DNA from: Chelativorans sp. ZYF759
Lineage (GTDB): Bacteria > Pseudomonadota > Alphaproteobacteria > Rhizobiales > Rhizobiaceae
Assembly (NCBI RefSeq): GCF_012911015.1
Contig: NZ_WVVV01000006.1
Span: forward strand, 1-64,000
DNA: 64,000 nt
Direction: 5' to 3'
Under the pieces are notes generated by a model that saw nothing but the letters and a program-made list of their open reading frames with translations, searched no databases and had not been told where the DNA came from. The translations under genes were made by a program, and so were the position numbers. Below are positions 1-64,000 of this stretch, piece by piece (position 1 is the first letter of the stretch; the number at the start of each line of letters is the position of its first letter).

Positions 1-16
1 TCGATGGGGTAGCCAT
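1..16 (-). CDS. 5' end of a gene leaving the left edge
   Basis: An ATG at position 16 reads leftward as MATPS before the window ends. A purine-rich GAGGAA at 28-23 on the minus strand lies six bases before it, which is a good ribosome binding site. It would be the next gene downstream of ribonuclease D on the same strand. Too little is present to suggest a product. Positions 17-163 hold no gene that I can see, only a short CCCGCGAAGCGGG stem at 118-130 without a T tract. Confidence 0.35.
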
Positions 17-163
17 GGCGAGTTCCTCTCGTTGAAGGGAACTCCATGGTCGGGTCGCCCGCCGCCACCTGCTCAAAGACTACGAATACTACGCCATCTC
101 AGGCCAAGGCGCCCCTCCCGCGAAGCGGGTTCGTGCATGAGGTCGAAAGCGGAAAGCCCGCCC

Positions 164-1336
164 CTACTCCGCAGCCGCCTTGCCCGCCGTCTCGAAGACG
201 CGGATGCGGCGCTTGTCGAATTTGAGGCCGAGTTCGCCGCGCACGAGGCGGAGCGCCTGTTCGCCGAAAACCTCGCGGCGCCAGCCCGACAAAGCGGCGA
301 CGTCGGCTTCCTCGCCATGGGCGGCGATGCGGTCGAGATCGTCGCCCGAGGCGAGCATCTTGGCGGCCACGCCCTCCTTGTCGGCGACGAGCTTGAGCAG
401 CACCTTGAGCAGTTCGGTGGCCGCGCCCGTGCCTTCGGGCAGTTGCACCTGGCGCGGCATCTCGGGCATGTCCTCGCGCGGGAGGTCCAGCGCCTCGTTG
501 ACGATCTCGAGGATGGAGGCGGCGGTCGCGGAGCGCTCCCAGCCCTTCGGGATGGTGCGCAGGCGCGACAGCGCCTCGGCGTCGCGCGGGGCCTGCTGGG
601 CGATCTCGTAGACGGCGTCGTCCTTGAGCACGCGCTGGCGCGGCACGTCGCGGGCGCGCGCCTCGACCTCGCGCCAGGCGGCCAGCACCTGCAGCACGGC
701 CAGCTCGCGCGGCTTGCGGACCCTGAGCTTCAACCGCTTCCAGGCGTCGCCGGGATCGGGCGCGTAGGTGGCGGGGGTGGTCAGGACGGACATCTCCTCC
801 TTCAGCCAGTGGGCGCGATTCTCGCGTTCCAACTCGCCGACCAAATGTCGGTAGATGTCGATCAGATGGGTGACGTCGGCCAGCGCGTATTCGAGCTGCT
901 TTTCGGTCAGCGGCCGGCGGCGCCAGTCGGTGAAGCGCGACGACTTGTCGATGCGCCCCCCGGTCACCTTCTGGACCAGCTGCTCGTAGGAAACGGAATC
1001 CCCAAAACCGCAGACCATGGCCGCGACCTGCGTATCGAACAGCGGCTGCGGGATCAGCCCGCCCTGGTGGTGGATGATCTCGACATCCTGGCGGGCGGCG
1101 TGGAAGACCTTGACGACGCGCTCATTGCCCATCAGCCGGTAGAAGGGGGCGAGGTCGATACCCTTGGCCAGCGGATCGACCAGCGCGGTGATGCCAGGGG
1201 CGGCCATCTGGATCAGGCACAGGATCGGCCAGAATGTCGTCTCGCGGATGAATTCGGTGTCGACGGTGACGAATTCCTGTTCCTCGAACCGTGCGACCAC
1301 GGCCTCCAGTTCGTCCTGTCTGGTGATAAGATGCAT
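164..1336 (-). CDS. rnd: Ribonuclease D
   Basis: This 390-residue protein is a DEDD-family 3'-5' exoribonuclease acting in tRNA 3'-end maturation and stable-RNA turnover in the cytoplasm. The Exo I motif VDTEF carries D26 and E28, Exo II (HAARQDVEII) carries D84, and Exo III has the Y150-x3-D154 pair, so all four acidic catalytic residues are present. An HRDC-like nucleic-acid-binding domain follows at roughly residues 205-290. The length is normal for the family. The ATG at 1336 is in frame immediately before the conserved N-terminus. It is transcribed leftward, in the same direction as the MFS gene upstream of it. Confidence 0.95.
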   Translation of the reverse strand: MHLITRQDELEAVVARFEEQEFVTVDTEFIRETTFWPILCLIQMAAPGITALVDPLAKGIDLAPFYRLMGNERVVKVFHAARQDVEIIHHQGGLIPQPLFDTQVAAMVCGFGDSVSYEQLVQKVTGGRIDKSSRFTDWRRRPLTEKQLEYALADVTHLIDIYRHLVGELERENRAHWLKEEMSVLTTPATYAPDPGDAWKRLKLRVRKPRELAVLQVLAAWREVEARARDVPRQRVLKDDAVYEIAQQAPRDAEALSRLRTIPKGWERSATAASILEIVNEALDLPREDMPEMPRQVQLPEGTGAATELLKVLLKLVADKEGVAAKMLASGDDLDRIAAHGEEADVAALSGWRREVFGEQALRLVRGELGLKFDKRRIRVFETAGKAAAE

Positions 1337-1393
1337 CGATTTCCGAGCGTTTCGCTATCTTGAACCCTCAATTCAAGCAACGACGGGGTCGCG

Positions 1394-2653
1394 TCAACCG
1401 GATTCTTCCCTGTCCACCGTTGGCTTGGCGCGCTGGTCGCCGCGATACGCGAGCTTCACGAAGAAGGGAGAAGTGCGCAGAAGCGAGGCGAAGCGCCCGC
1501 GCTGGGCGTGCGGCAAGGCGGAGCGCGCCGCCATGCGCCAGACGGTTCCCGCCACGAACAGCGCATAGACGGCTGCCGAATAGACAAACAGCGCGCTCAG
1601 CCCGAAACGCTCCATCAGGAAGGAGGAGACAAGCGGCCCGACGATGGCGCCGATCGAGTAGAAGAACATCAGGGCCGCGGCCACCTTCACATAGCCGCCC
1701 TTGCCGGCGTAGTCGTTCGCATGGGCGGCGGCCAGCGAATAGATCGGCATGGCGAAGGCCGCGAAGAGGAAGATCAGGACGAAATTTGCCATGCGGTCCT
1801 GTCCGGCCAGGAATGCCAAAGCGAGCGCCAGCACCATGGAGGCCGCCGAGGTGATCAAGAGCACCCAGCGCCGGTCCCAGCGGTCCGACAGCGAGCCCAG
1901 CGGATATTGCAGCACCACGCCGCCAATGACGCCGAGGCTGATGAAGATCGCGATCTCGGTGATGGAAAGCCCGATGCCTTCCGCATAGACCGGGCCGACG
2001 AGGCGAAAGGCGCTGTTGGACAGGCCTGCCACTATGCAGCCCATGCAGGCCAAGGGCGAGAGCGCCCAGACACCCTTGAGATCGAGCGACATCTCGGCCG
2101 GCGGCGTCGGGTTGGAGCGGTCGGCCAGCGACACCGGGACCAGAGACAGGGTGATCATGATGGCCATCACGCCGAAGATGATGAACCCGCCCGGTCCGAA
2201 AAGCGGGATCATGAACTGCGAGACAGTGACCGAGACCAGATCGATGATGCGGTAGAAGGCCAGCGCCCTCGCCCGGTTTTCATTGGCGACGCCGGAATTG
2301 ATCCAGCTCTCGATGGTGGTGAAGAGGCCGGCGAAGCAGAAGCCGACCAGAAAACGCATGACGATCCAGACGACCGGATCGATGAACATGACCAGCGCCA
2401 GCGTGCCGCTGGCGGCAAGGGCCGCCAGGGCTGCAAAGCAGCGTATGTGGCCCACCTCGCGCAGCATGCGGGTGATGAACAGGCACCCCAGGAAGAAGCC
2501 GGCGAAATAGGCCGTACCCATGAAGCCGATGAGGCCGGCCGAAAACCCCTCCTGCGCGCCGCGCAACGCGATCAGCGTGCCCTGCAGGCCGTTGCCGGCC
2601 AGCAGGATGCCGGCGGTGATGAGAAGCGGAAAGAGCGGGCGCAGGCTGTGCAT
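1394..2653 (-). CDS. MFS transporter (YcaD-like)
   Basis: A major facilitator superfamily permease of about 419 residues with roughly twelve hydrophobic helices, expected in the inner membrane. Helix 1 contains PLFPLLITAGILLAGNG, and the central loop after helix 6 (around ADRSNPTPPAEMSLDLKG) is hydrophilic, as usual in the fold. The LGSLSDRWDRR stretch matches the conserved MFS loop motif. The substrate cannot be read from the sequence; the closest resemblance is to the YcaD/TsgA-like group. The ATG at 2653 sits just before helix 1. An in-frame ATG at 2683 and a TTG at 2701 are alternatives, and none has an obvious ribosome binding site. Confidence 0.88.
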   Translation of the reverse strand: MHSLRPLFPLLITAGILLAGNGLQGTLIALRGAQEGFSAGLIGFMGTAYFAGFFLGCLFITRMLREVGHIRCFAALAALAASGTLALVMFIDPVVWIVMRFLVGFCFAGLFTTIESWINSGVANENRARALAFYRIIDLVSVTVSQFMIPLFGPGGFIIFGVMAIMITLSLVPVSLADRSNPTPPAEMSLDLKGVWALSPLACMGCIVAGLSNSAFRLVGPVYAEGIGLSITEIAIFISLGVIGGVVLQYPLGSLSDRWDRRWVLLITSAASMVLALALAFLAGQDRMANFVLIFLFAAFAMPIYSLAAAHANDYAGKGGYVKVAAALMFFYSIGAIVGPLVSSFLMERFGLSALFVYSAAVYALFVAGTVWRMAARSALPHAQRGRFASLLRTSPFFVKLAYRGDQRAKPTVDREESG

Positions 2654-2919
2654 GGGGCGGGACCGGAGAAACGACGCGACCATAGGGGCGAAAGACGTCA
2701 AACGCGATGCCGCAGCGCCCCGACGCTCTTGTGCCAGGGCAACCGGTCCACCGGCGTTGCATCGCGGCGGCGCATCGCCTATCAGACGCGCGTTTTGTCC
2801 AGGAGTTTCATGCGCGGAAGCCTCATCATCTGAAGATCGAGATCACCGAAGCCCGGCCATGTCCGGTGTTTCGCCGTTTCCGCGCGCCCGTCGCGGCGCC
2901 TGACTGAAAGTCAATCACC

Positions 2920-3366
2920 TTGAACAATGAACCCATCACCATCCGGGCCTATGAAGCGGCCGACAAACCGCGCCTGCTGGACATCTGGCTACGCGCTTCG
3001 CTCAAGGCGCATGATTTCCTGCCGCCTGAACTGGTGGCCGAACAAAAACGGCTGGTCGGCGAGGTCTATCTGACGAAGGCCGAGACCTTCGTGGCGACAC
3101 GCGCAGGCTTGCCCGTCGGCTTCATCGGGCTGCTGGACAAGCATATTGGCGGGCTGTTCGTCGATCCCGACCGCCAAGGCGGCGGCATCGGCCAGCTGCT
3201 TGTAGCACATGCCATGAGCCTGAAAGGGGCGCTCGACCTCGAGGTCTATGCCCGCAATCAGGCCGCGCTCGGCTTCTATCGCCGCCTCGGCTTCGTGGAG
3301 ACCGGGCGCCGACCGACCGACGATAACGGCCTGCCCTTCGAGCTGATCGCGCTTAGACTGGGATAA
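2920..3366 (+). CDS. GNAT family N-acetyltransferase
   Basis: A 148-residue acetyl-CoA-dependent N-acetyltransferase. The acetyl-CoA pyrophosphate-binding motif A is visible as VDPDRQGGGIGQLLV (about residues 82-96), and the C-terminal motif B region reads NQAALGFYRRLGF, typical of the YjaB/RimI-like branch that modifies small molecules or amino groups of peptides. The substrate is unknown. The start is a TTG with no strong ribosome binding site, but it gives the usual N-terminus (ITIRAYEAADKPRLLDIW). It stands alone, opposite in direction to its neighbours. Confidence 0.88.
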   Translation: MNNEPITIRAYEAADKPRLLDIWLRASLKAHDFLPPELVAEQKRLVGEVYLTKAETFVATRAGLPVGFIGLLDKHIGGLFVDPDRQGGGIGQLLVAHAMSLKGALDLEVYARNQAALGFYRRLGFVETGRRPTDDNGLPFELIALRLG

Positions 3367-3440
3367 AGACGCGCCAGCAGGCGGGGGCGCTCCACCGCCC
3401 TCGCCTCAGCCGTGCGGCTGCGGCGCCCCTCTATCGATCT

Positions 3441-4091
3441 CTAGGCCCTGCTTCGATCCGCCGCCTCATAATGCGCGATCTGCTCGGCATGTGCCTTGAG
3501 GAATGCGGGGCGGGAAATTGCCCGACCGACATAGGCGCGACAGGCCGGATAGGCAGCAAGCCCGTCGAACCGGTCGACGAGGCGCAGGACGTCCGCCATC
3601 AGGATATCGGCCACGCAGAACGGACCCGCCAGCCATTGGCCGGTTGCCAGCACGGTTTCCAGTCGCTGGAGACGTGACTGCAGGAAGGCATCGGTGCGCG
3701 TCCACGCCGCCGATTCGCCTACGTCGCCGGAAAAATGAAACAGCGACCATGGCACGCTCGCCATCTCGACGGAGTTGAGGGCCGCGATGACCCATGCGAT
3801 CGCCGCATTTCGACCTTGCGGATCATCGGGCAGCAGATTGTCGCTTCGGTGGCCCAGATGCAGAAGGATCGCGCCGCTTTCGAAGATCGACATGTCGCCA
3901 TCGGTCAGCCATGGCACCTGCGCGAAAGGCTGATGTGCGAGATGATCGGCCTCGCGCGTGGCGAAAGGCGTGGTTTCCACGCGATATGGCAGGCCAGCCT
4001 CCTTAAGCGCCCAGCAGATGCGCAGATCCCGGACATAGCCACGCGGTACCTTGGGTACCCAGTCGTAAGTCGTGACAATGAGGTCGGTCAT
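3441..4091 (-). CDS. Glutathione S-transferase family protein
   Basis: A 216-residue cytosolic GST-like protein. The N-terminal thioredoxin-like half covers about residues 1-82 and contains the glutathione-binding segment [21 protein letters not shown], with the cis-Pro and the ES pair. The C-terminal half is all-helical, with a conserved N-capping region near [12 protein letters not shown]. The ATG at 4091 is chosen because the protein begins [11 protein letters not shown], the normal GST start. An open frame continues upstream to 4358 but overlaps the aspS leader and is unlike any domain. Its physiological substrate is unknown; a detoxification or stress role is inferred from the family. 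Confidence 0.88.
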
Positions 4092-4257
4092 CGGGCGTCT
4101 CCATTTCTCGGATCGGCGACATAGGACGGCGGACAAACCGGCCATCCGACACCATGAGGGAAATTCTCCATCTGGCCGAGCCGTCGGCAACCCCTTAACG
4201 CACCATCGGTCGGCTGCACACCGTTTCACGCCAGACCGGTCACAATCCCTCCCAGCC

Positions 4258-4286
4258 TTGACAAAAACGCCCTCCCATGCGCTTTT
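4258..4286 (+). promoter_or_regulatory. Possible aspS promoter
   Basis: TTGACA at 4258-4263 is a perfect -35 hexamer. Seventeen bases later is GCTTTT, a weak -10. It lies about 70 bases before the aspS start. The -35 match is seen; the promoter assignment is inferred. Confidence 0.3.
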
Positions 4287-4356
4287 CGCGCCCGAATCCG
4301 GGCCCGCCGCATCGCGGCGCCTGCCGCCCTTCACACCAGACACCGGACGATCATCC

Positions 4357-6240
<1,884 letters not shown>

Positions 6241-6272
6241 TAACGGCTTTCGGCCGCAGTCCGATCGACGAC

Positions 6273-6309
6273 GCCCCGCGCCGGCCAAGCCGTGCGGGGC
6301 TTCTTCTTT
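6273..6309 (+). terminator. Rho-independent terminator of aspS
   Basis: A GCCCCGC / GCGGGGC stem (6273-6279 with 6294-6300) and a 14-base loop are followed by TTCTTCTTT at 6301-6309. It begins 33 bases after the aspS stop. Its T tract abuts the end of the convergent DUF2459 gene. Confidence 0.8.
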
Positions 6310-7037
6310 CAGGAAGCGCCTTCGCCCAGATCGTTCGCCAGCCGGATCGACCACAGCAGGCTTTGCGGCAGCGGGTTCCACCAGCCGGTGCGGATGCCAC
6401 CGGCGCGAAGCACGCGGCTGGTCCATTCATTGCAGCCATAAAGCGCGTTGAAGCGGCCTTCGGCCTCGTAGAAGAGGTCGAACTCGCCATAGGCGGCGTG
6501 CGGGATGAGTATCGGCCGCCCCTCCCCGTCGTGCTCGAAGGTGGCGAGGGCCTCGTCGAGCATGGCGAACATGGACGCCTCGCTGACGGCGATCGGCATC
6601 ACGCCCTCCATGGCAGGATCGATGTCGCCGGCCAGTTCCACGTGCATGGCCGATTCATCGATGGTGAAGGCGCGCAGCAGCGAGCCGGGGCGAAGATCCG
6701 CCCAGCTCGGCGTCTCGATGTAGAAGCTGCGGCTGCCCCAGCCCATGTGGATCCAGTGGAGCCCGGGATGGTCGGTCTCCAGACCGTCATCGGCCACGAA
6801 GCCCAGCCTTTCCATGACATCCGGATCGGCGGGAAAGGCGATGTCGGTGTGGATCGGGTTGGCCAGCACCAGGATCTCGCGCATCGGCTGGCCTTGTGGC
6901 GGGCCAGGCTCCGAGAGAAGCGGGCGCGGCACGAGTATGCCCAACGCCACCATGGCCGCCACGGTGAACAGGAAGCCGGCCAGGGCAACCGCCAAACGTC
7001 TCAACAAGCTTCCGCGCTGGCGTGCCATCGGGTTCAT
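6309..7037 (-). CDS. DUF2459 (TIGR02117-like) membrane-anchored protein
   Basis: A protein of about 242 residues with one N-terminal transmembrane or uncleaved signal segment (AVALAGFLFTVAAMVALGIL) and a periplasmic domain. The conserved pattern HTDIAFP near the start of the soluble part, then HMGWGSRSFY and YGCNEWTSRVL, match the DUF2459 family, whose biochemical role is unknown. An ATG at 7028 is an alternative start three codons in. It is convergent with aspS. No operon partner is evident; the aapP gene ends 55 bases upstream in the same direction. Confidence 0.85.
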   Translation of the reverse strand: MNPMARQRGSLLRRLAVALAGFLFTVAAMVALGILVPRPLLSEPGPPQGQPMREILVLANPIHTDIAFPADPDVMERLGFVADDGLETDHPGLHWIHMGWGSRSFYIETPSWADLRPGSLLRAFTIDESAMHVELAGDIDPAMEGVMPIAVSEASMFAMLDEALATFEHDGEGRPILIPHAAYGEFDLFYEAEGRFNALYGCNEWTSRVLRAGGIRTGWWNPLPQSLLWSIRLANDLGEGAS

Positions 7038-7092
7038 ATAGGCAGCGCGCCGCGCCACTGAAGCCCTCTGCGTGGCGAATTGCGCCGGCTGC

Positions 7093-7893
7093 TCAGTGCA
7101 GGATCTGCGACAGGAAGAGTTTTGTGCGCTCGTGCTGCGGATTGTCGAAGAATTTCTCCGGCACGTTCTGCTCGACGATCTGGCCCTGGTCCATGAAGAT
7201 GACGCGGTTGGCGACCTGGCGGGCAAAACCCATCTCGTGGGTGACCACGATCATGGTCATGCCTTCCTCGGCAAGGCCTACCATCGTCTCCAGCACTTCC
7301 TTGATCATCTCGGGATCAAGCGCGGAAGTCGGCTCGTCGAAGAGCATGATGCGCGGGTTCATGCAGAGCGATCGGGCAATCGCCACGCGCTGCTGCTGGC
7401 CGCCGGACAGCTGGCCCGGATATTTGAGCGCCTGCTCGGGGATCTTGACGCGCTCCAGGAAGTGCATGGCCGTCTCCTCGGCCTCCTTCTTGGGCACCTT
7501 GCGCACCCAGATCGGGGCCAGCGTGCAGTTTTCCAGGATGGTCAGATGCGGGAAGAGGTTGAAGTGCTGGAACACCATGCCGACCTCGCGCCTGACCTCG
7601 TCGATCTTCTTGAGATCGTTGGTGAGTTCGATGCCGTCAACGACGATGCGCCCCTCCTGGTGTTCTTCCAGCCGGTTGACGCAGCGGATCATGGTGGACT
7701 TGCCGGAGCCCGACGGCCCGCAGACCACGATGCGCTCGCCGCGCATGACCTTCAGATTGATGTCCTTCAGCACATGGAAATCGCCGTACCATTTGTGCAT
7801 GTCGACGATCTCGATGGCGACGTCGGTGGTCGAGACCTGCATCTTGGCGCGGTTGACGGCAAGTTCTTCCGCGCTGATCTTGTTTTCGCTCAT
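7093..7893 (-). CDS. aapP: General L-amino acid ABC transporter ATPase
   Basis: The ATP-binding subunit (266 residues) of a polar amino-acid importer, peripheral on the inner membrane. Walker A GPSGSGKS is at about 59-66, the ABC signature reads LSGGQQQR, and Walker B reads [10 protein letters not shown], followed by a switch histidine in VVTHEMGF. It is the last gene of the leftward aapJQMP operon. The 71 bases separating it from aapM contain a strong stem-loop, which may set its expression relative to the permeases. The gene symbol rests on the four-gene order and on the permease sizes typical of rhizobial Aap. Confidence 0.95.
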
Positions 7894-7942
7894 TTCGTTC
7901 CCCTTTGGCGGTTCCGCCTTGTCTTGTTCCCGGCTTCGCCCG

Positions 7943-7964
7943 CCCGGCCGATGGTACGGCCGGG
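7943..7964 (-). other. Intercistronic stem-loop between aapM and aapP
   Basis: A perfect 8-bp stem (CCCGGCCG / CGGCCGGG, 7943-7950 with 7957-7964) with a six-base loop lies directly after the aapM stop codon. There is no T tract in the direction of transcription, so an mRNA-stabilising or attenuating hairpin is more likely than a terminator. Confidence 0.5.
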
Positions 7965-9122
7965 CTAGCTTTTGTGGCCGGTATCCAGTCTTCGTTCCAT
8001 GTAGATGGAATAGCGCGACATGCCGAAGCAGAAGATCCAGAACACGAAGCCCGCGAAGATCAGCCCCGACATCGGCGTCTGCGGCGAGACCCAGTTCGCG
8101 TCGGCGAAGTTCTGGCGCACGATGCCGAGCAAGTCGAACATGCCGATGATGTAGACAAGGCTCGTGTCCTTGAAGAGGCCGATGAAGGTGTTCACGATGC
8201 CCGGGATGACCAGCTTGATCGCCTGGGGCATCACGATGAGCCCCATCGACTGCCAGTAGCCGAGACCGAGCGACGAGGCGCCCTCATACTGCCCCTTCGG
8301 GATGGCCTGCAGGCCGCCGCGTATGACCTCGGCCATGTAGGCGGAGGCAAACAGTGCGACACCCACAAGCGCGCGGAGGAAGCGGTCGAAGGTGACGCCG
8401 GTCGGCATGAAGAGCGGCAGCATGACGCTCGCCATGAACAGAACCGTCACCAGCGGCACGCCGCGCACGGTCTCGATGAAGATGACGCAGATCATCTTGA
8501 CGACCGGCATCTTCGATCGTCGCCCGAGCGCCAGCAGAATGCCCATCGGCAGCGAGACGGTGATGCCCACGAAGGACAGGACCATCGTGACGAGAAGGCC
8601 GCCCCACAGCGTGGTGGACACATAGGGCAGCCCGAACGCGCCGCCGACCAGAAGGAAGTAGGCGACGAGCGGGAGAACAACGAAGAAGGCGAGCGCGTTC
8701 CACAGCTTGTAGGGTACGCGCGGAACAAGCAGCGGCACCAGGAGCGCCACGAACATCACCGCCGTCAGATCGACACGCCAGCGCTCGAAGACCGGATAAC
8801 GGCCATACATGAACTGCGAGAACTTGGCGTTGACGAAAGCCCAGCAGGCGCCCGACCAGCCATCGGGCTGGATGCCCCCCTGCGCCACGGTGGCGCAGAC
8901 GGAGCGGTCGGGACCGGACCACACCGCGTCGATCAAGGCCCAGCGTATCACCGGCGGCAGGAAGTAGGCCACGAACAGCAGGCCCAGCAGCGTCATCACC
9001 GTGTCGAGCGGCGTGGCGAAGAGATTGACCCGGAACCAGCGCACGAAGCCGCGTTCGCGCAAGGGCGCCTCGCGCGCATTGATCATTTCCATCCGGACAT
9101 AGGAAAGGTCGTGTTCCTGCAT
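7965..9122 (-). CDS. aapM: General L-amino acid ABC transporter permease
   Basis: A 385-residue inner-membrane permease, larger than HisM-type permeases, as is typical of AapM. A long N-terminal extension with two or three helices precedes the transporter core. The core carries the EAA-type loop in the form [21 protein letters not shown], which docks onto AapP. It starts four bases after aapQ ends and forms the permease heterodimer with AapQ. Expected to import a broad range of L-amino acids in free-living cells and symbionts, by family knowledge. Confidence 0.95.
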
Positions 9123-9126
9123 GGCC

Positions 9127-10341
9127 CTACCTCTCCACCAGCGCCATACGGGCGTTGTACCAGTTCATGAAGGCCGACGTCGCGAGACTGAGGCCCAGAT
9201 AGATGATCATCCAGATCGCCACCACCTCGATCGCCTGCCCGGTCTGATTCATCACCGTCTGGCCGATCTGCACGAGATCGGCGTAGCCGATGAAGACGGC
9301 GAGCGAGGAGTTCTTGGTCAAGTTGAGATACTGGCTGGTCAGCGGCGGAATGATGATGCGCAGCGCCTGTGGCACCACGACGAGACGCAGCGTGAGCCCG
9401 GGCTGGAGGCCGAGCGAATAGGAGGCCTCCGTCTGCCCCTTGTTGACGCCCAATATGCCGGCTCGCACGATCTCGGCGATGAAGGAGGCGGTGTAGAAGG
9501 ACAGCGCCAGATAGAGCGACAGGAATTCGGGCGCGACCTGCACGCCGCCCTGCAGATTGAAGGCGCCCAGCACCGGCACGTCGAAGGTGAGCGGCCTGCC
9601 GGCCAGGAAATAGGCCAGAAGCGGCAGGCCGACGATCAGCGCCAGCGCGGTGCGCAGCACCGGGAAGCGCTGTCCGGTCGCCATCTGGCGCCGATAGGCC
9701 TTGCGTGCCACGAACCAGCTGAGCGCGATGGCGACGACGAATGCCAGGGGGATGAGCCACGACCCCTCGCCCCAGACGGGCTTGGGCATGAAGAAGCCGC
9801 GATTGTTGAGGAAGGTTTCGAACGGCAGGTCGAGACTGTCACGCGGTCCCGGAAGCACGGACAGCACGCCGAGATACCAGAAGAAGATCACGAGCAGCGG
9901 CGGCAGGTTGCGGAAGATTTCCACATAGACCGTGCAGATCTTGGCGATCAGCCAGTTGCGCGACAGACGTCCGACGCCGATCAGAAAGCCCAGGAACGTT
10001 GCCGTGACGATGCCGATGACGGCCACCAGCAGCGTGTTGAACAGCCCCACCATAAGGGCGCGGCCGAAGGTCGAATCCGCCGAATAGTCGATCAGCGACT
10101 GGCTGACATCAAAGCCAGCGCGGCCGCCGAGGAAGCCGAAGCCTGACGAGATGTTGGCGCGGCGCAGGTTTTCGGACGTGTTGCCGACGATCCAGTAGAC
10201 GAAGGCGATCAGAGCGACCGCGACCAGGACCTGGTAGATGATGCCGCGTATCCAGGGGTCGTTGATCCAGGATGCGCGCGCGGCCTTCTTGGCACGCGGC
10301 GGTTCATTACCGCGCAGGCTCGTGTCGGTCGCCATGACCAC
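9127..10341 (-). CDS. aapQ: General L-amino acid ABC transporter permease
   Basis: A 404-residue inner-membrane permease, partner of AapM. The first transmembrane helix ([20 protein letters not shown]) follows a basic N-terminus, and the coupling loop reads [21 protein letters not shown]. The first Met codon (10341) is followed two codons later by a second ATG, so the true start could be 10335. It lies between aapJ and aapM in the usual order. About 70 bases separate it from aapJ. Confidence 0.95.
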
Positions 10342-10409
10342 TCCTTGCCTTGGACAAGAGAGATATGTGGGAGGCGGACGAGGCCCGCCCCCCGATCACC
10401 GTCGCGCGA

Positions 10410-11429
10410 TCAGCGCAGCGGCATGGCGTACATCAGGCCGCCATCGGTCCACAGGGCGTTGAGGCCGCGCGGCACGCCGATCGGCGCCAGATGACGGTCG
10501 AAGACCTCACCGTAATTGCCGACTTCGCGCACGATGTTGACGACCCACTCATTGTCGAGGCCAAGGCCCGCGCCGATGGAGGAATCAGCCTCCTGGCCGA
10601 GAATGCGGCGGATCTCCGGATTGTCGGAAGCCATCATCTCTTCCAGATTGTCCTGCGTGATGCCGGATTCCTCGGCCTGGACCATCGCCATCAGCGTCCA
10701 ACGCACGACGTTGAACCACTCGTCGTCACCCTGGCGCACGGCGGGGCCAAGCGGCTCCTTGGAGATGATCTCGGGCAGGACGACATGGTCGTCGGGGTTG
10801 GCGAGCGTCAGGCGCAGCGCGATCAGGCCCGACTGGTCGGTCGTGTAGGCGTCGCAACGGCCCGCCTCATAGGCGGCGTTGGTCTCGTCGAAACCCTGGA
10901 AGACGACCGGGTTGTATTCCATGTTGTTGGCACGGAAATAGTCGGCCAGGTTCAGCTCGGTCGTGGTGCCGGTCTGGACGCAGATCGCGGCGCCGGACAG
11001 CTGCAGGGCGGAATTGATACCCTCCAGATTGGCCGAATTGATCATGAAGCCCTGGCCGTCATAGTAGTTCACGCCGGCGAAGTTGAAGCCGAGCGAGGTG
11101 TCGCGGCTCAGCGTCCAGGTCGTGTTGCGCGACAGCATGTCGATCTCGCCCGACTGCAGCGCGGTGAAACGCTCGGTGGCGTTGGTCGGGGTGTACTGCA
11201 CCGCATCGCCATCGCCGAAGATCGCGGCAGCGACCGCGCGGCATACGTCGACGTCGAAGCCTTCGAACTCGCCATCGTCATTCGGTGCGGCAAAACCGAT
11301 CAGGCCGGTATGCACGCCGCACTGGACATAACCCTTGGAGCGCACTTCCTCGAGCGTGGAGGCCGAAGCTCCCGTCGCGACGACTGCCAATGCGGCCGAG
11401 CCCAGAATTCCCTTGATGACTGTTTTCAT
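10410..11429 (-). CDS. aapJ: General L-amino acid ABC transporter binding protein
   Basis: A 339-residue periplasmic solute-binding protein (family 3) that delivers amino acids to AapQM. A Sec signal peptide (MKTVIKGILGSAALAVVATG) ends in SAS before TLEEVRSKGYVQCGV. The binding-protein core follows, with GFDVDVCRAVAAAIFG and LQSGEIDMLSRNTTWTLSRD. The ATG at 11429 has an AGAAGGG-type ribosome binding site upstream, and the frame extending to 11594 lacks a signal sequence. It is the first gene of the operon. The upstream gap to 11634 holds no gene and probably contains the operon promoter. Confidence 0.95.
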   Translation of the reverse strand: MKTVIKGILGSAALAVVATGASASTLEEVRSKGYVQCGVHTGLIGFAAPNDDGEFEGFDVDVCRAVAAAIFGDGDAVQYTPTNATERFTALQSGEIDMLSRNTTWTLSRDTSLGFNFAGVNYYDGQGFMINSANLEGINSALQLSGAAICVQTGTTTELNLADYFRANNMEYNPVVFQGFDETNAAYEAGRCDAYTTDQSGLIALRLTLANPDDHVVLPEIISKEPLGPAVRQGDDEWFNVVRWTLMAMVQAEESGITQDNLEEMMASDNPEIRRILGQEADSSIGAGLGLDNEWVVNIVREVGNYGEVFDRHLAPIGVPRGLNALWTDGGLMYAMPLR

Positions 11430-11633
11430 TTCCCACTTACCCTTCTCTGGAGGCACGCAACGCACATGCGAGCCTTCTCTTTTCGTTGTTTTCAGCCGCC
11501 AACCCTCTCCCTTTCGGCGCACAGCGGGCCGGGCCGGCGAACACCCCGCAGCGCAACAAGCATCGAATTCGATAATGTAACGATGGTCAAGCAAGAAACC
11601 TGATTGACGCCTGATATGTCTATATTTGACGTT

Positions 11634-12500
11634 TCAGCTTTGTCGCGGCGTGAGATACCAGGCGCGTGCATGGCGCAACGCCGGCAACATTCTGCCGGGT
11701 CGCGGCGTGAAGCCGGCCTTGCGCACCGCCAGCCAGCGGGCAAGCCAGAGCGTGTAGAGAAGACCCAGCCCGAAGCCGGCCACGACATCACTCGGATAAT
11801 GGGCCCCCGCCGGCACACGCGACATGGCGATGGCCAGGAACCAGGCGCTCCAGGCCGGCCACCAGCGCGGAAACCAGAGGATGAGGATCATGGCCAGCGC
11901 GCCGCAGGTGGTGGAATGGCCCGAGGGAAAACTCAGATTCGCGTATTGCGTCGAAAAGGGCTGGAACTGGAAGATGCCGCCCTCGTCGAACAGGATCGGC
12001 CGGCCGCGCCCGATGAAAAGCTTGAAGATGTTGGCCACGATGCCGGTGATCGCCACGGCCGCGAAGACGAATCCGGCCTGGGCGAAGACGAAGGCCAGCT
12101 GCGCGCGGATGCGGGGCTCGCGGAGCTTCCAGTTAAGCGCGGCCAGGACGAGCACGACCACGAGGCTCGGCACCAGATACCATTCCGATTTGCCCAGATC
12201 GGTGATGGCGTGCATCACGACATGCAGCATGCCGCGCGTCTGGCGCACGTGATTGATGGCGTAGGCATCGAGAAGGGTCAGCACCGCGGCGACGGCCAGA
12301 AAGGCCACCGCCAGGCGCGTCATGTCGCGGGTCCAGGTGGCCTCCCACGGAAAGAGGCGTGGTCCCCACGGCGCCATTACATAGGCGCGCATGGCGAGCG
12401 CGAAACGCAGCGGTGCTCTCCGCCAGGCGTGGGGCCTCTCCAACTTTCCGTCCGACCAGTCGACCATTGCCGCCCTTCGCCTGCAAGCTTGCCTCTTCAT
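11634..12500 (-). CDS. PAP2-family phosphatase (membrane)
   Basis: A 288-residue integral membrane protein of the type 2 phosphatidic-acid phosphatase superfamily. The three signature motifs are present in order: KLFIGRGRP, then FPSGHST, then SRVPAGAHYPSDV with the catalytic His and Asp. About six hydrophobic helices surround them. Such enzymes dephosphorylate lipid phosphates (undecaprenyl diphosphate, phosphatidic acid or lipid A), usually on the periplasmic face; the substrate here is not readable. The ATG at 12500 or one eleven codons in could be used. Confidence 0.9.
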   Translation of the reverse strand: MKRQACRRRAAMVDWSDGKLERPHAWRRAPLRFALAMRAYVMAPWGPRLFPWEATWTRDMTRLAVAFLAVAAVLTLLDAYAINHVRQTRGMLHVVMHAITDLGKSEWYLVPSLVVVLVLAALNWKLREPRIRAQLAFVFAQAGFVFAAVAITGIVANIFKLFIGRGRPILFDEGGIFQFQPFSTQYANLSFPSGHSTTCGALAMILILWFPRWWPAWSAWFLAIAMSRVPAGAHYPSDVVAGFGLGLLYTLWLARWLAVRKAGFTPRPGRMLPALRHARAWYLTPRQS

Positions 12501-12549
12501 GCCGCGCTGACTAAGGCTGGCTCAGCAACGGAGCACGGACGGGCCGCTT

Positions 12550-13728
12550 ATGAATAGAGACAGCAGGAAACACAAGGGAATCAACACGCGGTTGGCGCAT
12601 TCGGGCCACGACCCGCATGGCTATTTCGGCTTCGTGAACCCGCCCGTGGTGCATGCCTCCACCGTGCTGTTTCCGAACGCGGCGACCATGGAAAGTCGCA
12701 ACCAGAAATATGTGTACGGCACACGCGGCACGCCGACGAGCGACGCGCTGGCCGAGGCCATCGACGAGCTGGAAGGCTCGGCCGGCACCATCATCGTGCC
12801 GTCGGGGCTGGCGGCCGTGACCATTCCGCTGCTGGCCTTCCTGTCGGCCCGCGACCACATTCTCATCGTCGATTCGGTCTACCATCCGACGCGCCATTTC
12901 GCCGACACCATGCTGAAGCGGCTTGGGGTCGAGGTGGAGTATTACGACCCGCATGCGGGCGCAGAGATCGCGGCGCTGATAAAGGAGAACACCCGCGTCG
13001 TCTTCACCGAATCGCCCGGCTCCAACACTTTCGAGATGCAGGACATTCCGGCAATAGCCAGGGCGGCGAAGGCGCGGGGCGCCGTCGTGATGATGGACAA
13101 TACCTGGGCGACGCCCATCCATTTCCGCCCACTCGAACATGGCGTCGACATCTCTATCCATGCCGCGACCAAGTATCCCGCCGGCCATTCGGACGTGCTG
13201 CTGGGCACCGTTTCGGCCAACGAGGCCGCCTGGGGGCAGCTGCACGAGACCCACATCGCCATGGGCTGCTGCGCGGCACCCGACGATGTCTACCAGGTGC
13301 TGCGCGGCCTGCGCACGATGGGGGTGCGGCTCGACCGCCACGAGGCGAACGCCCTGGAGCTGGCGCGCTGGCTGGAGGGGCAGCCGGGCGTGGCACGGGT
13401 GCTCCACCCTGCCCTGCCGGGCTTTCCGGGCCACAATCTGTGGAAGCGCGATTTTTCCGGCGCCAGCGGCATCTTCTCCATCGTGCTCGACGGCGGCGGC
13501 AGAGAGGCCGCACACGCCTTCCTCGACGCGCTGGAGATTTTCGGTCTCGGCTATTCGTGGGGCGGTTACGAGAGCCTGGCCGTGCACGTCTTTCTCGGCG
13601 ACCGCACCATCGCGCCGGTGCCGCAGGAGGGCCCGGTCATGCGCCTCCAGATCGGACTGGAGGACGTGGCCGACCTCAAGGCCGACCTCGACGAGGCCCT
13701 CAAGGCGGCGCGCGCGGCAAGCTCATGA
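12550..13728 (+). CDS. metC: Cystathionine beta-lyase
   Basis: A 392-residue PLP enzyme of the Cys/Met metabolism family, which converts cystathionine to homocysteine, pyruvate and ammonia in methionine biosynthesis. The PLP lysine lies in SIHAATKYPAGHSDV, and the cofactor-binding segments YGTRGTPTSDALA and GTIIVPSGLAAV are recognisable. The MetC branch, rather than gamma-synthase, is supported by the C-terminal SWGGYESLA. It is divergent from the PAP2 gene and is the last intact chromosomal gene before the prophage junction. Confidence 0.92.
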   Translation: MNRDSRKHKGINTRLAHSGHDPHGYFGFVNPPVVHASTVLFPNAATMESRNQKYVYGTRGTPTSDALAEAIDELEGSAGTIIVPSGLAAVTIPLLAFLSARDHILIVDSVYHPTRHFADTMLKRLGVEVEYYDPHAGAEIAALIKENTRVVFTESPGSNTFEMQDIPAIARAAKARGAVVMMDNTWATPIHFRPLEHGVDISIHAATKYPAGHSDVLLGTVSANEAAWGQLHETHIAMGCCAAPDDVYQVLRGLRTMGVRLDRHEANALELARWLEGQPGVARVLHPALPGFPGHNLWKRDFSGASGIFSIVLDGGGREAAHAFLDALEIFGLGYSWGGYESLAVHVFLGDRTIAPVPQEGPVMRLQIGLEDVADLKADLDEALKAARAASS

Positions 13729-13790
13729 CGGCTTGTGGGCAGTTTCGGCTTGCGGTCGGGCGCCGGACATTCTAGAGCCTGCCCTGGCGT

Positions 13791-13831
<41 letters not shown>

Positions 13832-13920
13832 GGTTTGTCCTGCAACAGAATGTGGCGTCATATCAGTCGCTTGGCGGGGTATCCTGCCGCAGCCGTGGCA
13901 AATCCTGTGGGACTTTCCGC

Positions 13921-14172
13921 ATGAGGCCTTCACCAGAAGAATCCCTTGACGAACTCGCGCGCGCGCTGGCCGCCGAGGGGCCGCTCGACGTACCCGCCTG
14001 CCGACGCTTGGCGCTGCGCGCCACGTGGGCGATCGATAGCCCCGGCGACGCCGCCTATCTGAATGAGAGCCTTTGTGCGGCCATCGACAGGCACGCCGAG
14101 GATCCTGCCGAGGCCCGCGAGCGTCTTGAGCTGCTGCGCCCGGCCATCGAGATCATGTCCGGTCGGACGTGA
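13921..14172 (+). CDS. Small hypothetical protein at the prophage left end
   Basis: An 83-residue acidic, helical protein (SLDELARALAAEGPLDVP and AEARERLELLRPAIEIM) with no family I recognise. The frame is open further upstream to 13852, but the ATG at 13921 begins the composition typical of a real protein. It is read rightward, convergent with the next gene, and their ends overlap by 20 bases. The ribosome binding site is weak. It may be a lysogenic-conversion gene or simply an uncharacterised end-of-prophage gene. Confidence 0.45.
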   Translation: MRPSPEESLDELARALAAEGPLDVPACRRLALRATWAIDSPGDAAYLNESLCAAIDRHAEDPAEARERLELLRPAIEIMSGRT

Positions 14173-14443
14173 CGATCCGCAGGTCCTTCGGTTTCGCGAA
14201 ATCCCACGCCTCTTCGACGTGGCGCGCCGCTTCCCGCGGCGTCGCCACATAACCGTGGGTGATTCGGCCCTGGCGATCCATGTCGGGGCCGTGCGCATAC
14301 ATTGACCAGCGCCAGCCGTCCTCGCTCATCTCGTTGGCCAGATAGATGCGCCCCACATTCCGCTCGCCAACCCAGCAGCAGAAATCCTGCTCGTTGGCGA
14401 AGCCTGTGTGGCGCCAGCGATATTTCGGCTGATACTCGCTCAT
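14153..14443 (-). CDS. Hypothetical phage protein
   Basis: A 96-residue soluble protein rich in aromatic residues (YRWRHTGFANEQDFCCWVG, GWRWSMYAHGPDMDRQG) with no recognisable domain. Codon use fits the surrounding phage genes. The ATG at 14443 is chosen. A GTG at 14482 would add a hydrophobic stretch, LFSFGVLLYIVA, and make it membrane-anchored. It is the last leftward gene of the late region, downstream of the lysis cassette. Confidence 0.5.
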   Translation of the reverse strand: MSEYQPKYRWRHTGFANEQDFCCWVGERNVGRIYLANEMSEDGWRWSMYAHGPDMDRQGRITHGYVATPREAARHVEEAWDFAKPKDLRIVTSDRT

Positions 14444-14509
14444 GGCCACGATGTAGAGCAGCACCCCAAACGAAAAAAGCACCGCCAGCCGGGCGGCTGG
14501 CGGGGCGTG

Positions 14510-14812
14510 TCATTCTCCGGGTTTTTTCCGCGCCCGGGTGGATTGCGGCTGCTTGAGGTGCTCGACGATCTCCTCGAGCGTCCCCTGCATGTCCGCCTGG
14601 CGCTTGTCGGACATCGCCTCGAGCGCCTTGGCGATGCGCGAGAGATAGCTGAGCCCGCGCTCCATCTGGTCGCGATCGAGCGCCAGCCCCATGGCGGTGA
14701 TGTGGGCCTGGCTGTTGGCACCCGGCCGTGTGGAAAGGTAGCGGCCGACCGCCGCCAGCAGAAGCACGCCGCCATAAAGCGCGGCAATCCAGATCTCAGC
14801 CCCCAGGTTCAT
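14510..14812 (-). CDS. Small one-helix membrane protein, lysis region
   Basis: A 100-residue protein with one N-terminal membrane helix (EIWIAALYGGVLLLAAVG) and a cytoplasmic amphipathic, coiled-coil-like tail (LSYLSRIAKALEAMSDKRQ, GTLEEIVEHLKQ) ending in basic residues. The architecture is that of phage holin-associated or antiholin proteins, but the family is not recognised. It overlaps the upstream four-helix protein by 17 bases. Confidence 0.55.
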   Translation of the reverse strand: MNLGAEIWIAALYGGVLLLAAVGRYLSTRPGANSQAHITAMGLALDRDQMERGLSYLSRIAKALEAMSDKRQADMQGTLEEIVEHLKQPQSTRARKKPGE

Positions 14813-15254
14813 GTCTCTTCGCCCGCTTTCCCGCCGCATCGGAAATGGCCGCTTCCCCCATCGCGCGGATCACATTGTAGGAATCGAGCAAGAGCAGGAC
14901 GGGATAGACCGCAAGGCCTGTGCTCCACGTCCCCGCCTGGAGGAAGCCGATTGATATCTGGAACCAGAAGAAACACGTCACGAAAGCACCGGCCGCCCGC
15001 ATGTGAGGCGAGCGCCGCCAGGCGCCGTTGATGGCCAGCACCAGAAGCCGGCCCCCGCCGGCAACCATGCAGAAGATCGACCAGTTCTCCGGATAGGCAA
15101 GGCCCGCCAGCGGCCGATAGGAGGGTGAGGAGAAGAGCAGCGGGTTGAGGAGCAGGATGATCCCCCAGTTGAGCAGGATCAGCGAGAGCGCCCACTCCGA
15201 GGCGCGGCCGGGAAAGGTCTCCCGCAGGGATTTGGTGATGTGGGCAAAGATCAT
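14796..15254 (-). CDS. Multi-helix phage membrane protein
   Basis: A 152-residue integral membrane protein with about four helices (LSLILLNWGIILLLNPLLF, ENWSIFCMVAGGGRLLVLAI, AGAFVTCFFWFQISIGFLQ, LAVYPVLLLLDSYNVI). The ATG at 15254 forms an ATGA overlap with the preceding small gene, indicating translational coupling; a GTG at 15260 is also in frame. Its place in the lysis cassette suggests a holin or antiholin role, which is an inference. Confidence 0.6.
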   Translation of the reverse strand: MIFAHITKSLRETFPGRASEWALSLILLNWGIILLLNPLLFSSPSYRPLAGLAYPENWSIFCMVAGGGRLLVLAINGAWRRSPHMRAAGAFVTCFFWFQISIGFLQAGTWSTGLAVYPVLLLLDSYNVIRAMGEAAISDAAGKRAKRHEPGG

Positions 15255-15382
15255 GGGCACAACTCCATACAGGCCAGGATCGGCGCCGGCCGCGCCTCGC
15301 CAGTTGCGAGCATCATCGCCAGGGCGACCAGCCCGACGCCGGCCAGGGCCGCCGCCATGATGCGCCAGGGGCTATCGTTCAT
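15251..15382 (-). CDS. 43-residue membrane miniprotein
   Basis: A 43-residue protein that is mostly one hydrophobic helix (IMAAALAGVGLVALAMMLA) with a short tail containing two cysteines. It begins 11 bases inside the end of the Rz1-like gene and ends in an ATGA overlap with the next gene, so it sits in a tightly packed lysis cassette. Function unknown. Confidence 0.5.
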   Translation of the reverse strand: MNDSPWRIMAAALAGVGLVALAMMLATGEARPAPILACMELCP

Positions 15383-15593
15383 GGCAATAGGCGCGCCGCG
15401 CCGCGTTGCTCGCGACGATCTCGACGCGCGTCTGCTCGGTGTCGTTGACGCTCGAGGAAATGGGCTGCCAGACCGCGCAGGCGCCGCTAGTCGTCGCGGG
15501 TCCACTCGTCTGACAGTTCGCCAGCACGAGCGCGCCGCTCAGCATCGCTGCGAGCATCGGCAGCCTTGCGGGTGCGGGAAAGTTCGCGTTCAT
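15372..15593 (-). CDS. Rz1-like outer-membrane spanin subunit
   Basis: A 73-residue protein with an N-terminal hydrophobic signal (RLPMLAAMLSGALVLANC) ending in a Cys that would be lipidated, followed by CAVWQPISSSVNDTEQT, which resembles o-spanins of rhizobial phages. The residue before the Cys is Asn, an unusual lipobox. The gene starts in another frame inside the Rz-like gene and runs past its end, the standard Rz/Rz1 overlap. The pair would fuse inner and outer membranes in the last step of lysis. Confidence 0.65.
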   Translation of the reverse strand: MNANFPAPARLPMLAAMLSGALVLANCQTSGPATTSGACAVWQPISSSVNDTEQTRVEIVASNAARRAYCHER

Positions 15594-15738
15594 GGGCTTC
15601 GGCCTCCTTTGCCTTGGCTGTGTCGAGGCCGGCACGCCGGCCCCGGAGAAATGCGGCGACGATTCCGGCAAGCCAGGTGGCGACCAGGGCCAGGCCTGCC
15701 GTGACGCCGCCACCGGGGATGAGGTTCAGAAGATCCAT
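15487..15738 (-). CDS. Rz-like inner-membrane spanin subunit
   Basis: An 83-residue protein with one N-terminal membrane helix (VTAGLALVATWLAGIVAAFL) and a long charged coiled-coil tail (AKEAEAHERELSRTRKAADA). This is the i-spanin layout: anchor in the inner membrane with a periplasmic coiled coil. The start at 15738 overlaps the end of the preceding holin-like gene. Its second half overlaps the Rz1-like gene in another frame. Confidence 0.65.
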   Translation of the reverse strand: MDLLNLIPGGGVTAGLALVATWLAGIVAAFLRGRRAGLDTAKAKEAEAHERELSRTRKAADARSDAERRARAGELSDEWTRDD

Positions 15739-16025
15739 GACACGCCGGCCACGATCAGGGTCAGCAGCGCGACAATGGCGAGCCCGCACAGGATCCAGTG
15801 CCACCATCGCCAGAGCGAATCGCCCTCCGCGTTCGGCTGCGCGACCATGAACACGGCCGGAATGCCGACCTGCATCAGGAAGTCGACGATCGCCTCCTGC
15901 AGATCGCCCAGAGGCAGGCCATAGAAGGCCAGATCGGACGGGGTCAGGCCGACTCTCGACAGGATCAGCATGATGATGCCGGTCACCAGCATGGTGATCA
16001 GCTTGCGGTAGTGCGCGAGTTGCAT
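15726..16025 (-). CDS. Holin-like membrane protein
   Basis: A 99-residue protein with two or three membrane helices (LITMLVTGIIMLILSRVGL, IVDFLMQVGIPAVFMVAQ, WILCGLAIVALLTLIVAGVS). It lies 14 bases downstream of the lysozyme gene and just before the spanins, the usual place for a holin. Holin identity is inferred from size, topology and position. Confidence 0.6.
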   Translation of the reverse strand: MQLAHYRKLITMLVTGIIMLILSRVGLTPSDLAFYGLPLGDLQEAIVDFLMQVGIPAVFMVAQPNAEGDSLWRWWHWILCGLAIVALLTLIVAGVSWIF

Positions 16026-16039
16026 GTGTCTTCTCCCCT

Positions 16040-16954
16040 TCAGGTCCGCACGCGGCGGCCGATGACGATGCCCCGGTCCTCGAACCAGTCCTTCACGCCT
16101 TCGGGCGCCCACGCGAAGAGCGGCCCACGGAAGCGCCAGACGAGGAACAGGGCGATGATGATGAGGGCGGCCGAGATGCCGAGGCCGAGCGCCCAGAGCG
16201 CCGTCTCGGTCGTCGCCTCGCCGGAGGTCGCGATCTCGCCGCCACCGCCGGCCACGCCGCCCGCCGCCCCGCCGGAGCCCGCCGCCCGATTCTGTGCGTG
16301 CAGGTCGAGCGCGCGCTTGAAGGCTGCGCGGGTGGCCGGGCCGATCTTGGCATCGACGGTGAGACCGTGGTCGCGCTGGAAGGCGCGCACCGCCTTGGCC
16401 AGGCCTTCGGCACCCGTCGTGTCGTAGCCGAGCCTGATCAGCGCATCGCGGTAGTCCTCGTGCGACGAGAGCGAGGCGGGTGCAGCGGCCGCCTTGCCGG
16501 CCGGGTAGTGGCCGTGCTCGATCATGTCCCATTCCACGTCGCGCCGGCGCACCAGACCTGGCAGCACGCGCCCGCCGCCGCGGGTCCAGCTCTTGAAGGA
16601 TTGCGCGGCCTCGCGGGCACGACCGGCCAGCCAGTGGCCGACCCAGGAGGCGTTGTGGATGCGCCCGGTATTGAAGTCGAACAGGGTCGAGCCGTCGAAC
16701 TCGCCCTGGCGCCGGTCGAGACCGGCGCGCTTCACCCGCGGCATGTAGTTGCGGTCGAGCGCTAGATGCAGGAGGCGCCGGCTTTCCTCACGCGTGATGG
16801 TCATGCCGGGCTTGGGATCGACCACGCCGGAGGCGCGCGTGAGGCCCACGCCGATCGTGCGCACACCGGCCGGGCAGACATAGCTGCGCAGCACTTCGCC
16901 TTCTTCGGCCACAAGCACAGCTTCGCCGGCGGCCGACAATCTGGTTATCGACAT
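16040..16954 (-). CDS. Phage lysozyme (GH24) with C-terminal membrane anchor
   Basis: A 304-residue muralytic enzyme. The GH24 lysozyme domain (about 8-150) has the catalytic E18-x8-C27-x5-T33 pattern, with Cys in place of the T4 Asp, as in P1 Lyz. A peptidoglycan-binding repeat (RLGYDTTGAEGLAKAVRAF, HGLTVDAKIGPATRAAF) follows at about 178-230. After a Gly-rich linker comes a membrane helix near the C-terminus (WALGLGISAALIIIALFLVW, about 258-277). The N-terminus carries no signal or SAR helix. The ATG at 16954 is the first codon of the recognisable domain. Confidence 0.9.
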   Translation of the reverse strand: MSITRLSAAGEAVLVAEEGEVLRSYVCPAGVRTIGVGLTRASGVVDPKPGMTITREESRRLLHLALDRNYMPRVKRAGLDRRQGEFDGSTLFDFNTGRIHNASWVGHWLAGRAREAAQSFKSWTRGGGRVLPGLVRRRDVEWDMIEHGHYPAGKAAAAPASLSSHEDYRDALIRLGYDTTGAEGLAKAVRAFQRDHGLTVDAKIGPATRAAFKRALDLHAQNRAAGSGGAAGGVAGGGGEIATSGEATTETALWALGLGISAALIIIALFLVWRFRGPLFAWAPEGVKDWFEDRGIVIGRRVRT

Positions 16955-16988
16955 CGTTCTTCTCCGTTGATGGTCGCTTGAAGGGCCT

Positions 16989-18011
16989 TCAGCCCCGATC
17001 GTCCTTGCCGGCCCCGCCCTGGGGCCGCTTGATATCGAGGCTCGTGGTCGAACCGCCATTGCGGCTGGCGCGGTGCGTGACCGAGGCGATGCGATAGGTG
17101 CCATCGACGGCCGGGCGCGCGCCCGTCAGCACGAAACTTCCCTCGGCCTGCGCCTCCGGCACGAGATCGAGTTCGACGCTGCCCTCCCCACCCTCTCGCT
17201 CGGCCTCGGCCTTGCGGGCCGCGCCCGCCTCTTCCGCCTGGTCCTCGTCATGGACGGTGGAGCGCAGCACGTTGACCGATTCCGGAAGGTCGCGGTCGAG
17301 AGCGAAGGTGACCTCCCTTTCGCGGAAGGTGGCGCTTTCGCGGTCGAACCAGCGCGCCCGGGCGCTGGTGAAGACGCGGCGCCCCGTATAGGGCGCGATG
17401 TCCCACGAGATCACGTTGCGGCCCACAACGCCCTCGACCACGGGCAGCGGCTCATCATGCTCGCGCGGCGCGAGCACGGCCATGTCGCCCGCGTCGGTGG
17501 CGCGGATCTTGAAGGTGGCGGCGAGTTCGCGCGCCAGGCGCTGGCCGAGATGGAGGAAGCTTTCACCGTCGGCCGCCCAATAGCCGCGCCGGATGGCGCC
17601 CAGCCGGCCCAGCACCCGCACGCCGGCAAGCCCGGCCCTCTCGGCAGCCGTCTGGAGAAACTCCTCAAGGCTGGCATCGTCCTTGTGGAAGGCCTGCGGT
17701 TCCTTGATCCGGCCGCGGCTGTCCATGCCCTTGGCCGAGACCTGAAGCACCATGCCGCGACCGCGCGAGCCGGATGACCGAACCGTGTCCACGGTACCGA
17801 AGAAGACCTGGACGCCCTGCAGAAGCACCCGCACCTTGGCCCCATCGGGCGGCAGGAGAACCTGCCCGCCCGCATCGTCGAACCGGAGCGAACAGGTGTC
17901 GGAAGAAGTCCCGTCCTTGTCGGTCACATCGATATCCATGAGGAAGGGCGCCATCACCGAGCTCATGTCGCGCCCGTCGATGAAGACCTGCCAGTTCACT
18001 TTCCACGGCAT
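16989..18011 (-). CDS. Late control / tail hub protein (P2 gpD-like)
   Basis: A 340-residue baseplate hub protein of the P2 gpD / Mu gp44 family, which forms the trimeric hub at the tail tip beneath gpV. Recognisable stretches are SLRFDDAGGQVLLPPDGAKV, GMDSRGRIKEPQAFH and DGTYRIASVTHRASRNGG at the C-terminus. An in-frame TTG at 18023 overlaps the gpX gene; the ATG at 18011 with a GGTGAG upstream is preferred. It is the last gene of the tail module before lysis. Confidence 0.88.
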   Translation of the reverse strand: MPWKVNWQVFIDGRDMSSVMAPFLMDIDVTDKDGTSSDTCSLRFDDAGGQVLLPPDGAKVRVLLQGVQVFFGTVDTVRSSGSRGRGMVLQVSAKGMDSRGRIKEPQAFHKDDASLEEFLQTAAERAGLAGVRVLGRLGAIRRGYWAADGESFLHLGQRLARELAATFKIRATDAGDMAVLAPREHDEPLPVVEGVVGRNVISWDIAPYTGRRVFTSARARWFDRESATFREREVTFALDRDLPESVNVLRSTVHDEDQAEEAGAARKAEAEREGGEGSVELDLVPEAQAEGSFVLTGARPAVDGTYRIASVTHRASRNGGSTTSLDIKRPQGGAGKDDRG

Positions 18012-18015
18012 CGGC

Positions 18016-18237
18016 TCACCCAAACAAACTGATTACCGGGCGCGGCGCCGGTGCCGTCTCGGCCGGAAGTGCCGGCAGGAGGACGACGGTGCCGATCGGC
18101 AGCTCCGCGCCGGCATCGGCCAGCCCGGCATTGGCGGCGAGCGCCGCCTCGACCAGCCCGCGCCCGCGCACGCCGTGCAGGCGCCACAGGATCAGGTCGA
18201 GCGTGATGCCCTCGCCTTGAACGACCATACGTTCCAT
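18016..18237 (-). CDS. Tail protein X (P2 gpX-like)
   Basis: A 73-residue LysM-like tail completion protein. The core LILWRLHGVRGRGLVEAALA then GTVVLLP matches gpX, which binds near the tail tip with gpU and gpD. The frame stays open upstream to 18342, but that part overlaps gpU and has no homology. It sits between gpU and gpD, as in P2. Confidence 0.85.
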   Translation of the reverse strand: MERMVVQGEGITLDLILWRLHGVRGRGLVEAALAANAGLADAGAELPIGTVVLLPALPAETAPAPRPVISLFG

Positions 18238-18238
18238 G

Positions 18239-18676
18239 TCAGCGCTCCAGCCCGAACAGGGCCAGAAGCCCGAAAATGATCTGCTGGCCGGCGCCGGCAT
18301 CCGGCTGCACCTTTTCCATGGCGATGGAATGCGAGACCACATGGCCGACGCCGGTGCGGTCGAGATGGCGGTGGCTCTCCTTGATGCTGGTGATGGCGAA
18401 CCAGCCGAGCCGCTGCCCGTCGCCCCGGTGCAGGGGAAATCGCGTGCCCTGCCGGCGCATCTGGTGCGCGAATTCCAGCTCGGTCAGCCCGCCCGTCTTG
18501 AAGGGCAGCAGCTGCCCGGTGAGCGTGATGCGGTCGTCGCCCTCGCCCATGAATTCCTTGCCGGGCAGTGTGCCGATCAGCGGTTTGGAGGCGATGTCGG
18601 CGCCGGCCTGGCGCGTCACCTCGTTGACGCTGAAGGGGCGCGTGTCCAGTGTCAGCGTGCCGATCATGTAGAGCAT
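18239..18676 (-). CDS. Tail protein U (P2 gpU-like)
   Basis: A 145-residue protein of the P2 gpU / DUF2313-type tail family, acting near the tail completion or hub region. The segment GWFAITSIKESHRHLDRTGVG is characteristic. The ATG at 18676 overlaps the tape-measure stop as TGATG, so translation is probably coupled. Confidence 0.86.
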   Translation of the reverse strand: MLYMIGTLTLDTRPFSVNEVTRQAGADIASKPLIGTLPGKEFMGEGDDRITLTGQLLPFKTGGLTELEFAHQMRRQGTRFPLHRGDGQRLGWFAITSIKESHRHLDRTGVGHVVSHSIAMEKVQPDAGAGQQIIFGLLALFGLER

Positions 18677-20991
18677 CAGGCGGTCCCCCATTCGCTGTCG
18701 GCCTGGAGGCCGGCGATCTCGGCGCGCAGCTGCCGGTCGACCTCGCGCACGAGATCGCGCGCGATGGCGCGCGGATCGCTCACCCCCTGGATGACGATGT
18801 CGCCGAAGCTGATGGCGATGTCGCGCCCGCCCGCCGATCCCGGCCGGCCGCCCTCGCGTCGCATCATGTCGCGGCTGGCACCTGCATCGTGCACATAGCC
18901 GTCGCTGCCGGCGGTGATGATTTCGGGACCTTCCTCGCCGACCAGATAGGCGCGCCCGCGCGTGATCGGCCCGCCGGCAGCACGCGCGCCGTCCACGGCC
19001 GGACCGCCGCCGCCCAGCCAGGACGGCATGGACGGCCATCGGATGATGCCGGACAGGTCGATCGAGCCGATGGCGGCGATGATGCGGCCGGGGAGTTCGC
19101 GGAACCAGGCCAGCACCTCGTCGAACTTTGCCTTGATCCCGTCCCACATTGCCTGGATCAGGGCCGTGCCGGCCTCGTAGAGCGCGACGCCGCCAGCAGC
19201 CAGCGCGCCGGCGATGCGTCCGGGAAGATCGGCCACATATTGCAGCACCCCGCCCACGGCCTGACCGACGGCGGTGCCCCAGCCGCGCCAGTCTTCCGCG
19301 CTGGCGTCGATCGGCCCGGTCATCTCGCCGAACCAGCCGATCAGGGTCGATACCGAAGACGAGATGCCGTCGATGATGGCGCCCGCGGCCGGGAACGCCT
19401 CGCTTATGCCTTCCGCGATGCCGGCGAACATCTCGCCCAGCCCCTGCCAGTTCTGCCAGATCCAGGCGCCAGCCATGGCGATGCCGACCACAATGGCACC
19501 GATACCGGTCGAGATCAGCGCGACGCGCAGCGCGAGCATCGCCGCGCGCACGAGCCGGATCGGGTTGAGCAGGGCCAGCATGCTGGCGCCCATGGCCGAC
19601 AGGGCCCCGCCATGGCCCGCGATGGCCGCGGCTGCCGTGTAGCCGACCATGGCCGTCCGCGCGCCCCTGAGCGCCGCCGTGAACGGCAGGAAGGCCAGCT
19701 GCGTTGCCCACAACGCACCCTGCAATGTGCGCATGGACAGGATCGCGGCCGAGATCGCCCCGCCCTTCATCCACAGGAAGGCGAATTGTGCCGCCACCAC
19801 GGCCACCCGCAGCGCGACAAGGGCGGAAACCAGCCCGACGATCGTCGCGGTCAGCCGCGGGTTGGCCTCGGCGAAGGCGGCGATCGGCCCCAGGAGCGCG
19901 ATCATCGTGCGGCCCATATCGGTCATGGCCGGCAGGAGAGCGGTGCCGATGGCGATCTGCACACCTTCGACGACCGACCAGAACTCCTTCATCATGCCGT
20001 TGAAGCCGGCCATCTGGACATTGGAGATGCGCTCGGCCGTACCGCCCGAATTGCGCAGCTCCTCGTCGAGCTCGCGCAGCGCGTCGGAGCCCTGCCCGAC
20101 CAGGGCGGCCATGGCGGGGCCGGCACGCTGGCCGAAGAGCTGCATCATCAGGCCTGCGTCCTCGGCATGCGGCTCGAGCTGTTCGATGATATCGGCGAAG
20201 GGCAGGAGACGGCCACGCGCGTCGGTGAACGACAGGCCGGCTTCCTGCATGGCGGAGGCCACGCCGCTGGTCGGGTTGAGAATGCGCGTCAGCGCACCGC
20301 GCAGCGAGGTGCCGGCCATCGACCCCTGGATGCCGGCATTACCCATCAGCGAGATGGCGGCGGCCGTCTCCTCGAAGCGCACGCCGGCCGCCGATGCGAT
20401 CGGGCCGGCATATTTCATGGCCTCGGCAAGCTGTGAGAGATCGGTATTGGCCGAGGTGAAGGCCTTCACCAGCACGTCGTTGACATGCGCCAGCTCGGAG
20501 ACGTCCTTGCCGTAGCCGGTGAGGATGTTGGAAACGACATCCGCCGTCTGCGCCAGGTCCATCTGCGCGGCCGAAGCCAGCTGCAGCGTGCCGGGCATGG
20601 CGCCCAGGATCTCGTTGGCCTTGAAGCCGGCCATGGCGAGAAAGCCCATGGCGTCGCCCGCCTGGCTGGCGGTGAACTGGGTCGAGCGGCCGAGTTCCAA
20701 TGCCTGCTGGCGCAGCTGGTCGAACTGCTCGCCACTGGCCCCCGACAGCGCGGTGACGCGGTTCATCGCGGTTTCGAAATCGGCGGCAGCACGCACCGGC
20801 GCGCCGACCGAGCGCGCCATCGCATAGGCCATGGCCGCCGCGTCGACCATGCGGCCGCGCATTTCGTCCATGCGGGCATTGTTGCGCCGCTGCGCATCCT
20901 GCAGCCGGTCGACCGTGGCGGCGATCCCGCGCGCGGGAGCCGTCACCCTGTCGATCAGCGACACGATGAGCTGGGAAGTCAGCGTGGCCAT
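18676..20991 (-). CDS. Tail tape measure protein (TP901 type)
   Basis: A 771-residue protein that sets tail length and is ejected with the DNA. The N-terminal TP901 core (about 60-330) includes AADFETAMNRVTALSGASG and LGRSTQFTASQAGDAMGFL. Hydrophobic segments lie in the middle and later part (IVGLVSALVALRVAVVAA; IGAIVVGIAMAGAWIW), as expected for membrane penetration. The C-terminus contains EGPEIITAGSDGYVHDAG. The ATG at 20991 is preferred to an upstream frame that runs through a hairpin repeat. Confidence 0.93.
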   Translation of the reverse strand: MATLTSQLIVSLIDRVTAPARGIAATVDRLQDAQRRNNARMDEMRGRMVDAAAMAYAMARSVGAPVRAAADFETAMNRVTALSGASGEQFDQLRQQALELGRSTQFTASQAGDAMGFLAMAGFKANEILGAMPGTLQLASAAQMDLAQTADVVSNILTGYGKDVSELAHVNDVLVKAFTSANTDLSQLAEAMKYAGPIASAAGVRFEETAAAISLMGNAGIQGSMAGTSLRGALTRILNPTSGVASAMQEAGLSFTDARGRLLPFADIIEQLEPHAEDAGLMMQLFGQRAGPAMAALVGQGSDALRELDEELRNSGGTAERISNVQMAGFNGMMKEFWSVVEGVQIAIGTALLPAMTDMGRTMIALLGPIAAFAEANPRLTATIVGLVSALVALRVAVVAAQFAFLWMKGGAISAAILSMRTLQGALWATQLAFLPFTAALRGARTAMVGYTAAAAIAGHGGALSAMGASMLALLNPIRLVRAAMLALRVALISTGIGAIVVGIAMAGAWIWQNWQGLGEMFAGIAEGISEAFPAAGAIIDGISSSVSTLIGWFGEMTGPIDASAEDWRGWGTAVGQAVGGVLQYVADLPGRIAGALAAGGVALYEAGTALIQAMWDGIKAKFDEVLAWFRELPGRIIAAIGSIDLSGIIRWPSMPSWLGGGGPAVDGARAAGGPITRGRAYLVGEEGPEIITAGSDGYVHDAGASRDMMRREGGRPGSAGGRDIAISFGDIVIQGVSDPRAIARDLVREVDRQLRAEIAGLQADSEWGTA

Positions 20992-21029
20992 GGAAGCCTC
21001 AATTTGTGATGAAAGAACCGCCGGAGGCG

Positions 21030-21110
21030 GCAAGCCCGACCGGGCGTCGGGCCGCATGGCCCGCCCGCCGGAGCGCCAGCGGGCAAGGCCCGCGATGCGG
21101 CGCGTGAGGC
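21030..21110 (-). repeat. Multi-hairpin intergenic repeat, copy 1
   Basis: An 81-bp GC-rich element between the frameshifted chaperone and the tape measure gene. On the minus strand it begins CCTCACGCGCCG and contains nested stems GCGGGC-CTT-GCCCGC, GGGCCATGCGGCCC and CCCGACGCCCGGTCGGG. Copy 2 at 55695-55776 is very similar. Diverged relatives at 21661-21747 and 22306-22397 share the layout. Confidence 0.7.
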
Positions 21111-21120
21111 AAAAGAACGG

Positions 21121-21614
21121 TCAGCGCTTGCGCCGACCGTTTTCCGCTTTCAGGACGCGGGTGAGCGAGGCGGAATAGTCGATCAGCTTGTCGACATCCC
21201 ATTCCTCGATCTGGTCGAGCGGTGTATGGACGTGGCGCGCGGTGCCGACGATCAGGTCCCGCCAGCGGACGCCGCCTCCTTCGCGGCCATCCGCGACATC
21301 GCCTCCGCCGCCTCCCTCGCCTCCGCTGCCGCCAGCGCCTTCCGGCGGGCAGCCACCGCGGACTTTCCCATGAGGGGAACGATCCTCTCTCCGATCTGCT
21401 CGAGATCCTCGACGTCCAGTTCCTCGATAAGCGCGAGATCGACGCCGGCCAGCGCGGCGAAGAGCATGTAGCCAGCGCGCGTCTGGTTCTTCTCGGCTTC
21501 GGCCACAAGCGTGTCCTTGGCCTTCATGCGACGGAAGGTAAGCTCCTTCACCTCACGCCCCTCATAGGGGACGGGGAAAGCGAGCGGAACGGTAACGGAA
21601 GTGGGATTGCTCAT
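21121..21614 (-). CDS. Frameshifted tail assembly chaperone (GpE+E' type)
   Basis: A -1 ribosomal frameshift in the shorter chaperone gene would give a 164-residue product. Codons 82-84 read atG GGA AAG, the heptamer G GGA AAG used in lambda gpG-T, at 21369-21363 on the minus strand. The -1 frame is open for 80 codons to a TGA at 21121. It encodes a Gly-rich linker and then a conserved-looking domain (PLDQIEEWDVDKLIDYSASL) that no ATG-started frame covers. The position just upstream of the tape measure gene is where such fusions occur in P2-like and lambda-like phages. Frameshifting itself is inferred. Confidence 0.75.
21252..21614 (-). CDS. Tail assembly chaperone, short form (GpE-like)
   Basis: A 120-residue chaperone of the P2 gpE / Mu gp41 type, expected to coat the tape measure protein before tail tube polymerisation. 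The core is YEGREVKELTFRRMKAKD, then LIEELDVEDLEQIGE. Termination at 21252 gives the short product, and slippage at codons 82-84 gives the longer one. It lies between the tail tube gene and the tape measure gene. Confidence 0.85.
   Translation of the reverse strand: MSNPTSVTVPLAFPVPYEGREVKELTFRRMKAKDTLVAEAEKNQTRAGYMLFAALAGVDLALIEELDVEDLEQIGERIVPLMGKSAVAARRKALAAAEAREAAEAMSRMAAKEAASAGGT
21363..21369 (-). promoter_or_regulatory. Slippery heptamer GGGAAAG for -1 frameshift
   Basis: In the zero frame it is read as G GGA AAG, ending the codons for M82, G83 and K84 of the chaperone. Both tRNAs can re-pair one base upstream as GGG AAA. The heptamer fits X XXY YYZ exactly. Confidence 0.75.
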
Positions 21615-21660
21615 GGCAACGAACCTTCATGATGTGTGTTGAAAACGGAACAGAATGGCC

Positions 21661-21747
21661 GCAAGCCAAGCCCGCGACTGCGGGCCGCCGGCCGTCCGGC
21701 GCGCCCGCGCAGGGCCAGCCGCAAAGCGGCGGTGCGGCCCGTGAGCG
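21661..21747 (-). repeat. Multi-hairpin intergenic repeat, diverged copy 3
   Basis: This lies between the tail tube and chaperone genes. The minus strand carries CTCACGGGCCG, a GCCGC-TTT-GCGGC stem and CCCGCAGTCGCGGGCTTGG, the same order of parts as copies 1 and 2 with little base identity. Confidence 0.5.
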
Positions 21748-21750
21748 ATA

Positions 21751-22263
21751 TCAAGCCCCCAGCGCGCGCCTGTCGGCGGCGAAGAGGTCCTCGCCGTTGC
21801 GGCGCATGATCCGCTCCCAGAAGTCGATGTAGAAGAGCTCCTGCCCGTTCAGCGAGAACTCGAAATGCGTGACTTCCTTGAGCGCGTGGGTGCAGCCGAC
21901 AAACTCTTCCGGGCTCGCCTCGTCGGGTTCCCATTCGGTGATGGACCCTTCGATGATGGCGCGGGCGGGCACGGCAATGCCGGTCTTCTTGTCGCGCACC
22001 GCGCCGGCGAAGGTCCACCGCTCGGGCATGCCCAGGCCGCGGAAGATGTCGGTGTCGAAACCCTTGATCTCCATCGCGGGTTCGATCGGCTCCACGCGCG
22101 GCAGCGTGAAGTCGACGGCCATCACGCCGCCACCCGGATTGTGGCTGGCGGTCATGAACTTGATGGCCGGGATGGTCAGTTTGGAGATCGTCGTGGCGCG
22201 CGAGGAATCGGGCTCGTTGGCCCGGCGCACGTCGACGGCGGTCAGCATGTAAAGCGGCTGCAT
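21751..22263 (-). CDS. Major tail tube protein (P2 FII-like)
   Basis: A 170-residue protein forming the inner tube of the contractile tail. Features include KLTIPAIKFMTASHNPGGGV and EIKGFDTDIFRGLGMPERW, matching the P2 gpFII family. It lies directly downstream of the sheath gene and upstream of the chaperones, the P2 order. The length fits the family. Confidence 0.9.
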   Translation of the reverse strand: MQPLYMLTAVDVRRANEPDSSRATTISKLTIPAIKFMTASHNPGGGVMAVDFTLPRVEPIEPAMEIKGFDTDIFRGLGMPERWTFAGAVRDKKTGIAVPARAIIEGSITEWEPDEASPEEFVGCTHALKEVTHFEFSLNGQELFYIDFWERIMRRNGEDLFAADRRALGA

Positions 22264-22305
22264 GGCAGTGCCCTTTCAGGAGATTGAGATTGTGTCGATG
22301 AACGG

Positions 22306-22397
22306 CCGCCAGGCCGAGCGTTCGACCGGACGCCGCGCATCGTTGCGCGCCCGGCCGGAGGGCGGGCTGCGAAGCAGCCGAACGCCCGTGAGGCAGT
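22306..22397 (-). repeat. Multi-hairpin intergenic repeat, diverged copy 4
   Basis: This lies between the sheath and tube genes. On the minus strand it has GCCTCACGGGCG, the stem GGCTGC-TTC-GCAGCC and further GC-rich stems. Same architecture and same orientation to transcription as the other three copies. Confidence 0.5.
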
Positions 22398-22409
22398 GAA
22401 AAACTTCCC

Positions 22410-23648
22410 CTAAATCCCCCCGAGCCGCGCCACGATCTCGGAGACGAGACCTTCGACGGCCGGACGGTAGCGGCGGATTTCGTGGTCGGCGCGCTTGAAG
22501 GCCGGCGCCGGCTCGATGCCCAGATTGACCGTCAGGTGGCCGAGCCTGATCTGCTCGGGGCTGTTGCGGTCGGCGCGGAACTGGACGTCGTAGCCCAGAA
22601 TGTCGTCGGCCGCCTTGCGGTCGCGCAGCATGAAGCGGATCGAATTCAGCCAGGCCTCGACGATGTCGGCCGTGATGCGACGGCCGAGGAATTCCCGCGT
22701 GATCTGCATCAGCGCGACGGTCAGATAGTCGGCACCGCGCACCTGGTGGATCTGCTTCCACAATTCGCCGGTCTCGGTGTTGTCCGTGCCGATGAAGACG
22801 AAGCCGCCATCGCCCACCGCCCCGTCGACGCCGGTCTCGCCGCGCGCCACGATCGAGACTTCCGCCTCCAGCATCTGCTGGCCTTCGGTGGAGCCGTCGA
22901 GCAGCGAGAAGGGGATCGGCCGCGACAGGCCGGCCAGGCCCTGGATCGGCCGGTTGGCGATCGGGTTGAAGGGCCGCCCGCCATGCATGGCGTCGACGCG
23001 CATGAACAGCCCGACGACGCGCGGCGCCATGGGCCTGGTGACCACCTCCGCGCCCTCGAAGACGCGGGCGGCGACGCCGATCGGCATGAGCCGCTGCGAA
23101 TTCATGGTCTCGCGGGCATCGATCGCCAGCGCCGAAGAACTGTCGTCGACGTCGATCGGCGCGATGGCGAGCAGCCTTTCGCAGGCGGCGGGCAGCGCGG
23201 CGACGACAGGATTGGCGGTCTCCTCGTCGGGGCGCCAGGCGGTGCGCCCGGCGAAGATGAGCCGCGGCGTCATGTTGGCGATGGAGGGGATGGAGCCGAC
23301 GCCCTGCAGCGCCTCGACGATCGCGGCCGACGTGTTGGCCAGCGCCGCCGCGGGATCCTCGTCGTCGTCTTCCGCCACGCGCAGAATGACGACATCCGCC
23401 CCGGCATTGAGCCCGGCGATCTGGCTGTTGATGCCGCGCACGGCATCGGCCAGGTAGCCGGTGCCCAGCGCCTCGACGGCATCGGGATCGGACGTGGAAA
23501 TGCGCACGGGCACGCCGATCGGATAGGCCTCGGCCGAGGCGTCGGGCGAGGTTTCGATCAGAAGAGCCTTTGAAAAATCGGCCCCGAGCACGGGAACCGG
23601 CTCGTCCTCGGGCCGCGTGAAAGTCATGCCGAAAGTCGGTGCCGACAT
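22410..23648 (-). CDS. Tail sheath protein (P2 FI-like)
   Basis: A 412-residue contractile sheath subunit. The N-terminus MSAPTFGMTFTRPEDEPVPV and the C-terminal half (QIHQVRGADYLTVALMQITR, LRDRKAADDILGYDVQFR) match the phage tail sheath superfamily. The ATG at 23648 has a CAGGAGAAA ribosome binding site. It is the first gene after an intrinsic terminator at 23717-23745, so it probably has its own promoter or depends on antitermination. Confidence 0.93.
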   Translation of the reverse strand: MSAPTFGMTFTRPEDEPVPVLGADFSKALLIETSPDASAEAYPIGVPVRISTSDPDAVEALGTGYLADAVRGINSQIAGLNAGADVVILRVAEDDDEDPAAALANTSAAIVEALQGVGSIPSIANMTPRLIFAGRTAWRPDEETANPVVAALPAACERLLAIAPIDVDDSSSALAIDARETMNSQRLMPIGVAARVFEGAEVVTRPMAPRVVGLFMRVDAMHGGRPFNPIANRPIQGLAGLSRPIPFSLLDGSTEGQQMLEAEVSIVARGETGVDGAVGDGGFVFIGTDNTETGELWKQIHQVRGADYLTVALMQITREFLGRRITADIVEAWLNSIRFMLRDRKAADDILGYDVQFRADRNSPEQIRLGHLTVNLGIEPAPAFKRADHEIRRYRPAVEGLVSEIVARLGGI

Positions 23649-23716
23649 CGGGTTTCTCCTGGTGTGTTGTGAAGGGGCCTTGCCCAAGGGCCATTCGGGC
23701 TCCGGCATGACGCCGA

Positions 23717-23745
23717 AAACGAAAAACCCGCCAGAAGGCGGGTCG
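23717..23745 (-). terminator. Rho-independent terminator upstream of the sheath gene
   Basis: On the minus strand ACCCGCC-TTCT-GGCGGGT (23743-23737 and 23732-23726) is followed by TTTTTCGTTTT. It separates the fibre module from the sheath-to-lysis module. Confidence 0.75.
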
Positions 23746-23768
23746 GGGAAAAGCTCGGTGGCCGGGCG

Positions 23769-24248
23769 CTACAGCGCGCTGGCGGCCATCCACATGTCAT
23801 CGATCTGTTCGGGCGAGAGCCCGAGCGCGGCGCCGATCGTCTCGATCAGCGGATGGGTGCGCTGGTAGACGGTCGCATCCTCCCATTCGATCCTGGCCGT
23901 TTCCTTCGCGTTGCCTTCCGGCATGACGTCGATCTCGGCCGTGACCTGTGTCGAGGTGATGCCGGCGGCGAGCAGGCCGAGCCGCAGCTGGCGACGCGAG
24001 AGTTCGGGCATGGCCGCGCGCAGTTCCTCGGCAGTGGGCGGGACGTAGGGGGCGACAGGCCTGCCCTCGGCAATCCACAGATCGAGGCCGGCGCGGATCT
24101 GCGGCGCGAGGCCGAAACCGTCATCCGGCCGCGAGGCATAGTCGGCGACGTAGCGCTGGCCTTCCATGTCGGTAAGATCGGCGGCCACGATATATACGCC
24201 CGGCTCTTCGGTCTCACGGACCGCGGTGATCTCGTGCAGCTGCATCAT
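23769..24248 (-). CDS. Tail-fibre-associated protein
   Basis: A 159-residue protein directly downstream of a tail fibre gene, with which it shares a 4-base ATGA overlap. It contains PPTAEELRAAMPELSRRQLR and THPLIETIGAALGLSPEQI, a pattern seen next to fibre genes in rhizobial prophages, where it is thought to act in fibre assembly. No catalytic motif is visible. The chaperone role is an inference from position. Confidence 0.65.
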   Translation of the reverse strand: MMQLHEITAVRETEEPGVYIVAADLTDMEGQRYVADYASRPDDGFGLAPQIRAGLDLWIAEGRPVAPYVPPTAEELRAAMPELSRRQLRLGLLAAGITSTQVTAEIDVMPEGNAKETARIEWEDATVYQRTHPLIETIGAALGLSPEQIDDMWMAASAL

Positions 24249-25282
24249 GCCATCCTCTGGAAGAGCGACCCATTGAGGCTGCCGTCACGGCCCCGAGCAC
24301 GGAAGGTGCCGCTGAGTGCCGCGCCGCCGCCACCGATGGTGTAGCGGTGTGGCGAACTGGTATCGAGCCGGATAGTCGCGCTGTCGTTACGATCGACCGC
24401 TGCACCGTGAAGGACCATCACCGGATGCCCGAGCGGGAAGTTCGTCGCATTAGTGCCCGACCCGGTGAACAGCCCGACCTCCGGCTTGGTCTCCAGAGAA
24501 TCGATGGCCTGTGCGATGCGCTGTGCCGTCCAGGCGCGGACCGTAGCGGCGGTGCCGGAGCGCGCTTCACCTTCCGTGACCAGCGCCATGTTGCCGCTGT
24601 GCCAGAAGGTGCGGATCGCGTTGTTGAACCGCGCGATGAGCCCGGCCGTGGTCATCCACAGATCGCCGTTTACAGACTCGCCCGGCGCCGTGCCGTGCGG
24701 CATGCGCAACGGCGCGGCGTCCTCGGTACCGGCCGGCAGACGCAGCGGCCCGGTCATGGTGCCGCCCGCCTTGTCGAGCTTCGTATCGAGTGCGGCAGTC
24801 ACATCGGCCGCCGGAGCCTTGGTGGCCAGTTCGTCAGCCACAGCATCGAGTGCAGTCGCGACGCCTGTCGCAGATGCCGCCCCGATCGCCGTGCGCGCCT
24901 CGGCCTGGTCGGCCGCCGCCATGAAGCTCTTGATCGTGGCCGAGGTCGAGAAGTTCGCCGGATTGAGATAGAAGCTCGCCGGCTGGCTGTTGAGCAGCAC
25001 CGAGTTCGGCGCGACGCCCTCGACGATGATCGCGATATTGTCGAAGGCGGTCTGGATCGCCTGCTGCAACTCGCCGAGTTCGGGCGCGATATTGACCTGT
25101 ATGAGATCGAGCGCGGCCTGCGTGCCCTGCGCGATCAGGTTCTCGAACGTGCCTTCCAGCTCTTCGCGCTCGACCAGGCGGGCATGGATGGAGCCGAAGA
25201 CCGCGTTGAAGAGGTCCGGCGACATCTCATACCGGGAGTCGACCGTGTAGCCGTTCTCAGGCGATGGCGTCGGCAGTGTCAA
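24245..25282 (-). CDS. Tail fibre protein, locus 1
   Basis: A 345-residue fibre. The N-terminal part is helical. A middle region rich in Ala/Thr includes DKLDKAGGTMTGPLRLPAG-type fibre repeats (LDKAGGTMTGPL). The C-terminal part (DGSLNGSLFQRMA) is probably the receptor-binding tip. The start is a TTG at 25282 with GGGGAGA seven bases before it. It overlaps a 59-residue gene upstream by 26 bases. A second, larger fibre gene lies at 30414-32444, and the two are separated by a cargo cassette. Confidence 0.8.
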   Translation of the reverse strand: MTLPTPSPENGYTVDSRYEMSPDLFNAVFGSIHARLVEREELEGTFENLIAQGTQAALDLIQVNIAPELGELQQAIQTAFDNIAIIVEGVAPNSVLLNSQPASFYLNPANFSTSATIKSFMAAADQAEARTAIGAASATGVATALDAVADELATKAPAADVTAALDTKLDKAGGTMTGPLRLPAGTEDAAPLRMPHGTAPGESVNGDLWMTTAGLIARFNNAIRTFWHSGNMALVTEGEARSGTAATVRAWTAQRIAQAIDSLETKPEVGLFTGSGTNATNFPLGHPVMVLHGAAVDRNDSATIRLDTSSPHRYTIGGGGAALSGTFRARGRDGSLNGSLFQRMA

Positions 25283-25436
25283 CGCAGTTCTCCCCGTGTT
25301 CGTCGACCAGCTTGTTGAGGAAGGCGCCCTTCATTTCGTAGACGCCGCCCGGCAGAAACCGCATCCGCCCATGCTGGACGGCGCGGCTGAGCTTGACCGA
25401 ATAGGTCTTCTTTTCGTTGTAAGGCTTCGTGGCCAT
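25257..25436 (-). CDS. Small phage protein preceding fibre 1
   Basis: A 59-residue basic protein (YNEKKTYSVKLSRAVQHGRM, then FLPGGVYEMKGAFLNKLVDE). The second half looks like a small beta domain that would bind a structural partner. ATG at 25436 with AGGAAACC nearby. Family not recognised. The gap from 25437 to 25697 is about 260 bases and holds only a doubtful miniprotein frame. Confidence 0.55.
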   Translation of the reverse strand: MATKPYNEKKTYSVKLSRAVQHGRMRFLPGGVYEMKGAFLNKLVDEHGENCVDTADAIA

Positions 25437-25496
25437 TGAGGTTTCCTCTTGTCGGGCGCCGGCATTATACGTTTCGGGGCGGCGATCCCCTATGCA

Positions 25497-25592
25497 GGAA
25501 GCGGGTAGAGCGGCTGCCATCGAAGCGTCAGGCCGAAGCCGATCAGACACAACAGCCACGCCACCCCGGCGCGAAGGTAAAGCATTGCGATG
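25497..25592 (-). CDS. Possible 31-residue membrane miniprotein
   Basis: On the minus strand an ATG in the gap opens 31 codons ending in TAG, with one hydrophobic helix (VAWLLCLIGFGLTLRW). There is no clear ribosome binding site. It may be real, or chance in a GC-rich gap. Confidence 0.25.
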
Positions 25593-25697
25593 ATCCGGGT
25601 TAGGCGGGCGCATGGCAGGCGCCTTGCCAGGGGTGGAACGGTCGGCTAGGGGGGCAGGGCGGCTAAAATCCGTGAGCCCTTAGGAGAGTACCCACCG

Positions 25698-26744
25698 ATG
25701 GAAGAATGGATTGCGTCGGCTATCAGAGCCGCGAAAGAAATGGAGGCACATTCCCCCCTCGAAAAAGGCGGCGCCAACGCTGACTTCGTTAAGCAAAGCT
25801 ACGAAAACCATTGGGGTGGAAGGGTTGAGAGTATCCGTGAAAAGATAGCCGGCGGCGAAACAATCGCTCACATCCTCGCCGGTATTCGCAGCCAGCCCCA
25901 CCTCCTGAGAAACAATCAGGGCACCGACGCGATCACCAAGAACGCGCTGCCCGACTTCAACGAAACTACGTCGGATGGCAATCCGACGTCACGTCTCGGA
26001 GTATGCAACAGCCGGTTCGTCGCGCAGCCAAACTTCGACCCGATGACCGCCATCTACCGACATGCCTTGGATGCGGACACGATAGTTGAACTCGGCGCGG
26101 GGCCGGGGTGGAACCTGTTCAACCTCTCGACCTTTTTGGGCAAGGCCGTGCACGGAAAGCGCCTGTTTGGTCTCGAGTACTCTGATGCCGGGCTGGAAAT
26201 CATCAAGCTTCTTGCCGAGCATGAAAGCCTGCCAATCGAAGCGCACTTCTTCGATTACAGAAACCCCGACCTGTCCGTGCTCCCCCCTACAGGGCGCATG
26301 TTGATCTTTTCGCATCACTCGATGGAGCAGGTTGAGGAAATATCTCCCTTGCTTCACCAAACGATAGCGGCCCGAAAAGAGCCAACGAAACTTATCCACT
26401 GCGAGCCTATCGGATGGCAGCGCTTCCCTGATCTATACAAGGCGCGCGTCCGTGAGAACGACAACCTCTTAAAGGCGATGGTCGTTCGGCGCTTCGATGA
26501 CCTGCATGCACCCCATGCGGTCGCGATGTCCGCCGCCATCAACTCTTGGCGCGTCAAATATAACAGAAACGCTATGAATTGCATCAACAAGCAGGTGAAC
26601 GCCAAGCGGTTCATAGTGCGAGAAGCAATCTATGACTTCACCCACATCTACAACTCCAATCCCGTTAATCCTTCGACATATTTGGAGATTGATGTCCTTC
26701 CGCCACGCGATCAACCAAAGGAAGAAAGCGCGGAACAGGAGTGA
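25698..26744 (+). CDS. SAM-dependent methyltransferase-like protein (cargo)
   Basis: A 348-residue protein with a class I SAM-binding motif, VELGAGPGWNLFNLS (about 131-145), followed by an acidic strand end (GLEYSD) and FDYRNPD. The central part fits the Rossmann methyltransferase fold; about 125 N-terminal residues and a long C-terminus are not recognised. It is read rightward inside a leftward late operon and is visibly richer in A+T than the phage genes around it, which points to recent acquisition. The ribosome binding site TAGGAGAG precedes the ATG. It is followed by a glycosyltransferase in the same direction, so methylation of a glycan is a reasonable guess. Confidence 0.7.
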   Translation: MEEWIASAIRAAKEMEAHSPLEKGGANADFVKQSYENHWGGRVESIREKIAGGETIAHILAGIRSQPHLLRNNQGTDAITKNALPDFNETTSDGNPTSRLGVCNSRFVAQPNFDPMTAIYRHALDADTIVELGAGPGWNLFNLSTFLGKAVHGKRLFGLEYSDAGLEIIKLLAEHESLPIEAHFFDYRNPDLSVLPPTGRMLIFSHHSMEQVEEISPLLHQTIAARKEPTKLIHCEPIGWQRFPDLYKARVRENDNLLKAMVVRRFDDLHAPHAVAMSAAINSWRVKYNRNAMNCINKQVNAKRFIVREAIYDFTHIYNSNPVNPSTYLEIDVLPPRDQPKEESAEQE

Positions 26745-26799
26745 CTTGTCTACCGGCATGCGCTAAGCGGTGCCGCTCTTCAGTAAATATGGTGAGGCG

Positions 26800-28938
26800 A
26801 TGCGCACGATTATCAGGAAAATCGTTCCCTACAGTGTGAGGCAAGCCCTGTGGAGGCTGAGAAACAACAAGCAGTTGTTTGCCGGCGAACCCGTCGTGCG
26901 ACTGAAGTCTACTCGCTCCGCGCCAGACAATCTGCCGGTTAAGGCGCCGAAGCCTGTCACCCCCGTCGCGAACCGACCAAGAGCCTTTTCCAATCTTATT
27001 CGCACCATGTCGATCAAGCAGTTGGACGATGCGACCGTGAAGGGCGTCTCGGATTTGGCCTCGGATGCTCTCGTTATTTGGGCCTCGTTGGAATACAGGC
27101 GTGGCAATTTGCGCCTTGCTACCGACCTCGCCGCCATGATCCCGCCCAACGCAGATGTCGATCCTAGCCATCTGCGAGCTTGCTGGGACATCCTGCGCGA
27201 TATCGGCCGCTTTGACCTGGCAATTAGAGGATTCGAGACCAGAGCATCGGATATCGCTCAAAGCCCAAGTCTTCGCTCCCGGCGCGCACTTACCCTTTTT
27301 GCAGCCAAGGGGTACGAGTTCCTGTCGCGATACGTCGACCGGCACAGCCAATCCACACCTAAAGGTTATGTCGTTCTTTTCGACCTCAACCACCGCATCA
27401 CATCTGGGCTCATGGTCCCCATCGGCATGGAGTTGTTCCGACAAGGGTATGATGTTTCCTCGGTCATCCCGTCAACTATGCCGATCTCCCGGCGTCCCGA
27501 GCTACACGGCATTTCTGGTGCGATCAGGACCAACGGGTCATCTCTTTCGGACGAGCCGTGGACGTCCGATCGGCTCCACAATCACTGGGTTGTCGATTGG
27601 GACCATGAAATGGTGTCCTGCGACGGGGTGAATTACTACACGTTTTTCTCAGAGCGCATCAGCAAATTGCAAGGCGTATATCGCGGCAAACTGGACACTG
27701 CCAAAGCCGTCAACCTGTTCCACTCCATGCTCCATCGAAGCGACCTTGCACTGGTCATATGCAAGCGGTTGGTGACCCTCGCTGAGACGACCGGAAAGCC
27801 AGTTCGAGTAGTCGCGATGGATACTCACTTCGCTCCCCAGGGCGTCGTGCGCCGCTGGTGCGAACAAATAGGGAAGCGATACAACATCCATATGGTGGGG
27901 TTATCCGTCGCATACGAAAACTACTTCTCCAATCTTTCAACTCTGGAGGCCCGCACCGTGGCCGTTGAGGACATGACGGCCCGACCAGATGTTAGACATC
28001 CCCTACTTGCCGGGCGGTACCGCCTTGACCAGTACCTGGCGAGCGACCCGGAAGCCGTCACAAGGCGAGACCTGGTTCTGGGGATGATTAACATGAACCG
28101 AAGCGGGACCAGCGATTCAGACGAATCCGAGCGCCAGAGGGTTCTTCAGGCGATCAGTGCCGCCAAGGAAGATGGGCGAAAGGTGTTTTGCGCCTTCGGA
28201 AAGGTTCTCATCGATTTCGCGGCCCCCGACGACCGGGGGAATGTTTTCAAGGATTTCCCCACTTGGGCAAGGGCCTTGGTGGACATGGCCGCGAAATCGA
28301 ACTCGCTGCTGATTATCAAGCCCCACCCCCACGAATTGCGTAGTGAGATCGTTCAGGACGGGTGTCAGAAACTTCGAGATCTGCTGCCCGAGGTCCTGCC
28401 CGATAACGTCATTTTCCTGGGCCACTCCTCGTTTAATTCGTCGGAGCTTGCCGACCACGTTGATGGCTGCTTTCTTTGGAACGGAACGGCATATGCTGAA
28501 TATCAGGTGCTGGGCTGCCCTGCTTTTGCGGAGAGCATCTGGGCGGAAAAGGACTACCCTATAGACGCTCCTGTGCTGCGGACGCTGGACGACTACACAA
28601 GAGTGTTCAGAGGAGTTTCCCCGCGAGAAATCCCGGTCCATACGGTTGAACGCGCCATCGCCTACATGCAATTTATGAAGTCGGGGTTCGTTACAATCCC
28701 ATTCCATTACTTCCGACGGCCAGCGACCAACAAGCCCATCGGCCCCAACATCTTCTACGAAGACCAGATCCTTGACTTGGACCAGAATGGCGACCCACAT
28801 GTAACCAAGGCCGCCAGCCGGTTCTTTGAATTTGACAAGGGCGCCGAGCCCGTTGCTTACTTGCCCGCCCCTCTCAAGATGGAAGGCCCGAAACATGAAC
28901 CACCGAAACGTCGCCGTACTCGTAAGACCCGTCAATGA
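26800..28938 (+). CDS. GT-B type capsule/surface glycosyltransferase-like protein (cargo)
   Basis: A 712-residue protein. About 180 N-terminal residues contain a helical repeat-like region. The rest resembles capsular polysaccharide glycosyltransferases of the KpsC/KpsS or CDP-glycerol transferase kind: LLIIKPHPHELRSE carries the characteristic PHP-like His, and LWNGTAYAEYQVLGCPAF looks like the nucleotide-sugar-binding end of the second Rossmann domain. The C-terminal tail is very basic (PKRRRTRKTRQ). The ATG at 26800 has GGTGAGG before it; a GTG at 26770 is in frame. Second gene of the rightward cassette. It probably modifies host surface glycans. Confidence 0.65.
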   Translation: MRTIIRKIVPYSVRQALWRLRNNKQLFAGEPVVRLKSTRSAPDNLPVKAPKPVTPVANRPRAFSNLIRTMSIKQLDDATVKGVSDLASDALVIWASLEYRRGNLRLATDLAAMIPPNADVDPSHLRACWDILRDIGRFDLAIRGFETRASDIAQSPSLRSRRALTLFAAKGYEFLSRYVDRHSQSTPKGYVVLFDLNHRITSGLMVPIGMELFRQGYDVSSVIPSTMPISRRPELHGISGAIRTNGSSLSDEPWTSDRLHNHWVVDWDHEMVSCDGVNYYTFFSERISKLQGVYRGKLDTAKAVNLFHSMLHRSDLALVICKRLVTLAETTGKPVRVVAMDTHFAPQGVVRRWCEQIGKRYNIHMVGLSVAYENYFSNLSTLEARTVAVEDMTARPDVRHPLLAGRYRLDQYLASDPEAVTRRDLVLGMINMNRSGTSDSDESERQRVLQAISAAKEDGRKVFCAFGKVLIDFAAPDDRGNVFKDFPTWARALVDMAAKSNSLLIIKPHPHELRSEIVQDGCQKLRDLLPEVLPDNVIFLGHSSFNSSELADHVDGCFLWNGTAYAEYQVLGCPAFAESIWAEKDYPIDAPVLRTLDDYTRVFRGVSPREIPVHTVERAIAYMQFMKSGFVTIPFHYFRRPATNKPIGPNIFYEDQILDLDQNGDPHVTKAASRFFEFDKGAEPVAYLPAPLKMEGPKHEPPKRRRTRKTRQ

Positions 28939-29056
28939 CAACGATGGGATCAAGGCCCTGGAGATGGAGGAGCATATCCGTGCGTGCGAGGGCTCGGCCA
29001 ACCGCGTTTGCAGGGAACTGTACCACCATGACGATGATGGCCCGTGGGAGGAATAG
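28895..29056 (+). CDS. Small protein at the end of the cargo cassette
   Basis: A 53-residue acidic protein (NDNDGIKALEMEEHIRACEG, ending DDDGPWEE) starting 44 bases before the glycosyltransferase stop, with GGAAGG upstream. No family recognised. It ends three bases before the convergent P-loop gene. Confidence 0.45.
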   Translation: MNHRNVAVLVRPVNDNDGIKALEMEEHIRACEGSANRVCRELYHHDDDGPWEE

Positions 29057-29059
29057 TAG

Positions 29060-29254
29060 CTAGCTGGAGCTTTCGTCCTGCCCGGCGCTGGTCTCCAACA
29101 GCCGATCAAGCGGGCTCATCACGATCAGATCGTCCTCGCCGGGAAGCGTCTCCACTTCAAACCCTTCGGCGCGAAGCATCATGAGCAGCCTGTTTGTCAT
29201 GAGCGTTTTCCCGCTCCCCGGCTCACCCTGCACAATGATTGAAAGGTTGTTCAT
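29060..29254 (-). CDS. 64-residue P-loop miniprotein
   Basis: A complete Walker A motif, GEPGSGKT (10-17), follows a beta strand (LSIIVQ). A helix (LMTNRLLMMLRAEG) and a second strand (EVETLP) come next, then an acidic tail. This is the first third of a P-loop NTPase with no visible Walker B or sensor residues. Such short P-loop proteins occur in other tailed phages with unknown role. It overlaps the Asp-box gene upstream by one base (TGATG), so it belongs to the fibre operon. Confidence 0.65.
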   Translation of the reverse strand: MNNLSIIVQGEPGSGKTLMTNRLLMMLRAEGFEVETLPGEDDLIVMSPLDRLLETSAGQDESSS

Positions 29255-30417
29255 CAGCCTGTGATCCTTCCAAGGTTGACCCCCACCAGATAGATGCCCG
29301 GCTCGACACCATAGTCACCATTCGTCGCGCCGGGCGCGAGATAGCAAGCACCCATTGCGTAACTGCCAACGACGAGGGTCAACATCAACTGCCCTACGTC
29401 CGTCGACCAACCGGCTCCGATCTGCGCGAAGTTCGGCCAGGTTACGCCGTGATCTGTCGAGCGATGCGCACCGACGCCTGTCAGTTTTGTCCCGCTCGCC
29501 AGTCGTCCCGCTGCATCGAGGCCAGAGCGGTTGGGTTGCCGCAAACCAAGGGGAAGAGCCAAATCGTCGTTTGGCAGCCTATGTAGCTCGGGCTGCGTAC
29601 CGCGTGGCGTGATGAGAGCTGGCGCGGGGAACGGTCCTACGCCGCCCGTCTTCCGGGTTTGATACAGAGGTCGATTAGCCCCCGTCTCCTCGCGCATAAC
29701 ACAGACATGATCGCCATTGCCCGCGATGACATAGCCAGCTTCACCGAAAGCAAGCGCAGGATTGGACCCGATGATTTCCTTGAATGTGAAGTCCCAGCCG
29801 CCATTGCTGCTTACAAACGCGGCCGTAACGAACGGTGTCGGGCTGACGCGGTAGCCGGTGATGATGATGTCGCTGCCATCCTGCACCGGACGGCCCGCCC
29901 ATATCGCATAGGTCCCGTTGTCACCCCCCGCCGTGGTGACGGCAATGGTGGACTGGATTTTTGTCTCGTAGACGCCTGGGGAAAGGCATCGAGCACGGAA
30001 GATGTTCTTGCCGCCGAACACCTCGCCGGGTTCCAGGATGTCATCCAGAAAGCTCAAGGTTTGAAACCCGGCGCTGTTCTCGAAATAGACCCCCTGCTGA
30101 ATGTCGATGACCTGCACATCATCGGGGTCGGAAAAATCGACATACACCTTCACCCATCTTTGCCGCTGGGATTGGGCGTGCCCGATGCCGCTCGAAAAGA
30201 TGAACAGAAGGATTGCGGTTGTGCTGGAGGTGACCTTCTTGTGGATCGCACTCGGAAAGGCATTGTATTCGTTCCGCTCCAGCCGGATCGCCCTCATCCC
30301 GAGCTGCATCCACCGCTGATATTCGGGATTGTCGAGGGACTTCGGGACAGTTGAAATCCTCCCATCGACATCCATCAGGATCGTGTTTGCGTCCGAAGAG
30401 ATCGCTGAAATGCTCAT
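29254..30417 (-). CDS. Asp-box (BNR-like) tail-associated protein
   Basis: A 387-residue protein in the fibre operon. Two sialidase-type Asp-boxes are visible: SNGGWDF (about 204-210) and STDHGVTW (about 320-327). They suggest a beta-propeller or similar glycan-binding fold. Residues 59-83 (HKKVTSSTTAILLFIFSSGI then GHAQS) look like an internal secretion signal, odd in a virion protein. The ATG at 30417 makes an ATGA overlap with fibre 2. No sialidase Arg triad or catalytic set could be confirmed, so receptor binding is as likely as glycan cleavage. Confidence 0.6.
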   Translation of the reverse strand: MSISAISSDANTILMDVDGRISTVPKSLDNPEYQRWMQLGMRAIRLERNEYNAFPSAIHKKVTSSTTAILLFIFSSGIGHAQSQRQRWVKVYVDFSDPDDVQVIDIQQGVYFENSAGFQTLSFLDDILEPGEVFGGKNIFRARCLSPGVYETKIQSTIAVTTAGGDNGTYAIWAGRPVQDGSDIIITGYRVSPTPFVTAAFVSSNGGWDFTFKEIIGSNPALAFGEAGYVIAGNGDHVCVMREETGANRPLYQTRKTGGVGPFPAPALITPRGTQPELHRLPNDDLALPLGLRQPNRSGLDAAGRLASGTKLTGVGAHRSTDHGVTWPNFAQIGAGWSTDVGQLMLTLVVGSYAMGACYLAPGATNGDYGVEPGIYLVGVNLGRITG

Positions 30418-32444
30418 GGGTGGCACGTCGCAAGAATGTGAGCAAAGTAAAGCGTTCGATCAATCGCAGCGGCATTATTTGCTATGATGCACCCCTTTCG
30501 TCCAGGATGCGTCACAGCGGCTGCAATGTCGGCAGCGGGGGAAGCTTGCGCCATCTGGCCTGAAGCACCGGTTTGCGGGCTATAGACGGTCACCGTGGGC
30601 GTGGCTTCCATATCCCATTCGGGAGTAAACGATACGGCTGTTGCAACCCCAGTTCCGTTGGCGGTAAAGCGCTTCGAGCCGCTGTAGTTGACAGGCGTGC
30701 CTGGCGCTATGTCGTCATCGTAGGTCTTCCAGATGATGGAGCGCATCCGCATCTTGCTGTAGATCGGATCGCCTGGAATATAAGGGCTGACAACAGCGCC
30801 AATCTCCAACTGCACTTCTTCGATCTCGGACCAGTCATTGGCACCAGCCGTCCCCGCTGGAACGTGCTGGAAGCGAGCCGCGTTCTGCGTCATGTCGGAC
30901 GGATATGTTCCCGAAAGGGTAAATGTCTGCCATGACGTGGAAGGCGTGAGGGCTGCTGAAGTAACGGCGTTGTCACCAACCGAGTAGTTCCCGTTGGTCA
31001 ACGCAATGACTTGGCGCGTTAGCGCGTTGGTAGATTTCTCGCCGATAAACAGCGCCCCCGAGAAGTCAGCGCCGGTGCGGTACCGAAACGTGCGGCTGAA
31101 AGGCTTACCCGCCAGTGCAACAGCATCGTAGCGTTCCAACGGAAGAACCAAGTTGATCGCGTTGGTGCTCGTGTCGCCCGGTGTGCGGTGCACACGGAGA
31201 GCGAAATTATTGCCTCTGGACCCCTGCTGCCGGGTTACGGTGACACCGGTCGCACCGCTGGTTCGGGCGATGGTCGCTCCAGCGGCAGCAATGATCCGAG
31301 CCGCCGTGCCAGTGATAGTCGCGCCCATCGGCCAGTGTTCGAAGGCTCCCTGCCAGCAGAAGTTCCGCGTATCCCGCTCGCCTTGTGGGCCTTGTGGGCC
31401 TTGTGGGCCAGGATCGCCCTTGTCGCCCACCACTGTCGTCCACAATCCATCGCTCCAGCGGCGCATGGCATCGTCCGCTTCCCGGACATAGAGAGCGCCT
31501 TCGATTGGTGATCCACCAGCAAAGGCCGTCGCGGCGGCGTCGTCTACAAAAGCGCCAAGATAGCGAGTGCGAAATTCTTCCACCCACTCTCTCGCCGATA
31601 GCGAGCCAAGGCCGTCAGGGTTGATGCCAGTGGCCCAGGCTTTGGATTGATCTTTGTGCTCCCCGCTCTCCTGCGCGTATTCGCGGCTGGATTTCGATCC
31701 CGGCCCATCGGGCTCGGTGCCGTCGGCAAACGCCTGTGAGCGCTCGACAGCACTTGAGAGATCGGCCAGGTCGCCAAGCCAGTCTTCCAGCGTGCCTTCA
31801 TAGCCCTCGTCGACCGCGAGTTCATAGGCGCTCTTGCCGGTATCGCCCTGATCGCCTTTCTCTCCCTGGGGACCCTGAATAGGACCGACATTGACGAATT
31901 CCTCGTCTGTCGCATTCCAGACCCACAGATCACCGTCGATCACATAGCCGTCGCCGATATCGCCACTGGCCGGCAGTTCGCTGACATTGGCCAGCGTGCC
32001 GAGAATGTTGACCGAACTGCCGTCGTCGCCCTTCGGGCCGATATCACCCTGGTCACCCTTGGGGCCTGGCTCGCCCTGATCGCCCTTATCCCCTTTGTCG
32101 CCTTTCGGGCCGACTTCACCGGTATCACCGACCTCGCCCTTGAGATCGACGAAATCACCCCACTCCCCGCCGCCCAGACGGAAGCGCACCGCGGTGCCCT
32201 GCCACTCGTGTTCGAACCCGTCTGCAATCTGCGCAAGCTGCTGGAGCCAGGCCTCGATCGTTTCGGCGATACCGAACACCTCGGCGCGAGCCTGCAGCAC
32301 GGCCGGCAGGCTCTCCAGCACCGACAACGGGTCGTTGTCGACATAACCGCGATAGGCGTCGAAGCGGGCGTTGATCGCCTTCAGCAGCGCCTCACCGATC
32401 TTGACAGCGGCCTGAGCCTTGATCTGGTCGGTATGCAGGTTCAT
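30414..32444 (-). CDS. Collagen-like tail fibre protein, locus 2
   Basis: A 676-residue fibre. An alpha-helical N-terminus (about 1-100) should attach to the baseplate. Gly-X-Y collagen-like blocks follow at about 103-142, 188-204 and 340-360 (such as GDKGDKGDQGEPGPKGDQG) and form trimeric rods. SREYAQESGEHKDQSKAWA repeats are typical of phage fibres. The C-terminal 300 residues (starting CWQGAFEHWPMGATI) look like a jelly-roll carbohydrate-binding tip. The neighbouring large baseplate gene is 10 bases upstream. Confidence 0.85.
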   Translation of the reverse strand: MNLHTDQIKAQAAVKIGEALLKAINARFDAYRGYVDNDPLSVLESLPAVLQARAEVFGIAETIEAWLQQLAQIADGFEHEWQGTAVRFRLGGGEWGDFVDLKGEVGDTGEVGPKGDKGDKGDQGEPGPKGDQGDIGPKGDDGSSVNILGTLANVSELPASGDIGDGYVIDGDLWVWNATDEEFVNVGPIQGPQGEKGDQGDTGKSAYELAVDEGYEGTLEDWLGDLADLSSAVERSQAFADGTEPDGPGSKSSREYAQESGEHKDQSKAWATGINPDGLGSLSAREWVEEFRTRYLGAFVDDAAATAFAGGSPIEGALYVREADDAMRRWSDGLWTTVVGDKGDPGPQGPQGPQGERDTRNFCWQGAFEHWPMGATITGTAARIIAAAGATIARTSGATGVTVTRQQGSRGNNFALRVHRTPGDTSTNAINLVLPLERYDAVALAGKPFSRTFRYRTGADFSGALFIGEKSTNALTRQVIALTNGNYSVGDNAVTSAALTPSTSWQTFTLSGTYPSDMTQNAARFQHVPAGTAGANDWSEIEEVQLEIGAVVSPYIPGDPIYSKMRMRSIIWKTYDDDIAPGTPVNYSGSKRFTANGTGVATAVSFTPEWDMEATPTVTVYSPQTGASGQMAQASPAADIAAAVTHPGRKGCIIANNAAAIDRTLYFAHILATCHP
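31381..31409 (+). repeat. Tandem 9-bp repeat in the fibre gene
   Basis: Three copies of CCTTGTGGG on the plus strand encode PQG triplets of the third collagen-like block on the minus strand. Such runs can expand or shrink by slippage and so alter fibre length. Confidence 0.7.
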
Positions 32445-32454
32445 GGGGCAAACC

Positions 32455-34728
32455 TCAAAGCGCAGCCAGGAAGCAATCTTCGATGAAGGGGACCGAGACG
32501 ACGTTCGACGCCGTCATGGCCGGGCGCATGCGCGCCGCTGTGGCCGGTGCCGCCAGCTCGTAGAACGACGTGTAGCGGCGCCGCTCCGGTTCGTTGGGAT
32601 CGATCCAGATCTCGGTTGCGTCCGGCGTGATGACGTCCGTGCCGACCATGATGCGCGGCGTGAAGGTGTGCTCGGCCTCGTTGAACGCGTCGACCGTGAA
32701 CTGCGTCACGATCGTTTCCGTCGACAGGCCGAACTCGAATTCCTCGCTTACCGCCACCATGTCGCCGCGGTGGCGGCCGAGCTTGGCGCGAAGCGAATTG
32801 TCGAGCACCACCATCGGCGCCAGGTCGACCGTTCCGATCAGCACCAGCCGCAGCTCGACCAGCGCCGGCAGGCCGACCAGCGGATGCGTGCCGATATCGG
32901 ACGTCTCCTCGAGCGCCCGCCACTCAGTCTGGCCGCTCGGCCGGATTTCCCATTCCAGCATGGTGCCGCCCGGCGCCCATGCCTTCATGATGAACTCGAT
33001 ATCCGTCATGCCGTTCTCGAGCGTCAGCGCGTCGAAGGAGACGACCGTGCGCACGTCGCGGAACTTGGCGCCGAAGATCCTGAAGGCGAAGTCGCTCGTG
33101 CCCTCGCCCTGGGCCCACACGCCGTCGGTGGCATAGAAGCGCGTGCCGGAGGTGAACTTGTTGCCCGTCGTGGTGTGGACGGCGTGATTGCCCGTCGTCA
33201 CCGTGAAGAAGGCGTACCGCTTGCCGCTCTCCAGCATGGTGATCGGCAGCGTGAACTTGTTCCAGCCGATCACCAGCGCGTTCTGCGGCACCGTCGTGTA
33301 GGCCAGGACCTCGTCGAACTTCGGCATGCCGACCGAATTGGTCTCGCACAGGAACAGGTGCACGTCGCCCGAAGCGCCGACCGTGGCGAAGTCGAGATCG
33401 ATCGAGGTCACGATCATCGGCTGGGAGACGAGGAAGGTCTGGCCGTAGATCGAGCCGTTGACGCCGACTTCCTCGGTTTCATACTCCCAATAGGTCTCGG
33501 TCCATTCCTCGCGGATCACGCGGCGTATCCAGCGCCAGGACGGACCCCGCACGCTGCCGGCCGGGCGCTCGACGAGCTGGTATTCCTCGCCCTGATGGAA
33601 GAACATCTCGCCGACGCGGACATTGGCGAGCAGATCGGACCAGTAGCGCTGGTTCGTGCAGTAATGCACGGCCGTCCCGTAGCGGATCGACGTGCGCGAG
33701 ACCTCTTTCAGCACCGCCGTGACGACGGTGTGCACCTGCTGCGAAATGTTGAGCGCGGCATCGCGCCCGACATTGGCGATGCGCAGCGCCTCGTCATAGG
33801 CCGGGATCATGCGGCGGTTGGCGCCGATCATGATGGCCGGGTTGTCCTCGTTGAGGACCGCCAGCTGCTGGTCTTTCTCGTTGGCATAGGCGAACCGCAC
33901 GCCCTCGCGTACGCGCGCCAGCCAGCCCGCATGCGTCGTGTCCCACTGGGCGTAGGTCAGGGCGGGATCGAACACATAGGCCCGCTGCTCTTCGGGCAGC
34001 TGCAGCTGGATGCGGGCCGCGCCGATGTCGCGCTGCATCTGCCGGATGATCGTCGGCCGGGGAATTTCGCCGAGGCGCGACGTGATGTTCGCGATGTCGG
34101 TCTCGATCGATTCCGTGCGGCGGAACAGCGCATCGAGATTGACTTCGACGGAGCTGAGGCGGCCGTCGAGCTCGTACAGCGTCTTGACGCGCCAGCCCTC
34201 GCCAGGCTCGATCGATGCAATGCCCGACGACGTCAGAAGCACGAAGGCGACGACCGCGTCGGTCTCGGCGATCGCCGGCCGGAGAGCCGGCGCCGGCGTG
34301 GCGTTGCCCTGCTGGACGACGATGAAGACGCGCCGCTCGACCCGCTTCGGCGTCGAGATATTGACCGGGATGGAAGTCTCCGGATCGACCGACGTCTCGA
34401 AGTTGCGGTTCTCGTTGACCGTGATTTCCTCGCCGCGCAGGATCAGCGCCACCCAGCGCTGGTCGGACGCGACCAGGGGAATGTGGATCTGGAGATTGAG
34501 ATCGACGGATTCGTCGAGCCCGAAAATCTTCTCGCGGGTGACGTAGCGACCGGCCGAAACCGTCACCTCCTGTGCCGACTTCTGCGCAACGGTGAACGCC
34601 GCCCAATGCGCGGGATAGCCGATGGCGTCGTTGACCAGGGCATCAAGTGCTGCCTGCGAGTGCGCGCCGATGGCATTGAAATCATTATGCCCGGCAATCT
34701 CGGCATCGTCGAAAAGGATACGCTTCAT
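32455..34728 (-). CDS. Large tail/baseplate protein
   Basis: A 757-residue protein between gpI and fibre 2. The N-terminus (MKRILFDDAEIAGHNDFNAI) and a coiled segment (SSVEVNLDALFRRTESIETD) precede a beta-rich C-terminal half with LALIGWNKFTLPI-like carbohydrate-binding-type strands (VIGWNKFTLPITMLESGKRY). It is probably a baseplate-to-fibre adaptor. No single family name is certain. It starts 9 bases after gpI, on an ATG at 34728. Confidence 0.65.
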   Translation of the reverse strand: MKRILFDDAEIAGHNDFNAIGAHSQAALDALVNDAIGYPAHWAAFTVAQKSAQEVTVSAGRYVTREKIFGLDESVDLNLQIHIPLVASDQRWVALILRGEEITVNENRNFETSVDPETSIPVNISTPKRVERRVFIVVQQGNATPAPALRPAIAETDAVVAFVLLTSSGIASIEPGEGWRVKTLYELDGRLSSVEVNLDALFRRTESIETDIANITSRLGEIPRPTIIRQMQRDIGAARIQLQLPEEQRAYVFDPALTYAQWDTTHAGWLARVREGVRFAYANEKDQQLAVLNEDNPAIMIGANRRMIPAYDEALRIANVGRDAALNISQQVHTVVTAVLKEVSRTSIRYGTAVHYCTNQRYWSDLLANVRVGEMFFHQGEEYQLVERPAGSVRGPSWRWIRRVIREEWTETYWEYETEEVGVNGSIYGQTFLVSQPMIVTSIDLDFATVGASGDVHLFLCETNSVGMPKFDEVLAYTTVPQNALVIGWNKFTLPITMLESGKRYAFFTVTTGNHAVHTTTGNKFTSGTRFYATDGVWAQGEGTSDFAFRIFGAKFRDVRTVVSFDALTLENGMTDIEFIMKAWAPGGTMLEWEIRPSGQTEWRALEETSDIGTHPLVGLPALVELRLVLIGTVDLAPMVVLDNSLRAKLGRHRGDMVAVSEEFEFGLSTETIVTQFTVDAFNEAEHTFTPRIMVGTDVITPDATEIWIDPNEPERRRYTSFYELAAPATAARMRPAMTASNVVSVPFIEDCFLAAL

Positions 34729-34737
34729 CTCATCCCT

Positions 34738-35373
34738 CTAGAGCCGCGGCCGGTCGATGAACTGGCCGAAGTGAATGGAACCGTCGAGCGGCAGGCGATC
34801 GCCGAAGCGAGCGCGCCGACGCCACGCGAAATTGACGCTGGTGAGCGTTTCGGGAGCCTTCGCCACGCTGGCTGCGATCTGTGCGCGGCGCAGCGGTTCG
34901 AGGCTGATGCTCGTCATGGCCGACAGCCCAAGCACGGCCCGGCCGATCCGAAACGGATTGACGGGCTGGGCAAGCGGAACCTTGACCAGATAGTGCGCCG
35001 TCATCGGCCGGTGGTTGATCGGCCTGACACCGATCGCCGATCGACCGATGACGAAGCGCGCGGGGTGCGCGATCAGCCAGGTGATCTCGGCGTCGACATA
35101 GGCGAGGAAGCGCCTTGCGCCCTCTCTTGTCCCCTTGAGCGCCGCCAGCTGGACAGCCTCGGCGACCATCTGGCGCTTGCGCTCCTCCGGCCAGTCGTCG
35201 AACCAGAGATCGACGCTCTCATGGGCTGCCAGGAACGGCAGGAATGCAGCCGGCGTGGTCGCCGGATCGAGGATATCGCGCAGCGGCACCGGCAGGATGT
35301 CGGTCAGCGCCTTCGCGACAGCCCTCTCGAATGCCGTCGCGTTGGACGGCAGGATCTTCGCCGCGTCGGTCAC
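34738..35373 (-). CDS. Baseplate protein I (P2 gpI-like)
   Basis: A 211-residue member of the phage tail protein I family: ILPSNATAFERAVAKALTDI at the N-terminus and LPFLAAHESVDLWFDDW are diagnostic. It shares a 4-base overlap with gpJ. In P2 it forms part of the baseplate wedge. Confidence 0.9.
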   Translation of the reverse strand: MTDAAKILPSNATAFERAVAKALTDILPVPLRDILDPATTPAAFLPFLAAHESVDLWFDDWPEERKRQMVAEAVQLAALKGTREGARRFLAYVDAEITWLIAHPARFVIGRSAIGVRPINHRPMTAHYLVKVPLAQPVNPFRIGRAVLGLSAMTSISLEPLRRAQIAASVAKAPETLTSVNFAWRRRARFGDRLPLDGSIHFGQFIDRPRL

Positions 35374-36290
35374 GACGCCACCTCGACCGTGATGTCGATC
35401 AAGGTCAGCACCGGAACCGTGTAGGGGTGCGCCACGATATCGGCGACCGGCTCATGATGCTGGACGTCGATCACGCTCGGCCCGAAGGATGCGCCTGCCA
35501 GAAGATCGCGCGGCACGCCGGCGCCGATCTTCATGCGGCTGTCGGCGATCAGGCGAACCCGGTCTTCCGCTTCCTTGCGCACGATCTCGGCATCGGGCCC
35601 GACCGGCACGAGGATGGTCTGGACGACCTGGAATTCGTGGCGCGTGGCCGGCAGAACCGACACGCCGACAGCTTCCGGCTTCACGTCGGGCGCCTGAACC
35701 GCGGCCTGCACGACCGCAAGTTCGGCCTGTGTCGCCGCCACACCGTTCTCGCCGATGATGACCACGTCCGTGTCGCCGATCCGCCCATGGACGGCGCGCC
35801 CGTTGACGCGCACATCGTGCAGCTTCGGCGCCGACGTCCACGCCTCATAGAGGTATCGCGAGGCGGAACCGGCCGAAGGACGATCGAACGACAGGAGGTA
35901 ACGCCGCAGCAGCTGGGCATCGCCTTCCATGACCGCGGGCTCGTTGCCCGATGCCGGAACCAGCTCGAGGCGAAGAACGCCCTGCCGCGAGGCGATCTGA
36001 TCCAGGTCCGACCCGCGTGCCATAGGCGCCAGCACGGACCGCACGGCGTCGTTGACACGCGCCCGGTCGAGCAGCCGAAGATAGGACCAGGCCTGCCCGA
36101 CGATCGCGACCGGGTCGGTCTCCAGCCCGCCGACCTCATAGGGCGGCAGGTCGGGATTGTCCGCACGCGCTTCGTCCCATGCCGCCTGGAAGCGGTCGCG
36201 GAAAGCCGCGAACAGCGTCTCGAAGTCGAGGGCCTCGATCGCGGCCGGGAAAGGCAGGCGCGACAGGTCGATCGTGGTCGGCGCGCTCAT
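35370..36290 (-). CDS. Baseplate assembly protein J (P2 gpJ-like)
   Basis: A 306-residue baseplate wedge protein. Conserved segments are IDLSRLPFPAAIEALDFETL near the start and RGSDLDQIASRQGVLRLELV (about residue 95), followed by RRYLLSFDRPSAGSASRYLY. It overlaps gp25/gpW and gpI by four bases on each side, so the three wedge genes are translationally linked. Confidence 0.92.
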   Translation of the reverse strand: MSAPTTIDLSRLPFPAAIEALDFETLFAAFRDRFQAAWDEARADNPDLPPYEVGGLETDPVAIVGQAWSYLRLLDRARVNDAVRSVLAPMARGSDLDQIASRQGVLRLELVPASGNEPAVMEGDAQLLRRYLLSFDRPSAGSASRYLYEAWTSAPKLHDVRVNGRAVHGRIGDTDVVIIGENGVAATQAELAVVQAAVQAPDVKPEAVGVSVLPATRHEFQVVQTILVPVGPDAEIVRKEAEDRVRLIADSRMKIGAGVPRDLLAGASFGPSVIDVQHHEPVADIVAHPYTVPVLTLIDITVEVAS

Positions 36291-36682
36291 GCGATCACCC
36301 GGGCGCGGCCCTGGCCGAAAGCGAGACCGAAGCTCATCACGCGTTCCACCCTGTCATCCCCCAGATGGCCCCTCGGCCGGTAGTCGACTTCGATTGCGAA
36401 ACTCACCTGCCCGAGCCGGATGCCGTCCACCGAGCCGGTAGCCACGATCCGCCGCACGGCGAAGCGCGGTTCCCACAGATCGATCGCCGTGGCGATCAGC
36501 GTCTGGAAGGCCACGAAGAGCTGCGGCGTCACCAATCGGCCGAGAAGCTCGGCCATGCCGCCGCCGAACTCGCGGCGCATCACGCGCTCGCCCAGCCGCG
36601 TCGACAGGATCACCTCGACCGACTGGAAGGCCGAGGCCAGATTTGCGAGCGGCCGACCGGTGACCCGATCAACGCCCGCCAT
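36287..36682 (-). CDS. Baseplate wedge protein W (gp25-like)
   Basis: A 131-residue protein of the gpW/gp25 lysozyme-like-fold family, which links the sheath to the baseplate. The typical RLGERVMRREFGGGMAELLG and FAIEVDYRP strands are present. Its ATG overlaps the end of the next small gene upstream by 14 bases. Confidence 0.9.
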   Translation of the reverse strand: MAGVDRVTGRPLANLASAFQSVEVILSTRLGERVMRREFGGGMAELLGRLVTPQLFVAFQTLIATAIDLWEPRFAVRRIVATGSVDGIRLGQVSFAIEVDYRPRGHLGDDRVERVMSFGLAFGQGRARVIA

Positions 36683-36854
36683 GATCGTCCTTAGCCGGGC
36701 GCCGGCGCCTTGCCTTGCGGGCGGGCGCGATCCGCCCGTGATCGAGGTCGTAGCGGGCCTGTGTCGGCGTCAGGGTGACGATCCGGTTGGCCGGCACCTT
36801 GGCGCCATTGACCATCGTCACGCCCTCGCGGACGCGATACTGGCGGGTTTCCAT
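36669..36854 (-). CDS. Small basic phage protein
   Basis: A 61-residue protein with a short beta domain (REGVTMVNGAKVPANRIVTL) and a very basic C-terminus (PARKARRRRPAKDDHGGR). It sits between the spike and wedge genes. The start at 36854 is 10 bases after the spike gene. Family not recognised. Confidence 0.6.
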   Translation of the reverse strand: METRQYRVREGVTMVNGAKVPANRIVTLTPTQARYDLDHGRIAPARKARRRRPAKDDHGGR

Positions 36855-36864
36855 CTGGATGCTC

Positions 36865-37359
36865 CTATTGCGGCGGTCCGCTGGTCCCGCCGCCCGGTTT
36901 GACGTCCGTATGGACGTGATCGTCCCCGACATTCCTGTCATTGTGCCGCAGCATCGAACCGTTGATCTGCACGTCGCCGTGGATCGTCAGCACGCCATCC
37001 TTGATCGACAGCGTGACGCCGCCGAACTGCAGCACATTCTCCGCGAGGTCGGAAGACGGCGCGCCGTCCTGTCCCGAGAACCCGGCCCGAAGCAGGATGC
37101 CCTGCCGCGGGTCGCCGGTCGGGTTGATGACGCCGACGATCTGGCCCTTGGAGAGCGGCGCCCAGCTCTTGGTGGCGCCACCCGATTCCGGATGTGGATA
37201 CCAGGGCGAGAGGTAGGGGCCGTCCGGCCCCTCTCCGAGCTTGAGCCGATAGCCCTTCTGCGCGTCCACTTCCTCGACCGGCCCGACCTTCAGCGAATTG
37301 CCAAAGGCCGTCTTGAGCATCTCGACATCCGCCTTGATCTCGGCGACGACGCTAGCCAT
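36865..37359 (-). CDS. Baseplate spike protein (P2 gpV-like)
   Basis: A 164-residue membrane-piercing spike. An OB-like N-terminal domain (KVGPVEEVDAQKGYRLKLGE, GQIVGVINPTGDPRQGILLR) leads into a repetitive beta-helix (VTLSIKDGVLTIHGDVQING). The end DDHVHTDV holds the HxH that binds an iron ion at the tip in P2 and phi92. The ATG at 37359 gives the family's normal length. Confidence 0.9.
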   Translation of the reverse strand: MASVVAEIKADVEMLKTAFGNSLKVGPVEEVDAQKGYRLKLGEGPDGPYLSPWYPHPESGGATKSWAPLSKGQIVGVINPTGDPRQGILLRAGFSGQDGAPSSDLAENVLQFGGVTLSIKDGVLTIHGDVQINGSMLRHNDRNVGDDHVHTDVKPGGGTSGPPQ

Positions 37360-38167
37360 TCTCGACCTCGATCCCTGCCCTGCCCTCGATATCCAGTGTC
37401 GCCAGCGTCCCTTCGGGCGCCGGTTCGCCGTCGTCGCCCACCAGGGGCGACAGGCCGAGGGCGGCAAGTTCGTCCGCCGTCATGCCCAGGTGACGCCGCA
37501 CGGCGTCCCACGGCTCGTCGGAGCCCGAGATCGCACTGGCCAGAATGGCGCCCTGGACTTGCCGCACGGGGTTCGCGTGGACGGCAAGCTTGGCGATCAG
37601 CCTGGCGAGCGGCGCTTCCGGCGGCAGGACGGTCCCCTTCGCAGGGTCCTCGATCAGCTGCGCCGTCACCCTGATCTGGCGCCCGGCGAGCTTGACGCCG
37701 ATATGCCCGCTCGACGTGCGCGCATGCTCGATCTTGACGTAGCTCATGACCAGGCCCCGGTAGATTTCGGCCCACTCATTGGCGGGGTCGTTGAGCGTGT
37801 CCGCGATCTCGCGCGCCACCATGTCGAGGTGGAATTCATAGGCCGGATCGGTCGCGGGCATGCCCTCGACGATGAAGGACTCGCCGGTGTTGTCGTTCGT
37901 CTCGGTCATCGCCGCCGAGATACCCATCTCGAATTCGATTTCCGTCAGCCCGTTGTCGAGCATCATGCGCAGATCGTTGCTTCCCTCGTGCACGGCACCG
38001 CTGGTGTAGACCGCGATGAACGGCTTCTCCTCGTCCGTGCGCACCGCGCCGTCCGCGCCGATGTCGAGCGCGGCAATCTGGCTGTCGAGCACATTGTCGA
38101 GGACGCGCGTCTGGCCCTTGAGCGCCTCCACGGCAGCGATCCGCAGCCCGATCCGTACCAGCGACAT
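37352..38167 (-). CDS. Phage tail-region protein, function unknown
   Basis: A 271-residue protein (MSLVRIGLRIAAVEALKGQT; later YTSGAVHEGSNDLRMMLDNG) placed where tail completion or terminator proteins usually lie. No domain could be named. It shares one base with the gene upstream and overlaps the spike gene by eight bases, so it is firmly within the structural operon. Confidence 0.65.
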   Translation of the reverse strand: MSLVRIGLRIAAVEALKGQTRVLDNVLDSQIAALDIGADGAVRTDEEKPFIAVYTSGAVHEGSNDLRMMLDNGLTEIEFEMGISAAMTETNDNTGESFIVEGMPATDPAYEFHLDMVAREIADTLNDPANEWAEIYRGLVMSYVKIEHARTSSGHIGVKLAGRQIRVTAQLIEDPAKGTVLPPEAPLARLIAKLAVHANPVRQVQGAILASAISGSDEPWDAVRRHLGMTADELAALGLSPLVGDDGEPAPEGTLATLDIEGRAGIEVENG

Positions 38168-38547
38168 CAGGCTTCTCCGAGACCGGCAAACAGCCTGGTG
38201 TGATTTCTGTCGTCGACGCCCAGGACTTCGAACCAGGGCTGGCCCGGAATCGACAGCACGCGAATCTTGTCGCCGCCGCGCAGCCGGACATCCGGATATC
38301 GGGCGCGGTCGATCGCCAGGATTGCCTTTGCAGTATCGAAGCGCACGCTCCAGCGCTGCGCCATGCCACCTGTCATGTTGGTATTGGCCGAATTGCCGTA
38401 GCGAAACACCGCCTCGATATCGACGGCAGCCCGCTCCGGATCGACCTGCCCGTCCTTCAGATACGCCAGACGAACCGGGCCGGCGAATATCCGGTCGACC
38501 TGCGCGATCATGCGATCGCGCAGGACATGAAAGCGAGCCGGGAGCAT
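38167..38547 (-). CDS. Putative head-tail connector protein
   Basis: A 126-residue protein with a helical N-terminus (LPARFHVLRDRMIAQVDRIF) and a beta-rich C-terminal half (LRGGDKIRVLSIPGQPWFEV). Size, fold impression and position after the capsid gene suggest a lambda FII-like or head-closure adaptor. That function is inferred only. Start ATG 38547, one base after the gene upstream. Confidence 0.6.
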   Translation of the reverse strand: MLPARFHVLRDRMIAQVDRIFAGPVRLAYLKDGQVDPERAAVDIEAVFRYGNSANTNMTGGMAQRWSVRFDTAKAILAIDRARYPDVRLRGGDKIRVLSIPGQPWFEVLGVDDRNHTRLFAGLGEA

Positions 38548-38548
38548 G

Positions 38549-38764
38549 TCAGCCCCGGGCGGCTTCGAGCGCGGAGATGATCTCCGCCTTGGTCGCACGC
38601 TCGGATACCTCGACGTTGCGGCGCTTCGCCTCGTCAAGCAGTTCTGCCTTGGTGAGGCTCTCGAGCGATACATCGCCAGAAGCGGTTTCCGCGACCGGCG
38701 GATGCTGAAGCCCGACCTTCACGTACCGGCCATTGTGAAAGCCGGGGGTCGCACGGGCGCTCAT
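38549..38764 (-). CDS. Small phage protein with HeH/SAP-like helical motif
   Basis: A 71-residue protein. The C-terminal 35 residues (SLTKAELLDEAKRRNVEVSE, ending KAEIISALEAARG) form the helix-extension-helix pattern of LEM/SAP/Rho-N domains, found in small head-region proteins of several phages. It lies two bases after the capsid gene. Confidence 0.65.
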   Translation of the reverse strand: MSARATPGFHNGRYVKVGLQHPPVAETASGDVSLESLTKAELLDEAKRRNVEVSERATKAEIISALEAARG

Positions 38765-38766
38765 GG

Positions 38767-39795
38767 CTACTGCGCCCGTGCGCGAAGCAGCATCTCGGGG
38801 CGGGTGCAGATGAACAGCGGATAGCTGTACATCTCGACGCGGTCCCATTCGTCGCGCCCCGACTTGTCCTCGAGCACCAGCCCGTAGTACTCGCGCCCCT
38901 TCTTGTTGACGTAGGGCTTGAACTCGCTGGCAGGTGCCCAGCCGACCTTGAAGGCGCCGCGCGCGCCAATGGGGAAGAACCGCGCCTTGGCCGTGTCGAT
39001 CGCGATGGTGCTTCCGTCGTCGGTTCCGCGATAGTTGATGAAGGTGATGCCCTCGATCTCGATCGCGGAGAACCCCTCGATGTTCTCGAGCATCGCTGCA
39101 CGCTCGGTGCCAAGCTTCGTTTCCTTGATCTGCGGATGATTGACCAGCAGATCGAAGAAGGTGTCGCCGACCAGAGCGCCGATGCGTGTGGAGGGTGACC
39201 AGACACCCTTCGCCGCCTTCTGCATCGCACGCTTGACGTCACGACACTTCTTGCGAACGTCCGTGGCGGCATCGTTGAGTGCGAAGTTGATCTCGGTCGG
39301 CTCGGCGATGCCCCACTCGTCATACCAGTCGAAGAGAACCGTCGTTCCGTCCGCATCGAGAACGCGGCCCTGGACGGCGCCGAAACGCTGATATTCCCAG
39401 GTCAGCTCCATGTCGTCGAGGATGTTGGCGGTTCGCTCCGTAACTTCCTCGGCGATCTCCTTGGTCTGTTCGTCGAACGGAAGAGAGAGAACACCGGCGA
39501 GTTCGATCGCGTAGATCGTGGAGCCCTTGGCAAGCCGGACGGCGTCGAACTTCCGGACCTTTGCTCCGCGAGGAATGAGTTCCTCGGGGGGCGCGCCGGT
39601 TTCCGAGGTCGGGATGAGCATCAGCGTGCCCTCCCTGCTCGCGACCGCGATCGTACGCGAGCGCGAATAGATCGGTTCAAACAGACCGAGCGATCCCAGA
39701 AGCTGGGGCTTGAAGTCGATGCGCTCCACGATTTCCTCGTGGAATTCGATCGCGCCCCAGGCGTTCTGGTTGAAGATATCGGTTACGATGGCCAT
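38767..39795 (-). CDS. Major capsid protein (lambda gpE-like)
   Basis: A 342-residue HK97-fold capsid subunit of the lambda gpE family. The N-terminus (FEPIYSRSRTIAVASREGTL) and C-terminus (VEMYSYPLFICTRPEMLLRA) are characteristic. It follows the decoration protein gene, as in lambda. Confidence 0.94.
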   Translation of the reverse strand: MAIVTDIFNQNAWGAIEFHEEIVERIDFKPQLLGSLGLFEPIYSRSRTIAVASREGTLMLIPTSETGAPPEELIPRGAKVRKFDAVRLAKGSTIYAIELAGVLSLPFDEQTKEIAEEVTERTANILDDMELTWEYQRFGAVQGRVLDADGTTVLFDWYDEWGIAEPTEINFALNDAATDVRKKCRDVKRAMQKAAKGVWSPSTRIGALVGDTFFDLLVNHPQIKETKLGTERAAMLENIEGFSAIEIEGITFINYRGTDDGSTIAIDTAKARFFPIGARGAFKVGWAPASEFKPYVNKKGREYYGLVLEDKSGRDEWDRVEMYSYPLFICTRPEMLLRARAQ

Positions 39796-39812
39796 GGGTA
39801 GGGTCCTTCCCT

Positions 39813-40187
39813 CTAGCGACCGACAATGCCGAAGTCGGCAAGCGCGGCCAGCGCGGCGGTCTTGTCATTGTCGGAGACGCCATCGGCCCACTGCAGGACG
39901 TCTGCATGAACCTCGGTGTCGCGGGCGGTGAGCGTGCGGCGCACGTCATCTTCGGAAGCATCGCATCCTTCATAGAGGATCGCGGCCGCGTTCTCGGAAC
40001 CATCCTCCCCGTCCGGGTCGAAAGGCACATACTTGCCCGATGCGGTCACCCGGCTCAGAACAGCGCCCGCCTTGAGCACGCCCGACCCCGAAGCGATGAT
40101 GCCGACCTCACGGGAGCGATATCCGTTCGCTTCGGAGACGATGTAGTGAGCGGTCGTGAACCGATCCTGTTCGAGAATTCTCGACAT
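39813..40187 (-). CDS. Head decoration protein (lambda gpD-like)
   Basis: A 124-residue trimeric decoration protein that stabilises the expanded head. The AGAVLSRVTASGKYVPF and NAAAILYEGCDASEDD stretches match the gpD family. It lies between the scaffold-like gene and the capsid gene. Confidence 0.88.
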   Translation of the reverse strand: MSRILEQDRFTTAHYIVSEANGYRSREVGIIASGSGVLKAGAVLSRVTASGKYVPFDPDGEDGSENAAAILYEGCDASEDDVRRTLTARDTEVHADVLQWADGVSDNDKTAALAALADFGIVGR

Positions 40188-40199
40188 GGTCGCCTCCTT

Positions 40200-40724
40200 C
40201 TAGCGGCGCTTGTTGGTGCGCTCGACTGCAGCGGAAAGTACGCTGCGGTCGGCGCCGGGTTCACGGCGAGGGCCAGGCTGCGCCAGACCAGCCGCGGCGA
40301 GACGCTTGGTCTCATAGTCGGCGGCGGGCTTCTGTCCCGCTGCCGCCGCGACATTGGCCGTGACAAAGGCGGCCACGTCCTCGCCCGACATGCCCGGCGA
40401 CTTCTCCGCGAGGTCGAGCGCGGCCGACATGCGGCCAGGATCGCCCTTGACGCCTTCGGCGCCGAGCGCGGTCACAAGGCGAGAGGTCGCTTCGCGCGCA
40501 CCCTCGTCCTTTCCTTCCGCGCGCGAGGCGGCAACTGCCGCATCGTGCTCGGCCTGCGAAATGCCGGCATTCTTGGCGCCGCCGGCAGGCGTATCGTCTT
40601 TCGACATCGCTCCATCCTCTTGGGTTGAGCTGGCGCCTGCGCGCCGGGTTTCGTCCTCGTCGAGGACAGTATCCGCGTCCGCGAGGGTAGCCTCGCGGAT
40701 CGCGGCAAGCATGCTGCTGGCCAT
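40200..40724 (-). CDS. Putative scaffold protein
   Basis: A 174-residue Ala/Glu-rich protein with predicted helix throughout (AEHDAAVAASRAEGKDEGAR, SAALDLAEKSPGMSGEDVAA). It begins two bases after the S49 protease stop, where lambda places Nu3. An internal Met (residue 40, MSKDDTPAGG) could start a shorter form. Scaffold function is inferred from position and composition. Confidence 0.6.
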   Translation of the reverse strand: MASSMLAAIREATLADADTVLDEDETRRAGASSTQEDGAMSKDDTPAGGAKNAGISQAEHDAAVAASRAEGKDEGAREATSRLVTALGAEGVKGDPGRMSAALDLAEKSPGMSGEDVAAFVTANVAAAAGQKPAADYETKRLAAAGLAQPGPRREPGADRSVLSAAVERTNKRR

Positions 40725-40726
40725 GG

Positions 40727-41650
40727 TCAGGCTCTCCGGTTGACTTCGCTGATGAAGGCCTCGAAGGCCTCCTGCCCGTCCCCGATCGCGTCCACGAGGC
40801 CGAGGCGCACGGCTTCGGCCGCATCGAACGTGTCGGCTTCCGTGTCGAGAGCGGCCTTCTTCGACATGCGCCGGCCACGGCCCGCTTCCACCACCTCGGC
40901 GAATGCGCCGCGCATGGTTTCGACTTCCGCCGCCCAGCGTGCGCGCAGCCGGTCAGGAAGCGGCTCGAAGGCATTGCCCTCGACTTTGTGCTTGCCGGCA
41001 TGGATGAAGGTCACCTTGATGCCTTCCTGCTCGAGATGACCGCTGAAATCGGCATGCATGATCACGACGCCGATGGAGCCGGCCCCGCCGAAGCGCGGCA
41101 TGATGATCTGCCTTGCCTGGCTGGCCATCATGTAGCCGGCGGAATAGGCATGGTCGGTCAGTATCGAGATGGTCGGTTTGGCCCGTGACAGGTCGCGAAT
41201 GTCCGCCGCCGTCTCGAAAGCGCCGTTCACCATACCGCCGAAGCTGTCGACCTCGAAGACGACGCCCTTGACGTCCGGATGGCGCTTCGCCCGCGATATC
41301 TGGGTGCGAAGCCCCTCATATGAGGTTTCCCCGGAACTCGACCCGATCCAGGCGCCCTTGTGAACCAGCGTGCCCTCGATCGGGATGACTGCGACATTGT
41401 CGACAATCTGGAAGGGCGCCAGACCCGCGCGGTCATAGGCGCGGCCCAGCCGGTCGCCGATCACGCCCGCCGATGGCCGGCCATTCGCGAAGGCCACATG
41501 CTCGGTCCCGCCTTCGCCATTGACGATGGTGATCGGCATGCCGGTCAGTCGGGGCCCGAGCATGCGCACCACCGTCTCGGCCTTGCCGGGATGGTAGAGA
41601 TGCGGCGTGTCGAAAAGCACGCTGCAGATGCGTTCGAATGAAGCTGCCAT
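40727..41650 (-). CDS. S49-family prohead protease (lambda gpC-like)
   Basis: A 307-residue ClpP-fold peptidase that matures the prohead. The nucleophile Ser is in DHAYSAGYMMA, and the general-base Lys is in HAGKHKVEGNAF. The N-terminal segment VAVIPIEGTLVHKG is typical of SppA-like enzymes. The ATG at 41650 is used. An extra 22 codons upstream overlap the gpW gene. Confidence 0.92.
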   Translation of the reverse strand: MAASFERICSVLFDTPHLYHPGKAETVVRMLGPRLTGMPITIVNGEGGTEHVAFANGRPSAGVIGDRLGRAYDRAGLAPFQIVDNVAVIPIEGTLVHKGAWIGSSSGETSYEGLRTQISRAKRHPDVKGVVFEVDSFGGMVNGAFETAADIRDLSRAKPTISILTDHAYSAGYMMASQARQIIMPRFGGAGSIGVVIMHADFSGHLEQEGIKVTFIHAGKHKVEGNAFEPLPDRLRARWAAEVETMRGAFAEVVEAGRGRRMSKKAALDTEADTFDAAEAVRLGLVDAIGDGQEAFEAFISEVNRRA

Positions 41651-41655
41651 GATCT

Positions 41656-41913
41656 CTAGCGGACGAACCGCATCCTTTTTGCGAATCGGACCCGCTTGCC
41701 GGTCTTGGCGGCGCACTGGCCCTCATATTGGCTGATCAGCTCGCGCAACCGCGCAAGGTTGCCGGCATGCCAGCGCACCTCGTCGTCGCCGAAACGCGTG
41801 GTTGCGACGCCGCTGCCGGTGACGATGGCAAGCTCCGCCTTCCGCAGGGCCTTGGCCACGGCGCAGGGGTCGTCGAAGTCGACCTGCACGCCATTGATCT
41901 CGACCGTATCCAT
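41656..41913 (-). CDS. Head-tail joining protein W (lambda gpW-like)
   Basis: An 85-residue connector protein. ELAIVTGSGVATTRFGDDEV and GNLARLRELISQYE match the lambda gpW family that closes the head after packaging. In lambda, W precedes the portal; here it follows the portal gene and shares one base with it. Confidence 0.8.
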   Translation of the reverse strand: MDTVEINGVQVDFDDPCAVAKALRKAELAIVTGSGVATTRFGDDEVRWHAGNLARLRELISQYEGQCAAKTGKRVRFAKRMRFVR

Positions 41914-43511
41914 CAGCCGTTCGCGCGCTCGCGGCGCGCCTCGCTGTCTTCCTCGCCGCTATCGGCGCGGCCCGGGCGGCGCTCGTAAGGCGACTGCATG
42001 CCTTCGGCGAGATAGCGCTTGTGCAGGCGAAGCCGCATGTCGAACACCTCGTCGGGATCCTTGCCGAGCTCGCCGCACTCGTCCTCGACGGTCGAGGTGC
42101 CGTTCAGCATGCGCTCGGTCGAGGCCTTGGCGCTCTTGAAATCGTCGGCCGTTGGCTTGGCCGGACCCTGCCAGAGCGCCCAGGAGAATTTGTCGCGGTT
42201 GGCCGCAAAGGCCGCGTAGCCGCCCTTGACCGGAATGCGCCCTTCCCCGACTTCCTCGTCGAACCAGTTCTCGTAGTGCGCCTGGGCGATCGGCGCCGCC
42301 AGCCGCTCGCGCCGCCGCACCACGACCGGCCAGATCGACGAATTCTCCATCCTGACGGAGGAATAGGTCGCGTTCTCGTGGTTCATCGTGAACCCGCCGA
42401 AGGAAATGCCGATCGCGCGGGCCATCTCCCGGGAGAGCTCCCGGCTGACGGGCAGGAACTCCGGCCCGGGCGTTCTGCTGGCGAGAAGCTCGAGCTTCTC
42501 GCCGGGTGCGAGTTGAGAGATGCGTGGATCGCTGCCGACCGATATCTCGCTCTCCGCCGCCCGCTCCATCTGCGCCTTGAAGAAGTCGAGATAGTCGCCC
42601 TTCAGATCTTTGTCCTCGATCGCCTCCAGCGCCTCGAAGGCTTCCGCCGACGGTTTCTCGCTGGTCAGCGCCGCAGCAAAGACGGTCTGCAGGATTGCGG
42701 TCTGGATCGTGGCGTCGACCAGCGTCTCGTGCTGGATGTGCTGCCGGAACGCGGGCGCAATGCGCGAGATACCCCGCACGTCGTCCGCATCCATCGGATC
42801 GAAGACGTGCACCACGACCTGGCGCCCGTCACGGTCATAGGCCAGATGATCGCGCTTGCGCATGATGCCCGCTTCCTTCTCCTGGAAGCGATAGGCGATC
42901 GGCCGCTGGTTCGTGTCGTGGATGACCCCCTGAAACATCCCTTCGATCTCGTTCGTGTCCTGAACGAGTTTGGTCGGCGAGACCATGCACATCTTGGTTC
43001 CGGCCACGATGCCGTAACGCTGCCGCTGAGCGCGCGGCATGTAGGACATCACGCCGATCGCTTCGCCATAGGCCATGTCCCAGCGTAGTGCGATGTCGAT
43101 CATCTGCGGCACGGTGAACTTGCCGCGAAGGTCGCATTCGCGCGGGTTCCACGAATAACGCTTCCACTCGCGCTTGATCAGCCGGATCAGGTCGGCCGAT
43201 TCCTTCTCCGAGTAGCCGAGCCCGACCAGGTCCGGCTGCGGATTCAGAACCAGCTCGACCCCGACCGTGTCGGCGATGACCTGGTCGGCGGCGCCGCGCA
43301 GGCGCCCCGAGTTCTGGATCAGGTCGAGAGCAATCCCTGCCGTGCGCCGCCAGACCGCCCGCACCTCGTCGCGATGGTCGCGCAGATAGGCCGGTCGCGT
43401 CGAGATGATCGACGAGCGCGTGTCGCGCAGATAGGCGCCGCGGGGCGTCGGACGCGTGGCGGGCGAGATCGCCGGCACGCTGCGCACCCTCGTCCTGACC
43501 TTGTCGCTCAT
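41913..43511 (-). CDS. Portal protein (lambda gpB-like)
   Basis: A 532-residue portal that forms the DNA entry vertex. The conserved regions are AYLRDHRDEVRAVWRRTAGI, YSWNPRECDLRGKFTVPQMI and GISRIAPAFRQHIQHETLVD. The ATG at 43511 makes an ATGA overlap with terminase; the frame is open further upstream, inside the terminase gene, without homology. The tail is charged and low-complexity. Confidence 0.93.
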   Translation of the reverse strand: MSDKVRTRVRSVPAISPATRPTPRGAYLRDTRSSIISTRPAYLRDHRDEVRAVWRRTAGIALDLIQNSGRLRGAADQVIADTVGVELVLNPQPDLVGLGYSEKESADLIRLIKREWKRYSWNPRECDLRGKFTVPQMIDIALRWDMAYGEAIGVMSYMPRAQRQRYGIVAGTKMCMVSPTKLVQDTNEIEGMFQGVIHDTNQRPIAYRFQEKEAGIMRKRDHLAYDRDGRQVVVHVFDPMDADDVRGISRIAPAFRQHIQHETLVDATIQTAILQTVFAAALTSEKPSAEAFEALEAIEDKDLKGDYLDFFKAQMERAAESEISVGSDPRISQLAPGEKLELLASRTPGPEFLPVSRELSREMARAIGISFGGFTMNHENATYSSVRMENSSIWPVVVRRRERLAAPIAQAHYENWFDEEVGEGRIPVKGGYAAFAANRDKFSWALWQGPAKPTADDFKSAKASTERMLNGTSTVEDECGELGKDPDEVFDMRLRLHKRYLAEGMQSPYERRPGRADSGEEDSEARRERANG

Positions 43512-45508
43512 ATGCGCCGTTTCCACCTTTCGCGCCGCTCGCGGCGGGCATCGTCGTCTTGCTTTTTCTCGGCCGGCACCGCGGGCGCCTCGGCCGCTGC
43601 TGGCCTGGACATGAGCAGGTCGGGCTCCGCGGGCAGTTGCACGCGCGCCCGGATTTCGGCCCATTGGGCGTCCGTCATCGTCGAAAGCCCGAGCAGCTCT
43701 GCCATGGCCATGGCGTAGATCCGGCAGTCGAGGATGTGGTTGTCGGTCCGCAGCCGGACCCACTCCTCCTTGAAGCGGCCCTTGACCACGGCCGTGACGA
43801 AACTCTCGGCTGTCAGCTGGAGGAAGTATTCCTTCCCCAGAAACGTCCCGAAATGGCAGTAGCCGGGCGGATCGGTCGCCTCCCCCGCCGCGAGGCCGGG
43901 CTTGTGCAGATTGGCGAACAGCTCCGACTTCAGTCCCCATGTGCCGACCGGCCACAGCATGGCCGCGCCGAAACGCTTGCGCCTGCCCCGCTTGGTGACC
44001 GATTTCTTGGCCGGCACGCTGATCGCGGGCACGCCGCGCCCGCCCTGCCCCTTGATGGCGTAGGCGTTCGGGCGCCGGCGGCACCATTCCATCACCTGGT
44101 TCGTTCGCCCACCGTCGCCGCCGTCGACCGCGAGGGCCTCGATGCGGCGCGGATTTCCGAACACGTCGGTGAGCGGTGTCATGTAGAAGCGGTCGAGTTG
44201 CTCCCATGCTCCCATGCCGGGATGATCGGTCGGCCCCTCGAAGAACCGGACCCCGAGCGCCCAGCTCTGGCGATCCTGCCCGAACCCAACACCCTCGACC
44301 CAGATACCGTTGTGCTGGACGTCGGCGCCGGCCGTCACGATCAGCACCTCGGCCGGCACCGTCAGCTCAGCATAGGCCTCGCGCCGCTCCATGAGCCGCT
44401 CGTGGTCGGGTGCGTTGCCGCGCTCCTTGGCCGGCAGGCCGAGAACCAGGTTGCGGATGCCCTTGTCGCCGAGACCGCCCGGTTTGGCGTGGTTGATAAC
44501 GTCCTCGGCGATCGCCTCGTAGCTCATCATGAGCGAATCGAAGGCATCGACATGGAAGCCGGGATGCCGGTCCGGGCCATGCGCGGTGGCGAGGAATCGC
44601 CCCTTGCGCACGCCGATGACACGCTCGGCCTCGGAGATCACATGGCCGCAGGATGGGCAGCCGTAGAAACTCTTGTGCGGGTGCGAGCGGTCCAGATGGA
44701 AGCCTTCGAACACCTGCTTGAACTCGTGCCCGCATTCGACGCAGGCGATATTCCAGAACCGCTGGTCGGATCGGCGAAAGGACCGGTCGATGCGACAGTG
44801 GCCCGGACCCTCGCCCAGTTCGTCGCCCGTGTCGATCTCCGGCGTCGACAGCTCGAAGATCTTGTAGGTCTTGGTCCGGCGAAAGGCCGTGAAGCGACCG
44901 AAGAACAGTGTCTCGGGATCATCCCCGTTGGGATGGGTCTGCCATTTGGAGACCTCGTCCTTCACGCCGAACCGTGTCGTCTTGCCCGACAGGTCCGTCG
45001 CCACGTTCGCGTTCGCCAGCATCAGGGAGCCGCCGGCAAAGCGCTTCTCGTAGATGGTCGACCCTGCCCCCGATCGGCTGAGGGCGGGGAAGATGATCTG
45101 CTTTCCCGTCGCCTTCTGCCACGCATCGATCAGCGGCTGCAGCTTCTGGCTGTTCATGTCCTGTAGGAAGTCGATCGACGGCAGGCCGTAGATCGAATTG
45201 TCCGGCGCCGTCTCGGCGATGAACAGCTGCCAGGCGAGCGCCAGGATCGAGATGCCCGTCTGCTGGCTCTTGCGCACCGTCACCAGGTTGGCCGGGTGCT
45301 CCGGATTGAGCGTGTCGGCGATCTCGCCCAGATAGGGCGCATCCTCGAGCGACCAGAACTCCCCCTTCTTTGGCCCATCGACCAGGACGATGTTCTTCGG
45401 CAGCCACGCCCGGAACGACACCGGCGGCTTCGGCCGGATCGCTTCCGCTAGCGTGCCCGCCACCACCCGCAGCGCGGCGGGATGGCCGGGATCGACGTGA
45501 ATGGTCAC
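43508..45508 (-). CDS. Terminase large subunit (lambda gpA-like)
   Basis: A 666-residue packaging ATPase and nuclease of the GpA superfamily. The N-terminal ATPase shows VRKSQQTGISIL as Walker A-like and GVKDEVSKW as Walker B. A zinc-ribbon follows (CVECGHEF then CPSCGHV, about 246-275). The C-terminal nuclease domain contains VDGGDGGRTNQVMEW. The cos-cutting type of gpA implies cohesive ends. It overlaps the small subunit and portal genes by four bases on each side. Confidence 0.95.
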   Translation of the reverse strand: MTIHVDPGHPAALRVVAGTLAEAIRPKPPVSFRAWLPKNIVLVDGPKKGEFWSLEDAPYLGEIADTLNPEHPANLVTVRKSQQTGISILALAWQLFIAETAPDNSIYGLPSIDFLQDMNSQKLQPLIDAWQKATGKQIIFPALSRSGAGSTIYEKRFAGGSLMLANANVATDLSGKTTRFGVKDEVSKWQTHPNGDDPETLFFGRFTAFRRTKTYKIFELSTPEIDTGDELGEGPGHCRIDRSFRRSDQRFWNIACVECGHEFKQVFEGFHLDRSHPHKSFYGCPSCGHVISEAERVIGVRKGRFLATAHGPDRHPGFHVDAFDSLMMSYEAIAEDVINHAKPGGLGDKGIRNLVLGLPAKERGNAPDHERLMERREAYAELTVPAEVLIVTAGADVQHNGIWVEGVGFGQDRQSWALGVRFFEGPTDHPGMGAWEQLDRFYMTPLTDVFGNPRRIEALAVDGGDGGRTNQVMEWCRRRPNAYAIKGQGGRGVPAISVPAKKSVTKRGRRKRFGAAMLWPVGTWGLKSELFANLHKPGLAAGEATDPPGYCHFGTFLGKEYFLQLTAESFVTAVVKGRFKEEWVRLRTDNHILDCRIYAMAMAELLGLSTMTDAQWAEIRARVQLPAEPDLLMSRPAAAEAPAVPAEKKQDDDARRERRERWKRRI

Positions 45509-46098
45509 AGCTCGTGATCCTCGACCAGATCATCCTGCTCCGCCGCCCCCGTCATGATCTCCTCGAGGCGGTTGGCGATCTCGGTGTTGAGCTCGAAACT
45601 GATCTGCCGAAGCAGGACGCGCAGCCCGTGGACACCTTCACGCCCGACCGCCAGCGCCATGTCGTCGGCCCGGTTCTGGAGCCGCGCCACCATGCTCTGG
45701 ATCTCGCGGCCGCAGACGGTCATGGCCTCGCGGGTCTTGTCCGCTCGCAGGAGCTGGCCGATCTCTTCCTGGCGGCGAAGCTTCTCGCGGCCGACCTTCA
45801 GCCAGGCTTCCTGGCGAAGCGCCTCGTCGCGCGACTGGCTGCCGCCGACGGGCTTCGCCGTGGCGACGGGTTCCTCGCGCCGCGCGGCCGCTACCTTCTC
45901 CGAGCTCGAGAACTCGCCGCGGATATGGTCGTAATGAGCGAGCGAGAAGCGCACCACGCGGTCGCGGGCGTCGCGCTCGACCGGCAGGCCGTGCTGTTCG
46001 ACGAAGCGGCGCACCAGCTTGGTCACCGCGGCCTTGCTCACCTTGTCGCGGGCAGCCACCTCGCCCGGCGTGACCATTACATGCTGATCGCCGGCCAT
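45505..46098 (-). CDS. Terminase small subunit-like DNA-binding protein
   Basis: A 197-residue protein with an N-terminal winged-helix/HTH (VTPGEVAARDKVSKAAVTKL) of the Nu1 type and a helical C-terminus for contacting the large subunit. The ATG at 46098 has GGTGAGG six bases upstream; the frame continues to 46167 without homology. Directly upstream are three TGACAACCC repeats that could be its recognition sites. Confidence 0.75.
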   Translation of the reverse strand: MAGDQHVMVTPGEVAARDKVSKAAVTKLVRRFVEQHGLPVERDARDRVVRFSLAHYDHIRGEFSSSEKVAAARREEPVATAKPVGGSQSRDEALRQEAWLKVGREKLRRQEEIGQLLRADKTREAMTVCGREIQSMVARLQNRADDMALAVGREGVHGLRVLLRQISFELNTEIANRLEEIMTGAAEQDDLVEDHEL

Positions 46099-46161
46099 CG
46101 CCTCACCAATTCCTCTGGCAACCGGGCCGAAACCCTTGTGCGGCAAGCCCCCGCGACCGCG

Positions 46162-46201
46162 TGACAACCCCTTTCGTCATGGCTGACAACCCTGACAACC
46201 C
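46162..46201. repeat. TGACAACCC repeats upstream of terminase; possible cos/binding region
   Basis: Three identical 9-bp direct repeats lie at 46162-46170, 46184-46192 and 46193-46201. The first two are 22 bases apart and the last two are adjacent. In lambda, terminase-binding R sites flank cos directly upstream of the small-subunit gene, so these are candidates. The rest of 46099-46320 holds no convincing gene. Confidence 0.4.
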
Positions 46202-46320
46202 AACTTTCGAGCCCCTGCGACTGGCAAGATTCCGGGCCACTTTCGCACCGTCCGGCCGGGGAGCGGGGAACGGTCCCTAGCCGGTGCGGGCGGGTCGGCG
46301 GCGCGCCGCCGGGTCCGTGG

Positions 46321-46887
46321 TCAGCTGAAGGCGCCGCCGGTCATGCGCCTGAGTTCATGGGCCATGCGCTGCGGCAGGACCGTGCGCACCGAGGCTTCGA
46401 ACTCGGCCCGGGTCTGTCCCGTCACCATCTCGGTGGGGATGAACACACCCGACTTCTGCTTGACGATCGGCGTACGCCCCGACCCCGCACGCGCGAACAC
46501 ATGCCCGCCCATGCCGATCGGCACGCGGGTGGGGAAGCGCCCGCCCTTGATGAAGGTGCTGGCGAAGATCTTGCGCTTGCCGAACGGCGCGGCACTGACG
46601 CCGCGCGCCGTCTCGCGAGCCGAGAAGTATTTGAGCGACACGTCGCCGCCCTTGGCCCGCATGACATAGACCATGCTGGCGGTGTTGGCCCGCGTGACGC
46701 GGACCGCCTTGACGATGGTCTTGCGCTTCAGCCCGGTCTGCTTGGTCAGAGTGCGCCGCACCTTGGTGCGCGCCATGTCGCCGGTCCGGTTGACGACGCG
46801 GGCGCCGACGGCGCGAAACCGCGCATCGCCCAGCGAGCGGAGCGCATCGGCGAAGCGGGCAATGCCCTCCCCGTTCTGCCACCCCAT
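46321..46887 (-). CDS. Minor tail protein Z-like / tail completion protein
   Basis: A 188-residue basic protein resembling the minor tail protein Z (HK97 gp10-like) family: NRTGDMARTKVRRTLTKQTG followed by KRKTIVKAVRVTRA. Such proteins join head and tail. Here it lies upstream of terminase rather than after the capsid genes, an unusual position. ATG at 46887 or 46896. Confidence 0.7.
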   Translation of the reverse strand: MGWQNGEGIARFADALRSLGDARFRAVGARVVNRTGDMARTKVRRTLTKQTGLKRKTIVKAVRVTRANTASMVYVMRAKGGDVSLKYFSARETARGVSAAPFGKRKIFASTFIKGGRFPTRVPIGMGGHVFARAGSGRTPIVKQKSGVFIPTEMVTGQTRAEFEASVRTVLPQRMAHELRRMTGGAFS

Positions 46888-46911
46888 GACCAGCAAGGCA
46901 TCGCCCCAATG

Positions 46912-46953
46912 AAAAACCCGCCGCGGGCTGGCCGGGCGGGTGATTTCTTTTTT
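46912..46953. terminator. Bidirectional rho-independent terminator
   Basis: ACCCGCC (46916-46922) pairs with GGCGGGT (46935-46941). The minus strand continues TTTTT, and the plus strand continues GATTTCTTTTTT. It separates the early/replication block from the packaging and structural block. The same stem sequence is used at 23717-23745. Confidence 0.75.
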
Positions 46954-47003
46954 ACCGTGATCAGGTCTACGTCAAGTTTTCGGCGCGCGTCAAGCGGGTT
47001 CAG

Positions 47004-47819
47004 CTAATTTTTAGCCGCGCCGGCCAATTCCAAGAGCCGCACGCCCGCGCCCTCATGCGAAAGCCAGGGCGTCATGCGCTCATCGAACGGCGCGAAGCGA
47101 TGCGCCACCAGGGCCAGCGCGAGATTGCCTTCGAGATAACGCATCGCCGCGACCCAGAGCTGCCAGTCGAGACGCGAGAGAATGTCGCCGGTCGGGTCGT
47201 CGGAAAGCTCATATTTGCGATAGGCCCCACGTACCGGGCGGCGCGAACGCGGGTGCAGCCCGTCGACCTCGATCAGGCTCCGGCGCCCGAACACGTCGGT
47301 GACCGCCTTTTCCACGAACCAGGCCGGCCTCCCGCCGCGCTCGACCATGCGCACCTTGCTGACCGGGGCCGACCAGTCGGGCCGCTTGCCCAGCACCGCC
47401 GTGCCGATGACCAGCGACATCAGCGAGGCGGCGCGCTGGCGAAACGGGCGAAGCCGGTAGCGCTCGGCCACCCGCGCCACCGCCGCCTCGGCCAGCCCGC
47501 CCGTGTCGGGCCAGTCGGCAAGGGCGGCCCAGCCCTCGGGGATGATCGCCTCGCAGCGCGCCAGCCCGGCCACCGCCTCGCCCACCGCCAGCGCATCGTC
47601 ATGCGGCGCGCCCTGCTCGATGAAGAAATTCTCGTGGTCGCGCCGACCGCCATCGACCAGCGTCATCAGCTCGGCAAAGGAATTGATCCTGCCCCAGCTG
47701 GTCGCCTCCAGCATGCGCCAGGCGGAATTGGCGTTGTCGAGCCCGTCCACGCCGCCGCCTTTCGGCAGCTCGTGCACGAAAGCCCAGGATGCCAGCTCTT
47801 CAATGGTCATCGTCTTCAT
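47004..47819 (-). CDS. Hypothetical phage protein
   Basis: A 271-residue soluble protein (VHELPKGGGVDGLDNANSAW; LDWQLWVAAMRYLEGNLALA) of a kind seen in rhizobial prophages but with no domain that I recognise. The ATG at 47819 has GGAG upstream. It is the last gene before the bidirectional terminator, downstream of the iteron region. Confidence 0.65.
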   Translation of the reverse strand: MKTMTIEELASWAFVHELPKGGGVDGLDNANSAWRMLEATSWGRINSFAELMTLVDGGRRDHENFFIEQGAPHDDALAVGEAVAGLARCEAIIPEGWAALADWPDTGGLAEAAVARVAERYRLRPFRQRAASLMSLVIGTAVLGKRPDWSAPVSKVRMVERGGRPAWFVEKAVTDVFGRRSLIEVDGLHPRSRRPVRGAYRKYELSDDPTGDILSRLDWQLWVAAMRYLEGNLALALVAHRFAPFDERMTPWLSHEGAGVRLLELAGAAKN

Positions 47820-47830
47820 GATTTTTGCTC

Positions 47831-48160
47831 CAGCGTCCCAGTTTCGGCCCTATCGACCCAAATTCTTCGCTTCCGTCCCAATTCTTGATTTCTCCAAACC
47901 ATTGAAAGAAAAACACAATTCCGAAGGAAAGGGACGGTAGGGACGCTAGGGACGATAAAACTCCGCCACACATGGAAAAGATTGCGCCTGTTTTTAAAGG
48001 CCAGCCCCTTCCCCTTTACGCGCGCACGTGCACGGGAAACCCCACAATCATCGTCCCTAGCGTCCCTAGCGTCCTAAACGTCTGTTTTCCCACACCCTTC
48101 TGGCCCGCCCTTGCGCCCCAATCCTTCGCCTACCGTCCCTCGCTGCCCTTTCTTCGTCCC
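47831..48160. other. Iteron array, candidate phage replication origin
   Basis: The 404-base gap 47820-48223 has no gene. It contains three perfect tandem 9-mers GGGACGNTA at 47931, 47940 and 47949, and an opposing set TCGTCCCTA, GCGTCCCTA and GCGTCCTAA at 48051, 48060 and 48069. Further CGTCCC hexamers lie near 47834, 47874, 48134 and 48155. Between the two opposed sets is an A+T-richer stretch with TGTTTTTAAAGG. Iterons beside an SF3 helicase gene recall the P4 alpha origin. Confidence 0.6.
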
Positions 48161-48223
48161 CGAACGGGGCGGCGGGAGGCGGCAACGGTGGGCAGCACTC
48201 CGGCCCAGGAAGGGGGAGAAGGG

Positions 48224-50065
48224 TCAGCCATCGAAACCGTAATCCTCCGGACGCGGGCCGGGATCGGCGCCCGACGGCCGCACGAATTCCTCGCGCGCAT
48301 GGATGCCGCGATAGAGCGTCGATCCGCTCTTGGCCTTCCAGAACATCTTCATCTGGCCGTCGGGCGATCGCCACGTCAGCCGCGTGTAGTCGGGCAGCTT
48401 GCGCGAGAAGGTCGAGCCCTTGAACTCCGGCGCGCCCTCGCGGGCGGCCCAATTGGCATAGGCGATGTGGAGATCGCCGGGCGAGGAAAAGTCTTCCTCG
48501 CGGCCGGTAACGAGGCAGGCGTTGCGCAGGAAGGCCCCGATCGGGTCGCTCTCCTCGCGATATTCGCGGGTGGCCGCCAGCACCTTTTCGGGCGGGCGCA
48601 GCCCGAAATTCAGATAGTCGAGCGCGCCCTGCACCATCCAGGCGAACACGCCCTCGGCCTCGCCGCGCAGCGTCTTGGCGAGGTTCCGGTCGACCTCCTC
48701 TTCCGGGATCTGCACTTCCCAGGGCACGAGATAGACGCGCCGCCAGATGCCGTCCGACGTGTCGTCGATGCGCGGCTTGTGGTTGCCCGACAACATGATC
48801 TTGAACTGCGGCTCGACCTCGAAGAAGTCCTGGTGCAGGCGCCGCACCGCGATCTTCTCGCCGCCCGTCAGCGTCTTGATCAGCGCATCCTTCAACTTCA
48901 CGCCCATTTCCGGCTCGGAGGCAGCGACCAGCCGCGCGCCCGGCAGCCGCGCCAGGTCGGGCGTGGCCTCCGAGCCGCCGCGCCGCGTCTCGCCGGCGAA
49001 ACTGTCGATCGACAGCGTGACCGCATAGTCGCCCAGGATGGCGCAGAGCAGGTCGACGAAGGTCGATTTGCCGTTGCGCCCCGCCCCGTAGAAGAAGACC
49101 AGGCACTGCTCGACGGTCAGCCCGGTCAGGCAGTAGCCGGCGAAACGCTGCAGGAAGGCGCGGATCTCAGGATCGGGCTGGACGCGCTTGAGAAAATTGT
49201 CGAAGGCGGGCGCGGCCGAGCCGGGCGAAAACGGCTGTTCGACCAGTTTGGAGATGTAATCGCCCGGCCGGTGCGGGTCGCTCGCCACGCTCCAGGTGAA
49301 GGTCGGGTCCTCAGGGTCCGATTCCTGGTTCTCGGTCCTGGCGAAGCGCAGCGTGCCCGACCGGCAATTGACGGCAAAAAGATCGCGGTTGAGATCGCCC
49401 ACCATCATGGCGACATGCGGCAGCGCCTCGCGCATCATGTTGTCGAGTTTTGACGATCCGGCCGAACTCTTGGCATGGCGGTGGCGCGCCGAGCGCCGGC
49501 CATTGGCCTTCTTGCGCGCTTCCTCGCCTTCCTCGATCGCATCGTCGAGTTCCATCCAGCGGGCCATCTTGTCGGGATCCCAGTCCTTGGACGGCCGCCC
49601 CATCTTGCCCTTTTCGAGCTTCGCATTCTTGCCGGCATCGATCGCCTTCTGCTCTTCCTCCGTGGCGGTGAGCAGCATCGCCTCGTCCGAAATCAGCTCG
49701 GCCGTCTTCTGGGCAAGCGGGCGCACGACGGAGCCGTCCTCGTCCTCCTTCCAGCGGCAGCCGTCGAAACCGTGCCAGCCGATGCGCGCGACATGGATGA
49801 CCTTGCGGCCGTAGCGCGCGAGAAAGCGCCGCCCATTGCCGATATCGGTCTCTGGCTCGAAGGCGCAGGCGGCAAGAAGCTCCTGGAAATCGGGCTCGGG
49901 CTCGTCGGCAGTCGGCATCGGCCGGTCGGGCGCCGACAGGCCGCCCCGCGATCCGCCCGGCAAGGGGGACGGGGCCTTGGCGCCATGGGCAAGCTCGGCC
50001 TGGCGGCGCGCATCCTCCATCATGGATGCGACTTCGGGTGGCATCCCCCCGTTTTTCCTGGTCAT
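48224..50065 (-). CDS. Phage SF3 helicase (D5/P4 alpha type)
   Basis: A 613-residue replication protein. The first 250 residues contain a D5_N-like region (about 60-130) and a charged linker. The SF3 helicase domain follows, with Walker A GAGRNGKST (327-335), and KIMLSGNHKPRIDDTSDGIW containing motif C and the sensor region. It would unwind DNA at the origin. The iteron array immediately follows its 3' end. It overlaps the primase gene by four bases. Confidence 0.92.
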   Translation of the reverse strand: MTRKNGGMPPEVASMMEDARRQAELAHGAKAPSPLPGGSRGGLSAPDRPMPTADEPEPDFQELLAACAFEPETDIGNGRRFLARYGRKVIHVARIGWHGFDGCRWKEDEDGSVVRPLAQKTAELISDEAMLLTATEEEQKAIDAGKNAKLEKGKMGRPSKDWDPDKMARWMELDDAIEEGEEARKKANGRRSARHRHAKSSAGSSKLDNMMREALPHVAMMVGDLNRDLFAVNCRSGTLRFARTENQESDPEDPTFTWSVASDPHRPGDYISKLVEQPFSPGSAAPAFDNFLKRVQPDPEIRAFLQRFAGYCLTGLTVEQCLVFFYGAGRNGKSTFVDLLCAILGDYAVTLSIDSFAGETRRGGSEATPDLARLPGARLVAASEPEMGVKLKDALIKTLTGGEKIAVRRLHQDFFEVEPQFKIMLSGNHKPRIDDTSDGIWRRVYLVPWEVQIPEEEVDRNLAKTLRGEAEGVFAWMVQGALDYLNFGLRPPEKVLAATREYREESDPIGAFLRNACLVTGREEDFSSPGDLHIAYANWAAREGAPEFKGSTFSRKLPDYTRLTWRSPDGQMKMFWKAKSGSTLYRGIHAREEFVRPSGADPGPRPEDYGFDG

Positions 50066-51405
50066 TCCTGGTCCGCCCCGTCACGCAAGTTCAACATTGC
50101 CGCCATCACGGCGGCATCCTCCGGCGGCCACAGCACCGGGATCAGCCTTCCCGGCCGCGCATGCCGCGCCCGCGCCCGGGCCATGGCGGACGCCGTCGCC
50201 ACGCGCTCGGAATCGCCATCGGCGACCAGCACCAGCTCGTCGACATGATCGGGGATCATCATCGCGTCCGCGTCCGCGTCGTTGCCTTCCCGTCCCGGCC
50301 GCGGCACCGGCCCCTGCACGCGCACGGGGCGCACGCGCCCGTTCCGATCCTCGCGCGTCAGCTCGGGATGGGAAAAGGCGGATTTCGGGTCGGCGGGCCC
50401 GGCCATGTTGCCGAGGTCGCCGGCCGCGAAGTAGAACGTGTCGTCGCGAAACCCTTCCCAGCCGGCAAAGGCCAGCGTGTTCTCGATGCCTTCCGCCCCC
50501 AGCCAGCGCAGCGCCGACGGCCGCCCGGAAAGGCCGATGACGCCCCCCTTCTTGGTGCCGCGCATCTTCTTGGACGGCAGGATCTCGTAGAGCCCGGCCG
50601 CGATATCGATCTGCGTCGGCAGCGAGGAGCCCGCGCGCCAATCATGCCGGCCGCCCAGACGACCTTCCTTGGTCAGTCCATAGAGCAGCGGCCGATATTT
50701 CGGCGGCGCATCGAGGTCGATCCAGGTGATGTGGCAGCCGATCAGCTCGACGTGAAGCGATGCGTCGAACCTGATGAAAGGTGCGACCATCGCCGGCCCC
50801 TCGTGGATGGCGACGGGGGCACCGTGATCGTCCTGGCCATGCCAGTAGGGCAGCGACGGCGCGTAGCGAATCCACTTGTCGCCAGGTACGCCACAGGCGC
50901 GCATGGATAGATAATAGTGCACCGGATCGGCACCGATCGTGCGGCCCGCCTCGTAGATCCCGCGCGCCTTTGCCCGCTCCTTGTCGCGAAACGCGTTGCC
51001 CGCCCGCGCGCGCTTTTCCTCGTCTTGCGCCGCCTGGCGCTGGCGCTCGGCAATGCGGGCCTCGCGCGCGGCGCGCTCTTCCTCGCTCTCGCGCTCGCCG
51101 CCCTGGGGGATATCTCGGCCGAGCACGGCCGAACACGCCTCGAGGAAGCCGGCGCGGCTCTTGAGATCGAGTTCCAGGCAGTGCGCGGCCAGCCCGATCG
51201 CATCCTTGCCGCCGACATCGCAATGGCGGCAGTGCCAGGCGTTCTTGCGCGTGTTGAAGGAAAACCGGTCCTTGCCACCCGACACGGGACAGGGCTGTGG
51301 ATGCTCGTCGCCGGCGGCCTTGAAGGCGAGGTCCAACAGCTTCGCCGCGGCCCCGACCGACACGGCACGCGCATCCTCGATGAATTCCTTGATCTCGTCG
51401 GTCAT
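50062..51405 (-). CDS. DNA primase with zinc finger and Toprim domain
   Basis: A 447-residue primase. The N-terminal CHC2-like zinc finger is CPVSGGKDRFSFNTRKNAWH followed by CRHC (about 39-63). A long charged helix (RIAERQRQAAQDEEKRARAG) leads to the catalytic part, with EGIENTLAFAG and a Toprim strand ELVLVADGDSERVA near the C-terminus. ATG at 51405; the frame upstream overlaps the next gene. It works with the SF3 helicase. Confidence 0.9.
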   Translation of the reverse strand: MTDEIKEFIEDARAVSVGAAAKLLDLAFKAAGDEHPQPCPVSGGKDRFSFNTRKNAWHCRHCDVGGKDAIGLAAHCLELDLKSRAGFLEACSAVLGRDIPQGGERESEEERAAREARIAERQRQAAQDEEKRARAGNAFRDKERAKARGIYEAGRTIGADPVHYYLSMRACGVPGDKWIRYAPSLPYWHGQDDHGAPVAIHEGPAMVAPFIRFDASLHVELIGCHITWIDLDAPPKYRPLLYGLTKEGRLGGRHDWRAGSSLPTQIDIAAGLYEILPSKKMRGTKKGGVIGLSGRPSALRWLGAEGIENTLAFAGWEGFRDDTFYFAAGDLGNMAGPADPKSAFSHPELTREDRNGRVRPVRVQGPVPRPGREGNDADADAMMIPDHVDELVLVADGDSERVATASAMARARARHARPGRLIPVLWPPEDAAVMAAMLNLRDGADQE

Positions 51406-51728
51406 GCCGACACCGCCACGAGCCGATATCGGTTGTTGCTGCCGGCGCCGGCGCAGTTCTTCGGGATCGTCCAGCCATGGGAGGGCAGTTTTTTGCGCAG
51501 CCTGGCCAGCACCATGCCCAGCACATTGTTGGCGCATTCGGGACCGCCATTCGGATCGTCGAAATACAGCGTGTCGATCAGCGCCCGCCGTTCCACGCTG
51601 CGCGGGTAGATTCCGGCCAGCGCGACCACGACCCGCCGCTCCTGCGGCGACAGCGCCGCGGCGTCGAGCGCCTCGATCGGCGCAGCCTTGGCAATGGGGG
51701 AGCCGCAGCAGGGGCAGATGAAGCTCAT
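51402..51728 (-). CDS. Zinc-ribbon plus winged-helix DNA-binding protein
   Basis: A 108-residue protein. The N-terminus CPCCGSPI provides part of a zinc ribbon. Residues 27-105 form a winged helix like the C-terminal output domain of response regulators (LSPQERRVVVALAGIYPRSV, NNVLGMVLARLRKKLPSHGW). It probably binds DNA and may regulate early genes. Four-base overlaps on both sides. Confidence 0.7.
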   Translation of the reverse strand: MSFICPCCGSPIAKAAPIEALDAAALSPQERRVVVALAGIYPRSVERRALIDTLYFDDPNGGPECANNVLGMVLARLRKKLPSHGWTIPKNCAGAGSNNRYRLVAVSA

Positions 51729-52240
51729 CGCTTCACCTCGACGGCATGCGTGATGTGCCAGTTGCCGTCGGCGCGCGGTACGCATTCACTCAGGATGAAG
51801 GGGACGAGCGTGGTCTCCCAGTCGGCAAGGGCGCACCAGCCGGTGCCGTTGCCGATGGCGTTGATGTCGAAGATGCCGACCCCACGCTCGGGGTGACGGG
51901 CAGCGCCGACCCAGTGCGTCTGTCGATAGCGGGCCCGGATCGGCACCCCCGGCGCTGTCCATGGTCCTTCCCACTGGATCCGCGCCAGCCCGTATTGGGG
52001 CCAGCTTGCCCGACCCAGATCGCCCCCGCGATAGGAGAACGCGACGCCGAGACCGGCGAGGACCTGCCACATCAGCGTCGGATTGGTGTAGCGCTTGGTC
52101 TCGAAATCGCCCATGTGCGGGCGAAGCTCGTCGAGCGTGAGACCGCATATCGCGGCGATGGCACCCGGTCCGCAATTCGCTCCCCATTCATCGAAAGCAC
52201 GCTCGGCATCATCGGCGGAGAACCTTGGCAGCTGGATCAT
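51725..52240 (-). CDS. Papain-like fold protein, putative cysteine peptidase
   Basis: A 171-residue protein. ANCGPGAIAAICGLTLDEL has the Cys-Gly-Pro helix start of C39-like and transglutaminase-like peptidases. Later THWVGA supplies a His and FDINAI an Asp, in the order expected of a papain-like Cys-His-Asp triad. Catalysis is inferred, not shown. The gene is in the early operon between the C5 methyltransferase and the winged-helix gene. Confidence 0.55.
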   Translation of the reverse strand: MIQLPRFSADDAERAFDEWGANCGPGAIAAICGLTLDELRPHMGDFETKRYTNPTLMWQVLAGLGVAFSYRGGDLGRASWPQYGLARIQWEGPWTAPGVPIRARYRQTHWVGAARHPERGVGIFDINAIGNGTGWCALADWETTLVPFILSECVPRADGNWHITHAVEVKR

Positions 52241-54198
52241 TCCGCCGCCTCCCGCACACGCGCCAGGTGGCCGCAATTGGCTTTCACCAGCGCCTCGGCC
52301 AGCGGCGGGCAGACGCTGTTGCCACAGCACGAGCCCTGCACGGTTGCCGTGATCGGGCTGCCGTCCGGCCGCCGGTCGATGATGTAGCTGTCGGGGAACC
52401 CTTGCGCCCGGAACCGCTCGCGCGGCGTCAGCATGCGCATGCCGATATCGGCGATGGCGAAGGTCTCGCCGTCGATGTCGACTGTCACCAGCCCCATGCG
52501 GTCCTTCACCGTGTCGGTGTGCATCGGGTCCGTCACGACCGAACCGTCCCCGGTGCCGTAGTACTTGGTGAGGAAACCGGAGATCAGGGCGGCGTGCTGC
52601 CCGCCCGCCATGATGGTCTTGGCAGGCTTGCGCAGATCGCCTTCTCCGCCCCGCGTGTTCGAGGTGTAGGACCACGAGAGATGCGCCGCCACGACGCTCT
52701 GCTGACTGGCACCGAATGCCCCGCCCGTCGTGATTGTCGCCACCGGCTTGCGCGCATCATGGCCCACCACGCCGGTATTGTGCTGGGCGAGGAACGCGGC
52801 CACGACGCCATGGCGGTTGCCGCCCGCCGTATCGGTCGCCAGCGGCTCTTCCGGCCGCCTGCCGCGATCATGACCGCCGTCGCCTTCGCCATAGTAGGAC
52901 GTCACGTGCGCCGCCACGACCGCATGCTTCGCCGCACCGGCCACTTGCGTGCCAAGCGGCTTGTCGACATCAAGTGCGCGGGGCGCCTGACCCTTCCGCT
53001 CGCCATAGCCAGTCTGCACCATGGTCGCCGCCACCACGCCGATCGGCGCCGCCCCGCCCGGCTTCTTGATGTAGCTGTTGGCCGTCACCGTCGGCGCCGG
53101 CTCGTCGAGGCCGGATCCGGTCGAGCCGGATTGGAACTTCGTCAGATGGGCCGCAATGACCGCGTTCTGGTCCTTCGGACTTGCGGTCACCGTGTGCAGC
53201 GGCGCGTCAACCGACCTGTTGCCGCCACCATGCTGGCCATAAGTGACGACCGGCACGACCACTGCATGATCGCTCCGGCTGTGAGCCGTCTGCGTCCGCA
53301 CCGGCTCGTCGACTGAGTGCACGCGGGCGTCGCCGGCATGCGCCACCGGCACGATGAACGGCTTCTTCGCCTCCAGCACGTAGCGCACGATCCCGCGTGC
53401 GATGCGCTTCATCGTGGCGTCGGCCAGCGGGCGGATCGCCCTGACCCCATGCTTGTCCATGATCTCGGCCGCGCTGTCGAAGATCGAAGGGCATGGCAGT
53501 GACCAGTCGATGATCTCTGCCGCCGTCCGCCAGGGCTTCTTGCGCCCCGCGATCACGTCCGGATCGTCGGGCTTCCCGTGCGTCGGCTCCGGCCAGACGA
53601 TCGGCCGCCCGTCGCGGCGCGCGATCATGAAGAAGCGTTTGCGGATGGTCGGCGCGCCATAGTCGCAGGCGCGAAGCTCGCGCCATTCCATGCGATAGCC
53701 GAGCCGCTTCAGCTGTGCCGTCCACAGCGCGAAAGTCTGGCCGCGGCGCTCGCGGCAGGGCTTGCCTTCCGCCGTCACCGGCCCCCAGTCGCGGAATTCC
53801 TCGACGTTCTCCAGCATGATGACTTCCGGCCGCACGCGCCGCGCCCACAGCACCACGACCCAGGCCAGATCGCGGATCGACCGCTTGACCGGACGACCGC
53901 CCTTGGCCTTGGAAAAATGCTTGCAGTCGGGCGAGAACCAGGCGAGCCCGACGCGCCGATGCCCCACCGCCTCCAGCGGATCGACCTGCCAGATGTTCTT
54001 CGACAGATGCAGCGTTGCGGGATGGTTGACCTCGTGCATGGCCAGCGCATCGGCATTATGGTTGATCGCGATGTCGGGTGAGCGACCGAGCGCCATCTCG
54101 ATACCCGTCGAGGCCCCGCCGCCGCCCGCGAAGGAATCGACGATCAGCGCCTCGCCGGCAGAGCCCATGGGCGCAACGGTATCGAACAGGGTTTTCAT
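52237..54198 (-). CDS. Cytosine-5 DNA methyltransferase with repeat-rich recognition region
   Basis: A 653-residue Dcm-family enzyme. Motif I is DSFAGGGGAS (21-30). Motif IV is SPDCKHFS (89-96, catalytic C92) instead of the usual PPCQxxS. Motif VI is ENVEEF (130-135). Motifs IX-X are LTPRERFRAQGFPDSY and GNSVCPPLAEAL. Between VIII and IX lie about eight degenerate repeats of the form EPxxTxTAxxxHAVVxAxL. It probably protects phage DNA from host restriction. ATG at 54198. Confidence 0.92.
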   Translation of the reverse strand: MKTLFDTVAPMGSAGEALIVDSFAGGGGASTGIEMALGRSPDIAINHNADALAMHEVNHPATLHLSKNIWQVDPLEAVGHRRVGLAWFSPDCKHFSKAKGGRPVKRSIRDLAWVVVLWARRVRPEVIMLENVEEFRDWGPVTAEGKPCRERRGQTFALWTAQLKRLGYRMEWRELRACDYGAPTIRKRFFMIARRDGRPIVWPEPTHGKPDDPDVIAGRKKPWRTAAEIIDWSLPCPSIFDSAAEIMDKHGVRAIRPLADATMKRIARGIVRYVLEAKKPFIVPVAHAGDARVHSVDEPVRTQTAHSRSDHAVVVPVVTYGQHGGGNRSVDAPLHTVTASPKDQNAVIAAHLTKFQSGSTGSGLDEPAPTVTANSYIKKPGGAAPIGVVAATMVQTGYGERKGQAPRALDVDKPLGTQVAGAAKHAVVAAHVTSYYGEGDGGHDRGRRPEEPLATDTAGGNRHGVVAAFLAQHNTGVVGHDARKPVATITTGGAFGASQQSVVAAHLSWSYTSNTRGGEGDLRKPAKTIMAGGQHAALISGFLTKYYGTGDGSVVTDPMHTDTVKDRMGLVTVDIDGETFAIADIGMRMLTPRERFRAQGFPDSYIIDRRPDGSPITATVQGSCCGNSVCPPLAEALVKANCGHLARVREAAE

Positions 54199-54500
54199 GC
54201 CGCCGCCCTCACTTCCCGCATGGCGATGTCGTCGGGCGAAGCCACGCGCAGGCGGCCGGACTGGATGCCCGACAGCAGCCCCGCCATGAGGCACCGAGCG
54301 GCGGTATTGGTCGGCCAGAACGCGAGGTCGAAGAAGATCACCGGCGTGCCGCGCGACCAGCCGACCAGCTGGGCGGCCCGCGTGATGGTGCGCACGTCGT
54401 CGGCAACCTCTACCGCCGTGCCTGTTTCGCAGAGCAGCCCGTGATCGCGGGCGATCTTGCGGGCGGCCAGATGGTCGGGCGCGACGATGAGCAGGGTCAT
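54195..54500 (-). CDS. Hypothetical early phage protein
   Basis: A 101-residue protein (TLLIVAPDHLAARKIARDHG; TPVIFFDLAFWPTNTAARCL) with an alternating strand-helix pattern like the first part of a nucleotide-binding Rossmann-like fold, but without a P-loop. Function unknown. Four-base overlaps on both sides. Confidence 0.6.
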   Translation of the reverse strand: MTLLIVAPDHLAARKIARDHGLLCETGTAVEVADDVRTITRAAQLVGWSRGTPVIFFDLAFWPTNTAARCLMAGLLSGIQSGRLRVASPDDIAMREVRAAA

Positions 54501-54973
54501 GATTTTCCCCCCGAAAGCGCGATGTCGCCAAATCCATTGATCGCGCCCTTGGAGGGCCGGGATGGCGTCCCGAAGTGGCGGATCAGCGTGCTGAGCAGTG
54601 CCCGGTCAGAGGGGGTCGTCTCGCCCTGGTCGTGACAGAAGATGTAGAGCGCGGCCTGGACGTTCTCGATCGGGAGCCAGGCACCAGGCGCCGCCACCAC
54701 ATGTGCGGTCACGAATTCGTCGAGCAGCTGGCGCGCCGTCTTCATGGGAGCGGCCCCCGCAAAACTCTCCTGCACAAGGGCATGCGGCTGGGGCGCCTTC
54801 CCTCGCAGCGCGCCGGGCGGCACGGCAAGCCCGGCCTCGCGCGCCAGAAGTCCCGCCTCGTGGCGCATGGCGTCGGGCAAGGCCTCGAGCCGCGCAGGAT
54901 CGGGAAAGGCCTGCCCGAAGCGATCGGGAATACGAGGACCGCGCGGGCGCGGGATCACACCAAAGGCGGTCAT
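54497..54973 (-). CDS. Hypothetical early phage protein
   Basis: A 158-residue protein with a Pro/Arg-rich N-terminus (TAFGVIPRPRGPRIPDRFGQ) and a helical C-terminal half (TARQLLDEFVTAHVVAAPGA, SDRALLSTLIRHF). No domain recognised. It is part of the overlapping early gene chain. Confidence 0.6.
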   Translation of the reverse strand: MTAFGVIPRPRGPRIPDRFGQAFPDPARLEALPDAMRHEAGLLAREAGLAVPPGALRGKAPQPHALVQESFAGAAPMKTARQLLDEFVTAHVVAAPGAWLPIENVQAALYIFCHDQGETTPSDRALLSTLIRHFGTPSRPSKGAINGFGDIALSGGKS

Positions 54974-55338
54974 GCGGACACCTCGCCGCCAGCCGCCCGC
55001 ACCGAGGTGACGGCGGGAAGATGGCCCATGGAAGTGCTTCGGGGCGCCGGCTGCGGAACACCGCGCGCGTGATGGGCAAACAGGCCGAACGCATGCAGAT
55101 CCTCGAGTTCCAGCCCGACCACGCCGCCGCGCTCGCGCCGCATGATCCACGCCCATTCGACCGAGGAGCGGTATTTGCGCGGCTCGAACCAGATGGCAAA
55201 GCAGCGGCTGCCATTAGGAATATTGCCGATCGCCTGGCTGGTGGTCACGACCGAGACGCCTTCGGGCGGCTGCGGGCGGCCGAACAGCGTGACGAGCGCC
55301 CGCTCGGGCCGCGTGGTGATGATGGTCAGTTCACCCAT
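54970..55338 (-). CDS. Hypothetical early phage protein
   Basis: A 122-residue protein. The middle (VEWAWIMRRERGGVVGLELE) is compact and conserved-looking, and the N-terminus is beta-rich. Function unknown. Overlaps both neighbours. Confidence 0.55.
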   Translation of the reverse strand: MGELTIITTRPERALVTLFGRPQPPEGVSVVTTSQAIGNIPNGSRCFAIWFEPRKYRSSVEWAWIMRRERGGVVGLELEDLHAFGLFAHHARGVPQPAPRSTSMGHLPAVTSVRAAGGEVSA

Positions 55339-55669
55339 GCCTGCTATCCTCCTCAGCTGCCCGGCTGGCCGGGGTCCGTTTCACGTTTGAAGCACTGCAA
55401 CAGCCTGATTTCGCTGGCATCTGTTCGGGCGGCAGGTAGAAGCGGCGGATGTCGACGCCGAGCCAGTCGCAGATGGCGATGACCTTGTGCACGGCGATCA
55501 TCTGGCCCGACGCGGCCCGCGACAGATCCGTGAAGGTGACGCCGATCGTGCCGGCCAGCGCCCGATAGCCGCTGCCATCGGCCGACAGCCGCGCGCGCAC
55601 CAGAATGGCAAAGCCGCGCCAGTCGTAATCGGCCCGCTCGGGCGAGCGCGCGTTCTGGAGCCCACTCAT
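55331..55669 (-). CDS. XRE-like HTH protein
   Basis: A 112-residue protein with a Cro/CI-type helix-turn-helix at about 28-75 (YRALAGTIGVTFTDLSRAAS, then VHKVIAICDWLGVDIRRFYL). The C-terminal 30 residues are low in structure. It probably regulates an early phage promoter. It overlaps a second HTH gene upstream by four bases. Confidence 0.7.
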   Translation of the reverse strand: MSGLQNARSPERADYDWRGFAILVRARLSADGSGYRALAGTIGVTFTDLSRAASGQMIAVHKVIAICDWLGVDIRRFYLPPEQMPAKSGCCSASNVKRTPASRAAEEDSRHG

Positions 55670-56016
55670 TGCGCGTGTCCCCCGCCCGAAGCACGCAAGC
55701 CCGACCGGGCGTCGGGCCGCGTGGCCCGCCCCGCCGGAGTGCCAGCAGGCGAAGCCTGCGGTACGGCGCGTGAGGCATCCCTGAGAAACAGCGTCGGCTG
55801 TTCGCCGATCCAGTCGCACAGCGCGAAGAATTCGTAGGCGCCTGGGTTGCGGCCGCGCGCGGCGCGCTGGACGGCGTCCGGCTCGATGCCGCTTTCGCGC
55901 GCCACCCGCCGCACCGTCTTGCGGCGATGGATGCGCCGCGCTTCGAGAAACAGCGCGAACACGTCGAAATCCACCATGGCAGGATCGAAGGCGTCGACAC
56001 GCGGGGGCACGTTCAT
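55666..56016 (-). CDS. XRE-like HTH protein whose C-terminus runs through a hairpin repeat
   Basis: A 116-residue protein with an HTH region at about 28-80 (RRKTVRRVARESGIEPDAVQ, YEFFALCDWIGEQPTLFL). The last 35 residues (from about RAVPQASPAGTPAGRATRPD) are encoded by hairpin repeat copy 2, so the repeat has become the C-terminal tail of this gene while keeping the overlap with the next gene. Confidence 0.65.
   Translation of the reverse strand: MNVPPRVDAFDPAMVDFDVFALFLEARRIHRRKTVRRVARESGIEPDAVQRAARGRNPGAYEFFALCDWIGEQPTLFLRDASRAVPQASPAGTPAGRATRPDARSGLRASGGGHAQ
55695..55776 (-). repeat. Multi-hairpin repeat, copy 2
   Basis: An 82-bp element closely matching copy 1 at 21030-21110. It shares CCTCACGCGCCG, GGGCCACGCGGCCC (CATGC in copy 1) and CCCGACGCCCGGTCGGG. 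The variable stem here is GCAGGC-TTC-GCCTGC; its compensatory differences from copy 1 keep the pairing. Confidence 0.7.
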
Positions 56017-58646
56017 TCCGCCGCCTCCGCCTGTTCGGGGCTGATTTCGGCGAGATAATCGAACAGCGTCGGCGCCCTGCCCCCGCCCGAAGCGATTTCG
56101 GCATAGGCGCAGCCATCGGCGAAATAGCTGGGGTTGAGTTCGACGGCCACGGCCTTGCGGCCGAGGTGAAGCGCGCACCACGGCACCGTCATGATGCCGC
56201 CGAACGGGTCGAAGACGGTCTCCCCTTCCATCGAATGCTGCAGGATCGTGCGGTCGACGATGTCGAACTGCAGCGGGCACAGATGCATCTCCTGCCCCTT
56301 CGATTTCTGCATCATGTTGAGCGTGCGCATGCGCGCCACGTCGCTCCAGATCTCGGGATGGGCGACATGGGGCGGCGCGATCATGAAGGTCGGCGGCAGC
56401 CGGTGTTTTTCGTCCAGCGCCTCCGTCAGCGCGACATGCGCCTCATGGTCGTAGACATTGGACAGTGCCCAGGCCTTCCAGCCGCGATAGACGTCGCGAC
56501 CGTCGCGACCGACCAGGTCGGCCAGCTCGGCAGGCAGAAGCGGACGGTCTCCGCTTGACCGCCACACGCCATGCGCGTCGATCTGCCAGCGGCCCCGGCT
56601 GTAGCCGGCCGCATTGAGCCATTCGTCTTCGGCCCATTCCTTCTTGGCCTTGGTCACCGGCGTGTCGGCATAGCCATTGGAACGGTCGGTCGGCGGTTTT
56701 CTGAATTTCAGCAGATATTCGGGCATGCCGTTGCCCATCCGCGTCCCGTCCTTGCACTGCTCCGACCAGCCCAGCCGATAGGTCTGGTTGTTCTCGCGGA
56801 CCACGTCGGTGGCGATGGTGACGCGCGACAGGAAGGCAAAACCGTGCTTTCGGAAATGCGCCACGCAGTCGTCGGAGAACGGGCTGACGGTCTGGAAGCC
56901 CAGCCCGTTGATGCCACCCGGCACGATACGGTCCTTCACGTGGATGACCGCCACCCGGCCGGGCTTGAGCACACGCAGGAGCTGCGGGGTCAGAAAGTCC
57001 ATCTGCGCCCAGAAATGCGGGTCGTCGTCCGTGTGGCCGAAATCGTTGAAGGACGGGGTGTATTCATATTGCGTGGAGAACGGAATCGAGGTGACGATCA
57101 GGTCGACGCTGTCGTCTTCCATCGCCCTCGTCTCTTCCACGCAGTCATTGTGCACGAGCCGGTAGTTCCGGCCGGTGACTTCGCGCCGCTCGACGCCCAT
57201 GGAACGCTTGAGCGCCCCGTCGATCGCCTGCTCGGCCAGGCCGAAGCGGCGGATGATCGCGGCCATCTTCTCGGCCTGTTCCTCGAACTGGCGCCAGCGG
57301 CGCTCCAGCTCGCGGCGGATATGCCGCTCGGCTTCGGTATGGATGAGGTCGAGCCGGCACTGCCCCTCCTGCCCGAAACGCTGGATGCGGAAGACGGACT
57401 GGATGAAATCGTGGAACTTGAAGCCGATGCCGAGATAGACCGCCCAGCTGCAATGTTTCTGGAAATTGCAGCCCGAGCCGTTGAGAACGGGCTTTGTCGC
57501 CAGCTCCTGGAACTCGCCGCGCGCGAAACCGATGACGCGGGCTTCCTTCTCGTCTTCCTTCAGCGTGCCCCACACGCTTTTTGCGCCGGGTATCGCCTTC
57601 TCGATCGCCTTCCGCTCGTCTTCCAGATCGTGCCAGATGATGCGGTGCGCGGCGGGATCCTCGCTGCGGATTTCCATGAGTTTTGCGATCCGGGCGTCGA
57701 GCGAGCGCCGTTTTTCCCGGCTGGCCTCGACCACGCCGAGCGCGGTGGAGACGAAGAGCCTCTTTTGCCCGTCCTTCTCGGCACCCGCCTCGCCATGATC
57801 CGTGGCAACCTCGTGCCAGCGAATGTCGAGCGGCGGCAGGTCGTAGCCCTCGTCGGAATAGCCGAGATCGGAGGGCTTCTGGACGAACAGCGCCCAGCTC
57901 GCGACCCACAGCCAGAACTCCTCCTCCTTGTGAGGGTGGAGCGTCAGCTTGTCGGCCTTTTCCGAATTGCGCCGGAAGAAGCGGGTCTTTGCCTCGCCCA
58001 CATCCATCACGCCTAGGAACGCGGCATAGGCCAGCAGTTCGATGAATTCGTTCGGGTCGGGAATGGCCGTGGCCACGAAGCGGTACTTCACGCCCTCGCG
58101 CTTGACCCCGGCCTTGCGGTCGTCGCCGGCGAATTTCGCCATGAACTCGCGGAACGTTTTCGAGCCGCCGAAGCCGCGCAAGCAGGCCGCCTCGTCGAGC
58201 GACGCGGCGGTGAAGATCGACGGGTCGAGCTTGCCGTCGCGCACCGTCTCGTAATTGGTCAGGTGAATGACGACCTGGTCGCCGCCCGCCGCATTCGCAG
58301 GCTCCAACTCAAGGGCCGAGCGTATGAACTTGAGCCGGACGTTCGGATGCCGTGTCTCGGCCTCGAGGAAGAATTCGTGGCGCACGCCGAGCGGCACCAC
58401 GATCAACGCATGGCCGCCCTCGTGCTTCATGCACTGGCGCAGGATCTCGATCTGCGTCGAGGTCTTGTGCAGCCCAAAACGCAGGAAGAGCGCGCGGCGC
58501 CCGCCCCGGCAGGCCCAAGGTACGATCGCCCGCGTCATCTCCTTCAAAAGCGGGTTGACGCCGCCAGGATCGACCTCGAACCCGGCCTGCGGGGCAAGCT
58601 TCGCCTTGGCTTTCAGGAAATCGGCATAGGCGGGAAGCGCGTTCAT
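56013..58646 (-). CDS. SNF2-like helicase / DNA methyltransferase fusion
   Basis: An 877-residue protein. Residues about 25-460 follow a SNF2-type helicase plan: a Walker A-like RFGLHKTSTQ (56-65), DEAA (151-154) for the DEAH box, and a motif VI-like QSVFRIQRFGQ (416-426). Key residues are degenerate (GLHKT for GLGKT). Residues about 490-860 form a beta-class N6-adenine/N4-cytosine methyltransferase, with motif IV TSIPF (519-523, usually TSPPY) and motif I FDPFGG then AVELNPSYF near the end. The target site is unknown. It overlaps the GcrA-like gene by four bases. Confidence 0.85.
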   Translation of the reverse strand: MNALPAYADFLKAKAKLAPQAGFEVDPGGVNPLLKEMTRAIVPWACRGGRRALFLRFGLHKTSTQIEILRQCMKHEGGHALIVVPLGVRHEFFLEAETRHPNVRLKFIRSALELEPANAAGGDQVVIHLTNYETVRDGKLDPSIFTAASLDEAACLRGFGGSKTFREFMAKFAGDDRKAGVKREGVKYRFVATAIPDPNEFIELLAYAAFLGVMDVGEAKTRFFRRNSEKADKLTLHPHKEEEFWLWVASWALFVQKPSDLGYSDEGYDLPPLDIRWHEVATDHGEAGAEKDGQKRLFVSTALGVVEASREKRRSLDARIAKLMEIRSEDPAAHRIIWHDLEDERKAIEKAIPGAKSVWGTLKEDEKEARVIGFARGEFQELATKPVLNGSGCNFQKHCSWAVYLGIGFKFHDFIQSVFRIQRFGQEGQCRLDLIHTEAERHIRRELERRWRQFEEQAEKMAAIIRRFGLAEQAIDGALKRSMGVERREVTGRNYRLVHNDCVEETRAMEDDSVDLIVTSIPFSTQYEYTPSFNDFGHTDDDPHFWAQMDFLTPQLLRVLKPGRVAVIHVKDRIVPGGINGLGFQTVSPFSDDCVAHFRKHGFAFLSRVTIATDVVRENNQTYRLGWSEQCKDGTRMGNGMPEYLLKFRKPPTDRSNGYADTPVTKAKKEWAEDEWLNAAGYSRGRWQIDAHGVWRSSGDRPLLPAELADLVGRDGRDVYRGWKAWALSNVYDHEAHVALTEALDEKHRLPPTFMIAPPHVAHPEIWSDVARMRTLNMMQKSKGQEMHLCPLQFDIVDRTILQHSMEGETVFDPFGGIMTVPWCALHLGRKAVAVELNPSYFADGCAYAEIASGGGRAPTLFDYLAEISPEQAEAAE

Positions 58647-59095
58647 TCCGCCGCCTCGAGCAATTCCCGCCCGGCCTGCGTGGCGCGTTGGGCGTGGTGG
58701 GCGCAGTAGCGTCCGGAAGCGCGCGGCGCGCCGCAGACCGGCATGTCGGGACCCGAGGCTGAAAGCGGCGGGCCGGCAAAGAACAGGCAGAGCCCGGCTT
58801 CGACCGCCTGCAGGAAGGGCGCCGAATCGAGATCGGGCGCCGGCACGGGGCGTGGCGGTGCCGGCTTCGGCTTTTCGGCGCGGCGGATTGGCGCTGCCGC
58901 CCTGGGGGAGCCGGGTTTCGGCCCGGAGCGGCCGGCACGGCCGCGCAGGGGAAACCGGTCGCGGTGGCGGTTCATGATGCCCAGCACCGCCGAGCGCGAG
59001 ACGTCGCCCAACGCGGCCACGATCTCGCCCGAGGAAAGCCCCTCGTTCCACAGCCTGGCTGCATGGCTGATCCGCTTCTCCGTCCAGCTGCTCAT
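58643..59095 (-). CDS. GcrA-like cell-cycle regulator homologue
   Basis: A 150-residue protein. The N-terminal helices (MSSWTEKRISHAARLWNEGL then EIVAALGDVSRSAVLGIMNR) match the DNA-binding domain of GcrA. The C-terminus VCGAPRASGRYCAHHAQRA keeps the Cys-rich ending that in GcrA contacts sigma-70. The middle is a Pro/Arg linker. In Caulobacter GcrA activates promoters carrying methylated GANTC; here it is adjacent to a methyltransferase gene. A phage-borne copy could redirect host cell-cycle transcription or regulate phage genes. Confidence 0.8.
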   Translation of the reverse strand: MSSWTEKRISHAARLWNEGLSSGEIVAALGDVSRSAVLGIMNRHRDRFPLRGRAGRSGPKPGSPRAAAPIRRAEKPKPAPPRPVPAPDLDSAPFLQAVEAGLCLFFAGPPLSASGPDMPVCGAPRASGRYCAHHAQRATQAGRELLEAAE

Positions 59096-59592
59096 GGGAA
59101 GTCGCCTCCCGCGTTGTTCTTGACGACGATGCCGATCGTGCCGAGCCGCCCCTGGACGGAGCGCAGCACGCGGCAGGCTTCCTCGATTTCCATGTTGATG
59201 CGGCGCCGGTCGGCCTCGCACAGCGTGCCGTCGGCCATGGCATGCAGGATGGCGGCCACGACTTCCGCGCTTTCGGAGCCGATGCGGGCGATCTCGCGCA
59301 GGCACAGATCGCCATTGGCCGGCCGCGCCTCGGCCACCAGCCGGTAGCCCAGCAGCGTCGCCATGGCGGCCACGACGACCGGGCCGCCCGCCATGCGGTC
59401 GAGATCGACGGCCACGTCGATCGGGCAATGCCTGTCATCCTGTTCGGGCGCGCCGTAACGCGACAGATCGGCCTCGCCGACCCGGGTCATGTGCTGGACG
59501 GAAGCCGCACCGCCGCCGAGCTTGGCGGCGCGCCGCACTGACATGGACAGCGCCCGGCGTTCCTGCGGCGTGGTCTCGCGCAGCTCAGCCAT
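59092..59592 (-). CDS. CII-like phage regulatory protein
   Basis: A 166-residue protein with an HTH-like segment (ERRALSMSVRRAAKLGGGAA) near the N-terminus and VDLDRMAGGPVVVAAMATLL in the middle, resembling the phage regulatory protein CII family of P2-like phages. The exact HTH boundaries are uncertain. The frame is open upstream to 59655. It overlaps both neighbours. Confidence 0.6.
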   Translation of the reverse strand: MAELRETTPQERRALSMSVRRAAKLGGGAASVQHMTRVGEADLSRYGAPEQDDRHCPIDVAVDLDRMAGGPVVVAAMATLLGYRLVAEARPANGDLCLREIARIGSESAEVVAAILHAMADGTLCEADRRRINMEIEEACRVLRSVQGRLGTIGIVVKNNAGGDFP

Positions 59593-59887
59593 GGTCGCCG
59601 CCCCGGCAAGAATGAGCGCGGGAATTGCCGTGACGCGACGTGAGCGCGCGATCATGTTCGGCGTAGAGAGCGGAGAGGCCGATCATCTCGCAGCGCGCAC
59701 ACACGAGCTGCTCGACGAGTTTGGCAGGGGAGACACCATCATGGGCGGCAGCCAGGATCAGCAGCGGCCAGACGGTTTCGGGCAGGCGCAGGTCGATACC
59801 CGGACGGGGATCGACACCAGGCGCGATGTCCTGCTGCACGAGCTTCTCGCGACCCCAGGGCGCGTAACGGCAAGCCTCACTGCTCAT
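59585..59887 (-). CDS. Hypothetical early phage protein
   Basis: A 100-residue protein. A helical core (LPETVWPLLILAAAHDGVSP then KLVEQLVCARCEMIG) precedes a basic tail. No domain recognised. It is the second gene after cro, in an unbroken overlap chain. Confidence 0.6.
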   Translation of the reverse strand: MSSEACRYAPWGREKLVQQDIAPGVDPRPGIDLRLPETVWPLLILAAAHDGVSPAKLVEQLVCARCEMIGLSALYAEHDRALTSRHGNSRAHSCRGGDHG

Positions 59888-60141
59888 TCTGCTGCCTCCC
59901 CCAGTTCCAGAAACCGTTCCGGCCGGTTCGCCCTGAGCCAGTCGAGCCGCGTGGCGTGCATGTCCTGGGCGGCAACCGCGCCTTCGGTGAGCGCCGCGAT
60001 GCGCTCGACCAGGTCGGCATCGGCCTTGTTCTGGCCGGTCTCGATGCGCTGGAAGGAACGCGCGCCCCCATCGAGCCCCAGCGACATCGCGCATTCGCCC
60101 TGTGACTTTCCCGCCGCCAATCGCCAGTGTCTGAGTTCCAT
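59884..60141 (-). CDS. Cro-like HTH repressor
   Basis: An 85-residue XRE-family protein: MELRHWRLAAGKSQGECAMS then SFQRIETGQNKADADLVERI is a standard Cro-type HTH. It is the first gene of the leftward early operon and divergent from the CI-like repressor. The ATG at 60141 has no ribosome binding site, and the predicted transcript would start about one base upstream, so it may be translated from a leaderless mRNA. Confidence 0.85.
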   Translation of the reverse strand: MELRHWRLAAGKSQGECAMSLGLDGGARSFQRIETGQNKADADLVERIAALTEGAVAAQDMHATRLDWLRANRPERFLELGEAAE

Positions 60142-60148
60142 GGCACAA

Positions 60149-60201
60149 AAATGGCCATATGGGCCAATTATTGTCAAGCCATTTTATGGCCTATTGCGCC
60201 A
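60149..60201. promoter_or_regulatory. Immunity control region: divergent promoter and operators (cro/cI)
   Basis: On the minus strand TTGACA (60177-60172) is 17 bases from CCATTT (60154-60149), the likely cro promoter. Palindromes overlap it: TGGCCATATGGGCCA (60152-60166), GCCATTTTATGGC (60178-60190) and TGGCCTATTGCGCCA (60187-60201). The repeated half-site GCCAT/TGGCC is probably the CI and Cro operator. On the plus strand TTGTCA (60171-60176) with TATTGC (60192-60197) could be the repressor promoter. Confidence 0.7.
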
Positions 60202-60225
60202 TGGCGGAAAATGGCGGTTTCGGCC

Positions 60226-60990
60226 ATGATCGCCGCCATGACCGAATCCGCTCCCAAAGCCCCGAATTCGCTGCGCGCGATCCGCCGCGCGCGGGAGATC
60301 ACGCTCGAGCAGCTGGGCGAGATGGTCGGCACCGACCCCTCGACCATCAACAAGCTGGAGCGGGGCCGGATGCGGCTGAACGAACGGTGGCTCCTGCCGC
60401 TGGCAAAAGCGCTGGGCGTCAGCGTCGACGACATCCTGGCATCCCCGGAAGACATGCCGGGGATCGTTCCGCACGACATGCACGATGCGCATCGCGAGCG
60501 CGAAATAGCCCGGCAGCCGGGCATCGGCAGCGATTCGTTCCGCCCGGCCGCGGTGCCGGTGCCTGCCCCGCAGGACATGCCCAACGACGTGCCCGTGCTG
60601 GGCACGGCCGCTGGCTCGCATCTGCGCGGCGCCTTTCAGATGGACGAGGCGAACATCGTCGACTGGGTGCGCCGCCCGCCCGCGCTGACGGGCGCGAAGA
60701 AGGCCTATGCGCTTTACGTGGAAGGGTCATCCATGGCGCCGGAACACAATGCCGGCGATCTTCGCTTCGTGCATCCCGGCCGCCCGCCGCGAATCGGCGA
60801 CACGGTCATCGTCCAGGTGCGCGTCGGCGCCAATGAGCCGATCGAGGCCTCGATCGGCCACTATCTGAAGAAGACGCCGACCATGATCGTCATCGGCAAG
60901 CTGAACCCGGAAGCCCAGGTGCAGCTGAAGCTCGACACGGTGATCGACATCCACAAGGTGCTGACCATGAACGAGTTGTTCGGGGTTTAA
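60226..60990 (+). CDS. CI-like repressor with LexA/S24 domain
   Basis: A protein of about 254 residues. The N-terminal XRE HTH (about 15-75) contains LEQLGEMVGTDPSTINKLER. A linker holds a LexA-type Ala-Gly cleavage site (GTAAGSHLRG). The C-terminal S24 peptidase domain has the nucleophile in VEGSSMAPEH. It should maintain lysogeny and self-cleave after DNA damage. The start may be 60226 or 60238. It is convergent with the membrane-protein gene, and their ends overlap by four bases. Confidence 0.9.
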   Translation: MIAAMTESAPKAPNSLRAIRRAREITLEQLGEMVGTDPSTINKLERGRMRLNERWLLPLAKALGVSVDDILASPEDMPGIVPHDMHDAHREREIARQPGIGSDSFRPAAVPVPAPQDMPNDVPVLGTAAGSHLRGAFQMDEANIVDWVRRPPALTGAKKAYALYVEGSSMAPEHNAGDLRFVHPGRPPRIGDTVIVQVRVGANEPIEASIGHYLKKTPTMIVIGKLNPEAQVQLKLDTVIDIHKVLTMNELFGV

Positions 60991-61637
60991 ACTATCATTC
61001 TATAAATTAGTTTGACGACATACCAAGTAACGCCAGCTAACGTAGCTGCGGCTGGTATTGCCAGAATGAAAAAGCCGACGTCATACAAAATGCGGATAGC
61101 TCGCCGCCAAGCGGGCGATTGCATGTTGCGCACATGCCAATACAAGGTCAGTTGCTCGATTTCAGATACCGACCTTATCCGATTCGCACCTTGGAGGACG
61201 TGATCCTTCTTCAGGCCGCCGGGCAACGGTTCATATATTTCTTCAAACGTCTCTATCAAATAGGTCTTATGAGAGGAGATTGTAAAGAACGTCTGTTCAT
61301 GGGCGACAAAATCCACCGCTGAGCGGTACCTCTTTGGGACGTAGGGGCAAAACATCCCGAATAAAATGGTAGCAAAACCCACCAAGAAGCTTCCATAGAA
61401 AAGCAGCAATAGCCGCCAAGGCACGTCAGTTATGATCAGCTGGAAATCTTCGCTGATTTGCCCCGCAAGCTCGACGAATTGTTCATTGAGGAGGAGAAGA
61501 TAACCTGCGACCGGCATCAGAACTGAGACGCGAACCGCAGGCGAAGTTCCCAGCGCGCTCAGGTTATGCCAGCGAGAGCCAAACTCGTAGCGGTCGGCGA
61601 GCCTAGCCCAAAGGGCCGAGAGATTGACGTCCATCAT
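60987..61637 (-). CDS. Membrane protein of the repressor-adjacent cargo pair
   Basis: A protein of about 216 residues with three or four membrane helices (VRVSVLMPVAGYLLLL, RLLLLFYGSFLVGFATILFG, VGFFILAIPAAATLAGVTWY) and a cytoplasmic central region of about 90 residues. It is visibly richer in A+T than the flanking genes, which suggests separate acquisition. Its ATG overlaps the stop of the secreted-protein gene (ATGA). Position next to the repressor is typical of lysogenic-conversion or superinfection-exclusion genes. Family not recognised. Confidence 0.65.
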   Translation of the reverse strand: MMDVNLSALWARLADRYEFGSRWHNLSALGTSPAVRVSVLMPVAGYLLLLNEQFVELAGQISEDFQLIITDVPWRLLLLFYGSFLVGFATILFGMFCPYVPKRYRSAVDFVAHEQTFFTISSHKTYLIETFEEIYEPLPGGLKKDHVLQGANRIRSVSEIEQLTLYWHVRNMQSPAWRRAIRILYDVGFFILAIPAAATLAGVTWYVVKLIYRMIV

Positions 61638-61978
61638 CGCCAGCACTCCTCTTCCGCCGCATCGTCATCCATCCGGGACGCCGTGCGGATGACGCCCATC
61701 TCGTCGAACAGCTCGAGATCCGCGCCGGCGATGCGATAGCCGTCGCCGCCCGCCTCGACAAAGACCCCCTCGCCTTGGTCTCGCAGATCGACTTCGCGCG
61801 CGCTGCCGCGAAACAGATCAACCAGCACCGGACCGCTTTCGCGGATCTCGATACGCATCACGCTGTCGAGCGACGCCATGGCCTCGAGCGGCCGGTCGCA
61901 CCACTGGCCGACAAGCGCGCCGCCCTGGGCAGATGACGCGGCAACCGACAGGGCCAGCACCAGCACCAATCGTCTCAT
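61634..61978 (-). CDS. Secreted protein of the repressor-adjacent cargo pair
   Basis: A 114-residue protein with a Sec signal peptide (MRRLVLVLALSVAASSAQGG) and a small beta-rich domain (SVMRIEIRESGPVLVDLF, GDGYRIAGADLELFDEMG), with two Cys, one near each end of the mature part. The ATG at 61978 has a GGAGGT ribosome binding site. Its promoter must lie in the operator region 62023-62070, so it could be under repressor control. Function unknown. Confidence 0.65.
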   Translation of the reverse strand: MRRLVLVLALSVAASSAQGGALVGQWCDRPLEAMASLDSVMRIEIRESGPVLVDLFRGSAREVDLRDQGEGVFVEAGGDGYRIAGADLELFDEMGVIRTASRMDDDAAEEECWR

Positions 61979-62022
61979 TCCAACCTCCACACAGGGGCCG
62001 CGCCACATCAATGGCGTGAATG

Positions 62023-62070
62023 GCCATTTTATGGCTTGACATGATTTGGCCTATTACGCCATTTTGTGGC
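62023..62070. promoter_or_regulatory. Second repressor-type control region, start of rightward operon
   Basis: TTGACA (62036-62041) is 17 bases from CCATTT (62059-62064), the same layout as the cro promoter. Overlapping palindromes match those at the cro/cI region: GCCATTTTATGGC (62023-62035, identical), TGGCCTATTACGCCA (62047-62061, one base different) and GCCATTTTGTGGC (62058-62070). The rightward operon starts 24 bases later. Confidence 0.7.
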
Positions 62071-62093
62071 CGATCGCAACGGAGGCCATTTCC

Positions 62094-62357
62094 ATGATCG
62101 CTTTTCGACCCACCCCGCCGCAAGCCCCTGATCGCAGCCTTGCCGGTTTTTCGACCGCCCTTGCCGCAGCCGGCGGCGCGTGCGTGACGACGAGGATGGC
62201 CGAGACGATGCGCGAACTGGCCTTTGCCGGGCGCAATGTGGAGCGCGGCGCGCTTTTCCTCGAAGGCTATTCGCTGGCCGAGATCGACGCGCACTGGGAA
62301 GCCGCGGCCAGCCTCGCCCGCCAGCGCTCGGTGCGTCATGTCGGCGGAGCGAGCTGA
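62094..62357 (+). CDS. First gene of the rightward early operon, unknown function
   Basis: An 87-residue protein (ETMRELAFAGRNVERGALFL then SLAEIDAHWEAAASLARQ). The C-terminal helices could bind DNA or protein, but no family is recognised. GGAGG at 62081-62085 precedes the ATG. It ends in a TGATG overlap with the next gene. Confidence 0.65.
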   Translation: MIAFRPTPPQAPDRSLAGFSTALAAAGGACVTTRMAETMRELAFAGRNVERGALFLEGYSLAEIDAHWEAAASLARQRSVRHVGGAS

Positions 62358-62545
62358 TGTCGGACTTCCCCTCCTCGCTGCAAATCATCGAGATGAACCG
62401 CCAGGCGGCGGCCGAGGCCTTTTCGGGCTACGCGCCGCGCATGATGCTCGCGGTGGCTGCATGCCTCGCCGTCGCCACCGCCGGCGTGCTTCTGGTCATC
62501 CGGCTGCACGAGCTCGACCTTCAGCTCGCCGCGAGGCTCGTCTGA
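62357..62545 (+). CDS. 62-residue single-helix membrane protein
   Basis: One membrane helix near the C-terminus (MLAVAACLAVATAGVLLVI) follows an amphipathic N-terminus. Small early membrane proteins of this type are common in prophages. Function unknown. One-base overlaps on both sides. Confidence 0.6.
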   Translation: MSDFPSSLQIIEMNRQAAAEAFSGYAPRMMLAVAACLAVATAGVLLVIRLHELDLQLAARLV

Positions 62546-63219
62546 TGGCACTTCATTCCGGCACGCTCGTTCCGCCCGCCCCGCGCAAGAAGGCTGCGGC
62601 AGAAGCCGTTCCCTCCTTCCGCCCCGACGGCTCGGTGCTCGACCTGGCGAAGCTGCGGCTCGACGACATCGTCTGGCCGGAAATCGCGGCTGGCCTTTCC
62701 AAGATAGCGCGGTTCAATGCGCGCCCGTCAGGCCCCGCCTTTTCGGTCAGCCAGCACTGCGTGATGGGCGCCGACGCAGTGTTTTCCGAGACCGGCGACC
62801 CGGTGGCGGCCGGCTATTTCCTGCTGCACGACGCGCATGAAGCGCTTTTGGGCGACGTGCCCCGGCCCACGGCCGATCTGATCGGCCGGCTGCTCGGCGC
62901 ACGTGGCAGGCAGCGTCTGGCCAGCGCGATCCACACCGCGAAGCTGGCCATCGACCGCGTGATCTACACGCGCGCCGGCCTAGCCCCGCCCGACCGGGTG
63001 CCCGGCTACCAGGCGATCGTACGCAACATGGACGAGCGCATGCTGCGCGCCGAGGCACTGGCCCTGTTCGGCCCCAGAGCCGGCGAACATGTCGGCGCGG
63101 GCGACCTGCCGCCGCCGAAACTCACCGGCGCGATCCGCGCCTGGGGCGCGATGCGGGCCGAGGAAGCCTGGCTGACGCGCCTCGACCGCTATCTCGGCAT
63201 CGCGGAGCGGCTGTCGTGA
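62545..63219 (+). CDS. HD-domain phosphohydrolase
   Basis: A 224-residue protein of the HD superfamily. The metal-binding pattern is SVSQHCVMGADAVF, then LLHDAHEALLGDVPRPT with the HD pair, and a distant Asp. It resembles YfbR-like 5'-nucleotidases and dGTPase-like enzymes, so nucleotide-pool adjustment during phage replication is likely. The substrate is not readable. Confidence 0.82.
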   Translation: MALHSGTLVPPAPRKKAAAEAVPSFRPDGSVLDLAKLRLDDIVWPEIAAGLSKIARFNARPSGPAFSVSQHCVMGADAVFSETGDPVAAGYFLLHDAHEALLGDVPRPTADLIGRLLGARGRQRLASAIHTAKLAIDRVIYTRAGLAPPDRVPGYQAIVRNMDERMLRAEALALFGPRAGEHVGAGDLPPPKLTGAIRAWGAMRAEEAWLTRLDRYLGIAERLS

Positions 63220-63473
63220 AGACCGAAGAACTCTCGGCATCGGCCACAGAGATTGTGCGGCAGACGCAGCTTCAGGGCTATCGCGCGCTGCTGGCGCGGC
63301 TTCAGGCGGGCGATCCGGTCCGCATCGTCATCGGCGCCGACCTCAACAGCGCGATGGAATGCATCCCGCACGCAAACTGGCTGGCCGGCTGCCGCGCCCA
63401 GCTGATCGCCGAGGCCGAAAGGCAGATCGCCGAACTCGAGCAGGCGGCAACCCCAGCAGGAGACCCATCATGA
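63216..63473 (+). CDS. Hypothetical early phage protein
   Basis: An 85-residue, mostly helical protein (TEIVRQTQLQGYRALLARLQ, LIAEAERQIAELEQAA). No family recognised. It overlaps the HD gene by four bases. Confidence 0.6.
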   Translation: MKTEELSASATEIVRQTQLQGYRALLARLQAGDPVRIVIGADLNSAMECIPHANWLAGCRAQLIAEAERQIAELEQAATPAGDPS

Positions 63474-63634
63474 AACAGGGCAAGGGCCTCGTGGCCTTCC
63501 GCATCCATTTCGCCGACGGCACGACGGTGAACGTCACCGCCCCCAATGCCGCCATCGCCCGCGGCGACGCCAAGCGGGATCACCCCGGCGTGGCCATCAC
63601 CAAGGTCAAGGTTCTGAAGGGGGAAGAAGTCTGA
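63470..63634 (+). CDS. 54-residue hypothetical protein
   Basis: A small basic protein with a beta-rich core (GLVAFRIHFADGTTVNVTAP), ending VAITKVKVLKGEEV. It could be a small nucleic-acid-binding or adaptor protein. Overlaps of four and one bases tie it to its neighbours. Confidence 0.6.
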   Translation: MKQGKGLVAFRIHFADGTTVNVTAPNAAIARGDAKRDHPGVAITKVKVLKGEEV

Positions 63635-63921
63635 TGTTCAGCAATCGCATGCCCATCATATCCGCCGCCGCGATGGCCGCGCTGGCCGGTTTCGCCGGCA
63701 GCGCGCGTGCAGCCAGCGTCGCCGTCGAGGAATTCGGCTCGGCATTGCCGAGGAAAGCCAAGCCGAAAAAACGCCGGCCACGAAGAACCGCCACGGCATC
63801 CGCAACTAGAAACCGCATGCCCCATCAGGGCGAGCGCGAGAAGGCGCGGCGACGGCGCCAACTGGCGGCGGGTCAGATCCATTTCATCAGCCATGGCCCG
63901 GCTGCGCGAGGACAGGCCTGA
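63634..63921 (+). CDS. Basic hypothetical protein with signal-like N-terminus
   Basis: A 95-residue protein. The N-terminus (PIISAAAMAALAGFAGSARA) looks like a Sec signal peptide, but the rest is extremely basic (PKKRRPRRTATASATRNR, EKARRRRQLAAG), which fits nucleic-acid binding better. One-base overlap with ssb. Confidence 0.5.
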   Translation: MFSNRMPIISAAAMAALAGFAGSARAASVAVEEFGSALPRKAKPKKRRPRRTATASATRNRMPHQGEREKARRRRQLAAGQIHFISHGPAARGQA

Positions 63922-64000
63922 TGGCCGGCTCCGTCAACAAGGCGATCCTCGTCGGCAATCTGGGTGGCGATCCCGAGATCCGCCGCACGCCCAACGGCGA
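63921..64000 (+). CDS. ssb: Single-stranded DNA-binding protein, 5' part
   Basis: The ATG at 63921 opens MAGSVNKAILVGNLGGDPEI then RRTPNGE, the conserved N-terminus of bacterial SSB. It continues past the right edge. A phage-encoded copy would protect ssDNA during phage replication. It overlaps the preceding stop codon (TGATG). Confidence 0.92.
   Translation, partial: MAGSVNKAILVGNLGGDPEIRRTPNG

Follow-up and report, generated by a model that had tools for sequence, protein, structure and literature searches.

Here we characterized two adjacent genes, encoding a predicted methyltransferase (MT) and a predicted glycosyltransferase (GT), in a 64,000-nucleotide stretch of the genome of Chelativorans sp. 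ZYF759 (the window). We consider it somewhat probable that they form a lysogenic-conversion module, which would add a pseudaminic acid (Pse)-type sugar to the host glycan bound by the neighboring fibers and methylate that glycan. The carrier is a temperate contractile-tailed phage, residing as a prophage, and MT and GT lie reversed in its leftward tail operon, among fiber genes. PHROG tail, head, baseplate, and repressor genes flank the cassette on both sides, placing it within the prophage. As the original prediction had it, the cassette runs rightward (+ strand) against the late genes, with the sheath (22410-23708, - strand; PHROG tail sheath, 2.7e-40), tape measure, baseplate, and capsid genes all on the opposite strand. 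Both frames are open and intact, and since both have diverged homologues elsewhere, they are real genes rather than chance frames. MT (25698-26744; 348 aa), a class I SAM-dependent methyltransferase judging by its motif, fold model, and the neighborhood of its homologues, is preceded by AGGAG (25682-25686, + strand), its likely ribosome-binding site. GT (26770-28938) is a predicted GT-B glycosyltransferase by its fold model, conserved residues, hhalign comparison, and Pse linkage. It measures 722 aa from GTG 26770, but by-eye comparison with relatives makes ATG 26800 the likelier start. The end first proposed for the cassette, 29056, extends past GT into a third, doubtful ORF (28826-29056, + strand; 76 aa from TTG or 53 aa from ATG 28895), an open frame that overlaps the 3′ end of the GT gene and matches no family in Pfam, PHROG, NCBIfam, or PADLOC.

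The cassette had also been placed between two tail-fiber loci. This holds for the loci themselves, a tail-fiber-like gene on the left (24245-25282, - strand; PHROG tail protein, 6.4e-10) and a collagen-repeat tail fiber on the right (30414-32444, - strand; Pfam Collagen, 8.4e-11; PHROG tail fiber, 2.1e-30), but not for the two nearest right-hand genes, neither of which has a PHROG fiber match. The first of these encodes a 64-aa P-loop protein (29060-29254, - strand) with weak AAA/STAND P-loop matches. The second (29254-30426, - strand) is a 390-aa tail-region gene and possible receptor-binding protein; it has no Pfam or PHROG match, shows a profile match to an uncharacterized protein (PDB 5hx0, 7.1e-9), and is 49% identical by local BLAST to a gene adjoining a GT relative in phage contig L005. 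As a query against viral contigs, it retrieved nothing beyond the window's own prophage. In P2-type phages, accessory genes sit between the fiber and sheath genes. A known anti-phage defense system was rejected as an explanation, with MT, GT, and the small ORF matching no PADLOC family at E 0.01 and the 64-aa neighbor giving only weak PADLOC P-loop matches (best 2.2e-4).

The A+T richness originally noted for the two genes is real and reaches further than they do. G+C content is 52-61% from 25.5 to 31.25 kb relative to about 65-72% to the left (500-base windows), and the low-GC block therefore also extends over the greater part of both tail genes on the right. GC3 is 0.67-0.69 in all four genes vs. 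0.89 in the sheath gene. A promoter scan found no promoter-like site near the cassette, compared to a mean of 1.9 in shuffled sequences. No recombination-site-like repeat surrounds it; the repeats present are collagen-repeat codons, one 20-nt family, and one palindrome.

Neither MT nor GT matched a model in Pfam, PHROG, NCBIfam, or PADLOC, and neither gave a tblastn match at E 0.01 in 50,697 phage records. PDB sequence searches with three alignments (A1, A2, and A3) returned no glycosyltransferase or methyltransferase relative; TPR rows were seen, and haemagglutinin rows were taken as chance. A BFVD fold search with GT gave nothing at E 0.001. On the strength of its fold model (pLDDT 82, pTM 0.80), GT is a predicted GT-B enzyme of an unmodeled family, with a fold closest to that of KpsC. 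The best VIA-align match was KpsC itself (6mgd; Z 13.1, rmsd 4.4, 266 aligned, model 199-677), in an alignment spanning both Rossmann domains, and the next was a UDP-GlcNAc 2-epimerase, 0.9 Z lower (Z 12.2, rmsd 9.8). The top Foldseek matches were OGT/SPINDLY, and the N-terminal part is helical and TPR-like, a part common to the GT family. D482, KPHP, E577, and Y382 are invariant in all 38 relatives, while position E383, which completes a YE motif with Y382, is Glu in 28 and Gln in 10. When the family was compared with KpsS by hhalign (A6), the C-terminal domain matched, and D482 and K-x-H-P fell on residues invariant in 8/8 KpsS rows; the comparison with a KpsC-type domain alignment of only two rows (A7) gave a probability of 0.1%. 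We infer a catalytic role for D482 and KPHP. The predicted fold, the Asp, and the HP motif would together place GT in the KpsC-like fold group of CMP-sugar transferases.

Among known enzymes, GT resembles the Kdo transferases KpsC (GT107), KpsS, WbbB (GT99), and KrkA (GT140; PDB 9YFX, 9YFY, and 9YFZ) in its predicted GT-B fold, and KpsS also in the profile match of its C-terminal domain. It differs from this group in that its family is Pse-linked, has a helical N-terminal part, and includes no member (0/38) matching PF05159 (Capsule_synth, KpsC/KpsS) at E 0.1. One paper describes KpsS1 (GT118) as a retaining pseudaminic-acid transferase with a YE motif (PMC12887879); KrkA, like KpsS1, has a Glu base in that motif. 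GT is likened to KpsS1 by its proposed Pse donor and YE motif, and differs from it in the replacement of the Glu by Gln in 10/38 relatives.

MT is probably a sugar O-methyltransferase. Its sequence carries the motif VELGAGPGWN, and a fold model of moderate confidence resembles class I methyltransferases. Because METTL6, MnmM, and similar enzymes are near-tied among its structural matches (Z 14-16), the fold leaves a nucleic-acid role undecided; that role was set aside on the link of MT to GT and to Pse loci. The nearest MT relative is 49% identical, and two distant homologues (L117 and L118) sit outside glycan loci.

PseB or PseI lies within 10 kb of a GT relative in 26 of 37 genome loci, two pairs of which share a source (L069 and L071, one contig; L072 and L073, one MAG). 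The 11 loci lacking either gene nearby are L037-L043, L046, L049, L051, and L053, with L046, L049, and L053 on contigs shorter than 9 kb; in the MAG that yielded both L049 and L051 (G262), a PseB homologue sits on another contig. When genomes with GT more than 10 kb from Pse genes were tested, those of L046 and L053 being excluded, PseB exceeded its family cut-off in 6/6, the window's host included, compared to a background of 11/150 genomes of the host's order. The host carries a PseB-C-F-GH-I run, with pseI at C58:18278-19411; its genome has no PF05159 match. A KpsC-type domain is fused to the GT part in four relatives, and some bacterial Pse loci with a GT relative also hold KpsM/KpsT-like genes. 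A class-wide search matched GT in nine other genomes of 385 at E 1e-8, eight weakly and partially and one strongly (G598), and the G598 match (24% identity) adjoins a PseB homologue. Overall, the Pse-linked family spans Alphaproteobacteria, Gammaproteobacteria, and two actinobacterial MAGs, and it has no model in the curated libraries used. The surface-polysaccharide-type enzymes originally proposed beside receptor-binding genes are thereby supported and narrowed to a pseudaminic-acid/capsule context.

The nearest relative of GT is 53% identical. Its closest relatives form a supported clade in the tree (built without duplicates L030, L031, L032, L035, and L036 and fragments L072 and L073; alignment A3 further omitted L064 and, from L056 and L057, the second copy on the minus strand), and four loci of this clade adjoin phage fiber or lysis genes. 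Beyond this clade, the family occurs in at least two other phage lineages. GT lies opposite in strand to the nearest identified fiber or lysis gene in six of eight other phage-type loci, and on the same strand in L033 and L034, in the order fiber-GT-endolysin, which would suit late expression of GT. In bacteria, an MT homologue directly adjoins a GT homologue in three Pse loci (L048, L070, and L071). The pair also occurs on one phage contig, L005, with one gene between the two and a homologue of the 390-aa gene. The original prediction had held that pairs found mainly in chromosomal loci, with no phage association, would speak against it; half of this applies, in that the adjacent pair stands in bacterial Pse loci, but the phage association exists, both in L005 and in the fiber or lysis genes beside GT's nearest relatives. 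The interpretation of the cassette as a module that remodels the host glycan or decorates the phage's own fibers is thus partly supported.

In lysogenic conversion, the cassette would be host-derived, glycan-modifying cargo of the temperate contractile-tailed phage. The donor for GT would be a nonulosonic acid in activated form, with CMP-pseudaminic acid from the host's own Pse operon the likeliest, and GT would transfer this sugar to a glycan of the host surface, for which a polysaccharide of capsule or K-antigen type is the likeliest candidate; MT would O-methylate the sugar added by GT or one beside it. The glycan so modified in the lysogen would be the one recognized by the neighboring fibers, and we propose that related phages would therefore be excluded. 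Here we infer the donor, the acceptor, the methylated position, expression in the lysogen, and the effect on adsorption. If this is true, the phage carries cargo tied to a donor sugar made by only some hosts, and the prediction follows that without a Pse pathway the cassette has no effect. As background that carries no weight in this reading, the receptor of phage 16-3 is a Sinorhizobium K-antigen; a search of the literature on this phage found nothing. A laboratory strain of Sinorhizobium fredii has a K-antigen that contains Pse. Among the titles and abstracts listed from the open-license literature (in one case 12 of 352 papers), none reports a phage-borne pseudaminic-acid transferase beside fibers. 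Studies of Acinetobacter baumannii describe phage-encoded O-acetyltransferases, Atr29 and Atr30, acting on capsule nonulosonic acids (PMC6586298), as well as prophage capsule conversion that includes Wzy polymerases (PMC13228068). There, as proposed for the cassette, prophage genes alter the capsule, and its pseudaminic or legionaminic acid is among the parts changed. The cassette differs in pairing a glycosyltransferase with a methyltransferase instead of an acetyltransferase or polymerase, and in occurring in another bacterial class, set among fiber genes. Counting against conversion are the empty promoter scan, the host without PF05159, the Gln variant of the YE motif, the narrow lead of KpsC, the first place of OGT/SPINDLY in Foldseek, the missing hhalign match to the KpsC-type domain, the same-strand GT of L033 and L034, the MT homologues outside glycan loci, and the absence of both genes from the isolated phages of the 50,697-record set.

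A broader reading, possible though short of probable, is that GT represents an undescribed family of Pse transferases taken up at least three times by temperate phages and exchanged as one block with receptor-binding genes. The same tentative reading has the enzymes (GT, MT, and sometimes an acyltransferase) closing or re-marking the Pse-type glycan in the lysogen. With GT traveling alongside receptor-binding genes, the phage would bring a fiber that fits a Pse-type glycan together with the enzymes that alter it. Were this so, a host unable to make CMP-pseudaminic acid would harbor no such cassette. Host range would also become easier to infer from prophage sequence if receptor-binding genes are paired with receptor-modifying genes that match them.

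The main rival to lysogenic conversion is decoration of the virion, which we regard as unlikely. Here GT and MT would glycosylate the phage's own tail proteins in the producing cell with host CMP-Pse, on targets such as the collagen-repeat fiber or the 390-aa neighbor, thereby altering receptor binding or shielding the virion. It would account for the repeated position of GT beside fiber genes, the single-strand fiber-GT-endolysin order of L033 and L034, the TPR-like part of the family, and the OGT-like Foldseek matches. There is also a precedent for protein as acceptor, in that FlmG, the Caulobacter flagellin glycosyltransferase, is described in one report as a modular enzyme using pseudaminic acid (PMC7591256). 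The likeness of GT to FlmG lies in its modular make-up, with a TPR-like part, and its proposed donor. The bacterial Pse loci with GT relatives, however, contained no flagellin-like ORF when checked by motif, which separates GT from FlmG and argues against decoration. So do the Pse-locus setting of the bacterial relatives, with the KpsM/KpsT-like genes and the four fusions noted above, and the orientation of GT, which opposes late genes here as well as in 6/8 other phage-type loci.

It is improbable that conversion proceeds as proposed with another CMP-linked donor, namely legionaminic acid, Kdo, or sialic acid. Kdo transferases belong to the KpsC-like fold group, several nonulosonic acids are served by synthases of NeuB type, and seven loci (L047, L056, L057, L060, L063, L070, and L072) have PseI-like but no PseB-like genes; on the other side stands PseB, the Pse-specific step, above its family cut-off in the 6/6 genomes tested with an unlinked GT. 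More doubtful still is that the cassette is a passing chromosomal piece of a polysaccharide locus with no present role for the phage, as the lack of a promoter-like site and the chromosomal arrangement of the pair in L048, L070, and L071 would allow, given that both ORFs remain intact despite their divergence and that members of the GT family turn up next to fiber or lysis genes in several phage lineages.

The original prediction placed a methyltransferase and a capsule-type glycosyltransferase between tail-fibre loci as a possible host-range or seroconversion module; the pair is indeed found among receptor-binding genes, and the direction of that prediction proved a good one. The methyltransferase gene (MT; 25698-26744, + strand, 348 aa) and the glycosyltransferase gene (GT; 26770-28938, + strand, 722 aa) are spaced 25 nt apart and run rightward, against the leftward phage late genes that surround them. 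The prophage is of the contractile-tail type, with genes for the tape measure (18676-21057), tail sheath (22410-23708), baseplate (35370-36290) and major capsid protein (38767-39795), and primase genes and a repressor lie beyond the capsid gene, further right in the window. A tail-fibre-like gene (24245-25282) flanks the cassette on the left, and a 64-aa P-loop protein, a 390-aa gene (29254-30426, - strand) and a collagen-repeat fibre flank it on the right. GC content is low from about 25.5 to 31.25 kb, with a GC3 of 0.67-0.69 common to MT, GT and the two larger right-hand genes vs. 0.89 in the sheath gene. At E 0.01, the host genome contains one match for MT and one for GT. The 64-aa protein (29060-29254, - strand), located between the cassette and the 390-aa gene, has a Walker-A P-loop and weak nSTAND3/AAA matches, and looks like just the first part of an NTPase.

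Pfam, PHROGs, NCBIfam and PADLOC gave no hit for GT, and none of 38 aligned relatives matched a Pfam glycosyltransferase family; TPR_12 was matched by two of them. An AlphaFold2 model built from 38 sequences was of good quality (pLDDT 82.1, pTM 0.80), with most of the catalytic region above 90. When the top 1000 Foldseek PDB chains were compared with the model by VIA-align, KpsC ranked first (6mgd: Z 13.1, rmsd 4.4, 266 aligned; 8fuw: Z 13.1, rmsd 4.6, 271 aligned), followed by UDP-GlcNAc 2-epimerase (Z 12.2, rmsd 9.8). Foldseek's own order had SPINDLY and OGT chains on top and KpsC 6mgb eighth (probability 1.00), a lead that is perhaps due to the helical N-terminal part of the GT model. The OGT-like rows, together with the TPR-like part of the family, leave room for the main rival explanation, namely that GT and MT decorate the phage's own fibre. 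By hhalign, the GT family aligned with KpsS (probability 86%, E 5e-6, 129 columns). In this alignment D482 falls on an Asp and K517, H519 and P520 fall on Lys, His and Pro, all of them KpsS residues conserved in 8 of 8 rows; a KpsC-type alignment of only two rows gave no match. Four relatives (L047, L048, L050 and L070) have a KpsC-type domain N-terminally (L048 vs. PDB 6mgb, 3.4e-36); these bacterial single-protein fusions of a KpsC-type Kdo-transferase domain and the new GT domain occur in or near pseudaminic acid (Pse) loci. D482, K517, P518, H519, P520 and E577 are invariant in all 38 aligned sequences, and the YE-motif position, E383, has Glu in 28 of them and Gln in the other 10. In KrkA (GT140), the Glu of the YE motif is described as the base and an Asp 91 residues further as the nucleophile, and KpsS1 (GT118), a retaining pseudaminic-acid transferase, is reported to have a YE motif as well (PMC12887879). 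The E383-D482 distance in the prophage GT is 99 residues vs. 91 in KrkA, and the residue pattern suggests, short of proof, that the enzyme shares KrkA/KpsS1 chemistry.

When 41 GT domains were placed in a maximum-likelihood tree, the prophage GT formed a supported clade (99/98) with L037, L038, L029 and L039. Viral contig L029 carries PHROG fibre genes opposite in strand to GT; fibre and tape-measure genes are present in L039, a locus also represented by viral contig L030; in L038 a fibre gene converges on GT; and L037 has an endolysin gene and stops at a contig edge. On another branch, sister to Microbulbifer, L005 carries an endolysin gene and a homologue of the 390-aa gene. The Aliihoeflea locus L043, partly called a provirus by IMG/VR (L031), was counted as unclear in type because its fibre gene, on the other strand, is accompanied by KpsM/KpsT-like genes and by PseB about 17 kb from GT. 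In six of these eight other loci (L005, L029, L030/L039, L037, L038 and L043), GT lies on the opposite strand from the closest fibre or lysis gene identified, and the opposed orientation of the cassette would fit its being read in the lysogen; a promoter scan found no promoter-like site for it. The nearest such gene is on the GT strand in L033 and L034, a separate branch with the single-strand order fibre, GT, endolysin, which likewise leaves room for fibre decoration. The label "phage" requires four changes on the tree, at least three of them forced by supported branches, with gains and losses indistinguishable from the tree alone. In L038, an ATPase-like gene with PHROG matches and a small low-GC3 gene (6600-8502), just before the GT, are possibly a defence pair.

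Scanning a genome collection of 84,980 species with the GT alignment gave 37 loci, 26 of which have PseB and/or PseI within 10 kb of GT. The remaining 11 comprise the phage-type loci L037-L039 and L043, three relatives of these (L040-L042) and four further loci, L046, L049, L051 and L053, of which three are contigs under 9 kb. In a separate class-wide search, the one strong further hit (24%) lay about 8 kb from a PseB homologue (51%). Homologues of PseB, PseC, PseF, PseGH and PseI are consecutive on host contig C58, from which a GT relative is absent. PseB exceeded the family cut-off in the host and in all five other tested genomes with GT more than 10 kb from Pse genes (those of L037, L038, L041, L042 and L043, the genomes of L046 and L053 being outside the count), vs. 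only 11 of 150 Rhizobiales genomes, host included. Six of six at the order's rate has a binomial chance of 1.6e-7, a rough figure, as carriers share the gene by descent and the order is the wrong background for two of the six, both actinobacterial MAGs. These Nocardioidaceae MAGs (L041 and L042; GT relatives of 38-41% identity, PseB elsewhere) reflect either misbinning of contigs or a family jump into Actinomycetota. A 1017-aa protein encoded next to the host Pse operon (L083, 10491-13544 of the locus), 47% identical to one beside a Devosia Pse operon, has HP and SSV-like motifs by eye and only a GT-D-like stretch in Pfam; it is a possible CMP-sugar transferase of the host itself.

Since GT relatives occur alongside Pse genes and, in part, capsule-transport genes, and a K-antigen with pseudaminic acid is reportedly built through this pathway in Sinorhizobium fredii NGR234 (PMC7591256), the donor is most likely CMP-pseudaminic acid made by the host, and the outcome most likely an altered surface polysaccharide. 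Phage-encoded enzymes are reported to alter capsule nonulosonic acids in Acinetobacter (PMC6586298), where capsule-changing prophage genes were proposed to aid the prophage's own defence (PMC13228068), and prophage acetyltransferases were discussed in a like sense in a Klebsiella study (PMC13123978). The cassette is a probable case of prophage conversion of a surface glycan: its GT family, unmodelled in the libraries, is linked to Pse by context, and the GT is paired with MT and located among receptor-binding genes.

MT contains the motif VELGAGPGWN, and its model, of moderate confidence (pLDDT 66.9, five sequences), is that of a class I SAM-dependent methyltransferase, a fold that gives no answer as to substrate. 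An MT homologue directly follows the GT relative in L048, L070 and L071, and another lies near a PseB-to-PseI operon in genome G262. Among 297 genomes of the order, MT was matched in three, all with a GT match, and GT in six. A class-wide sample gave more distant MT matches in 5 of 385 other genomes, without GT among the matches listed; in two loci checked among these, none of the Pse, capsule or GT query proteins found a match. In phage contig L005, an MT homologue occurs with an AT3-SGNH-type acyltransferase, a GT relative and a 49% homologue of the 390-aa gene, beside which glycan genes (TPR plus TylF-type methyltransferase, MT, acyltransferase and GT; 1-12280) are interleaved with the endolysin gene. 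Elsewhere in the window, a 766-aa gene (52237-54537, - strand) matches phage DNA methyltransferases (PHROG 9.2e-99).
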